Virus record (IMG/VR): IMGVR_UViG_3300047548_000679
Location: 1 to 31,755 of that record
Length of the DNA stretch: 31,755 bases
Direction: 5' to 3' (one strand)
Origin: a virus
Part shown: one piece after another, positions 1-31,755 of the stretch
Layout: each line of letters starts with the position of its first letter
How positions within the stretch are numbered: the stretch's first letter is position 1
Translations under genes and position numbers: made by a program
The notes under the pieces: model-generated
Seen by the model: the letters and a program-made list of their open reading frames with translations, nothing else
The model's database searches: none
Told to the model about the DNA's origin: nothing

Positions 1-446
1 ACATTGGTTTCGGTAGCTTTGAGAAAACTGGTGAGGACGACCGAGCACTCAAAGAGTTCTTCAAGCCTGAACTGCGCAATCGTATTGATCAAATCTGCAA
101 ATTCAACAAGCTGGACACCTTGGCTGTGAAGAAAGTTGTGATGAAATTTGTAGACGAGCTCAAGACCAGTTTGCTGAGCAAGGGACTGCGTTTGAACATG
201 AGCGAAGCTGTGATTGACTACTTGGCTGACAAAGGCTACGATCCCAAGATGGGTGCTCGTCCCCTGAGTCGCAAGATCGATGAGTTGATCCGTGTGCCGC
301 TGTCAAAGAAGATCTTGTTTGAACAACTGCGCGATGCTGATATCCAGGCCGACTTGGTTGACGACAAAGTGGTGTTTGTTGCCAGCAGGGAATACAACCC
401 TGTTGACGGCAATGGTATCATCCAAATTGGAGGTACTGATGCTTAA
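1..446 (+). CDS. ClpA-like AAA+ unfoldase, C-terminal end (5' partial)
   Basis: The reading frame is open from base 3, so this is the last 147 residues of a larger protein. The translation carries FFKPELRNRID, the sensor-1/arginine-finger region of the second AAA+ module, and then KGYDPKMGARPLSRKI, the sensor-2 motif with the GAR-arginine that senses ATP. The ending after a D2 small domain, without a long extension, fits ClpA/ClpC proteins that feed substrates to ClpP, or a stand-alone remodelling ATPase. Walker A and B and the ClpP-binding loop would lie upstream, so partnership with ClpP cannot be judged. An internal ATG at 138 and a GTG at 120 are not real starts, because the conserved domain runs straight through them. 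The next gene begins 8 bases before this one ends, suggesting cotranscription. The family call is firm. The ClpA rather than ClpB/C assignment is moderate. Confidence 0.85.
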   Translation, partial: IGFGSFEKTGEDDRALKEFFKPELRNRIDQICKFNKLDTLAVKKVVMKFVDELKTSLLSKGLRLNMSEAVIDYLADKGYDPKMGARPLSRKIDELIRVPLSKKILFEQLRDADIQADLVDDKVVFVASREYNPVDGNGIIQIGGTDA

Positions 447-1098
447 CTTTCAACCCGCCAGTAGGGACAGGCTGTTTTATGATCGCTATGAGTACGGCAT
501 CTGTATAAGCTTGCCCGAAGCTGGTTGTTTGAGGGCCAAGACACACACTGAGTTCCTGCGGACAATTCAGCAAAGAAATAGTATGCGCAACAGTACATAC
601 TATTTCGATCACAAGCGAAAGATCGAGGGTGATGTGCTGGACAACCTCACAGCAGCCTTCTTTGAATTAGAGCGTTGTAGGGAACACATCAAGCTGATAA
701 TCAGCTACAACATTCTCTATATCTACAGCAACGATGTCAAACTGCTGAATCGCTTGGCCAAACTGTCTTATGTGAGGTTTAACTCAGCAGTGCAGGCCGT
801 TGTTGACAAGCCTAGAGATGTGGTGATGCTGACTGATCCCAAATTTCGATATCGCAGCTATTTTCGGGATCGCATGCTGACAGAACAACAAGCCGAAATG
901 ATCATGAAGTTTTTTGATCAGCGCAAAGACACATTCAATGTAACCCGGGCTTTTAGGTACAGTCTCACTCGCTACATGCGGGCACCTTATATCCCCAGGC
1001 ATTTGTATGTAGAACACAATGATCCCAAGGATATCACAATGTTGAGCTTGGTCATGCCCGGTATAATTAGAAAAACCTTGACTGTGCAGGCTAAATAA
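439..1098 (+). CDS. Hypothetical protein, 219 aa
   Basis: I do not recognise this protein. The start was placed at the ATG at 439, which overlaps the end of the clp-like gene by 8 bases. The longer open frame from 292 would lie inside the conserved clp-like domain. The product is basic and aromatic-rich, with many Arg, Tyr and Phe residues, no signal peptide and no clear membrane segment. The middle has a mixed hydrophobic stretch (HIKLIISYNILYIYSND) and the C-terminal third is rich in Arg and Tyr (TRAFRYSLTRYMRAPYIPR). It reads as a soluble folded protein, perhaps nucleic-acid binding because of its charge, but that is only a guess. It lies in a run of closely spaced plus-strand genes. Confidence 0.75.
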   Translation: MLNFQPASRDRLFYDRYEYGICISLPEAGCLRAKTHTEFLRTIQQRNSMRNSTYYFDHKRKIEGDVLDNLTAAFFELERCREHIKLIISYNILYIYSNDVKLLNRLAKLSYVRFNSAVQAVVDKPRDVVMLTDPKFRYRSYFRDRMLTEQQAEMIMKFFDQRKDTFNVTRAFRYSLTRYMRAPYIPRHLYVEHNDPKDITMLSLVMPGIIRKTLTVQAK

Positions 1099-1104
1099 TG
1101 CACT

Positions 1105-1266
1105 ATGGCACAAATAATCGAAGAAAACATTGTAATCAAAGTCAGCAAGCTGGTCAAGACAGGCGCAGGTGAAACACTTGTGCCCGAAGAAACCCTGCAA
1201 GCACTTGAGCAAGTAGCACAAGAATTGCTGGGCGACTCAGTTATTGTGGAAGTTGAAAAAGCATAA
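1105..1266 (+). CDS. Small hypothetical protein, 53 aa
   Basis: This short frame begins with MAQIIEENIVIKVSKL and ends with VIVEVEKA. Its stop codon overlaps the start of the next gene by one base (TAATG). The predicted product is acidic, with two beta-like segments (NIVIKVSKL and SVIVEVEK) flanking a helix (ETLQALEQVAQELLG), suggesting a small alpha/beta fold. The position between two genes without gaps, and the regular amino-acid make-up, support it as real. An alternative ATG at 1098 opens a frame rich in Asn and Arg that does not look like protein. No function can be assigned. Confidence 0.65.
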   Translation: MAQIIEENIVIKVSKLVKTGAGETLVPEETLQALEQVAQELLGDSVIVEVEKA

Positions 1267-1631
1267 TGGTCGTCACAAGAAGCATACTTGGCGAAACTGT
1301 TTACGGCAATGCCGCAGGCAATTATGATGGCAGCAGTCAAGACTGGTGGAGCAATGCTCAACAGGCTGCTGATTACTATCACGGTCGTGGCGGTGTGCAG
1401 ACAGTGACTTTTGACTTAACTGACTTTGAAGGTCGTATGATTCTCGAAGCCACTTTAGATACTGATGCTGAATCAGCTGCTTGGTTTAACACCTTTGAAG
1501 TAGGTGATGGCAGCACCACCCCACTGACTACATATCTGCCCCAAACTGTGCTGGGCAACTTTACTTGGATGCGTGTGAGAGTCGAAGGATTCTCAGGCGG
1601 TGTCATTAACTCTGTAACTATTACCTACTGA
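1266..1631 (+). CDS. Hypothetical beta-rich protein, 121 aa
   Basis: The product is acidic and rich in Thr, Gly, aromatic residues and alternating hydrophobic residues (TVTFDLTDFEGRMILEATL, WMRVRVEGFSGGVINSVTI), the pattern of a beta-sandwich. This resembles small carbohydrate-binding or virion decoration domains, although I recognise no specific family. Its start overlaps the stop of the preceding small gene by one base, and the next gene, also beta-rich, begins 2 bases after it. The two probably act together, for example as structural or accessory virion proteins. That is inference from composition and order only. Confidence 0.7.
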   Translation: MVVTRSILGETVYGNAAGNYDGSSQDWWSNAQQAADYYHGRGGVQTVTFDLTDFEGRMILEATLDTDAESAAWFNTFEVGDGSTTPLTTYLPQTVLGNFTWMRVRVEGFSGGVINSVTITY

Positions 1632-1633
1632 TC

Positions 1634-2071
1634 ATGGATCAACCCTTGCCAATTTGTTTTGGCGTTGAAAACACAGACCCCACTGTGCCCCTGGGCATAC
1701 GTGTGTGGATTGATGACAACATCATCTACGAAAATCTGCATGTTGTTGACGGACAAGACGTGACTTCTTTAGTGCCTGACATTGAAGGTCCGCACACCTT
1801 TGTATTTGAAATGTTTGGCAAACTGCCCGAGCATACCAAAGTTGACGAACAGGGCAACATTGTTCAAGACGCTGTGCTCAAAATCGACGGTGTCAAATTT
1901 GATGACATTGAAATTGATCAACTGTTGAGCGAACAAGCAGTTTATCAGCATGATTTCAATGGCAACGGCCCGCAAGTTCAAGAGAAATTTTACGGTGCCA
2001 TGGGCTGTTGTGGTCGTGTTACTTTGCAGTTTGAATCCCCGGTTTATCTCTGGCTGTTAGAAAATCTCTAA
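1634..2071 (+). CDS. Hypothetical beta-sandwich-like protein, 145 aa
   Basis: The sequence shows alternating polar and hydrophobic residues typical of beta strands (GIRVWIDDNIIYENLHVVDG, HTFVFEMFGKL) followed by an acidic region (KIDGVKFDDIEIDQLL). The pattern of a desired binding face with Asp, Trp and Tyr resembles carbohydrate-binding modules, but no family can be named. A Cys-Cys pair lies near the C-terminus (GAMGCCGRVTLQF). It follows the previous beta-rich gene after 2 bases with no ribosome-binding site of its own, so translation is probably coupled. A late-promoter-like element lies between its stop and the next gene. Confidence 0.7.
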   Translation: MDQPLPICFGVENTDPTVPLGIRVWIDDNIIYENLHVVDGQDVTSLVPDIEGPHTFVFEMFGKLPEHTKVDEQGNIVQDAVLKIDGVKFDDIEIDQLLSEQAVYQHDFNGNGPQVQEKFYGAMGCCGRVTLQFESPVYLWLLENL

Positions 2072-2072
2072 A

Positions 2073-2080
2073 CTAAATAC
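2073..2080 (+). promoter_or_regulatory. Late-promoter-like octamer CTAAATAC before the nucleotidyltransferase gene
   Basis: The element reads CTAAATACTG and matches the T4-type late core TATAAATA at its last six positions. It ends 6 nt before the ATG at 2086. With the T4 geometry (octamer at about -13 to -6), transcription would begin at or next to the start codon. No Shine-Dalgarno sequence lies in between. Confidence 0.5.
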
Positions 2081-2085
2081 TGGGT

Positions 2086-3549
2086 ATGGCTACTATTGTT
2101 ATCATGCCCGGTGGGTTCCACCCTTTTCATGCAGGTCACGCTGCTCTCTACAATTCTGCACGTAGAGCGTTTCCTGACGCTGAAGTGTTTGTTGCTGCAA
2201 CAAACGATACCAGCACTCGCCCATTTCCTTTTGCAATCAAAGAAAAACTAGCCAAGCTAGCAGGTGTAGAGCCAGGGCATTTTGTACAAGTCAAGTCACC
2301 TTTCCGTGCAGAAGAAATCACTGCTGGATTCAATCCCGAACAAGATGTACTGATCTTTGTTCGCAGCGAAAAAGATTCAACAAAACCACCACAAGCTGGT
2401 GGTGTTAAAAAAGACGGTAGTCCAGCATACTTGCAACCATTGTTGGGTGCCAAGCGTCTAGAGCCATTTGCTCGCCATGCTTACATGGCATACTTGCCTA
2501 CTGTGGAGTTTGGTCCTGGCTTCAAAAGTGCTACCGAAATCCGTAATAGTTGGCCCAACCTAGACGAGCGTCAAAAGACTGCTCTGGTAATGAGTTTGTA
2601 TCCCCGCACACAAAGTAATCCCAAGTTGGCTGCGACTGTTAGAAAGATGCTGGACACTGCTATTGTGGGCAAAGAGTTAAACGAGTTTGCACCCAACGAC
2701 TCAGGCGACAGCGGTCAAGAAGACATGTTCTTCAAGTATGCCAAGCTATGGTACAATGGTAATTTAGCAATTCAACAACGTATTGAACAAGCCCTAGCCG
2801 AAGCTGGTTGGGAAATTGGCGAGCTAGAATCTGAAGAAGGTGGTGCGTTCATTGTGCAATCGGGCGACGAAGATGGCGACACTTATATGGGTTGGCCTGC
2901 TAAAGAATTGCAAGGTATTGCAGAAGGCTATCAATTAGACGAAGGTCTTGGAGATTGGATCACTAAAAAGATCGATGACTTTGTAGGTGTTCCTAACATT
3001 CCGCCACAGCAAGTCAGCAAGATGATGAAGTCTGCTCCTGCTAACTTACCCGATGATGTTGCTGAGAAGTTGGTTGCCAAGTTCATGGAAACCGAACGTG
3101 CTAAACATCTAGCACAACAAGCAGCAGACGCAAAGAAAACAACAGTAGAAAAGATTGTTCCGTATCTAACATATTTTGGTCGCATGTTTGTGGATCGTTG
3201 GAAACAGATTCCGCAGCGTGACCGTGACAATGCACTGAAAAATCTTGTGACGAACATTGGTCGTTTCTTCATGTTTATCCTGGAAGCACTGATCAAAAGC
3301 GCTACTAAACGAGAAGGCGTAGAAGAAAATCAAGGCTGGGCCGCAACATTTACCAACGAAGAAATGGGCCAAATGGCCGGTACTCCAGCCACAACAGGTA
3401 TGGTTGCCACCTATCAAAAGCGTGAAAACCAACCCATTGACGAAGATTACGTTGAAGAAAAGTGGAGCGAGCGTTACAAGCGCAGTATCAATTGCAGCAA
3501 TCCAAAGGGCTTTAGCCAACGGGCACACTGCGCTGGTCGTAAAAAATAA
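2086..3549 (+). CDS. HxGH nucleotidyltransferase fused to a putative internal virion module
   Basis: Residues 1-190 form a cytidylyltransferase-like Rossmann domain. It has MPGGFHPFHAGH near the N-terminus (HxGH at 15-18) and a later KSATEIR segment equivalent to the ISSTxIR motif, both used to bind nucleotide triphosphate in NadM/CoaD-type enzymes. Residues about 215-275 form an acidic second domain. At 276-281 there is QGIAEG, followed by a long basic helical region and a Cys-containing basic tail (CSNPKGFSQRAHCAGRKK). QGIAE followed by G fits the (L/I)-x-E cleavage pattern of the T4 prohead protease, so the parts may be separated in the capsid. The start is fixed because the HxGH strand begins at residue 3. 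A late octamer lies 6 nt upstream. The substrate of the transferase is unknown. Confidence 0.8.
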   Translation: MATIVIMPGGFHPFHAGHAALYNSARRAFPDAEVFVAATNDTSTRPFPFAIKEKLAKLAGVEPGHFVQVKSPFRAEEITAGFNPEQDVLIFVRSEKDSTKPPQAGGVKKDGSPAYLQPLLGAKRLEPFARHAYMAYLPTVEFGPGFKSATEIRNSWPNLDERQKTALVMSLYPRTQSNPKLAATVRKMLDTAIVGKELNEFAPNDSGDSGQEDMFFKYAKLWYNGNLAIQQRIEQALAEAGWEIGELESEEGGAFIVQSGDEDGDTYMGWPAKELQGIAEGYQLDEGLGDWITKKIDDFVGVPNIPPQQVSKMMKSAPANLPDDVAEKLVAKFMETERAKHLAQQAADAKKTTVEKIVPYLTYFGRMFVDRWKQIPQRDRDNALKNLVTNIGRFFMFILEALIKSATKREGVEENQGWAATFTNEEMGQMAGTPATTGMVATYQKRENQPIDEDYVEEKWSERYKRSINCSNPKGFSQRAHCAGRKK

Positions 3550-3567
3550 CACAGTCGTTTATAATCC

Positions 3568-3576
3568 GTAAATACT
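3568..3576 (+). promoter_or_regulatory. Late-promoter-like element GTAAATACT before the glycosyltransferase gene
   Basis: This element lies in the 50-base gap after 3549. The TAAATA core ends 25 nt before the ATG at 3600, and a clear GGAG ribosome-binding site sits at 3591-3594. This is the ordinary late-gene layout, with a leader of about 20 nt, in contrast to the leaderless-type sites elsewhere in the window. Confidence 0.55.
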
Positions 3577-3599
3577 GCACTTATTTTTACGGAGATAAC

Positions 3600-4493
3600 A
3601 TGGCTGACGCCCAACCTACAACTACACCCCCAACAGATCCTGCACAACAGGGACAAATGAATATCCAAGTCAATTTGGATTATCTACGAACCACTCGTGT
3701 ACACATGTGCATGCCTTGTTATGGTGGGCAACTCACTGAACAAACATTCATGAGTTACATCAAGTGGGCCAACATGGCTCGTCAATTAGGCCTTGACTGG
3801 ACTGTGGAAACCATGACCAACGAGAGCTTGATCAGTCGTGCTAGAAACACCCTTACAGCCAAGTTCTTGGCCACAGAAGGTTCTACACACCTGATGTTTA
3901 TTGACGCTGACATTGGCTGGGAACCTTGGCATTTGTTGGTCATGCTGGACGCACAAAAAGACGTCATTGGTGGTTTGTACCCCATGAAGAGCTTGCCCGT
4001 TAAGTGGTGTGTTAATGGCATCCCGGGACAAGAAGACGGTGAGGGCAATCTTGTGGAAGTCAGCAAAACTGGCACAGGCTTCTTGCTGATCAAACGTGAT
4101 GTGTTTGAAAAGATGGATGCTCACCCTGCTGTGCGACCCTTTGCCAATGACATTGGCCTGGACCCTGCACTCAACAAGTACATGAAAACCTACTTTGACA
4201 CCGCAGTTCGCGAAGGTCGTTACTATTCAGAAGACTGGACATTCTGTGAAAACTGGCGTGATCTTGGTGGACAAGTCTGGGTTGACAAGCGTGTTCTACT
4301 ACGTCACGTTGGCACCTATGTATTTGACGGTGCAGCACAAGAGAAGTTGTATCAAGATCTTGCAGCAGTTATCAAGCCCACTGTGACAATGACCCCACAA
4401 GGCGGTCACGAAGTCGCTGCTGATATCCTTGCCCCGGCTCCTGAGCCCGAGGTCATGGCCAGCAGTGAAACTACTGCCACTGCTTCAGCTTAA
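3600..4493 (+). CDS. GT-A type glycosyltransferase, 297 aa
   Basis: The protein has a short Pro/Thr-rich N-terminus and then a nucleotide-sugar-dependent GT-A fold. The metal-binding DxD is seen as FIDADIGW (D102, D104), and SEDWTFCENW near residue 210 matches the acidic ED motif that supplies the catalytic base in inverting GT2-like enzymes. A conserved RHVGTYVF follows, and the tail is low-complexity Ala/Pro/Glu. It probably transfers a sugar in the host cytoplasm to a phage structural protein, DNA or lipid carrier. The acceptor cannot be told. The gene has its own GGAG site and late promoter, so it is expected to be expressed late, which favours a virion target. Confidence 0.8.
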   Translation: MADAQPTTTPPTDPAQQGQMNIQVNLDYLRTTRVHMCMPCYGGQLTEQTFMSYIKWANMARQLGLDWTVETMTNESLISRARNTLTAKFLATEGSTHLMFIDADIGWEPWHLLVMLDAQKDVIGGLYPMKSLPVKWCVNGIPGQEDGEGNLVEVSKTGTGFLLIKRDVFEKMDAHPAVRPFANDIGLDPALNKYMKTYFDTAVREGRYYSEDWTFCENWRDLGGQVWVDKRVLLRHVGTYVFDGAAQEKLYQDLAAVIKPTVTMTPQGGHEVAADILAPAPEPEVMASSETTATASA

Positions 4494-4497
4494 CGCG

Positions 4498-4506
4498 GTA
4501 AATACT
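4498..4506 (+). promoter_or_regulatory. Late-promoter-like element GTAAATACT before the giant multi-domain gene
   Basis: The TAAATA core ends 7 nt before the ATG at 4512, and no Shine-Dalgarno sequence is present between them. It shares the 8-mer TAAATACT with the sites at 2074 and 3569. The predicted transcript would begin about at the start codon. Confidence 0.5.
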
Positions 4507-4511
4507 CGGTT

Positions 4512-7500
4512 ATGAATATCACCGAGTTAGACAAATACAACCTAAACGATGCAATTAAATTCCATGACCGGCTTAATCCCCGGTTGTGGGATGAGCGTGA
4601 ACATCTACGCCAGGATGTACATGACAAGTTAATGCAAATTGCACGAGATTTCCAAGAATTTTTAGGTGTTGAAGATCTACAAGTAAAAGACATCACCATC
4701 AGTGGCAGCAATGCTGCTTACACTTATACCCCACACAGCGACATTGACCTGCACCTAGTGGCCGATTTGCCCGATGCAGACAACAATGAAGTATATCGCG
4801 AACTGTTTGACGCAAAGAAATTTCAGTACAACTCACAGCACGACATTAGAATTGGCGGCTATGACGTTGAGTTGTATGTACAAAACCCCAATCAAGAACA
4901 CCACAGTCAAGGCATCTACAGTTTGATGCAAAACAAGTGGCTCAGTGTGCCCAAACGTCGACGCCCCGAAGTTGATGACATCAGCGTAAAAAGCAAGTAC
5001 GAAGACATTGGTCACAGAATCGAAGCTGCCATTGACAGTGGTGACCGTGAACTCATGAGCGATGTTTGGAACAAGCTCAAGACCATGCGCAAACAGGGCC
5101 TGGAACGCGAAGGCGAGTTCTCACCCGAGAATCTTGCGTTCAAGATGTTGCGCAACAACGGCACTATAGAAAAGTTCAAACAAGCACAACAAGCAGTCAA
5201 AGATCGTGAACTCAGTTTGGCTGAACAAGATCGTCCACGCCAACGTATTCGTTATGGCTTTGGTGAAGGCATGCAAAGTCAACCCTACAGCACCAGCGAT
5301 GGTGTTGCAGCCAGTACCAAACAATTCTTAGAAGGTAAAACTGATGATGTGGTCATGGATTTTATTCGCGACACAGCCAAACGTCTAGGCATTCGCCGCA
5401 TGCCCCGGGTTCATTTGCACAATGATGCTGAATGGAGCGAGCGTGAAAAGAGTTTTGGTATGTTTATTCCCAACACTTGGGAATTGCATGTTAACACCGC
5501 CAATCGCCACTTGTTTGATATTCTACGTACCACTGCACATGAATTAGCACACTGCCGTCAGCACGAACTCGGTGATCCAGGTCCCGATGCAGGCGAAACC
5601 GGCAGCGACATTGAAAACGAAGCGCATGCTGTGGCCGGCATCATCATGCGAGACTTTGCTGATTCACACCCCGATTGGTTCACTGATCAACCTGTGTTGG
5701 AGAGTTCTGGTTACATTCCCACAGAACGTGAAAAGAATGATCCACGTTTCAAGATGGCATTGACAGTAGACATCAAGCCTGGCCAGACTGGCCGAGAAGC
5801 CAACAAGATGGCGTTGAAAACTGACGCACAAGGCAAGCCTGCGTTGTTGATGAAAACAGCAAACTTGCGCGAAAGCAAGATGCCGCAGCCCAGTCAAGGT
5901 CCAGGCAAGTATCGTGATTTGAATCAACCCTTGGGCCCAGAAACTCCGCCTACCATGCCCAAGGGCACCGTCAAAGTAGATGTATCTGATGTGTATGACT
6001 GGTATAAGTTAGGCAGTCATATCAGCAATCTCAAAGGTTTGGGCAAGCACGACTTTGGTGCCGGGCCGCCAAGCACCATCATCAGCTTTGGCGATGAAGA
6101 CACTGAGCACCAATATATCAAAGACTTGGAAAAAACTGGCCTAACAACCACTGATATAGATCCTGCCAGTCACGAAAAACTACCAGGACAAAAAACAGAT
6201 CCTACTTACAATGTAGACGAAGAAGATATTTTAGAAAGTCTGCGTCGTGAGTTTGCACTGCTGGAAGATGAGTACATCAGCGAAGTGCGTATGAGCACAA
6301 GCAATCTACGTCAACTGGCAGCACAAACAGGTGCCATGGCCGGCATGGAATTTGAAATGATCGTGCCCGACGTAGAGGGTCAAGAAATGGATCCCGAGTA
6401 CGAGCGCGACGAAAGTTATGATCGCAGAGCTCGCAGCTTTGACGACATTGAAGAATTCTTCTACGACGGTGACTACAATGGCCGTGGTGACATTCGTAGG
6501 CTCATGGACTCCTTGCGTGAGGACTTTGAAAACTGGAAGATGGAGCGACTAGGCGATGACTGGTCAGATGAAGGCGTCGATTTCCTGCGTGATTACATTG
6601 CCAACAACGACTTGTTTGATCGCGAAGACGCATTGGATACTGCCAGAGACGAAATTATCGACGCCAACCCCGATCTACCACCAGAGTCAGAAGACTTCCA
6701 ACAACTGGTCAGTGCCAGAATCAACGAGATGGAAGAAGCATACGTAATGGAAGTCTGGGAAGACGGTATCCAGGGCAACAGCCGCATCTACGACAACGCT
6801 TTCGAAGAGTTTGTTCAAGAAAAAGGCGCTGACATGGAGGAAAGCGACTTCCTACAAGAAAACACTCCTTACATGTCAGACGTGGAAAGCAGCTATGATG
6901 TTAGTTGGCCTTATTTCTATGATATCAACGATGGCCAGGGTGGCGAGATAAGTGTAGACGAAGTAGCCGATGACTTTTCAGAAGCCATAGGGCGGCCCGT
7001 CAATGCTAGTCGTAGCTACCACGGTGGGCGTCGTGAAGCAGGTACCTATGTTGTAGAACCCGATGGCAGCTTAGAAGGTGACAACCCCGGCGACGGTGGA
7101 CTGGAGTTTGTGTCACCGCCCTTGCCTATTGACGAAATGCTCAGCGACCTCAACAAAGTCAAGGAGTGGGCCGGCAAATATGGGTGCTATACCAACGACT
7201 CTACAGGCTTGCACATCAACATTTCTGTGCCAAACTATTCGCTAGAAAAGCTAGACTATGTTAAACTAGCCTTGTTAATGGGCGACGAATACGTATTAGA
7301 TTTATTTGGTAGATCAGGCAATCACTATGCCAAAGCTGCCACAGGTAAGATCAAGACAGCATTAAAGCAAAAGCCTGAGTTAGCGCCTGCATTGTTAGAC
7401 AAGATGCGTGGGCACATGGAAGACCTTGCTACCAAGGCCATTCACTCAGGACAGACAGACAAATACACAAGTATCAATACCAAAACTGGTTATATTGAGT

Positions 7501-9008
7501 TCCGTAGCCCTGGGGGCGATTGGTTAGATGCTAACTTTGACAAGATTGAAAACACACTGTTGCGTTTCACTGTGGCCCTGAGTGCTGCCATTGACCCCCA
7601 AGCATATCGCAAAGAATACTTGAAGAAACTTTACAAACTGTTAGAAGGTGTGCAAGACAAAGGCGGTGTTGACATTGTTCAACTGTTTGCTAACTACTCA
7701 GCTGGTGAACTAGACAAGGCCGCACTAATTCGTCAAGTGCGTCAAAGTCAGCTGGGCCGCAAGGTTGCAAAAGGCATTGAGCCAGGCAAGAAGTATTGGT
7801 GGAATGTGGAATGGAACAACGGCCGCCGTATGGAAGTTGTTGCCGGCAGTGAGCGAGCAGCCAAAGAAGTTGCTGCCGAAGAATGGGGAGTTCACCCTGA
7901 CAGCGAAGCTGCACTCAGCTTCAAGGCAACTGTGCTACGCCCATATGAAGAACCAGCAGCGCAACCAAACACAGGTAACTGGGGCATTTGGCTAGGCTCT
8001 AACCAACGTTTTTCTCGAATTCCTGGAACATATCCAGCAGGTCAAGAAGCACCGTTGCGTAGATTCCCAAGTCGAGAGGCAGCAGAATCCTGGCTAGCAA
8101 ATCATCGCGCACAAAACATAGGTGTTCGCAACGATATTGAAATTCGCGAAATCGAACCTACCTATCCTGAACAAACAGGAAACTGGGGTATCTGGGCACA
8201 TGTGCCACAAAGGTTTGCTGCATTGAGTACCTCACCTGGCGCACCGTTGCGTAGATTTGAAACTCAGGCTGCTGCACAAGCATGGTTAGATTCTACTAGC
8301 TTGAATCAAGAAAGATTTGATGTTGCAGAAATCCCTGCAGATTATCAGAGACCAACGCCACAAGGTCAAGCACAACAAACAGAGTACGAATTGTATCGAC
8401 GAGCCGACGGTCGTGCTGTAACTGCACCAGCAGGTAATCCTATTGTATTCCGTGCAACTACCCCACAAGACGCTGAGAGCAAGATTCCTAGATACGTAGC
8501 GGACTTTAACTTACCAGGTACAGCCGCCGATTATGATGTTCGCTCAATGCTACAACCAGCTCAACAATCCCAAGAACCCAGCAACACTCAGAGCAACTTG
8601 ACACCACGTGGTCCGGGGCCTTGGGAAATCTACAGACTCAGCGACAACTCCAGCGTTCGTGAACTCAGCAATACTGATCGCACAGCAGCCGGCGAAGAAG
8701 CTAGACGAGCATTGGGACTTCGTGGCGAAGCTCCTGAACTATATGGTGTGCGTACTCGCCAACAACAGATGCAGCCAGGAGATATTGTTGCTCCGGGATT
8801 GGGCGAAGTACCTGCACAACAACCTCAGCAACAAACATTCACAGGCTATTGGGATGTTATGATGGGCGATCAGGTTGTGTTTAGAGTTCAAGCAGAAACA
8901 CAAGGCGAAGCCAACAACAAGGCACGTGAGTGGGTCTCAAGAACCAGTCCAGAATTTAGACAAGACCATCAGGGCCAAGAAATGTCTGTAGTTCCGAGGT
9001 ACGCATAA
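4512..9008 (+). CDS. Giant multi-domain 'polyvalent' protein: nucleotidyltransferase, metalloprotease, amidoligase, repeats
   Basis: In order, residues 1-230 hold a minimal nucleotidyltransferase (SGS at 64-66, SDIDLH with D77 and D79). Residues about 270-400 hold a zinc metalloprotease domain with HELAH at 343-347 and a downstream acidic helix. Residues about 600-1070 form an amidoligase-like (glutamine-synthetase/ATP-grasp-related) domain with GMEFEM at 611, TGLHINIS around H901 and IEFRSPGGDW at 995. From about 1095 to the end there are roughly six repeats starting with an aromatic beta strand (near 1095, 1154, 1222, 1292, 1369 and 1445). Two of these share TGNWGIW and APLRRF. Such fusions match the concept of polyvalent proteins, injected with phage DNA to modify or disarm host components. 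That role is inferred. A late octamer lies 7 nt upstream, and the stop overlaps the next start by one base. Confidence 0.85.
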   Translation: MNITELDKYNLNDAIKFHDRLNPRLWDEREHLRQDVHDKLMQIARDFQEFLGVEDLQVKDITISGSNAAYTYTPHSDIDLHLVADLPDADNNEVYRELFDAKKFQYNSQHDIRIGGYDVELYVQNPNQEHHSQGIYSLMQNKWLSVPKRRRPEVDDISVKSKYEDIGHRIEAAIDSGDRELMSDVWNKLKTMRKQGLEREGEFSPENLAFKMLRNNGTIEKFKQAQQAVKDRELSLAEQDRPRQRIRYGFGEGMQSQPYSTSDGVAASTKQFLEGKTDDVVMDFIRDTAKRLGIRRMPRVHLHNDAEWSEREKSFGMFIPNTWELHVNTANRHLFDILRTTAHELAHCRQHELGDPGPDAGETGSDIENEAHAVAGIIMRDFADSHPDWFTDQPVLESSGYIPTEREKNDPRFKMALTVDIKPGQTGREANKMALKTDAQGKPALLMKTANLRESKMPQPSQGPGKYRDLNQPLGPETPPTMPKGTVKVDVSDVYDWYKLGSHISNLKGLGKHDFGAGPPSTIISFGDEDTEHQYIKDLEKTGLTTTDIDPASHEKLPGQKTDPTYNVDEEDILESLRREFALLEDEYISEVRMSTSNLRQLAAQTGAMAGMEFEMIVPDVEGQEMDPEYERDESYDRRARSFDDIEEFFYDGDYNGRGDIRRLMDSLREDFENWKMERLGDDWSDEGVDFLRDYIANNDLFDREDALDTARDEIIDANPDLPPESEDFQQLVSARINEMEEAYVMEVWEDGIQGNSRIYDNAFEEFVQEKGADMEESDFLQENTPYMSDVESSYDVSWPYFYDINDGQGGEISVDEVADDFSEAIGRPVNASRSYHGGRREAGTYVVEPDGSLEGDNPGDGGLEFVSPPLPIDEMLSDLNKVKEWAGKYGCYTNDSTGLHINISVPNYSLEKLDYVKLALLMGDEYVLDLFGRSGNHYAKAATGKIKTALKQKPELAPALLDKMRGHMEDLATKAIHSGQTDKYTSINTKTGYIEFRSPGGDWLDANFDKIENTLLRFTVALSAAIDPQAYRKEYLKKLYKLLEGVQDKGGVDIVQLFANYSAGELDKAALIRQVRQSQLGRKVAKGIEPGKKYWWNVEWNNGRRMEVVAGSERAAKEVAAEEWGVHPDSEAALSFKATVLRPYEEPAAQPNTGNWGIWLGSNQRFSRIPGTYPAGQEAPLRRFPSREAAESWLANHRAQNIGVRNDIEIREIEPTYPEQTGNWGIWAHVPQRFAALSTSPGAPLRRFETQAAAQAWLDSTSLNQERFDVAEIPADYQRPTPQGQAQQTEYELYRRADGRAVTAPAGNPIVFRATTPQDAESKIPRYVADFNLPGTAADYDVRSMLQPAQQSQEPSNTQSNLTPRGPGPWEIYRLSDNSSVRELSNTDRTAAGEEARRALGLRGEAPELYGVRTRQQQMQPGDIVAPGLGEVPAQQPQQQTFTGYWDVMMGDQVVFRVQAETQGEANNKAREWVSRTSPEFRQDHQGQEMSVVPRYA

Positions 9009-9487
9009 TGCGAGCTCAAGAGTTTGTCAAAGAGCGAGTAAAGCCCGAAACAGCACAAACTGGTTTCGAACACCAGCAGTTGCTCAACAACGGTGAATGG
9101 CTGGCCAAGGCTCGAGGTGATACTAGAGATTACAGTGGACAAGCAGCCAACGTACTACACATTCAAATACTTGACGCCAAGACCAAAGAAGAATTAGCTT
9201 GGGTAGACTTTCTTGTAAAAACTCGTAGGGAAGATGGTGAACAATACCTAGAGTCTGTTTACACCCATGTAAAGCCAAGCCAGAGAGGTCGTGGATTGGC
9301 CAAGGCTATGTATCAATATGCCAACAGCTTGGGCAACGACATTCAACCCAGTCAACTACAAACTGACTTAGGTAAAGGAATGTGGAAAGGACTTGATAAG
9401 TCTGTGAGACAATTACCAAAACTACCTGAGCCTGAACCACAACCTAAGCCTACTATATGGCAGCGATTAAGAAAGGTCGTGGCATGA
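9008..9487 (+). CDS. GNAT-family acetyltransferase with capsid-targeting-like leader, 159 aa
   Basis: Residues about 45-115 resemble a GNAT N-acetyltransferase, with the acetyl-CoA loop seen as QRGRGLAKAMY at 92-102. The N-terminus, MRAQEFVKE, belongs to the MRAREFI leader group found on unrelated proteins in this window. The C-terminus is Pro/Glu-rich and ends in a short basic helix. The enzyme may acetylate a host protein or small molecule after injection, or act in the infected cell. The target is unknown. The start overlaps the stop of the giant gene by one base (TAATG), and its own stop overlaps the next start (ATGA), so it sits in a coupled operon with the Nudix gene. Confidence 0.7.
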   Translation: MRAQEFVKERVKPETAQTGFEHQQLLNNGEWLAKARGDTRDYSGQAANVLHIQILDAKTKEELAWVDFLVKTRREDGEQYLESVYTHVKPSQRGRGLAKAMYQYANSLGNDIQPSQLQTDLGKGMWKGLDKSVRQLPKLPEPEPQPKPTIWQRLRKVVA

Positions 9488-10032
9488 GAGCTCGTGAGTT
9501 CATTCAGCCCGGTGCTGCTGGCTGTATCATTGTAGCCGAGGACACAGGACGTTGGTGTTTGCAACAGCGTAGTGACACAGTGAGTGATCCCGGTGTGTGG
9601 TCAACATGGGGCGGTGGTGTAGAACCTGGCGAAACATTAGAAGAGGCTGTACGTAGAGAACTTGCTGAAGAAGGTGGTTATGTTGGCCCGCTAAAGTTAG
9701 AACCGCTATCCAGCAACAGTCAGTATGCCACATTTATAGGCTGTGTGCCACACGAATTTGAACCCCGAATCAATCGCGAAAGCAAAGACTGGTGCTGGTG
9801 CGAATCAGATCAACTGCCCGAACCACTGCACCCCGGTCTAGTAGAAGCGTTAAATGAAAACTTTGCCGACGGCAAGGTAAAGGGAAAGAGTAGGCCTGGG
9901 CGTGTTAAACGTGCAGGTGCTAGTTGCTCAGGATCAGTAACAGACCTACGTGCTAGAGCAAAGAAATACGGCGGTGAACGTGGTAAGATGTACCACTGGT
10001 GCGCCAACATGAAAGCAGGAAGAAACAAATGA
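9484..10032 (+). CDS. Nudix hydrolase with leader peptide and basic Cys tail, 182 aa
   Basis: The Nudix box is complete: G-x5-E-x7-REL-x-EE is seen in the segment beginning GGVEPGE and continuing RRELAEEGG. Nudix enzymes hydrolyse nucleoside diphosphates linked to another group, such as NAD, ADP-ribose or mRNA caps. The start at 9484 was chosen because the ATG overlaps the previous stop (ATGA) and opens with MRAREFI. An ATG at 9457 would add nine unrelated residues. After the enzyme domain comes a basic, Cys-containing tail (CSGSVTDLRARAKKYGG and then GKMYHWCANMKAGRNK) that is not part of Nudix enzymes and resembles the basic Cys tail of the product at 2086-3549. It may be a virion or DNA-binding tag. 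Substrate unknown. Confidence 0.85.
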   Translation: MRAREFIQPGAAGCIIVAEDTGRWCLQQRSDTVSDPGVWSTWGGGVEPGETLEEAVRRELAEEGGYVGPLKLEPLSSNSQYATFIGCVPHEFEPRINRESKDWCWCESDQLPEPLHPGLVEALNENFADGKVKGKSRPGRVKRAGASCSGSVTDLRARAKKYGGERGKMYHWCANMKAGRNK

Positions 10033-10433
10033 GAAACTTTATCAACTTAATCGAAGCTGTAGAAAAAGGTTGTCCTCCTGCTACACAAAGCATTGATCTT
10101 AATCTTAAGAATCGACAAAAAGCCATAGAAGAATATCACTACGGTCCACTGAATCCCAACGAACCCAATGAAGAATACTGGGCAGAGTTAGCAGACAAGT
10201 GGAACACAGATGACATTGAATCTGTAAAACAAAATCGCTGCGGCAACTGTGCTGCTTTTGATATATCAGAAAAAATGCTAGATTGTATTGCCAAAGGAAT
10301 CGGGGCCGAGCCCGGATCAGATCCACACGATACTGTAGACGCTGGTCATCTCGGATATTGTAAATTTTTAAAATTCAAATGTGCTGCCAAACGAACCTGT
10401 GATGCATGGGTCGAAGGCGGTCCTGTAACTTAA
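10029..10433 (+). CDS. Cys-cluster protein, possible metal or Fe-S binding, 134 aa
   Basis: The start overlaps the Nudix stop (ATGA). Residues 1-10 (MRNFINLIEA) again look like a leader with a potential L-I-E/A cleavage site. The C-terminal half has six cysteines at 71, 74, 86, 111, 118 and 124 (CGNCAAF, LGYCKF, KRTCDAW). The spacing of CxxC followed by distant Cys near aromatic residues resembles small high-potential iron-sulfur proteins or structural zinc sites. I cannot decide between these. The N-terminal half is acidic and Asn/Glu-rich. It is the last gene before the structured non-coding region and probably ends the operon that begins at 4512. Confidence 0.75.
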   Translation: MRNFINLIEAVEKGCPPATQSIDLNLKNRQKAIEEYHYGPLNPNEPNEEYWAELADKWNTDDIESVKQNRCGNCAAFDISEKMLDCIAKGIGAEPGSDPHDTVDAGHLGYCKFLKFKCAAKRTCDAWVEGGPVT

Positions 10434-10439
10434 ACTCAT

Positions 10440-10830
10440 CTCAATTTAATTCAGTACAACACAAGGTTGGCGGGCCGGTTACTATTCCGCTAGTGAATCC
10501 GTGGTGATGTCTCACGGTAGCTATCCTCTTCATTGTACAAGAGGCTTCTGTTCTCTACCCCTGTGCCGCAGGGATGCCCAGAGAAAACGTCTGCCCTTTG
10601 GCAGTAGCGTTAGAACAGTCGTACGGGTTGAGCGTAGCGCGAGCTAGCTTATTGTCTAATACTGCCATAGGTCCAATTGACACCGAAGGACCTTTAAAAA
10701 TCGTAGCAGGTGGGGTAAGGTACAGAGCCCAGAGCAGTAGACAACACAAATACCTGCTGTCACAAGTGTGGCTGAGCAACTCAGCGAATGTCTTGGCGCC
10801 CAGATTCTGGGTGTCGTATGGCATCACAAT
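10440..10830 (+). ncRNA. Putative large structured non-coding RNA, about 380-390 nt
   Basis: Between 10434 and 10921 no open frame looks like protein, but inverted repeats follow one another closely. They lie at 10499-10517 (CCGTG/CACGG), 10525-10544 (CCTCTT/AAGAGG), 10551-10585 (TTCTCT/AGAGAA enclosing CCCTG/CAGGG), 10586-10611 (AACG/CGTT enclosing CTGCC/GGCAG), 10670-10692 (GGTCC/GGACC), 10705-10758 (AGCAGGT/ACCTGCT), 10771-10785 (GCTGAG/CTCAGC) and 10795-10815 (nine pairs, two of them G-U on the plus strand). The G-U pairs favour the plus strand as the transcribed one. No tRNA-like T-arm, tmRNA or RNase P core motif was found. It may belong to the class of large ornate phage RNAs or be new. 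The exact ends are uncertain. Confidence 0.55.
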
Positions 10831-10863
10831 CTAGCGAAATATCTCAGTTTATGTTAATAAAAA

Positions 10864-10905
10864 CAAAGCGAGTTGAAAACGAGCTTTGGATCGCTGTAGC
10901 GATCC
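10864..10905 (+). other. Two adjacent hairpins before a late promoter
   Basis: CAAAGC at 10864-10869 pairs with GCTTTG at 10883-10888, and GGATCGC at 10888-10894 pairs perfectly with GCGATCC at 10899-10905 around a TGTA loop. They sit directly upstream of the TATAAATA at 10909. No T-run follows, so this is not a standard intrinsic terminator. It could end or stabilise the RNA upstream, or bind a regulator. Confidence 0.4.
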
Positions 10906-10908
10906 CTG

Positions 10909-10916
10909 TATAAATA
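10909..10916 (+). promoter_or_regulatory. Perfect T4-type late promoter octamer TATAAATA
   Basis: All eight bases match the T4 late core. It ends 5 nt before the ATG at 10922, so the predicted transcription start coincides with the A of the start codon. No Shine-Dalgarno sequence is present. Confidence 0.7.
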
Positions 10917-10921
10917 AAACT

Positions 10922-11122
10922 ATGAGAGCTCGAGAGTTTATTAGTGAAAGTGTTGCACCTGGATTTCATGTGTATCAAGCACGAGTCAAAGTCAACAATC
11001 CACTTTACACCAGCAGTATAGATGTAGCTATATTTGCAAAAAGCCCAGCCATGGCTCGAGCACTACTACAAGGGCAATTTGGTAAAGACTCTGTGGTCAC
11101 TAACGTCACACAAATTGCATAA
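10922..11122 (+). CDS. Small protein with MRAREFISE leader, 66 aa
   Basis: The first residues MRAREFISES match the leader group also seen at 9008, 9484 and 16883, with I-S-E followed by Ser as a potential prohead-protease site. The remainder (VYQARVKVNN, SIDVAIFAKS, ARALLQGQFG) looks like a compact alpha/beta domain. No family is recognised. The leader and the late promoter suggest a small internal head protein delivered with the DNA, but this is inferred. The start is supported by the conserved leader. It is the first gene of the plus-strand operon that runs to 13630. Confidence 0.75.
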   Translation: MRAREFISESVAPGFHVYQARVKVNNPLYTSSIDVAIFAKSPAMARALLQGQFGKDSVVTNVTQIA

Positions 11123-11130
11123 GTACTATT

Positions 11131-11388
11131 ATGATATTGAATGAGCTATTTGATGGGTCTAAGAAAAAGTCTGAAGAAGACTACTGGGACCCAGAAGTAA
11201 AACGCAAGGCCGACAAGGCCTATGCTCATTATCCTTACTACAGTCGCCAAGGTGCTTTGCTCAAAGCCGCAGTACGTGGTCTAGCACACAGCGAAGAAAA
11301 CGATCAACAACAGCAAGCTCGTTTAGATCAAATTGAGCAAGAACTTGCTGATCTCAAGCAATCTATCGCAAAATTAACTCAACGTTAA
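11131..11388 (+). CDS. Small charged protein with C-terminal coiled coil, 85 aa
   Basis: The protein begins MILNELFDGS, which resembles the start of T4 Alt (a capsid-targeted protein whose N-terminus contains ELFDED). The middle is rich in Lys, Tyr and Ala. Residues about 60-85 form a heptad-like coiled coil (ARLDQIEQELADLKQSIAKL), suggesting oligomerisation. It follows the previous gene after 8 bases. No enzyme motif is seen. A packed internal protein or a scaffold-like accessory is possible. Many T4-like phages from water carry similar small charged proteins, but I cannot name a family. Confidence 0.7.
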   Translation: MILNELFDGSKKKSEEDYWDPEVKRKADKAYAHYPYYSRQGALLKAAVRGLAHSEENDQQQQARLDQIEQELADLKQSIAKLTQR

Positions 11389-11409
11389 AGTCAGCTGATA
11401 CATAAGTGC

Positions 11410-12249
11410 ATGATCGATATCATCACAGTTGTATTTCGAGAAGAAATCCCAATTTTAAAAGTTCAGGCCGAAAGTGTGGCAAAGTATTGTCGCAACATTG
11501 GCATTCGTAATATCTACGTTGTTGTCAACGACGACGAAGAAACCATTCACGAAATTGATGCTGGTTGGTGGGGAGAGTTGGCCAATCATGTTTTGGTAAT
11601 ACCAAGATCAGCGTTTGGTACAGAGTTTGTTGAACATGGGTGGGTCAGCCAACAAGCATTGAAGATACTCACTGCTGGCATGAGCTACAATACCTGGAGC
11701 ATGGTATTGGATGCTAAAACGGTGTTTGTACGTGAACTCAACTTGGCCGATGTCATTGACGAAACTGGTCGTGCCCGCACTGGTACCATGCCAGTGTATC
11801 CAGTGTTTGAGCCCAGCAGATTGATAATCAATCAAACCTACGATATCAATCTCACATGGCAACTGGGCCCCGGTGGCGTGCCCTTCTTTTTTCAAAACGA
11901 TGTAGCGCGATTGATGATTGCAGACACTACGTTTAGAGTGGGCAAGAGTTTTCCACGTTGGTTTCAAATACAAGGCAAGCTCACTGAATTTTTGCTGTAC
12001 TCGGGATACTTGCAATATCGTTTTGGCGGACCAGAAACATTTTACACTGCTGCAGGCAAATGGAAACCTGTAAACATTGCGCATAACGAAGTTGAGCGTT
12101 TCGATGACAAGCTAAAGTCCATGCAGGAACCTGATACATTGACTGTGAGTATTCATCGCGATGCTTGGAAGGCCTTGACAGAAGATCAACGGCAACAATT
12201 TCAATTTTTGTTAATTGACCGAGGTGTTGTTGGGGCGTTTAAAATATGA
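11410..12249 (+). CDS. Putative GT-A glycosyltransferase (DUF6492-like), 279 aa
   Basis: The N-terminus (MIDIITVVFREEIPIL) has the beta-strand start of GT-A enzymes. A GWVSQQALKI segment followed by WSMVLDAKTVF corresponds to the GWxxQQxxK...D signature of the DUF6492-like group, in which the acidic residues bind the nucleotide-sugar metal complex. The canonical DxD is here D-A-K, so metal binding may be altered. The minus-strand gene at 14680-15543 shares the same signature, so the two are probably distant paralogues. The stop overlaps the next start by 4 bases (ATGA), linking it to the PIG-L and SGNH genes. Together they probably build or trim a surface glycan. Sugar and acceptor are unknown. 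Confidence 0.65.
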   Translation: MIDIITVVFREEIPILKVQAESVAKYCRNIGIRNIYVVVNDDEETIHEIDAGWWGELANHVLVIPRSAFGTEFVEHGWVSQQALKILTAGMSYNTWSMVLDAKTVFVRELNLADVIDETGRARTGTMPVYPVFEPSRLIINQTYDINLTWQLGPGGVPFFFQNDVARLMIADTTFRVGKSFPRWFQIQGKLTEFLLYSGYLQYRFGGPETFYTAAGKWKPVNIAHNEVERFDDKLKSMQEPDTLTVSIHRDAWKALTEDQRQQFQFLLIDRGVVGAFKI

Positions 12250-12758
12250 AGGCATTGTGCCTAGTTGCGCATCCCGATGACTGTGTGATATTTGCCTACA
12301 GTTACATGTACAATCATCCCGAACATGAGTGGACTGTGGGTTACTTGACTTATACAGCACAAGATCCACGTGGTGCTGAACTCTCTGCGTTTTGGCAGCG
12401 CCGTGGCATTGACTGTGTATTCTTGGGCTTTGTAGATGACTGGCACGATAACGAACAACAGCAACTCACACGTTGGCATGAAGTTGATGCTGAATCTGCT
12501 TGCTGGAAACTAGCACAGCAATACGATCTTGTGTTGACACACGACGAGCATGGCGACTATGGGCACATACACCACGTGGTGGTACACAATGCAGTAAAAC
12601 AGCATCACAATCTAGTTACGTTTGCCAAGCCTGGTCAAGGGGTGACTTACACAGTTCCACAGCAGGCTTACAGTATCGATGAATTGCCTATGCACGGATC
12701 TATTGTGTCGAGCTTTCACAGTCAAGAACATAAAAACAGTTACAAGGAAAAAGTATGA
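12246..12758 (+). CDS. PIG-L/LmbE-family de-N-acetylase, 170 aa
   Basis: The protein opens with MKALCLVAHPDDCVIF, the AHPDD zinc and catalytic motif of the LmbE/PIG-L family (H9, D11, D12). The second motif, THDEHGDYGHIHH at 98-110, supplies the third metal-binding histidine. Members remove the acetyl group from N-acetylglucosamine on lipids, cofactors or sugars. At 170 residues it is shorter than typical members (about 220-250), but both motifs are present. It lies between a glycosyltransferase and an SGNH hydrolase with 4-base overlaps on both sides. This supports a joint role in making or editing an amino sugar, perhaps on the virion or the host envelope. Confidence 0.82.
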   Translation: MKALCLVAHPDDCVIFAYSYMYNHPEHEWTVGYLTYTAQDPRGAELSAFWQRRGIDCVFLGFVDDWHDNEQQQLTRWHEVDAESACWKLAQQYDLVLTHDEHGDYGHIHHVVVHNAVKQHHNLVTFAKPGQGVTYTVPQQAYSIDELPMHGSIVSSFHSQEHKNSYKEKV

Positions 12759-13630
12759 CAATTCAAGTTGGTGGCACTGCGCAAGGGCGCCGTTACAAAC
12801 TCATGGTTGCTGGTTGCAGCTTTTCGGCCAAGAGCCAATACTTGCCAGGCACAAGCTGGAGTGAAGTGTTGGCAAAGAAACTAGACTGGGATCTAGTTAA
12901 TCTAGCACGACAAGGTTGCAGCAACGGCGGCATACGTATTCAAATTGATGAGATACGTCGCCAACGTCCAGACTTTGCCATTGTCAGTCCAACGTTTTGG
13001 GACAGAATGGAAGTACCTGCACGAGCAGCACCTTATGACTGGAGCCAAAAGTCAGGCGGCTGGAATCCTCCCTTGGAGCGGCACCTGCAGGATCGCACAC
13101 GCAAAAACGGATATCGTAGAGAAGACGGCATCGACAATGTCAACTATGGCAACAACAATCACAACATGATTTGTGAAACTATCTTTACATTAGCTGAAAA
13201 CTATTCACATCCCATATACCGTCCGGTAAAAATTGATCGTGTGACACAGACTGCGGTGAGAGCTTGGATTGACGGCATCTACGACCCTGAGTGGAAAAAG
13301 CAACAAGACGAGTGGATCATGCGTGAAGGCATTCTAAGTTTGTTCTTGGAAGGTATTCCGTTTTTAGTACTGCCTAATCTGCTGTGGCCGCATGATATTA
13401 ACAATCCCACATTGTGGAGAGATGCATTTCCGTCTATCATCCCCGACAAGTACATACAATTAGATCCCAACAAGACACCACAGGCAGTGTGTGGTAACTA
13501 TCCTTTTGCTGGTACTGAAAATGACGATCCAGGCTATCACTCCAGCCCCGAGGGTCAGCGAGTAATTGCTGAAAACTTTTACAAGATAATAACTGAAAGT
13601 TTTGGGATTTCAACCCCAGTGTTGAAGTGA
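12755..13630 (+). CDS. SGNH/GDSL-type hydrolase, 291 aa
   Basis: After a short N-terminus comes LMVAGCSFSAKS (the block I Ser at 22 or 24), then NLARQGCSNGG, which corresponds to the Gly and Asn blocks that form the oxyanion hole. Near the C-terminus, DDPGYHSSPEGQ gives the Asp/His pair. Such proteins are serine esterases that remove or transfer acetyl groups on sugars. Repeated Trp and Asn in the middle (WIDGIYDPEW, NYGNNNHNM) suggests a sugar-binding insert. The ATG overlaps the PIG-L stop, so translation is coupled. The last 21 bases overlap the convergent minus-strand gene. The hydrolase call is moderately firm and the substrate is inferred only from neighbours. Confidence 0.7.
   Translation: MTIQVGGTAQGRRYKLMVAGCSFSAKSQYLPGTSWSEVLAKKLDWDLVNLARQGCSNGGIRIQIDEIRRQRPDFAIVSPTFWDRMEVPARAAPYDWSQKSGGWNPPLERHLQDRTRKNGYRREDGIDNVNYGNNNHNMICETIFTLAENYSHPIYRPVKIDRVTQTAVRAWIDGIYDPEWKKQQDEWIMREGILSLFLEGIPFLVLPNLLWPHDINNPTLWRDAFPSIIPDKYIQLDPNKTPQAVCGNYPFAGTENDDPGYHSSPEGQRVIAENFYKIITESFGISTPVLK
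13609..13626. other. Hairpin at the convergent gene junction
   Basis: TTCAAC at 13609-13614 pairs with GTTGAA at 13621-13626 around a 6-nt loop. It lies in the 21-base overlap of the two convergent genes, inside both coding ends. No T-run follows on either strand, so it is at best a weak RNA 3'-end or stabilising structure. Confidence 0.25.
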
Positions 13631-14683
13631 TGTATAGCGTTGCAACAACTCAGACATGGACTGCCGTTGTTCATTGACTAGTTGTTGCAATCTCAATCGA
13701 TTGTGCTCCAACACTGGTGCCAGCAATCGTTGTATTCTAGCAGGGTTTTGAGTAGCAAGCCATTCCACTTGTTGCCAAGCCCGAGAAAAGCGTTCAAAGT
13801 CAAGTCGACACTGATCGTAGCTTTCGTCTAACACTGAATCAAACGTTTGGAATCCCAAGGCACGTAATCTCTGTAGATAGTTGGCATTACCAAACAACAC
13901 AAATATTCTTCCTGATGCAAAGGCCTTGATGGTTTTCTCACTGAAGAAAAATGCGCCGCCGGTACCCAAGGTTTCAGCAACAATGCTGTAGTAAGTTCGG
14001 CGATATATTTGTTCAGGGCTGATGAAACTGACTTGATTGTTTACATTGTTGCTGACTTCCCAATCAGCATTGAGATTGGCACTGACATAAGGCCACTGTA
14101 GTTCTGTGCCAGGAAACAATTCAGCAAACTCTTGACTTTGGTGATCTATTATTGCACCCGGGAATCCACTACGATAAGTCACAATGCTTTGCTGCAACAG
14201 ACCCGATTGTGTCATGGCCAACATTACATAATCTCTGTGTGGGCGCCGAGCACCCAGCAATGCATCAAACCAAAAAGGTTTATCGTCACCACTGGTATCC
14301 ACAAACTGATTTTGTTTGAGATAGTGTTGTATCCAGTAATGTCTCAGCAGCATGTGATCACCGTCAAAGTCATCGTTTTCGTGCTGCCCGCCTAGGGCCA
14401 GCACCGAGCGTTTGATGTTGTTGTTGGCAATCCACTGTTTGATTTCGGTGACTCTAGAATACTCAACATCACTGATGACTACCAAATCAAATTGATCAAA
14501 GTCTACCTCAATGTTGGGATCATAGCTGAATACATGCGGTTGGTTAAACAGTGCTCGCACACAAGCAATCTTAAATGGTTGTTGCAGAACCAATGCTAGG
14601 TCGGTGGTTCCATCAAGACCCCAATCCTTGGCTACATCAATGGTTTGCCAGCATGGATTATAGACCGGATATAAAAATTTCAT
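13610..14683 (-). CDS. Putative glycosyltransferase-like protein, 357 aa
   Basis: The C-terminal half carries SEKTIKAFASGRIFVLFG at 248-265, then GFQTFD at 277-282 and DESYD at 286-290. This arrangement is common in phage and bacterial proteins annotated as glycosyltransferase-like, where a Glu-Lys pair faces the sugar nucleotide. Residues about 143-153 (LGARRPHRDYV) form a basic loop typical of the same proteins. The N-terminal half has a Rossmann-like pattern (FDLVVISDVEYS, SVLALGGQH). It is the last of three minus-strand genes, each overlapping the next by 4 bases. The three probably act together on one glycan or peptide substrate. The exact family is uncertain. Confidence 0.6.
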   Translation of the reverse strand: MKFLYPVYNPCWQTIDVAKDWGLDGTTDLALVLQQPFKIACVRALFNQPHVFSYDPNIEVDFDQFDLVVISDVEYSRVTEIKQWIANNNIKRSVLALGGQHENDDFDGDHMLLRHYWIQHYLKQNQFVDTSGDDKPFWFDALLGARRPHRDYVMLAMTQSGLLQQSIVTYRSGFPGAIIDHQSQEFAELFPGTELQWPYVSANLNADWEVSNNVNNQVSFISPEQIYRRTYYSIVAETLGTGGAFFFSEKTIKAFASGRIFVLFGNANYLQRLRALGFQTFDSVLDESYDQCRLDFERFSRAWQQVEWLATQNPARIQRLLAPVLEHNRLRLQQLVNEQRQSMSELLQRYTSLQHWG

Positions 14684-15543
14684 AGTTTAGATTTTACCGC
14701 AGCCAACATTGCATCATAGTTGGGAATGACATGCTGATCCCAGTCATACTGCATGCTGAGACTTAGGTCAGGTATTGCATCGCAAACAGCATTGTGCTCA
14801 TTGCCCCAACCTGTGAGTTGATCCAAGCTACTGTATTCATATCTACGCTGCCATTGATAGTCAACATTGCCTTGTAGCACTGCCCAATTACCCAAGAGTT
14901 CGTATTCGCTGAACCACTTGATGATATTGCCATTGCCCCAAGGAGGCACTGTGGGCATACCGGGAACAGCTTCAATGATGGCATCCAACCATTTTTTGTT
15001 GGGCCAACGGCTCTGTATGTGTTTTTTGAGACTTTGCATATCCTGTCCACGAACAGCACACAGTTCAGTTACAAAACAATGTGGACTGGGATGTGGGATG
15101 CCAGTAATTGCTTCAAACACACCATTGTAACTACCCTGCACTGTGTTTTCCAAAGCCATTAGGTTGAGCCGGTTGTCTCGGTAACACTGGTATGGTTGTA
15201 TCATGAAAGTGTCTACATCATGCATCAGCATAACGTCATGGTTGATGTAATCTAAGTAAGCCAATTTTATAGCCTGCTGACGCAGCCACCAACCGCGATA
15301 GTCGCCTTCAAAAACCCAGTTATTGACCTCGGGATAGTGTTGATATATTACTTCATCGTTAACGTAGTCAAACCTACTGGTGTCAATACCATAACGTTCA
15401 AACACTGGCCAAAGCTCTGCCTGTGGCACAGGACTAGCAATCACAGTGCGATCGATATTTTGCAAATAGTGATCAAACTGCAATGCAAAACAAGCATGGG
15501 GCACACGATATCGTGCTAGAAAAACAATGCGGGATATTGTCAT
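14680..15543 (-). CDS. Putative GT-A glycosyltransferase (DUF6492-like), 287 aa
   Basis: The signature [16 protein letters not shown] at 84-99 is followed by [10 protein letters not shown] (D109, D111), the metal-binding DxD of GT-A enzymes. It matches the signature of the plus-strand gene at 11410-12249, but here the DxD is intact. The C-terminal half has Trp- and His-rich segments (GWGNEHNAV) that may bind the acceptor. Start and stop overlap the flanking minus-strand genes by 4 bases each (ATGA), so all three are translated from one mRNA. It probably transfers a sugar. Its acceptor could be the product of the radical SAM partner or a surface glycan. Confidence 0.7.
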
Positions 15544-16544
15544 ACAATGTTACAACTGTTTACACAAGCATAGAGTCTGCCGTTGGCAATGCTGTCTTGT
15601 TGCCAGGATTGTTCTACTGCATCAAACCAAGACAAACAATGTTCCAAGGGATAGTGCAAGGCATTGTTTTCTTTAACAATGTCTGTTAACTGTTCATTAC
15701 CAGGATGATGCATAGAGTTGGGATAAAATCCAAGATAGCAACAAGGATACACTGATCCATCAGCAGCAAGATAGATTTCACGATGTATCTTGTGTTGGCA
15801 TCGTAAATTTAAAGTGCTGGTGTCTTTTTCAATGCGTATAGTTTTGGCGTTGAACCATGTGCGATGGCTTTCTAACAAATCATCAATCTTAGGGGCATGA
15901 TCATCGGGCTTGCCTAACCAGTGACTAAATTCCCCACGGCGTGTGTACACAGGACCACGATCTCGTCCATCCCAGATGTTTTCGAATCTAGCAAATCCAT
16001 ATTCTTTGGCAAGACGCTGGCATTCTGCTTCTTGATGTTGGTTGTGATCAAATGGCACAAACCTCCATATAGCATGTCCACCAGCAGCAATAAATGCACG
16101 GGCATTTTCTATCACACGGTTCCAGTCAGTGTCTTGTCGATACAAACTGTGTGTGTCGGCAAGGCCGTCTAGAGCAAAGCCAATTTGAACTCCAGGCAAA
16201 GCCATGCTGGCCCACCAGTCAGGGTTGCGAGCACCACCGTTGGTGTTGATATTGATCCGCACACCTTGATCGACTAGATACTTTACAATTTCTGCACCAT
16301 CACGGGCTAGTGCAAAGTCTCCAAGATTGCCGTTGAAGTTTGCCCCGTATGCTGTGTTTTGTTTGAGTTGTTGACACAGTTCGGGCGTGACTATGTGCCG
16401 AAACTGTTCCAGTGTAAGTTCGCACAGTGGGTACCCAGAATTGTAGTCACTACCACGATAGTTTCTAGGGCACATAGGGCAGCGAGCATTGCAACGAGTA
16501 GTTAATTCTACATGGATCCTGCGTATGTCAGGTAACTTTAGCAT
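15540..16544 (-). CDS. Radical SAM protein with SPASM-like C-terminal cysteines, 334 aa
   Basis: The CxxxCxxC cluster that binds the SAM-cleaving [4Fe-4S] centre is seen as [11 protein letters not shown] (C18, C22, C25). It is followed by a TIM-barrel pattern ([24 protein letters not shown]). The C-terminal part has [27 protein letters not shown] and a final CVNSC, typical of SPASM/twitch domains holding extra clusters. Such enzymes modify peptides or sugars. It is not QueE-like. The start was set at 16544: it opens directly into the core ([14 protein letters not shown]) and a TATAAATA lies 5 nt upstream. The longer frame from 16730 would run through the divergent plus-strand gene. It heads the minus-strand glycosyltransferase operon. 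Confidence 0.85.
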
Positions 16545-16549
16545 GGGAA

Positions 16550-16557
16550 TATTTATA
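16550..16557 (-). promoter_or_regulatory. Perfect late promoter octamer TATAAATA on the minus strand
   Basis: Read on the minus strand, the sequence is TATAAATA-TTCCC-ATG, with the octamer 5 nt before the radical SAM start. No ribosome-binding site is present, so the predicted mRNA is leaderless. It forms a divergent pair with the plus-strand octamer at 16570, with 12 bases between the two. Confidence 0.65.
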
Positions 16558-16569
16558 GGCGTGGTTTTT

Positions 16570-16577
16570 GATAAATA
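16570..16577 (+). promoter_or_regulatory. Late promoter octamer GATAAATA on the plus strand
   Basis: Seven of eight bases match TATAAATA. It ends 6 nt before the ATG at 16584, with no Shine-Dalgarno sequence, so it would give a leaderless transcript for the small gene that follows. Confidence 0.6.
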
Positions 16578-16583
16578 TACTTT

Positions 16584-16886
16584 ATGCAAAAACAATTTGT
16601 CACTGCTGTATGCGATGTTTACTGTAAGTGGACTGGAGAACATCCACGGTACAGAGCCTATGTCGAAGACGAGCTTTTCACTGAACGTACTTGGATATGG
16701 CGAGATATGTATCTTGAAGAAAGTTTTCAAATATACGCTTTGCCAGGCAAATACAGTTTGCGATACGAACTAGTCGATCCCGAAAACGCCAAGATCAAGA
16801 TGCGCAATCTTCGCATACTTAATGGTCCAGCAGTTATAACACCGCAAGGCGATATCGAAATATATACACCAGGACCCACACAATGA
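16584..16886 (+). CDS. Hypothetical protein, 100 aa
   Basis: I recognise no family. The product is rich in aromatic and acidic residues ([44 protein letters not shown]), with the alternating pattern of a small beta-barrel or beta-sandwich. An ATG with a late octamer 6 nt upstream marks the start. An overlapping frame at 16489-16773 lacks protein-like composition. The stop overlaps the next start (ATGA), which begins with the MRAREI leader. Its promoter and neighbours place it among late, possibly virion, proteins. Confidence 0.75.
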
Positions 16887-17086
16887 GAGCACGTGAAATC
16901 ATGGAAACTGCAACTACCAGTGCTGGCAGCATAGCACCAGTGTCAATGGCCATGGGCACAGTTTCAAGAAACGGTGGTTCCTTGTTAAGTGGTAAATATA
17001 CTAATGACCCAACGCCCAATACGCCGAGGGAGTATAAGAGGAACAAAAATGCTCGCAGACAGTTTAAAAACTCTCCTGGCAACTGA
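16883..17086 (+). CDS. Small MRAREI-leader protein, 67 aa
   Basis: The N-terminus [15 protein letters not shown] belongs to the leader group, and I-M-E followed by Thr could be a prohead-protease site. The body is low-complexity and polar, with the phrases SGKYTNDPTPNTPRE and KRNKNARRQFKNSPGN, so after cleavage it would leave a short basic peptide able to bind DNA, much like T4 internal peptides. The ATG overlaps the previous stop. The last 38 bases overlap the start of the Dps-like gene in another frame, and a late-promoter-like element and the Dps ribosome-binding site lie inside this gene. No enzyme function is expected. Confidence 0.7.
   Translation: MRAREIMETATTSAGSIAPVSMAMGTVSRNGGSLLSGKYTNDPTPNTPREYKRNKNARRQFKNSPGN
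16992..17000 (+). promoter_or_regulatory. Late-promoter-like element GTAAATATA inside the small leader gene
   Basis: The TAAATA core at 16993-16998 lies 50 nt before the ATG at 17049 and would give a leader containing the AGAGGA ribosome-binding site near 17037. It also lies 5 nt before an in-frame ATG at 17004, which would be a leaderless alternative start adding 15 residues to the Dps-like protein. Confidence 0.45.
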
Positions 17087-17492
17087 ATACGCCTTTGTAA
17101 TCAAGGCTCAGTTGTTTCACTGGAACGTAGAAGGCCCAGACTTTGCACAACTGCATGAGTTTTTTGGCGACATCTACGAAGAAGTCTACGACAATTCAAT
17201 TGATCAAACTGCTGAATACATTCGCATACTAGATGATTACACTCCAGGCAGCTTTGAACGTTTCACAGAACTGTCTGCTATCAAAGGGCAAACCAAGATT
17301 CCACGTGCCCGACTCATGATTGAAGAATTACTGGCCAACAACGGTCAAATGATTGAACTTCTTAACCAATGCTTCCAAGATGCTGAATCAGAAAATCAAC
17401 AGGGCATCATGGATTTCTTGGCACAGCGCATTGATGCCCACGGCAAGCATGGTTGGATGTTGAAGAGTTTTTTGAAAGACAGTAGAGCATGA
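17049..17492 (+). CDS. Dps/ferritin-like protein, 147 aa
   Basis: The sequence shows the Dps pattern: AQLFHWNVEGPDFAQLHEFF with H24 and H36 twelve residues apart, then D52 and E56 (SIDQTAEYI). These are the residues that form the ferroxidase site between two subunits. The four-helix length of about 147 residues fits Dps, and the basic extended N-terminal tail of bacterial Dps is short here. Dps proteins form 12-subunit shells that store iron and protect DNA. I chose the start at 17049 because an AGAGGA site precedes it and it matches the family's first helix. A GTG at 16989 and an ATG at 17004 in the same frame would add a basic extension. Function in the phage (DNA protection or iron removal) is inferred. 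Confidence 0.82.
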   Translation: MLADSLKTLLATEYAFVIKAQLFHWNVEGPDFAQLHEFFGDIYEEVYDNSIDQTAEYIRILDDYTPGSFERFTELSAIKGQTKIPRARLMIEELLANNGQMIELLNQCFQDAESENQQGIMDFLAQRIDAHGKHGWMLKSFLKDSRA

Positions 17493-18208
17493 GTTCAGAC
17501 ATCGCAAGAATCCTTGAAAGATTTGATTCTTTAAACGAGGGTGCAACCACACCTTCTAGTTTAGGGCATGGCCTAAATCAACAACAGAAAAAAGCTGACC
17601 AATTACCGGCTCTGTTCAAGCCCAAAAACATCAGTCCCACTCTTAGCAAAAAGCCCTATCAAAAACATCCCATGGACGGCAAACTTGTTGGTGGCGAAAG
17701 TGCAGAACCTACAAAGTCAGCACTAGAAGAAGCCATGCAAGAAGTTGAAGAGGATATGATTAGCAAAGTCAAACAAGGCTTTGCAGATTATCTAGAACGT
17801 CTAGAAAAACAAAACAAACTTGACGGCCATTTGGTCCGCAAGGCCAAAGCTGAACTCAACATCGACGATGATCCCGAAACAGAAGGCGCTGAAGAAATGG
17901 CCACCAGTGATCCTGCTGCTGCTGAAGGTCCCAGTGACCCGGGTGACACCGAAGTTGCACATGATGTTGAAAACCAATTAGCCACTGCTGCTGTCGTGCC
18001 CGAGCAGCCTGTAAAAACATACGCCATGGAAGATGGCATAGCGTTTGAGTGCTATGGCGATGATGAAAAAGGTTTTGAAATACGACGTGGCGGCCGCAGT
18101 TTGCCACATCGTTTTGATCGTTTAGATCATGCTGACATGGCTGTGAGATTATTTCAAAAGCGTAGAGAAGCTGCACAGCAAGACCAAGATTACATAGAAG
18201 AGCGCTGA
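17489..18208 (+). CDS. Acidic, partly coiled hypothetical protein, 239 aa, probable internal virion protein
   Basis: The start overlaps the Dps stop (ATGA). Residues 1-19 (MSSDIARILERFDSLNEGA) form an amphipathic leader that ends in L-N-E followed by Gly, a potential prohead-protease site. Residues about 75-125 are a charged coiled coil (LEEAMQEVEEDMISKVK, YLERLEKQNKL), and 125-175 are an acidic Ala/Pro-rich linker. The C-terminal part returns to a small folded domain (AFECYGDDEKGFEIRRGGR). No enzyme motif is seen. The architecture fits scaffold-associated or internal head proteins of T4-like phages. It lies 1 base before the Ala/Pro-rich protein at 18210. Confidence 0.7.
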   Translation: MSSDIARILERFDSLNEGATTPSSLGHGLNQQQKKADQLPALFKPKNISPTLSKKPYQKHPMDGKLVGGESAEPTKSALEEAMQEVEEDMISKVKQGFADYLERLEKQNKLDGHLVRKAKAELNIDDDPETEGAEEMATSDPAAAEGPSDPGDTEVAHDVENQLATAAVVPEQPVKTYAMEDGIAFECYGDDEKGFEIRRGGRSLPHRFDRLDHADMAVRLFQKRREAAQQDQDYIEER

Positions 18209-18209
18209 T

Positions 18210-19454
18210 ATGATAGTAGACCAATTATTCAATAACAACAATAAAACAAATGAGAGCTTGGCCGACGAGTTTATGAAGATGGCTCAAGCGAAAGGCTACA
18301 ATCCTCGTCTGCGTGGTACGCCTGATGAAGAACGTGCTCGCACTGATGCTATGTTAAAGCAACGTGCTGCTGATCGCGCAGCGGCACCTGCGCCTGCTGC
18401 TGTCAGCGACGAAGAGCGTGCTGAGTTACAGGCCAAGCTTAAAGAATTACAAGCACAGTTTGATCCCAATTATGAATACAGCGATGATCATACTTTCTGG
18501 TCTCAACAGAATACCATTGCTAAACAAATTGCTGGCATCAAGAAAAAGCTGTCGCAAGGCGTGGCAGAAGGTGAACAAATTGACGAACTAAGTCTAGACC
18601 AAATTGGTCGAGGCCTTGGTTCTGCTGCACGAGGCGCTAGTCGTGCTGTTGGCGGACTTGCCGGTGGCATTGCTGGTATTCCAGGTGCTGTAAAATCTGG
18701 TTACAGAGATGCCAAAAACTACGTAGGCGGAGCAGCCAAACCTGTTGCACAACCTGCAAGCGCACAATCTGGTGCAAACAAACAAGTACCATTGAGTATG
18801 ATCAATCCAGCCACTGGCAAACGCTACACATATGATGAGTTAAACGCCATGGCGCCTGCACAGAGTACTGCTGCTGCAACACCAACCACAGCAACCGCTC
18901 CAGCTGCAACAACAGCCGGCGGCCCACCAGGGTTCAATGCCAGCAATGTAATGAAGTTGCCAGGCATGGAAAAATATGCAAAGAAACCAGCTCCGGCAAA
19001 AACTCCTGGCTTTGCAGGACCCGGCGGCTACAGTAACGTAACCACATCGTTTAAGGCTCCAGCAGCGGCACCAGCAGCAAAGCCGGCAGCGGCACCAGCG
19101 GCGTCTGCGAAGCCAGCGGTTACACCAGATGGAATGACTACCGGTGAATACAATCCAAAAACTGGTGCTGCTACCTTAGGCGGTAAAACAATGATAGCTA
19201 TGAAAGACTTACCGCCCAAAGTTCAACAGCAATTACTGACCACAGTTAAAGAGACTACCCGTAGCGTAAAACCCATGCTTGAAAGTGCATCAAGCCTTGA
19301 TGATGCTAAAAAGATTAAAAATTACATTGACCGAGAGTTTGCCAAGCTTGGTGTAGTATCTGAAAGCGTTTACGAAGTTCGCAACAAAATGATTGAAGAC
19401 GTTACTCGTATTGTGGCAGTCAAACGTAGAGAACACGCTCGTAAGAGCAGCTGA
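18210..19454 (+). CDS. Ala/Pro/Gly-rich protein with QGVAEG motif, 414 aa, probable internal virion protein
   Basis: The protein begins MIVDQLFNNNN, similar to the start of the gene at 11131. Residues 60-115 are charged helices, and QGVAEG lies at 116-121. Residues about 130-175 form a Gly/Ala-rich amphipathic, possibly membrane-active, segment (GGLAGGIAGIPGAVKSG). Long Ala/Pro/Thr-rich disordered tracts follow, and a helical C-terminal domain (residues about 335-414) ends in a basic tail (VAVKRREHARKSS). QGVAE before Gly matches the (L/I/V)-x-E pattern cut by T4-type prohead proteases, and the same motif occurs in the product of 2086-3549. A role inside the head, possibly forming a pore during injection, is speculative. 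A 145-base structured region follows the stop. Confidence 0.7.
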   Translation: MIVDQLFNNNNKTNESLADEFMKMAQAKGYNPRLRGTPDEERARTDAMLKQRAADRAAAPAPAAVSDEERAELQAKLKELQAQFDPNYEYSDDHTFWSQQNTIAKQIAGIKKKLSQGVAEGEQIDELSLDQIGRGLGSAARGASRAVGGLAGGIAGIPGAVKSGYRDAKNYVGGAAKPVAQPASAQSGANKQVPLSMINPATGKRYTYDELNAMAPAQSTAAATPTTATAPAATTAGGPPGFNASNVMKLPGMEKYAKKPAPAKTPGFAGPGGYSNVTTSFKAPAAAPAAKPAAAPAASAKPAVTPDGMTTGEYNPKTGAATLGGKTMIAMKDLPPKVQQQLLTTVKETTRSVKPMLESASSLDDAKKIKNYIDREFAKLGVVSESVYEVRNKMIEDVTRIVAVKRREHARKSS

Positions 19455-19531
19455 ACACACCTTAGGACCGTTACCGTTTACGGTGTGTGGGCGGCTGCTG
19501 CCTCAGAGTCCGGATTCGCTACCCAGGACTC
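19455..19531 (+). other. Structured intergenic region, possible transcript end or small RNA
   Basis: Two inverted repeats are seen: ACACACC at 19455-19461 with GGTGTGT at 19482-19488, and GAGTCC at 19506-19511 with GGACTC at 19526-19531. Inside the first, ACCGT/ACGGT at 19473-19484 forms a competing hairpin. No T-run follows, so this is not a standard terminator. It separates the late operon from the early-type promoter at 19551. Confidence 0.4.
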
Positions 19532-19550
19532 GAAAGTGAGCAAATAACAT

Positions 19551-19579
19551 TTGACATCTCCTAAAGTGTCGTATACAAT
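19551..19579 (+). promoter_or_regulatory. Near-consensus sigma-70 promoter before the dsbA-like gene
   Basis: TTGACA at 19551-19556 is a perfect -35 box, the spacer is exactly 17 bases, and TACAAT at 19574-19579 matches five of six -10 bases. Transcription should start near 19586, giving a leader of about 14 nt with AGGAG at 19588-19592. This is the strongest host-type promoter in the window and implies early expression by unmodified host polymerase. Confidence 0.8.
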
Positions 19580-19594
19580 GATACTTTAGGAGAT
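19556..19594 (+). promoter_or_regulatory. 12-bp perfect inverted repeat overlapping promoter and ribosome-binding site
   Basis: ATCTCCTAAAGT at 19556-19567 is the exact reverse complement of ACTTTAGGAGAT at 19583-19594. In RNA the stem can extend inward by five more pairs, two of them G-U, around an AUACA loop. The right arm contains the AGGAG ribosome-binding site (19588-19592), paired with CUCCU of the left arm. The -10 box lies in the loop, so transcripts begun here lack the left arm and cannot fold. Read-through transcripts would be shut off. It could also be a DNA operator. Confidence 0.7.
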
Positions 19595-19599
19595 TCTCT

Positions 19600-19860
19600 A
19601 TGTCAGCAAAAACATTCAACGGCGAGCAAAAGCTCAAACTTACTCAAATCATCAACGAAGGCATGCAAGTCATGCATGAAATTGACACACTACAAGGTGG
19701 CCTCAATGACACCATCAAAGCAGTGGCAGAAGAACTTGAAGTCAAACCAGCTATCCTTAAAAAGGCCATCAAACTGGCACACAAGGCCGAATTTGGTAAA
19801 GAAAAACAAGACCACGAAACCCTTGAGACTATTCTTGAGACTGTTGGCAAGACCCTATAA
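19600..19860 (+). CDS. dsbA: DsbA-like small double-stranded-DNA-binding protein, 86 aa
   Basis: The protein is short, helical and charged. The C-terminal part (LNDTIKAVAEELEVKPAILKKAIKLAHK and a terminal acidic segment ETLETILETVGKTL) resembles T4 DsbA, an 89-residue protein that binds double-stranded DNA at late promoters and modulates late transcription. The similarity is seen in length, helix order and the pattern of an 'ELxVKPxxxxKxxKLxH' core, but identity is low, so the name is provisional. It has its own strong sigma-70 promoter and an AGGAG site 7 nt before the ATG, and it lies just before the DNA polymerase gene. Its stop codon overlaps a TATAAATA element. Confidence 0.6.
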   Translation: MSAKTFNGEQKLKLTQIINEGMQVMHEIDTLQGGLNDTIKAVAEELEVKPAILKKAIKLAHKAEFGKEKQDHETLETILETVGKTL

Positions 19861-19863
19861 ATA
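19856..19863 (+). promoter_or_regulatory. Perfect late octamer TATAAATA before the DNA polymerase gene
   Basis: The octamer overlaps the stop codon of the dsbA-like gene and lies 69 nt before the polymerase ATG at 19933. The leader would contain a small hairpin (GCTCC/GGAGC) near 19884-19898 and a GGAG ribosome-binding site at 19925-19928. A late promoter before a replication gene is unusual and may be a chance match around a TAA stop. Confidence 0.4.
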
Positions 19864-19932
19864 TCTGTTCAGCAGACGAGTCGCTCCCGTAAGGAGCATG
19901 AATCACGGCTTACCGGCCACAAACGGAGAACA

Positions 19933-22593
19933 ATGAGTTATATTGACGCACTATTTGATCGTGAGCACGATCGCATTCATGTTGTTGAGCGCAAGGATGG
20001 CGTTCGACACTATCAAGAGTTTCCAGCCAACTACATCTTTTACTATGATGATCCCCGGGGGAAGTTTCGCTCCATCTACGGGAATCCGGTTTCTCGTTTC
20101 AGCACCAGAAACAACAAAGAGTTTCGCAAAGAGATTCGCATACAGAGTGGAAAACAACTGTACGAAAGCGACATCAATCCAATCTTCCGTTGCTTAGAAG
20201 AAAACTACAAAAATCTCGATGCACCCACACTCCACACAGCAATATTCGACATCGAAGTAGCATTTGACCAAGAGCGTGGATTCTCGCCAGTCGAAGATCC
20301 ATTTAACCCCATTACAGCTATTTCGGTATACTTAGATTGGCTTGACCAGTTGATCACATTGGTAGTACCGCCAGCACACATGAGCTTGGAAACTGCTCAA
20401 GAAATTGCTGGCGAGTTTGAGAACACCATTGTGTTTACTGACGAAGGCGAAATGATCAAGACTTTCCTTGATCTCATTGATGATGCGGATGTGCTCACAG
20501 GTTGGAACTCAGAGGGTTACGATATTCCCTATACCATAAACCGATGCACCCGTGTACTCAGCAAAGATGACACACGGCGTTTTTGTTTGTGGGGACAACT
20601 GCCCAAACAGCGTATGTTTGAACGCTATGGTGCCGAAGCACAAACTTATGATCTTGTGGGTCGTGTACACATGGACTACATGCAACTGTATCGCAAGTAC
20701 ACATATGAAGAGCGACACAGCTACAGTTTGGATGCTATCTTGGAATACGAAGGACTTGATGGCAAGACCAAGTTTGAAGGCACACTGGATCAGCTTTACA
20801 ATCAAAACTTCAAGACATTTATTCAGTACAACCGACAAGATGTCAATGGTATTGCACAAATGGACAAGAAGTTGCGCTTCTTGGATCTAGCCAACGAACT
20901 GGCACATGCCAACACTGTGTTGCTACAAACCACCATGGGTGCCGTGGCAGTGACTGAACAAGCTATCATCAACGAAGCACACGAACGTGGCATGGTTGTA
21001 CCTAACCGCAAGCAAAGACTCACTGACGAGGACACACAGGCTGCTGGTGCTTATGTTGCCTATCCCAAGAAGGGCGTACACATGTGGATCGGTTCGGTTG
21101 ACATCAACTCACTGTATCCCAGTGCAATTCGTGCATGCAACATGGGACCAGAAACCATTGTAGGTCAACTGCGTCCAATCATGACTGACAGACTGATCAA
21201 GGAACGCATAGCCAAAGGACAGAGCTTTGCGGCTGCATGGGAAGGTTTGTTTGCTACACTGGAATACACCGCTGTGATGGAACAAAGTCGTGGCACAGAA
21301 ATTACCATTGACTGGGAAAACGGCGAGGAGAGCGTACACTCGGGTGCAGAAATTTGGCAGATGATCTTTGACTCAAATCAACCTTGGATCCTCACTGCCA
21401 ACGGTACTATTCTTACCTATGAGACAAAAGGTATCATTCCTGGACTACTGGAGCGTTGGTATGCTGAACGTAAAGAGTTGCAAGCAAAGAAAAAGGATGC
21501 CACTGACCCCAAGGAAATTGCATTCTGGGACAAGCGACAGTTGGTTAAAAAGATTAACCTCAACAGTTTGTACGGAGCTATTCTTAACCCGGGCTGTAGA
21601 TTCTTTGACAAGCGTATTGGCCAATCGACCACTCTTACTGGTCGTAGTATCGCCAAACACATGGATGCTTATCTCAATGAATGCATCACTGGTGAGTATG
21701 ACCACGTTGGGAAAAGCGTCATCTACGGAGATACTGATTCGTGCTATTTCTCCGCGTGGCCTGCGCTTAAAGCCGAAGTTGAACAAGGTCGGATGGAATG
21801 GAGCAAAGAAACGTGCATTGCACTGTATGACAGTCTTGCTGACCAAGTCAACGCGAGTTTCCCTGCATTCATGGAACAAGCATTTCACTGCCCAAGAGAT
21901 ATGGGCGCACTTATCAAATGCGGTCGTGAAACCGTAGCAGATCGTGGATTGTTCATTACCAAAAAGCGTTATGCTGTCAACGCCATTGACATTGAAGGCA
22001 AGCGCCTTGATGTAGAAGGCAAGATTGGCAAGACCAAGGCCACTGGCTTGGACTTAAAGCGCAGTGATACGCCAAAGATTATTCAAGAGTTTTTGCTGGA
22101 AATTCTAAATAAGCTACTAGCCGGTGCTGGCAAGGACGAGATTGTGGAACGTATCCGTGAGTTCAAATACGAATTCAAGGAGCGTCCGGGTTGGGAGAAA
22201 GGCAGTCCCAAACGTGTCAACAACTTGACCAAGTATGCTGCTGAGGAAGCTAGGTTGGGTAAAGCCAACATGCCGGGACATGTGCGAGCTGCCTTGAACT
22301 GGAATATGCTACGCAAAATGAACAGCGACAACTATTCAATGCAGATTGTAGACGGTATGAAAACTATTGTGTGCAAGCTCAAGCCTAATCCCCTGGGATG
22401 GACGTCAATCGGTTACCCCACAGACGAACAGCGACTACCACAGTGGTTCAAGGAATTGCCGTTCGATGATGGCGAAATGGAAGCCACTGTGGTTGATGGC
22501 AAGGTTGACAACTTGCTGGGTGTGTTGGACTGGGACCTTGCGTCTGCAACCAATACAGATAACACTTTTACAACACTGTTTAGTTTCGAATGA
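19933..22593 (+). CDS. 43: Family B DNA polymerase, gp43-like, 886 aa
   Basis: All family B motifs are present. In the 3'-5' exonuclease domain, FDIEVAFD has D106 and E108, GWNSEGYDIP has D197, and YNRQDV has D303. In the polymerase domain, motif A is DINSLYPS (D390), motif B is KKINLNSLYGA (539-549) and motif C is YGDTDS (D600, D602). The length is close to T4 gp43 (898 residues). The enzyme replicates the phage genome with proofreading and should bind the sliding clamp encoded downstream by its C-terminus (TFTTLFSFE), which resembles the hydrophobic clamp-binding tail of gp43. A GGAG site precedes the ATG, and the stop overlaps the methyltransferase-like gene (ATGA). No intron or split is seen. 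Confidence 0.97.
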   Translation: MSYIDALFDREHDRIHVVERKDGVRHYQEFPANYIFYYDDPRGKFRSIYGNPVSRFSTRNNKEFRKEIRIQSGKQLYESDINPIFRCLEENYKNLDAPTLHTAIFDIEVAFDQERGFSPVEDPFNPITAISVYLDWLDQLITLVVPPAHMSLETAQEIAGEFENTIVFTDEGEMIKTFLDLIDDADVLTGWNSEGYDIPYTINRCTRVLSKDDTRRFCLWGQLPKQRMFERYGAEAQTYDLVGRVHMDYMQLYRKYTYEERHSYSLDAILEYEGLDGKTKFEGTLDQLYNQNFKTFIQYNRQDVNGIAQMDKKLRFLDLANELAHANTVLLQTTMGAVAVTEQAIINEAHERGMVVPNRKQRLTDEDTQAAGAYVAYPKKGVHMWIGSVDINSLYPSAIRACNMGPETIVGQLRPIMTDRLIKERIAKGQSFAAAWEGLFATLEYTAVMEQSRGTEITIDWENGEESVHSGAEIWQMIFDSNQPWILTANGTILTYETKGIIPGLLERWYAERKELQAKKKDATDPKEIAFWDKRQLVKKINLNSLYGAILNPGCRFFDKRIGQSTTLTGRSIAKHMDAYLNECITGEYDHVGKSVIYGDTDSCYFSAWPALKAEVEQGRMEWSKETCIALYDSLADQVNASFPAFMEQAFHCPRDMGALIKCGRETVADRGLFITKKRYAVNAIDIEGKRLDVEGKIGKTKATGLDLKRSDTPKIIQEFLLEILNKLLAGAGKDEIVERIREFKYEFKERPGWEKGSPKRVNNLTKYAAEEARLGKANMPGHVRAALNWNMLRKMNSDNYSMQIVDGMKTIVCKLKPNPLGWTSIGYPTDEQRLPQWFKELPFDDGEMEATVVDGKVDNLLGVLDWDLASATNTDNTFTTLFSFE

Positions 22594-23534
22594 AGTTAAG
22601 TGATATTGTTGCATATCTAAACTTGTTGGACTCATTGTCGGTAAAATATGAGTGCAACGAGTCCATACGAAATCTCGAAGCTGTGTTACACATAGTGGTT
22701 CATCGCGAATTGCAATTTGATCAGTATCGAGAGGATTTGCAACAATCGTTTGACAACATCCATGCCAACATCAAGGAGTTTGATTCAACGCTGGATCGCT
22801 TGCGACTTCACTTACAGCAAGAGATCGAGCGACAGGCCCCTGAACACTTGCGTGAAAGCTTGAGGGTTTTTGAACACGAAATGCCATTTGAAACCAATGA
22901 CTATATTCTCAATCGTCAGCTGGCTTGCGATCCCGACAGTGATGTTATTTTGCGAAGCAAATTAAGGGCTTGCGCTGACTGGCGTTTGCCTGGTATGATC
23001 ATTGGGCCTGGCCGCGAAAGCTTTATTGAAGAACTGGTGCCCTTGGATCCATTGTATCTTGTGGATCAGCATCAAGAGCTGTTGGCACCTGCTGTGTTGC
23101 AATTCTCACCAGAGTATCAACGCAGACTTAGACCGTATGTGGTTTCTGATCGACAGATCAATCCCATACTTGGTGAATTGCCCAACAGTCAGTTTGGTTT
23201 TGTATTTGCCTACAACTACTTCAACTACAGACCAATTGAAATTATCAATCGTTATTTGGCCGAGATTGTCAACAAACTTAGACCTGGTGGCACATTTATC
23301 ATGACTTACAACAACTGTGATCGAGCACACGGTGTTGCATTGTCTGAGCGACATTGGATGATGTATACTCCGCGTCACATGATCATCAACTACGCCGAAA
23401 AGGTTGGACTAGAACATGTTGATGGTCAAGACGGTTTGGGTGACCTAAGCTGGCTGGAGTTTCGTAAACCTGGCAAAATTGAAAGCCTGCGCGGCGGACA
23501 AACATTGGCCAAAATATTTGCAATCAGTGAATAA
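22590..23534 (+). CDS. SAM-dependent methyltransferase-like protein, 314 aa
   Basis: Residues 1-110 are helical. The rest resembles a class I methyltransferase, with GPGRESF at 139-145 as a glycine-rich motif I candidate, LYLVDQ at 155-160 as the acidic end of strand 2, FVFAYNYFNY at 204-213 and KLRPGGTFIMTYNNCDR at 229-245, the usual strand 5 region. The substrate is unclear. TYNNCD is not a standard DNA-methyltransferase catalytic motif. The gene lies between polymerase and sliding clamp and overlaps the polymerase stop. In T4 this place holds regA and the clamp-loader genes, which are not here. DNA, protein or small-molecule methylation are all possible. Confidence 0.6.
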   Translation: MKLSDIVAYLNLLDSLSVKYECNESIRNLEAVLHIVVHRELQFDQYREDLQQSFDNIHANIKEFDSTLDRLRLHLQQEIERQAPEHLRESLRVFEHEMPFETNDYILNRQLACDPDSDVILRSKLRACADWRLPGMIIGPGRESFIEELVPLDPLYLVDQHQELLAPAVLQFSPEYQRRLRPYVVSDRQINPILGELPNSQFGFVFAYNYFNYRPIEIINRYLAEIVNKLRPGGTFIMTYNNCDRAHGVALSERHWMMYTPRHMIINYAEKVGLEHVDGQDGLGDLSWLEFRKPGKIESLRGGQTLAKIFAISE

Positions 23535-23546
23535 AATCTATATACT
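23518..23546 (+). promoter_or_regulatory. Sigma-70-type promoter before the sliding clamp
   Basis: TTGCAA at 23518-23523 and TATACT at 23541-23546 are separated by 17 bases. The -35 box overlaps the end of the upstream gene. Transcription would start near 23553, before an AAGGAG site at 23554-23559, leaving a very short leader. The spacing and the strong ribosome-binding site support independent early expression of the clamp. Confidence 0.6.
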
Positions 23547-23564
23547 ATTACACAAGGAGAACTT

Positions 23565-24287
23565 ATGAGAGATTATCTACTAGACTTAGTTGAACACACT
23601 TTTGATCTTGGCTGTATTGACCTAATTAAAATTGTTGGCGAGGATACCAAAACACAAATTGTTGGATTGGCTGAAGACCAAAGCGTTGTAATTCTTGGCA
23701 CACTGCACAATCCAGTAGCTGACTTTATTGGCACATTTGGTATGCCCAATCTCAGCAAACTTAAAACACTGCTGAACTTGCAGGAATATCGTGAAGATGC
23801 CAAGCTGACCATTACTCGTCGTGCCACAGGCGAACCTGATGGTATTGCATTTGAAAACAAAACTGGCGACTTTAAAAACAACTATCGCTTCATGGCTGAA
23901 GAGATTGTTAAAGAAAAGCTCAAGACTCCCAAGTTTGCTGGCGTAAACTGGCACATTGAGTTTGAACCTGCCAATGCTGCTATTCAGCGATTGAAGTGGC
24001 AAATGGCCGCCAACGTTGAAGAAGCCAACTTCCAAGCCAAGACTGAAAACGGCGATCTCAAGTTCTTCTTTGGTGACCACTCAACACACTCAGGTGCCTT
24101 TGTGTTCCATCCCGGAGTCAACGGCAACTTAAAACGTGCATGGTCGTGGCCTGCCAAACAGTTTGCCAGTATCATGGATCTAACTGGCGACAAGACTGTA
24201 CAAATCAGCGACGATGGCGCTGCTCAGATCACTGTTGATTCAGGACTGGCAGTTTACAAATACATTCTCCCAGCACAAAGCAAGTGA
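23565..24287 (+). CDS. 45: Sliding clamp, gp45-like, 240 aa
   Basis: The length is close to T4 gp45 (228 residues). The C-terminal sequence ITVDSGLAVYKYILPAQSK matches the final strand of gp45-type clamps, and the internal KKFFFGDH-like and SIMDLTGDKTVQISDDG strands fit the repeated clamp fold. The trimeric ring holds DNA polymerase on DNA and, in T4, also activates late transcription as a mobile enhancer with gp33 and gp55. The late octamers here imply the same dual use, although gp33 and gp55 are not in the window. An AAGGAG ribosome-binding site precedes the ATG. The stop overlaps the GTG start of the transglycosylase-like gene, so clamp and DNA modification are translationally linked. Confidence 0.85.
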   Translation: MRDYLLDLVEHTFDLGCIDLIKIVGEDTKTQIVGLAEDQSVVILGTLHNPVADFIGTFGMPNLSKLKTLLNLQEYREDAKLTITRRATGEPDGIAFENKTGDFKNNYRFMAEEIVKEKLKTPKFAGVNWHIEFEPANAAIQRLKWQMAANVEEANFQAKTENGDLKFFFGDHSTHSGAFVFHPGVNGNLKRAWSWPAKQFASIMDLTGDKTVQISDDGAAQITVDSGLAVYKYILPAQSK

Positions 24288-25852
24288 GCCAAGTAGAAAA
24301 ATTTCCACAGGACAATCTCACAGCAAAGCAATCGGACTATGCTGTGTTTTTGCCTGCCATCTCAGGCTTCTATGCTACATTTGTGGGCAGGCAAAGAAAT
24401 GAACCTTACGTTGATCCGGCGAGATTTCCACAGGGCCTTACTGACATGGAACAGCTTAATTGGCTCAACTCGACTAAGTCCTTGTTTCCATACAAGTGGA
24501 GCCTTTATAGTGGGGGACATGCCAACTTGGATCTTGCTAAACAAGATTGGAGCGAGGACATGGTCCGCAACAGAGAGGCCGGGTCATTTATACTGGGAGA
24601 CTCTGGCGGGTTCCAGATTGCCAAGGGTTTGTGGGAAGGTGATTGGAAAGCCAACTCAGGTTGTCCCAAGGCTCAGAAGAAGCGTGAACTCATTCTAAAC
24701 TGGTTAGACAATGTTGCTGACTATGGCATGATCCTTGATATTCCAACCTGGGTTATTCACAGCAAGGAAGCGTCAGCGGCCTGTGGTATCAAAACACTCA
24801 GCGAGGCGTTTGAAGCTACAAAGTTCAACAATGAATACTTTATGGCTAACCGCAAAGGCAAAAACAACGGCGGAGCAAAGTTCTTGAATGTGTTACAAGG
24901 TGACAATCACACGTCAGCTGAAACATGGTATCAAGAAATGAAAAAATATTGTGACCCTGCTCAATATCCCGATCGTCACTTTGATGGTTGGGCCATGGGA
25001 GGTCAGAATATGTGCGATGTACACTTGGTGTTAAAGCGCCTGGTGGCATTGCGCTACGATAACTTGCTGCAAGAAGGTGTGCATGATTGGATGCACTTCT
25101 TGGGTACTAGCAAGCTAGAGTGGGCAGTTCTCTTAACTGTCATTCAACGAGCCGTAAGGAAATATGTCAACCCATCGTTTACCATCTCTTTTGACTGCGC
25201 ATCCCCGTTCCTCGCAACAGCCAACGGGCAAGTTTATTTTGAAAACGTCTTCCCACAAGATGGAAAGTGGTCGTATCGCATGGCTCCTTCAGCCGATGAC
25301 AAAAAATATGCCACAGACACAAGACCTTGGTCAACCGGAGTTGTTGCTGACGGGATCTACCCCAATTGGCAAAACAGTCCTATAAGCAACTTATTGCAGA
25401 TGAAAGACATCTGCATTTACAAACCTGGTGATTTGAACAAGAACGGCAAAGAGGGCAAAACATCATGGGATAGTTTCTCATATGCATTGCTAATGGGCCA
25501 CAATGTTTGGATGCACTTAACTGCGGTACAAGAAGCCAATCAGCGTTTTGATCGTGGTGAGCATCCTGCTATGATGCGTCGAGATGGTGGCGATTATGCC
25601 TATTTCGAAGATATTGTGGAAGCTATTTTTGCCGCTCCGGATAGACAAACTGCCGAAGATATTATAGAATTATACTCAAGCTACTGGATGCAGATTGTTG
25701 GCACACGTGGATTCAAAGGTAAGAAGACCATGAATGCTCGCACTCAATTCAATGCTTTGTTTACATTTGAAGAACCCGAAGATACTAACCCCGATGATCT
25801 AAATACTGACGTATTAGACAAGATGGAAGAGGATATCCACAATGAATCGTGA
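24284..25852 (+). CDS. dpdA: TGT-fold DNA transglycosylase, DpdA-like, 522 aa
   Basis: The protein has the catalytic features of the tRNA-guanine transglycosylase superfamily: DSGGFQ at 106-111, the general-base motif, and FDCASPFLATANG with D304, which aligns with the nucleophile motif FDC-x-x-P-x-x-x-A-x-x-G. NVLQGDNH at 202-209 matches the substrate-loop QG element. The zinc CxCxxC...H site of tRNA enzymes is absent, and the protein is longer than TGT (about 375 residues), as in DpdA proteins that insert 7-deazaguanines into DNA. It begins with GTG overlapping the clamp stop, and its end overlaps the next gene by 11 bases. FolE, a QueD-like protein and a PP-loop ATPase lie downstream. DNA rather than tRNA as the substrate is inferred. 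Confidence 0.8.
   Translation: MSQVEKFPQDNLTAKQSDYAVFLPAISGFYATFVGRQRNEPYVDPARFPQGLTDMEQLNWLNSTKSLFPYKWSLYSGGHANLDLAKQDWSEDMVRNREAGSFILGDSGGFQIAKGLWEGDWKANSGCPKAQKKRELILNWLDNVADYGMILDIPTWVIHSKEASAACGIKTLSEAFEATKFNNEYFMANRKGKNNGGAKFLNVLQGDNHTSAETWYQEMKKYCDPAQYPDRHFDGWAMGGQNMCDVHLVLKRLVALRYDNLLQEGVHDWMHFLGTSKLEWAVLLTVIQRAVRKYVNPSFTISFDCASPFLATANGQVYFENVFPQDGKWSYRMAPSADDKKYATDTRPWSTGVVADGIYPNWQNSPISNLLQMKDICIYKPGDLNKNGKEGKTSWDSFSYALLMGHNVWMHLTAVQEANQRFDRGEHPAMMRRDGGDYAYFEDIVEAIFAAPDRQTAEDIIELYSSYWMQIVGTRGFKGKKTMNARTQFNALFTFEEPEDTNPDDLNTDVLDKMEEDIHNES
25799..25806 (+). promoter_or_regulatory. Late-promoter-like CTAAATAC at the end of the dpdA-like gene
   Basis: It is identical over ten bases (CTAAATACTG) to the site at 2073. 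The TAAATA core ends 36 nt before the ATG at 25842, with an AGAGGA site in between. It lies in coding sequence, so chance is possible. Confidence 0.3.
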
Positions 25853-26345
25853 AGGTCACGACAATACTAAATTTTTCTACGGCAAAGAAGTAGAAAAAAC
25901 TCCAGCATTTGGCAAACAAACATTGTTTGTAGTTGGTGTGCAACCAACAGAACATATTGCCAATCATATGCCCGGATGTGAGCATATCTTTTTTGGTGCC
26001 AATCACAGCTTCCATCCTGATCCAGATGATCACCTGGAGTGGCAGCGTTGGGAAAGCATGATTACACACTTCCTTGACAAAGGATACCTGTGCAGTCTTG
26101 ATATCCCTGTCAAGTGTGTCGAAGAGTTCAACGATTCTGGTTTGTGTGAGTACAACAACTTCATCCCACAGATTCGTGTAAGTATTCCTTACGTTAAACT
26201 GTGGAACTACAACACCATGGTAAAAATCGACGACAAAGATTTTGACGCAACCAACCCTGGCGTGTGGACACATAGTCTGCACAGTTTAATGACAAGAGAA
26301 ACTTTCACTGACTGGAGTCAGTACAACGAGGATGACCCACTATGA
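25842..26345 (+). CDS. Hypothetical protein between DpdA-like and QueD-like genes, 167 aa
   Basis: I recognise no family with certainty. The product has TLFVVGVQPTEHIA followed by CEHIFFGANHSFHPDPDDH, an aspartate-, histidine- and tryptophan-rich region, then an IPQIRVSIPYVKLWNY strand pattern. There is no CxxxCxxC, so it is not a radical SAM enzyme. The strong coupling to its neighbours (11-base overlap with the DpdA-like gene before it, ATGA overlap with the QueD-like gene after it) suggests it works in the same pathway. It might be a partner that supplies the step normally done by QueE, or a subunit of the transglycosylase. Both are guesses from position. Confidence 0.7.
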   Translation: MNREGHDNTKFFYGKEVEKTPAFGKQTLFVVGVQPTEHIANHMPGCEHIFFGANHSFHPDPDDHLEWQRWESMITHFLDKGYLCSLDIPVKCVEEFNDSGLCEYNNFIPQIRVSIPYVKLWNYNTMVKIDDKDFDATNPGVWTHSLHSLMTRETFTDWSQYNEDDPL

Positions 26346-26785
26346 ATCAAGCACAACGTGAACAAGTTGAAAGAATCAAAACCGCAGCAGAGCGTAAAAT
26401 CTGGGTTACGTTTCGTAAAGAAGGTATCCACCGCTATCCGGCAGCAGCAACTGATCCTGCGCTGGCGACAGGTGATGAATATGATGTTAGTTTTCTTGGC
26501 GTCCCTCATCGTCATATCTTCCATTTCCGGGTGTGGATTGATGTTCTACACAACGATCGCGATATTGAATTCATCCAATTCAAACGATGGCTCGAAAATC
26601 TCTATCGAGATGGAACCCTTCAACTCGACTACAAATCTTGCGAAATGATGTCAGACGATCTGTATCTACAGATTGCTGCAAGGTATCCTGACCGTGCGGT
26701 CTGGATTGAGGTTGCCGAAGATGGTGAAAACGGCGCACTCATCAAATATGAAACTCACCGACCTGTTCAATCCATTAATATCTAA
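26342..26785 (+). CDS. QueD-like (6-pyruvoyl-tetrahydropterin synthase-fold) protein, 147 aa
   Basis: The pattern GIHRYPAA (H30) and HRHIFHFRVWI (H56, H58) matches the three zinc ligands of the QueD/PTPS family (AAH and HGH). IEFIQFKRW fits the helix after the G-x-x-x-DF motif, LDYKSCEMMSDDLY fits the LD...T-x-E-x-L region, and WIEVAEDGENGALIKYE fits the final catalytic Glu strand. QueD turns dihydroneopterin triphosphate, the FolE product, into 6-carboxytetrahydropterin, the second step of preQ0 synthesis. The HGH motif reads HRH and the spacing from H30 is longer than usual, so the call is moderate. Overlap with the gene before and a nearby FolE support it. Confidence 0.55.
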   Translation: MNQAQREQVERIKTAAERKIWVTFRKEGIHRYPAAATDPALATGDEYDVSFLGVPHRHIFHFRVWIDVLHNDRDIEFIQFKRWLENLYRDGTLQLDYKSCEMMSDDLYLQIAARYPDRAVWIEVAEDGENGALIKYETHRPVQSINI

Positions 26786-26796
26786 TAGGAAATATC

Positions 26797-27018
26797 ATGG
26801 CAAAACCTGCTATCCGTCCCAACCCTCGCGTCAATGAAATCTTTGACGAACTGGAAAAGTTTATGACATTCTGTCAGGACTTTGGGTATCGTTACAACGA
26901 AGCAGACCTGCATAACTTCAAGAGTTATGCTTGGCAACAATACAACAAATTCTCACAGGGCAAGAACGCCAAGAACATGTGGGATGAAGACACTCGTCGT
27001 CTGGCACTGAAGTACTGA
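26797..27018 (+). CDS. Small hypothetical protein, 73 aa
   Basis: The product is basic at the N-terminus (MAKPAIRPNPRVNEIF) and then helical with many aromatic residues (FMTFCQDFGYRYNEADLHNF, YAWQQYNKF). It seems to be a compact three-helix domain. No family is recognised. An AGGA site precedes the ATG, the preceding stop is 11 bases away and the next start follows 1 base after its stop. It lies between the QueD-like gene and a coiled-coil protein in the same operon. Confidence 0.7.
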   Translation: MAKPAIRPNPRVNEIFDELEKFMTFCQDFGYRYNEADLHNFKSYAWQQYNKFSQGKNAKNMWDEDTRRLALKY

Positions 27019-27019
27019 C

Positions 27020-27472
27020 ATGAGCGGCGCAGCTAGAGAACCTGACCAGGCAGACTTTGACCTGGAACGCTTCATCGAGATGTTTGACGAAGCATTAACC
27101 AGTCGAGATCCGCGAGTGGTCAATGCACTACGCAGTCTCATGATGATGGTGGTACTAACTCGTCCCGAAGGCAGAGATAGTGGATTGCACGATCGAAATG
27201 TAGGCCCGCTGAGAAGATTGTACGATGACGTCAATCATCTAAATAATCGATTACATCGATTAGAGGACGAAACTCGACAAATCTTGCGACAAACAGCCCA
27301 ACAAGACGCATACAAAGAAGCCTACAAGTATGATTATCCCTACGAAAAGTATACTATGAAGGCCACGGCAGAGCTAGCGGCTCAAGTTGATCAAGATGTG
27401 CTGAATCAACTAAAACAACAGGCTGCGGCAAAGTTTGGTCGCGTCCCAAACAAAGGACTCTTAGACAAATGA
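27020..27472 (+). CDS. Coiled-coil hypothetical protein, 150 aa
   Basis: Residues 10-55 are helical (DLERFIEMFDEALTSRD), and residues about 68-100 form a clear coiled coil (RLYDDVNHLNNRLHRLEDE). A Tyr-rich stretch follows (YKEAYKYDYPYEKYT), then a helical tail ending in KGLLDK. No catalytic motif is seen. It starts 1 base after the preceding stop and overlaps the glycosyltransferase start by 4 bases (ATGA). A structural or adaptor role is likely but not proven. Confidence 0.7.
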   Translation: MSGAAREPDQADFDLERFIEMFDEALTSRDPRVVNALRSLMMMVVLTRPEGRDSGLHDRNVGPLRRLYDDVNHLNNRLHRLEDETRQILRQTAQQDAYKEAYKYDYPYEKYTMKATAELAAQVDQDVLNQLKQQAAAKFGRVPNKGLLDK

Positions 27473-28683
27473 GAAAACTATTTTACATGGGCTTGGAAAG
27501 TTACGAAGCCCGCTATACACTACAGCTCACAGAGTGGAATCGCCGTGTGTTCGAACGCCGTGGGCTGGACGTTGTCTATGTGCCCGGTCTTAATCTTGAC
27601 AACAGCAAGAAGATCAGCGTAGGACAGGTGTTGGATGCACATGGTCGCAGTTATTTTGCTATGAGCCAAATGATGAACTTGGTGCGACTCATGCAACAAG
27701 GTGATGTCACTGGCGATGATGTGATCTACTTTGAAGACATGTTCCAACCGGGCTTTGAAAGTCTTGGCTACATCATGAATCAGATTCCCCGAGAGCAATG
27801 CCCACGTATCTACGTTCGCTGCCTAGCACAGGCTATTGACCCCGATGACTTTGTGCATGTCTGGGGTATGAGCAAATGGATGAGTTTGTATGAGCAAATG
27901 GTCAATGAAATGGTGGCTTTCTCGGGGGGTGCAGTATTGGCTACCAACGAAGAAATGGTCGCTCATATGCGGATTGCTGGATGGACTGCTCCGATCTACA
28001 ACATTTCCGGCCTTGCATTTGGAAAAGAAGAAGTTCTTGAGCGCATTGGCGGTAAACAGAACATCAAACCGTTTGATTCGCGTACCCGGAGGGTGGGTTT
28101 CGCAGCTCGCTTTGACCAAGAGAAGCAACCTGGCTTCTTCATGGATCTCATTGAAATGTATGGTGAACTTACCAGTGAGCCGTGTGAGTTTGCAATATTC
28201 AGTGGCGGACCTCTCAGATCCAATAACCCTGCATATATTGAACGTGCCCGCCGTATGGAGGCAGAAGGCAAGCTCAAAATCTATGACGACTTAAAGAAGG
28301 ATGAGTATTATGCTCTTGTTAACGATACTCGTGTTCTGTTCAATTGTGCTCTTCAAGACTGGGTCAGCAACACAGTTTCAGAGGCTGACACTCTTGGTTG
28401 CAATGTACTATATCCTGCTTATCGCAGTTTCCCCGAGACTTTCGCCAATGATCCAAACCGTCTCTACGTACCTTGGAGCATAGATGACGCTTATCACAAG
28501 ATGCAGAACCTTCTCCGCGAACCTCATCACAACATGGGGCTTATTTCCGACTGGAACAATGCCACTGTGGATCGCATTGTTGATATTATTACTGGTAACG
28601 GTGAGCAATGGAACAGAGCGGGCAACCGCTATCGTGACCACGCTGCTCACGAAAAATATCAAGTTGTAAAGATCGAAGGATGA
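27469..28683 (+). CDS. GT-B type glycosyltransferase, 404 aa
   Basis: Two Rossmann-like halves are seen. The N-terminal half includes DVVYVPGLNLD and GDDVIYFEDMFQPG. The C-terminal half begins near RRVGFAARFDQEKQPGFFM, the usual start of the nucleotide-sugar domain, followed by FAIFSGGPLRSNN and NTVSEADTLGCNVLYP, equivalent to the E-x7-E region that binds the nucleotide sugar. These are features of the GT4-like group. It overlaps both neighbours by 4 bases and precedes GalE and a DegT-like protein, so it may use UDP-galactose or a derived sugar. It may glycosylate DNA bases, as T4 does, or a surface glycan. The placement among replication and deazaguanine genes makes DNA a serious option. Confidence 0.75.
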   Translation: MRKLFYMGLESYEARYTLQLTEWNRRVFERRGLDVVYVPGLNLDNSKKISVGQVLDAHGRSYFAMSQMMNLVRLMQQGDVTGDDVIYFEDMFQPGFESLGYIMNQIPREQCPRIYVRCLAQAIDPDDFVHVWGMSKWMSLYEQMVNEMVAFSGGAVLATNEEMVAHMRIAGWTAPIYNISGLAFGKEEVLERIGGKQNIKPFDSRTRRVGFAARFDQEKQPGFFMDLIEMYGELTSEPCEFAIFSGGPLRSNNPAYIERARRMEAEGKLKIYDDLKKDEYYALVNDTRVLFNCALQDWVSNTVSEADTLGCNVLYPAYRSFPETFANDPNRLYVPWSIDDAYHKMQNLLREPHHNMGLISDWNNATVDRIVDIITGNGEQWNRAGNRYRDHAAHEKYQVVKIEG

Positions 28684-29624
28684 GCACAGTTGTAGTAACC
28701 GGTGCTGCTGGCTATATTGGAGGGCAATGTGCTCTCCAATTAGTTGATGCAGGTCATAAGGTAGTGGGCATTGACCGTAGGCCTCTGCCACACCATCTTG
28801 GCGGGCTAATGGAGTTTGTGCAAGCAGACTTTGACAGCGACCAATCGTTTGTAAAGATCATTGCTGAGAGACCGGACGCTATCGTTCACTGTGCCGGCAC
28901 GAGTCTTGTGGGGCCAAGTATCAAAAACCCCAGCGATTACTACAACAACAATGTAGTCAAGACTTTGCACTTGCTGAACATAGTGTTGTCTGCCATCCCC
29001 AAGGCAAGATTCATTTTTAGTTCCAGCGCAGCAACATATGGTACGCCTGCGGCCAGCTTGCCTTGTCAAGAAACTGATGCATTAAAGCCCATCAGTCCCT
29101 ACGGCGAAAGCAAAATGATGGTGGAACAAATCCTTGCAGCCTATCATCGTGCCTACGGTCTTGATTATGTTGCGTTCCGTTACTTCAATGCCTGCGGAGC
29201 CGATCCCGAAGCACGACACGGACAAGAACTAGGTGCTACACATATCATTGCCAGGGTATTGGAAAGCATTGCCAACGGACAGGAGTTCGTACTCAATGGT
29301 AACAATTACGATACCCGCGATGGGACTTGCGTTCGTGACTATGTTCACGTTGATGATATTGCAAGGGCACATGTATTGGCATTGTCTCCAGAGATTCCTG
29401 CGGGCATCTATAACCTTGGATCTAACACAGGAACCAGCAATCAAGAGATTATTGCAGCAGCTGAGAGAATAACCGGACGCCAAGTCAAAGTCACACAAGG
29501 CGCTCGTCGTGAAGGTGATCCAGATTCTCTAGTGGCCAGCGCAGACAAGTTTAATAAACTGGTTTCGTGGAGACATTACGAGTTGGATGACATGATTCAA
29601 CATGCGTGGAATTGGTATGTTTGA
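28680..29624 (+). CDS. galE: UDP-glucose 4-epimerase-like NAD-dependent epimerase, 314 aa
   Basis: This is a short-chain dehydrogenase-type epimerase. The NAD-binding TGAAGYIGG has G8, G11 and G14. The active-site SSSAATYG and Y141-x-x-x-K145 (SPYGESK) are complete. RYFNACGADPEARHGQE fits the substrate region of GalE, and TRDGTCVRDYVHVDD is a GalE hallmark. It interconverts UDP-glucose and UDP-galactose or the N-acetyl forms in the host cytoplasm. The start overlaps the glycosyltransferase stop by 4 bases, and the downstream DegT-like gene overlaps its end. The enzyme probably supplies the sugar donor for the neighbouring transferase. Confidence 0.92.
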   Translation: MSTVVVTGAAGYIGGQCALQLVDAGHKVVGIDRRPLPHHLGGLMEFVQADFDSDQSFVKIIAERPDAIVHCAGTSLVGPSIKNPSDYYNNNVVKTLHLLNIVLSAIPKARFIFSSSAATYGTPAASLPCQETDALKPISPYGESKMMVEQILAAYHRAYGLDYVAFRYFNACGADPEARHGQELGATHIIARVLESIANGQEFVLNGNNYDTRDGTCVRDYVHVDDIARAHVLALSPEIPAGIYNLGSNTGTSNQEIIAAAERITGRQVKVTQGARREGDPDSLVASADKFNKLVSWRHYELDDMIQHAWNWYV

Positions 29625-30222
29625 GAAAATTAAAGAGTTTGAAGATAAGTTAGCAGCCTTTGCTGGGGCTCCGTATGCAATCATGACTGATTGCTGTACT
29701 CATGCGATCGAAATGTGCTTGCGGTACGATAAAATTAAGGAGTGCTCATTTACCCCATTTACGTATTTGAGTATTCCTATGACTATGCACAAGTTGGGTA
29801 TCAAATATGACTACTTTCCAGACAGCCTTCCGCATAGGCAACAATGGGTCGGTGAATACAAATTTGAAGGTACACGCATTTGGGACAGTGCTCGTAGATT
29901 AGAACGCAACATGTACCGCAAAGGCACAATGCAATGCTTGAGTTTTGGGCATACAAAGCCTTTACACATCGGCCACGGTGGTGCTATACTACTAGATGAC
30001 AAACAAGCATATGAAGCGATAATTCGTATGCGATATGACGGGCGCGATCTAAATATATCGCCCTGGGCGGAACAAAAGGAATTTAGAGTCGGATATCATT
30101 ACAAGCCAAGTATCGAAGATGCTATTCAAGGAACAGCATTGTTAGTTGGACTCGAAGAGTATTGCCCCGAACCTAAATTTGTTCAGTATCCAGATTTAAG
30201 AACTATTACCATCAAGGACTAG
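29617..30222 (+). CDS. Short DegT/DnrJ/EryC1-like PLP protein, 201 aa
   Basis: The sequence resembles the N-terminal large domain of sugar aminotransferases: FEDKLAAFAGAPYAIMTDCCTHAI at the start, then RIWDSARRL, and SFGHTKPLHIGHGGAILLDD, where the Lys matches the PLP-binding lysine in SFxxxKxxxxGxGG. A full family member has about 370-400 residues, so the C-terminal domain is missing. The DSA segment stands where the family has E/D-D-A. The start at 29617 (MFEKI) was preferred over 29602 because it matches the family start. It overlaps GalE by 8 bases. It might be an active minimal enzyme, a regulator of PLP sugars, or a remnant. Confidence 0.7.
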   Translation: MFEKIKEFEDKLAAFAGAPYAIMTDCCTHAIEMCLRYDKIKECSFTPFTYLSIPMTMHKLGIKYDYFPDSLPHRQQWVGEYKFEGTRIWDSARRLERNMYRKGTMQCLSFGHTKPLHIGHGGAILLDDKQAYEAIIRMRYDGRDLNISPWAEQKEFRVGYHYKPSIEDAIQGTALLVGLEEYCPEPKFVQYPDLRTITIKD

Positions 30223-30223
30223 C

Positions 30224-30925
30224 ATGACAGACAACAGTTTAAATCTATCACAAGTAATTCGTAAACGCATCACCAGTGAAGGAGGCCGCTTTTGGGCTGG
30301 CGACAACATCAGCCAGTGGATTACTGACAAAGAAAAAGAGATGTTGGTAGATGAGCTAACAACAAAATTTGAAGGTGTTCTTGACAGTCTAATTATTGAC
30401 CGCTATACAGATCCCAATAGCATGGGCACAGCCCGACGTTTAGCAAAGATGTATGTGTATGAAATCATGGCCGGCAGATACGAGGAGAGCCCATCAGCTA
30501 CAGCCTTCCCCAACGACACGGAAGGCAAGTATGAGGGCATGTTGGTTGTTCGTTCGGAGCTCAAAAGTATGTGTAGCCATCACCATCAACCTGTTTCTGG
30601 CGTGGCATACATTGGCATCATTGCTGGACCAAAACTCATTGGCCTATCTAAGTATAGCCGAATTGCACAATGGTGCGCCCGTCGCGGCACACTGCAAGAA
30701 GAGTTGTGCATGGATATTGCTCGAGAAATTGAATCGGCGACTGGTAGTGCTGACGTTGCTGTCTATATACAGGCCACGCACGGATGCTGCGAAAATCGCG
30801 GCATCATGGCGCACTCTAGTCTCACTCAGACCACTGTGCTTCACGGAGCTTTCAAAACAGATGCAGGCGTGAAGAAAGAGTTTTTTGACAACATCAAACT
30901 GCAACAGGACTTTGCACCACGATGA
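30224..30925 (+). CDS. folE: GTP cyclohydrolase I, FolE type, 233 aa
   Basis: The zinc ligands are seen as SMCSHHHQP (C117, with H119/H120) and TATHGCCENRG-like sequence with C188/C189. Here it reads IQATHGCCENRG with the substrate His at 186. GLSKYSRIAQWCARR corresponds to the conserved GLSKxxR of the family. FolE converts GTP to dihydroneopterin triphosphate, the first step in making folate, tetrahydropterin or 7-deazaguanine. In phages it usually feeds the preQ0 pathway. Its ATG is 1 base after the preceding stop, and the next gene overlaps its stop by 4 bases (ATGA). The 20 to 30 N-terminal residues are polar and probably not a targeting leader. Confidence 0.93.
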   Translation: MTDNSLNLSQVIRKRITSEGGRFWAGDNISQWITDKEKEMLVDELTTKFEGVLDSLIIDRYTDPNSMGTARRLAKMYVYEIMAGRYEESPSATAFPNDTEGKYEGMLVVRSELKSMCSHHHQPVSGVAYIGIIAGPKLIGLSKYSRIAQWCARRGTLQEELCMDIAREIESATGSADVAVYIQATHGCCENRGIMAHSSLTQTTVLHGAFKTDAGVKKEFFDNIKLQQDFAPR

Positions 30926-31755
30926 TCACAGTGCAGGGCGGCCATGACAATTGGTATACCTTGCACTTTGATAATGAATCAGCAAGTGCAGGTAATTTTG
31001 AAATGTCATTTGAATCGGGTCTAGCTCGTCCCATGAGCTGGACTGATGCTGCCGATTACACTGCACAACAAATTGCAAAGAAATACGACAATCTGTACCT
31101 TGCACTTAGTGGTGGGTTAGACAGTGAGTTTGTTGCTGACGTTCTTTGGCGTAACAAAATAAAATTTACTCCAGTCATAGTTTGTTTGCCACACTCAGCT
31201 GACCACCACTATGCCATAAAGTGGTGTCGAGATCGAGGCATTGAGCCACAGGTATTTGAACTAGAATTCAACGACCGACGTTTGTACCCCGAAGCTGAAC
31301 GACTTATAAATGCTCTGGGCTTTTATAGCAATGGTTGTGTGATTACTTCTTGGATCACTAATTGGGTACAGCAACAACAAGGACACCTAATCACAGGCGA
31401 ACCCACACTGGGGCAGAGATATTACCATCGTCCCATAACAGAGTTCATGGATGTGTGGTGGGTGCAGCTAATAAGCCAATTGGTGTTTCCTGATTACGAT
31501 CACCCCGCTGGCTTTATGATTTACACACCCGAAATAATGTTGTCACAGGCCATGCACCTAGACTCTTCCATTGACGATGTTGAAAGCCGGGCTAAATTAT
31601 ATGATCTACCATACCGTGCCAAGTTGAATCCACCACTTGACATCATCACCGATAGAATCCTACACAACATAATCAATGTTGGGAAGCTACGTTGGTCCGG
31701 GCCCATGACTGAGCAAGGCGGACATGGTTGGGATCGCAAAGTCTTAATAGAAAAA
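30922..31755 (+). CDS. PP-loop ATPase, QueC- or asparagine-synthase-like (3' partial)
   Basis: The frame is open to the window end (278 codons, no stop). It contains LALSGGLDSEF, the PP-loop SGGxDS that binds ATP pyrophosphate, followed by TPVIVCLP and the Asp/His-rich SADHHYAIKW, then GFYSNGCVITSWITNW. PP-loop enzymes adenylate a carboxyl or other group. QueC does this on 7-carboxy-7-deazaguanine to give preQ0. The Cys cluster CxGxxxxCxxC typical of QueC is not in the part visible here. The alternative is an asparagine-synthase-like amidotransferase domain. The N-terminal 60 residues are not a glutaminase domain, so it is not a Gat-QueC fusion. It overlaps folE by 4 bases, favouring a role in the same pathway. 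Confidence 0.75.
   Translation, partial: MITVQGGHDNWYTLHFDNESASAGNFEMSFESGLARPMSWTDAADYTAQQIAKKYDNLYLALSGGLDSEFVADVLWRNKIKFTPVIVCLPHSADHHYAIKWCRDRGIEPQVFELEFNDRRLYPEAERLINALGFYSNGCVITSWITNWVQQQQGHLITGEPTLGQRYYHRPITEFMDVWWVQLISQLVFPDYDHPAGFMIYTPEIMLSQAMHLDSSIDDVESRAKLYDLPYRAKLNPPLDIITDRILHNIINVGKLRWSGPMTEQGGHGWDRKVLIEK

Follow-up and report, generated by a model that had tools for sequence, protein, structure and literature searches.

The window analysed here, a virus record of 31.8 kb (31,755 nt), contains a dsbA-like gene of 86 aa at 19600-19860 (+). Its product matches phrog_12534 and also phrog_639, 'transcriptional regulator' (E 2.5e-9). The cultured homologues all come from jumbo phages: Sinorhizobium phage Phosso, Agrobacterium phage Atu_ph07, Salicola phage SCTP-2, Vibrio phage 2.275 and the Pseudomonas phages PA5oct and MIJ3. 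The MIJ3 homologue is annotated as DsbA and in turn matches the dsbA of Ac42 (E 1e-3), so that by sequence similarity the product would belong to the DsbA family, with an indirect link through MIJ3 and Ac42 to the DsbA of T4. In T4 the protein binds weakly to late promoters and is non-essential (PMC2988020). The PA5oct homologue, EST35_0310 (L458, 6001-6276), is listed in the annotation as a structural protein seen by mass spectrometry, so virions may contain DsbA.

Downstream of dsbA is a T4 gp43-type family B DNA polymerase of 886 aa (19933-22593, +), which is closest to that of Phosso (50%); a DNA polymerase also follows dsbA directly in MIJ3, PA5oct and Vibrio phage 2.275. Upstream, a co-directional gene of 414 aa without a family match (18210-19454, +) is the presumed source of read-through RNA. 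Further upstream of dsbA the window encodes a ferritin/Dps-like DNA-binding protein (16989-17492), a radical SAM protein on the opposite strand (15540-16730, -) and a protein of 1498 aa with an amidoligase-like match and a weak nucleotidyltransferase match (4512-9008).

Immediately in front of dsbA is a sigma-70 promoter with 11 of the 12 consensus positions matched, made up of a -35 element TTGACA (19551-19556, +) and a -10 element TACAAT (19574-19579, +) separated by 17 nt, and this was the top promoter-like site in a scan of the window from 15 to 25 kb. Inside the spacer of this promoter lies the left, anti-SD arm ATCTCCTAAAGT (19556-19567, +), identified from the inverted repeat and from the covariation described below. 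The right arm ACTTTAGGAGAT (19583-19594, +) includes the Shine-Dalgarno (SD) sequence AGGAG at 19588-19592. Together the arms form a perfect inverted repeat of 12 bp around the -10 element, with a loop of 15. The sequence and the promoter scan thereby confirm the original prediction of such a repeat around a near-consensus sigma-70 promoter. With loops of up to 20 allowed, no other perfect inverted repeat in the window is as long; 40 simulated windows matched to it in dinucleotide composition contained no 12-bp repeat, and their repeats of at least 10 bp averaged 0.5 per window. The second-longest in the real window, at 575-606, has 11 bp and a 10-base loop (GAAATAGTATG/CATACTATTTC). From the promoter geometry, transcription would start at 19586-19588 (+), 7-9 nt past the -10 element and within the right arm. 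The dsbA start codon, ATG at 19600, comes 6 nt after the stem-forming arm ends on its right side. No T4 late promoter of the TATAAATA type is present within 19551-19600. An intrinsic terminator was considered at this site and rejected, as the right arm is followed by TCTCTATG with no T run and the site is absent from the terminator scan list. An exact 35-base search of viral contigs gave no match.

RNA carrying both arms is predicted to form 16 pairs, 19557-19572 with 19578-19593, counting G-U, and 17 in the centroid fold, in agreement with the 17 pairs anticipated as a maximum. The -10 element falls in or near the hairpin loop. The -35 letters 19551-19556 can in addition form an outer helix with 19601-19606 that masks part of the start codon, and with this helix included the fold has an energy of -26.1 kcal/mol (z = -6.1). 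RNA beginning at about 19586 wholly lacks the left arm and forms no more than a small hairpin of low stability (-7.1 kcal/mol for 55 nt, z = -0.5). The predicted probability that the SD is unpaired is 0.000 in the read-through RNA of the window and 0.33 in the promoter-started RNA, where a weak 4-bp hairpin in the short leader also touches the SD, a point that counts against reading the palindrome as a silencer. Across 50 palindromic dsbA units the median is 0.00 for read-through against 0.53 for promoter-started RNA, as compared with 0.43 and 0.69 in 103 non-palindromic units. The predicted folds therefore support the fold-back logic first proposed, in which the SD is hidden on read-through RNA and left accessible on RNA started at the inner promoter.

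The interpretation that we favour, with a probability of about 80%, is that the palindrome, in a group of giant phages related to T4, is a fold-back silencer of read-through mRNA with the dsbA promoter at its core. Polymerase carrying a sigma-70-type factor would start within the palindrome, at about 19586-19588, and the resulting mRNA, with its short leader and free AGGAG, would be translated. RNA arriving from the upstream co-directional genes would carry both arms and fold into the hairpin of 16-17 pairs, and the dsbA copy on it would presumably not be translated, so that DsbA would be made only when its own promoter fires.

To compare relatives, 80 polymerase, 80 close DsbA and 80 distant DsbA loci were assembled, which yielded 197 distinct dsbA upstream regions, 172 of them with a recognisable sigma-70 promoter and SD. 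For the covariation count, sequences qualified solely by having CTCC in the spacer and GGAG in the SD, whatever the further extent of the stem, and the arms were anchored by script on these two motifs and not by MAFFT, in whose alignment they were misaligned. At the inward position +2 the arms paired in 28/29 cases (shuffled mean 14.7), at +3 in 29/29 (17.1) and at +4 in 25/29 (16.7), and at each of these positions none of 5000 shuffles scored as high. The pairs at +2 to +4 were A-U, U-A, G-C and G-U. Among the 12 cases at these positions that were not Watson-Crick, 7 were G-U, which is a weak signal because transitions are common. In 25 representatives, a set chosen for having stems, a phage's own arms fitted better than swapped ones (0/20000 permutations). 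Wholly different arms are seen in the distant relatives L310 (TTCTCCTAGTAG/CTACTAGGAGAA), L365 (ATCTCCTAGAATAAT/ATTATTCTAGGAGAT), L403 (CTCCTTATAGG/TCTATAAGGAG) and L412 (AATCTCCTGTAT/GTACAGGAGATT) and in the cultured Pseudomonas jumbo phage MIJ3 (TAACTCCGTT/AACGGAGTTA), and these differing arms sit in the same promoter-SD layout. The comparison shows, at the level of sequence, selection for complementarity between the promoter spacer and the SD region, and the covariation at +2 to +4 supports conservation with compensating changes in relatives, which had been suggested as a check.

A palindrome at a promoter could also be a DNA operator, with a dimeric repressor, perhaps DsbA itself, binding both arms and autoregulating transcription. 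The arms flank the -10 element and overlap the end of the -35 element and the start region, a DNA role is conceivable for a left arm that lies within the promoter spacer, and the family has precedents in T4 for binding DNA and late promoters (PMC2988020). Two relatives also have long palindromes at the dsbA promoter that leave the SD uncovered and are possibly DNA operators: in L409 TTGACATTGTATTAT/ATAATACAATGTCAA lies over the -35 element itself, and in L387 ACATAGTAA/TTACTATGT lies in the promoter spacer. For the palindromes that do cover the SD an operator nevertheless seems unlikely. The letters of the arms differ between phages with near-identical DsbA while complementarity is kept, and many dsbA genes that encode near-identical proteins have promoters without a palindrome, so that an operator for DsbA would not explain the pattern; moreover, the SD is always part of the right arm and G-U pairs are tolerated. 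Variable letters, retained pairing and the recurrence of one layout with different arms favour base pairing in RNA over a protein operator.

Loci found by scanning for the pattern were left out of the frequency estimates because the palindrome itself had found them. Among 141 distinct units found through their proteins, 28 (about 20%) have a spacer-SD stem of at least 8, against 2.1 expected from shuffled spacers, 1 from reversed spacers and 9.2 when spacers are swapped between phages; stems of at least 10 occur in 19 of the 141, against 0.2 expected. That the arms are a product of chance or drift, with CTCC-containing spacers resembling SD complements by accident, would fit the patchy distribution, and as CTCC is present in 28/141 spacers against 5.9 expected, a few cases are presumably accidental. 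As a general account this is scarcely credible, since both the covariation outside the CTCC core and the arm lengths of 10-15 pairs greatly exceed the null. The same contigs offer too few further strong sigma-70 promoters near an SD and ATG for a useful comparison; there are only 4, none with an SD stem.

A short distance from the -10 element to the ATG is near-universal among the dsbA upstream regions; the left arm is patchy. On the DsbA tree the palindrome is scattered, with 25 changes by parsimony of which at least 8 are forced by well-supported branches, counts that are rough because the tree rests on only 87 columns. Loss in close relatives had been named as evidence against the proposal, and the outcome is divided: the left arm is absent from most relatives, including some with DsbA more than 95% identical, while in others the arrangement is present. 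Most non-palindromic units (92/104) lie downstream of co-directional genes with no terminator detected. Since the left arm is missing in most relatives, also behind co-directional genes, the device must be dispensable, an optional feature that has evidently come and gone repeatedly. In 45 of 46 palindromic units the upstream gene runs in the same direction as dsbA, and a search for intrinsic terminators upstream of these units gave none. The palindromes follow upstream genes of at least 12 unrelated families, which indicates that the palindrome belongs to dsbA. The SD palindrome is absent from Vibrio phage 2.275, which has a terminator-like hairpin and T run upstream of dsbA, and from Salicola phage SCTP-2, where the upstream genes are divergent; these two cultured relatives are suggestive, but only suggestive, of the palindrome being absent where read-through is prevented in other ways.

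Between the upstream gene and the promoter is a conserved structured RNA element (19452-19543, +), with the sequence blocks CCUUAGGACC ... GGCGGCUGCUGCC ... GAUUCGCUACC ... AAGUGAGCA, which is associated with the switch and not part of it. It has 98 distinct instances among the compared loci, where it follows the upstream gene and precedes dsbA or a different, inserted gene, and its helices covary, for example G-C 67/C-G 17 and G-C 59/C-G 26 in 85 sequences. A search of this stretch against Rfam 15 gave only sub-threshold hits and no match at the gathering score, and the element is possibly a new class of RNA. Conserved, covarying, directly upstream and found once per record in the three related jumbo phage records searched, it raises the question of whether the left arm is its expression platform, the whole being riboswitch-like or a protein-bound leader that controls the SD hairpin. 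We consider this very improbable: the promoter sits between element and hairpin, the palindrome is absent from some phages that have the element (e.g. L050, L056 and L017), and the palindrome-bearing L411 has no match to the element in its genome record, nor was one found in the records of L408, L396, L371 and L373. A second leader precedes the DNA polymerase (19857-19932, +) and consists of GAGTCG, a stem, a GGC..GCC hairpin and CGGAG. It is kept in 67/81 sequences with compensating changes, the stem occurring as CTC/GAG, TTC/GAA or CTG/CAG, and some copies have ATAAATA or ATAAGTA ahead. By analogy with T4 gp43 it may be a translational operator.

The fold-back silencer may also have a temporal role, in which the dsbA promoter would be active early and read-through would come late. 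The late operon that the original prediction had placed upstream of dsbA is putative: the upstream genes of the window have no structural family match, and virion neighbours were seen only in PA5oct. In that phage 4 of the 5 genes directly upstream of dsbA encode virion proteins identified by mass spectrometry, which fits late read-through. The arrangement may thus be the T4 lysozyme switch with its timing reversed, with early DsbA from an early sigma-70 promoter and late read-through RNA silent for DsbA, and with many independent origins or redesigns across jumbo phages. This is a plausible but tentative proposal that we regard as slightly less probable than its opposite.

Similar arrangements are known elsewhere. 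In IS10/Tn10, transcripts from outside fold and hide the start of the transposase gene, although there the system is a mobile element and the arm is supplied by the element end. In Bacillus subtilis a hairpin of 20+ bp is proposed to keep sigG from being translated on transcripts that read through from spoIIG, and it cannot form in transcripts of the sigG promoter (PMC5942855); this differs in being a single case, at a bacterial sporulation gene with different sigma factors. Closest are the T4 genes e, soc and 49 and I-TevI, where read-through RNA folds and hides the SD and RNA from the gene's own promoter lacks the 5' arm and is translated (PMC3014915, PMC2988022), so that the comparison originally drawn with e and soc is well founded. 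The dsbA of the window has in common with T4 e, soc and 49, I-TevI, I-TevII and I-TevIII, segB and Aeh1 mobE a promoter within an SD-sequestering hairpin. As in the T4-type leaders, the SD or start codon is in a helix of the upstream-started RNA, here as judged from prediction and covariation, and the gene's own promoter is placed such that its RNA lacks the 5' arm, the left arm ending at 19567 and the -10 element at 19579. In the T4 set, however, the inner promoter is late (of the TATAAATA type with no -35 for gene e) or, for the endonucleases, middle or late, and it is early read-through that is silenced, whereas the promoter in the window follows the sigma-70 consensus and includes a -35 box, the gene is dsbA and the left arm lies in the -35/-10 spacer. 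T4 dsbA itself, flanked by rnh and 33 and annotated with a gap of 8 bp from rnh, is not directly preceded by a promoter or palindrome of this kind, and its overlap with gene 33 is absent from the window, where DNA polymerase follows dsbA instead. The working principle is thus already known from T4 e, soc, 49 and I-TevI and Aeh1 mobE and has been proposed for sigG, and the sigma-70 inner promoter is the departure.

If the interpretation is correct, the fold-back switch of the T4 lysozyme type is not tied to late promoters or to lysis genes, and phages would have a general, terminator-free route for placing a single gene under the sole control of its own promoter. Nature supplies a ready-made test panel in the arms, which realise one pairing in many different letters, and in the related loci without them. 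The time-reversed switch with its repeated independent origin at dsbA, if true, would imply that late synthesis of DsbA is costly, and repeated selection on the timing of dsbA translation would be a new clue to the function of DsbA.

Follow-up and report, generated by a model that had tools for sequence, protein, structure and literature searches.

A viral DNA fragment of 31,755 bases (the window), which comes from a large freshwater phage, carries beside its replication genes a well-supported pathway for 7-deazaguanine DNA modification. Some guanines in the phage DNA are very probably replaced through it by a 7-deazaguanine whose synthesis bypasses QueC, normally the final step. We consider it reasonably probable that the whole scheme operates as a QueC-less module, in which a PTPS-fold paralogue alters 7-carboxy-7-deazaguanine (CDG), a DpdA-type transglycosylase inserts the product, and a linked glycosyltransferase adds a sugar. 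The module belongs to a widespread aquatic phage lineage. A preliminary description of this DNA had placed a 7-deazaguanine DNA-modification pathway at the replication genes and assigned it to preQ0-type bases; the pathway stands, given a DpdA2-related enzyme, FolE, and the QueD and QueE of relatives, whereas the preQ0 assignment is not supported.

The final third of the window, following the genes for a family B polymerase and a clamp-like protein, forms one operon-like block on the plus strand (Table 1). Its order runs from polB (19933) through a methyltransferase-like gene and the clamp-like gene to the TGT-like transglycosylase, the companion ORF at 25842 and the PTPS-like gene at 26342, followed by two small ORFs, the glycosyltransferase, an epimerase, a DegT-like gene, FolE and a PP-loop gene. 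Overlaps of 4 bases join clamp to transglycosylase, 25842 to 26342, the ORF at 27020 to the glycosyltransferase, the glycosyltransferase to the epimerase, and FolE to the PP-loop gene; the transglycosylase and 25842 share 11 bases. This layout had been noted before and is confirmed here, with its order conserved in relatives.

Table 1. Features of the module and its upstream context in the window; fractions count relatives with the gene in place
Feature	Position	Strand	Evidence
Family B DNA polymerase (context)	19933..22593	+	Pfam E 1.1e-34
Sliding-clamp-like protein, upstream context	23565..24287	+	77/77 relatives; 30% identity to Phosso 'sliding clamp'
DNA-guanine transglycosylase candidate (TGT fold, new DpdA-type subfamily)	24284..25852	+	motifs, hhalign to DpdA2
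Conserved companion ORF	25842..26345	+	75/75 relatives; ACP17 gp122, PA5oct gp121
PTPS/QueD-fold paralogue, candidate CDG-processing enzyme	26342..26785	+	AlphaFold, Foldseek, phrog_17812 E 6e-36
Small conserved ORF, 73 aa	26797..27018	+	56/56 relatives with context
ORF, 150 aa, present in some relatives only	27020..27472	+	
Putative GT4-type glycosyltransferase of the module	27469..28683	+	family Pfam matches, homologue neighbourhoods, reverse test
Nucleotide-sugar epimerase, possible sugar-donor supply	28680..29624	+	Pfam Epimerase E 1.8e-57; 40/40 relatives
Short DegT/DnrJ-like aminotransferase	29602..30222	+	Pfam E 3.3e-15; 36/36 relatives
FolE, GTP cyclohydrolase I	30224..30925	+	Pfam E 1.1e-37; phrog_2197
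PP-loop ATPase, not QueC; runs off window end	30922..31755	+	only P-loop aligns with QueC

Scanning IMG/VR with the transglycosylase protein returned more than 600 related stretches, from which the best 80 were retained. One of these sits on a contig of 331,654 bases, so the window genome probably belongs to a very large phage. Among the best 80, wherever the flank suffices, the upstream order holds for the clamp (77/77) and polB (63/63), and the downstream order for 25842 (75/75), 26342 (57/57), the glycosyltransferase (48/48), the epimerase (40/40), DegT (36/36) and FolE (32/33). Such a near-fixed order puts the arrangement far from chance. These loci share descent, so the counts gauge linkage rather than independent events; independence comes from the recurrence of the linkage in different phage lineages.

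The glycosyltransferase is a member of the module that the preliminary description had left unconnected. The window protein itself falls below the Pfam cut-off (PF13524, E 0.025); the PF00534 cut-off of 26.4 bits is passed by its family members in X1, at 45.5 bits, and in BUCT-ZZ01, at 26.5 bits. Its gene adjoins the 26342 family in the window lineage, ACP17 (gp124), PA5oct (gp167), Phosso and Synechococcus BUCT-ZZ01, and lies one gene away from it in X1. Across the named phages these neighbourhoods differ in gene order and in replication neighbours, and the glycosyltransferase is partnered with either of two transglycosylase types, the window type or DpdA2. None of the QueC phages tested encodes a member of the family. 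A reverse test with two glycosyltransferase queries gave 82 loci flanked on each side by 6 kb or more; a TGT-like gene is present in 81, the 26342 family in 79, FolE in 77, the 25842 family in 69 and QueC in none, and the median gap between 26342 and the glycosyltransferase is below 300 b.

The companion protein 25842 has no confident fold match. In the surveyed loci its family never appears without the glycosyltransferase, and among named phages its homologues are confined to ACP17 and the PA5oct group, both of which bear the glycosyltransferase. Together, the glycosyltransferase and 25842 are part of the module and travel with the transglycosylase and 26342; the nesting of 25842 within the range of the glycosyltransferase, and of the latter within that of 26342, suggests that both work on what the base pathway produces. 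The companion had been described as occupying the place of QueE. As a hidden QueE it was rejected (hhalign Prob 1; VIA Z of 5.4-5.7 to QueE, below noise and among other weak rows), and it is not a QueE substitute, since relatives encode both it and a real QueE.

A possible though less likely reading is that the glycosyltransferase, epimerase and DegT-like enzyme glycosylate surface structures or the virion, beside a sugar-free pathway yielding dDG or dCDG. The epimerase, DegT and PP-loop genes do look like surface-sugar cassettes, dDG requires no sugar, and the 26342 family occurs without the glycosyltransferase in phiST, RHph_I1_18, Ahp1, Bakedbeans, MA9V-3 and D479 (a phiST-anchored scan for 26342 relatives returned none). 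Against this, the glycosyltransferase tracks the transglycosylase and the PTPS paralogue across several lineages, gene orders and two transglycosylase types, and the reverse test finds the 26342 family in 79 of its 82 loci. A role of the glycosyltransferase in the base pathway therefore remains the favoured reading.

For the supply of the base, FolE is genuine, as previously recognised, and scores 129.7 bits against a Pfam cut-off of 27. Neither QueD nor QueE lies within the window, which is cut before QueD and gives no match to the QueE profile, in agreement with the earlier failure to see QueE. Profile searches find a true QueD in all ten larger relatives (phrog_2389 'QueD-like', E 1e-35). 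It lies there a few kilobases after the transglycosylase gene, a position that matches the end of the window or falls slightly past it; QueE follows QueD in nine of the ten, and a YhhQ-type transporter occurs in three. By the example of these relatives, QueD and QueE of the window genome would lie just past the cut end. A radical SAM gene at 15540-16730 was rejected as QueE, as it matches SPASM/twitch maturase models instead.

QueC presents a different picture. It rises above cut-off in none of the ten larger relatives, which leaves the full preQ0 gene set (FolE, QueD, QueE, QueC) incomplete in all of them, and a survey of 200 viral-contig and MAG loci found no copy of it. Among named phages, the five with QueC lack the 26342 family and 10 of the 11 carriers of that family lack QueC (Fisher p 0.0014, generously treating phages as independent); the exception, Vibrio D479, combines the 26342 family with a partial QueC match. 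The PP-loop protein 30922 had been listed beside the known phage set of FolE, QueD, QueE, QueC and DpdA that places preQ0-type bases, and was the candidate for its QueC. It does carry the SGGxDS P-loop, as SGGLDS, and this is the only part that aligns with QueC (Prob 39). The zinc motif C(x)8CxxCxxC of QueC (PF06508; PMC13329287) is absent from it and from four aligned relatives. It was thus rejected as QueC; it sits in a variable stretch and is probably a neighbour outside the pathway. With QueC missing from the whole group, CDG appears to be where the pathway ends. The proposed set is not supported.

The classical route, in which the transglycosylase inserts preQ0 or ADG and the host's QueC supplies it, is accordingly improbable. 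QueC is common among hosts, some relatives carry the YhhQ-type importer, and DNA of the DpdA2 phage nt-1 bears dPreQ0, dADG and dG+ (PMC6884629). Yet FolE, QueD and QueE are retained in the relatives without any QueC, the zinc motif of QueC is missing from 30922, and the PTPS paralogue occurs where QueC does not.

The transglycosylase product has no match in Pfam, PHROGs or NCBIfam. Alignment of 30 family members shows DSGGFQ, LDxP and QG in all 30 and S[FY]D[CS] in 28, the window protein reading SFDC and also containing a GG motif, and CxCxxC, the zinc motif of E. coli Tgt, is found in no member; the first description, of a TGT fold that has the catalytic motifs and lacks a zinc site of the tRNA type, is borne out at the motif level. 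An hhalign comparison with a DpdA2 profile, built from nt-1 YP_008125322 and relatives in X1, ACP17, Moby and pf16, gives Prob 95.3 and E 2.2e-8 with the catalytic motifs in register, as against Prob 17 for E. coli Tgt and no match to phage 9g DpdA. Strong homologues among named phages are limited to PA5oct and its kin, Sinorhizobium phage Phosso and Vibrio phage 2.275.O. The family profile is silent on 9g, CAjan, CP220 and HVTV-1 and matches Moby DpdA2 weakly (4e-5), and the DpdA2 profile finds no match in the 331-kb relative. The PF01702 (TGT) model detects tRNA TGT in 14/14 control genomes and is silent on all 18 records, DpdA2-type phages included; since it misses those proteins too, it is uninformative about family membership. 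Searching PDB sequences with profiles of the TGT-like, DpdA2 and 26342 proteins was unproductive. From its motifs and one profile-profile match, the protein is a candidate TGT member that, with PA5oct, Phosso and 2.275.O, appears to form a DpdA-type subfamily of its own, remotely related to DpdA2.

Its substrate would be DNA. Modification of tRNA with queuosine-type bases in aid of translation is very improbable: the TGT fold and FolE, QueD and QueE are common to queuosine synthesis, and phages with the pathway but without DpdA may modify tRNA (PMC6884629), but here the tRNA-type zinc motif is absent, the Pfam TGT model is silent, the nearest relatives are DpdA2 proteins and the locus always lies beside polymerase and clamp.

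The 26342 product belongs to phrog_17812 (E 6e-36), a family that carries no annotated function. Its AlphaFold model (pLDDT 92.3) matches E. coli QueD 4ntk in Foldseek with prob 1.00 and E 4.7e-5, and VIA gives Z of 10.8-11.8 to QueD/PTPS structures, archaeal PTPS included. Across 30 family sequences His30, His56, His58 and Glu126 are invariant, and by analogy with QueD the three histidines would bind zinc. The position of the catalytic Cys of QueD is Leu52 in the window protein, and the segment with the Asp-His dyad is missing from the family. True QueD is annotated alongside the family in ACP17, phiST and RHph_I1_18, and a PTPS-family QueD is found in all seven named carriers searched. Because the catalytic residues are lost and relatives co-encode a true QueD, 26342 is not QueD: of the earlier label 'QueD-like' the PTPS fold holds and the QueD identity does not. 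That 26342 is merely a second, divergent QueD, as the common fold and 21% identity to E. coli QueD might suggest, is the least credible reading, given the PTPS-family QueD also present in every larger relative and in the seven carriers, and the catalytic Cys, Asp and His gone throughout the family. The chemistry of this PTPS paralogue has changed, and it probably processes CDG.

In the proposed pathway, FolE, QueD and QueE would convert GTP to CDG. The PTPS paralogue, which retains a putative zinc-binding histidine triad and a substrate glutamate without the Cys and Asp-His of QueD, would then handle CDG in place of QueC; DpdL-type decarboxylation to 7-deazaguanine is the leading guess for this step. 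The transglycosylase would swap guanine in replicated DNA for the processed base, and the GT4 enzyme would add a sugar, possibly helped by the 25842 protein and by the epimerase, which may supply the sugar donor. A glycosylated 7-deazaguanine, potentially protecting the DNA from host nucleases, is thus the predicted product. The analysis establishes the homologies, the fold, the linkage of the genes and the lack of QueC; the individual reactions, the action on DNA, the nuclease protection and the sugar are predictions. Plain 7-deazaguanine offers no obvious hydroxyl to a glycosyltransferase, which points to either direct glycosylation at C7 or a different 26342 product. A more specific version, in which the new DpdA subfamily inserts the base across the aquatic lineage and the GT4 enzyme with its 25842 accessory glycosylates it, possibly as a C7 C-glycoside, is a tentative proposal, somewhat short of an even chance.

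To our knowledge, glycosylated DNA bases occur only on pyrimidines and their derivatives, and we know of no report of a sugar-decorated 7-deazaguanine in DNA. If the prediction is true, a sugar on a purine-type base after transglycosylation would constitute a DNA hypermodification of a new class, which could account for host-nuclease resistance in many very large aquatic phages. The module offers several targets for study: the PTPS paralogue that would stand in for QueC, a putative new subfamily of DNA transglycosylases, and the linked glycosyltransferase with the small 25842 protein. Its presence in cultured phages (the PA5oct/Paride group, ACP17, X1 and BUCT-ZZ01) makes their DNA directly testable.

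Among known systems, the DpdA2-type system of Vibrio phage nt-1, which yields the dPreQ0, dADG and dG+ in its DNA (Hutinet et al. 2019, PMC6884629) and also includes ArcS (PMC6884629), likewise pairs a phage-encoded TGT-fold enzyme lacking the tRNA-type zinc motif with FolE, QueD and QueE. Unlike the window lineage, nt-1 carries QueC and has neither the PTPS paralogue nor the glycosyltransferase, and its DpdA2 resembles the window transglycosylase, which appears to be of a separate subfamily, at the profile level only. The QueD/PTPS family (PF01242, 4ntk) shares with 26342 the fold, the putative histidine triad and the glutamate, whereas 26342 has no catalytic Cys or Asp-His and is co-encoded with a true QueD. 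In 2023 Cui et al. reportedly described phage DNA containing dDG and dCDG and predicted a CDG decarboxylase, DpdL. That route would similarly draw CDG from FolE, QueD and QueE without QueC, pass it to a dedicated enzyme and insert the product through DpdA; it is not known to include the glycosyltransferase or the 25842-type partner of the window module, and the 26342 family may correspond to DpdL. Queuosine in eukaryotic tRNA is glycosylated, which places a sugar on a 7-deazaguanine nucleoside, but there the substrate is tRNA, the enzymes are eukaryotic, and the sugar is attached through a cyclopentenediol handle that the window system lacks. The T4 glucosyltransferases, acting on 5-hydroxymethylcytosine, place a sugar on a phage DNA base after replication, as predicted here; T4 uses another base and another handle, whereas the window lineage ties a GT4-type enzyme to a transglycosylase.

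The methyltransferase-like gene between the window's family B DNA polymerase and its sliding-clamp-like protein is retained across the relatives and is fast-evolving, with an identity of 29-61% in comparisons with them versus about 70-89% for the polymerase. Close to QueD, several relatives carry a large radical SAM gene resembling the one that immediately follows QueD in L015, an IMG/VR relative, and the 331-kb relative contains 17 radical SAM matches. Some relatives place a YhhQ-type transporter beside QueD, as in the IMG/VR relative L032, and FolE followed by a HIT-family gene is an arrangement found in several.

Outside the module, a minus-strand block is set within a window whose remaining genes lie on the plus strand. 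The N-terminal start of the Amidoligase_2 protein is nucleotidyltransferase-like.

Features in the window, its relatives and other phages
Feature	Location	Details
1498-aa protein	4512-9008	Amidoligase_2 domain (Pfam E 1.9e-5)
PIG-L-type deacetylase	12246-12758	Pfam E 7e-11
Three-gene block	13610-16730	minus strand
Radical SAM/SPASM protein	15540-16730	minus strand; one of the three block genes
Ferritin-like protein	16989-17492	E 6e-20
Methyltransferase-like gene	22590-23534	between polymerase and clamp
HIT-family protein	L015:16186-16590	directly 3' of FolE
KedN5-type B12 radical SAM methyltransferase-like protein	L015:17194-19119	NCBIfam E 6.8e-68
YhhQ-type deazaguanine transporter	L032:20635-21261	adjoins QueD
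26342-type domain, fused	L167:6254-7405	Vibrio phage Bakedbeans
26342-type domain, fused	L171:6431-7312	Chryseobacterium phage MA9V-3
Distant GT homologue, in a gene row	L209:7735-10969	Xanthomonas phage PhiXhv-12

In Bakedbeans and MA9V-3, longer N-terminal parts are joined to the 26342-type domain, named for the window's 26342 protein, a QueD-fold paralogue and candidate CDG-processing enzyme. In PhiXhv-12, GlmS-like and BshB-like genes share a row with the distant homologue of the window's GT4-type glycosyltransferase (GT), a set that possibly serves a different sugar modification.
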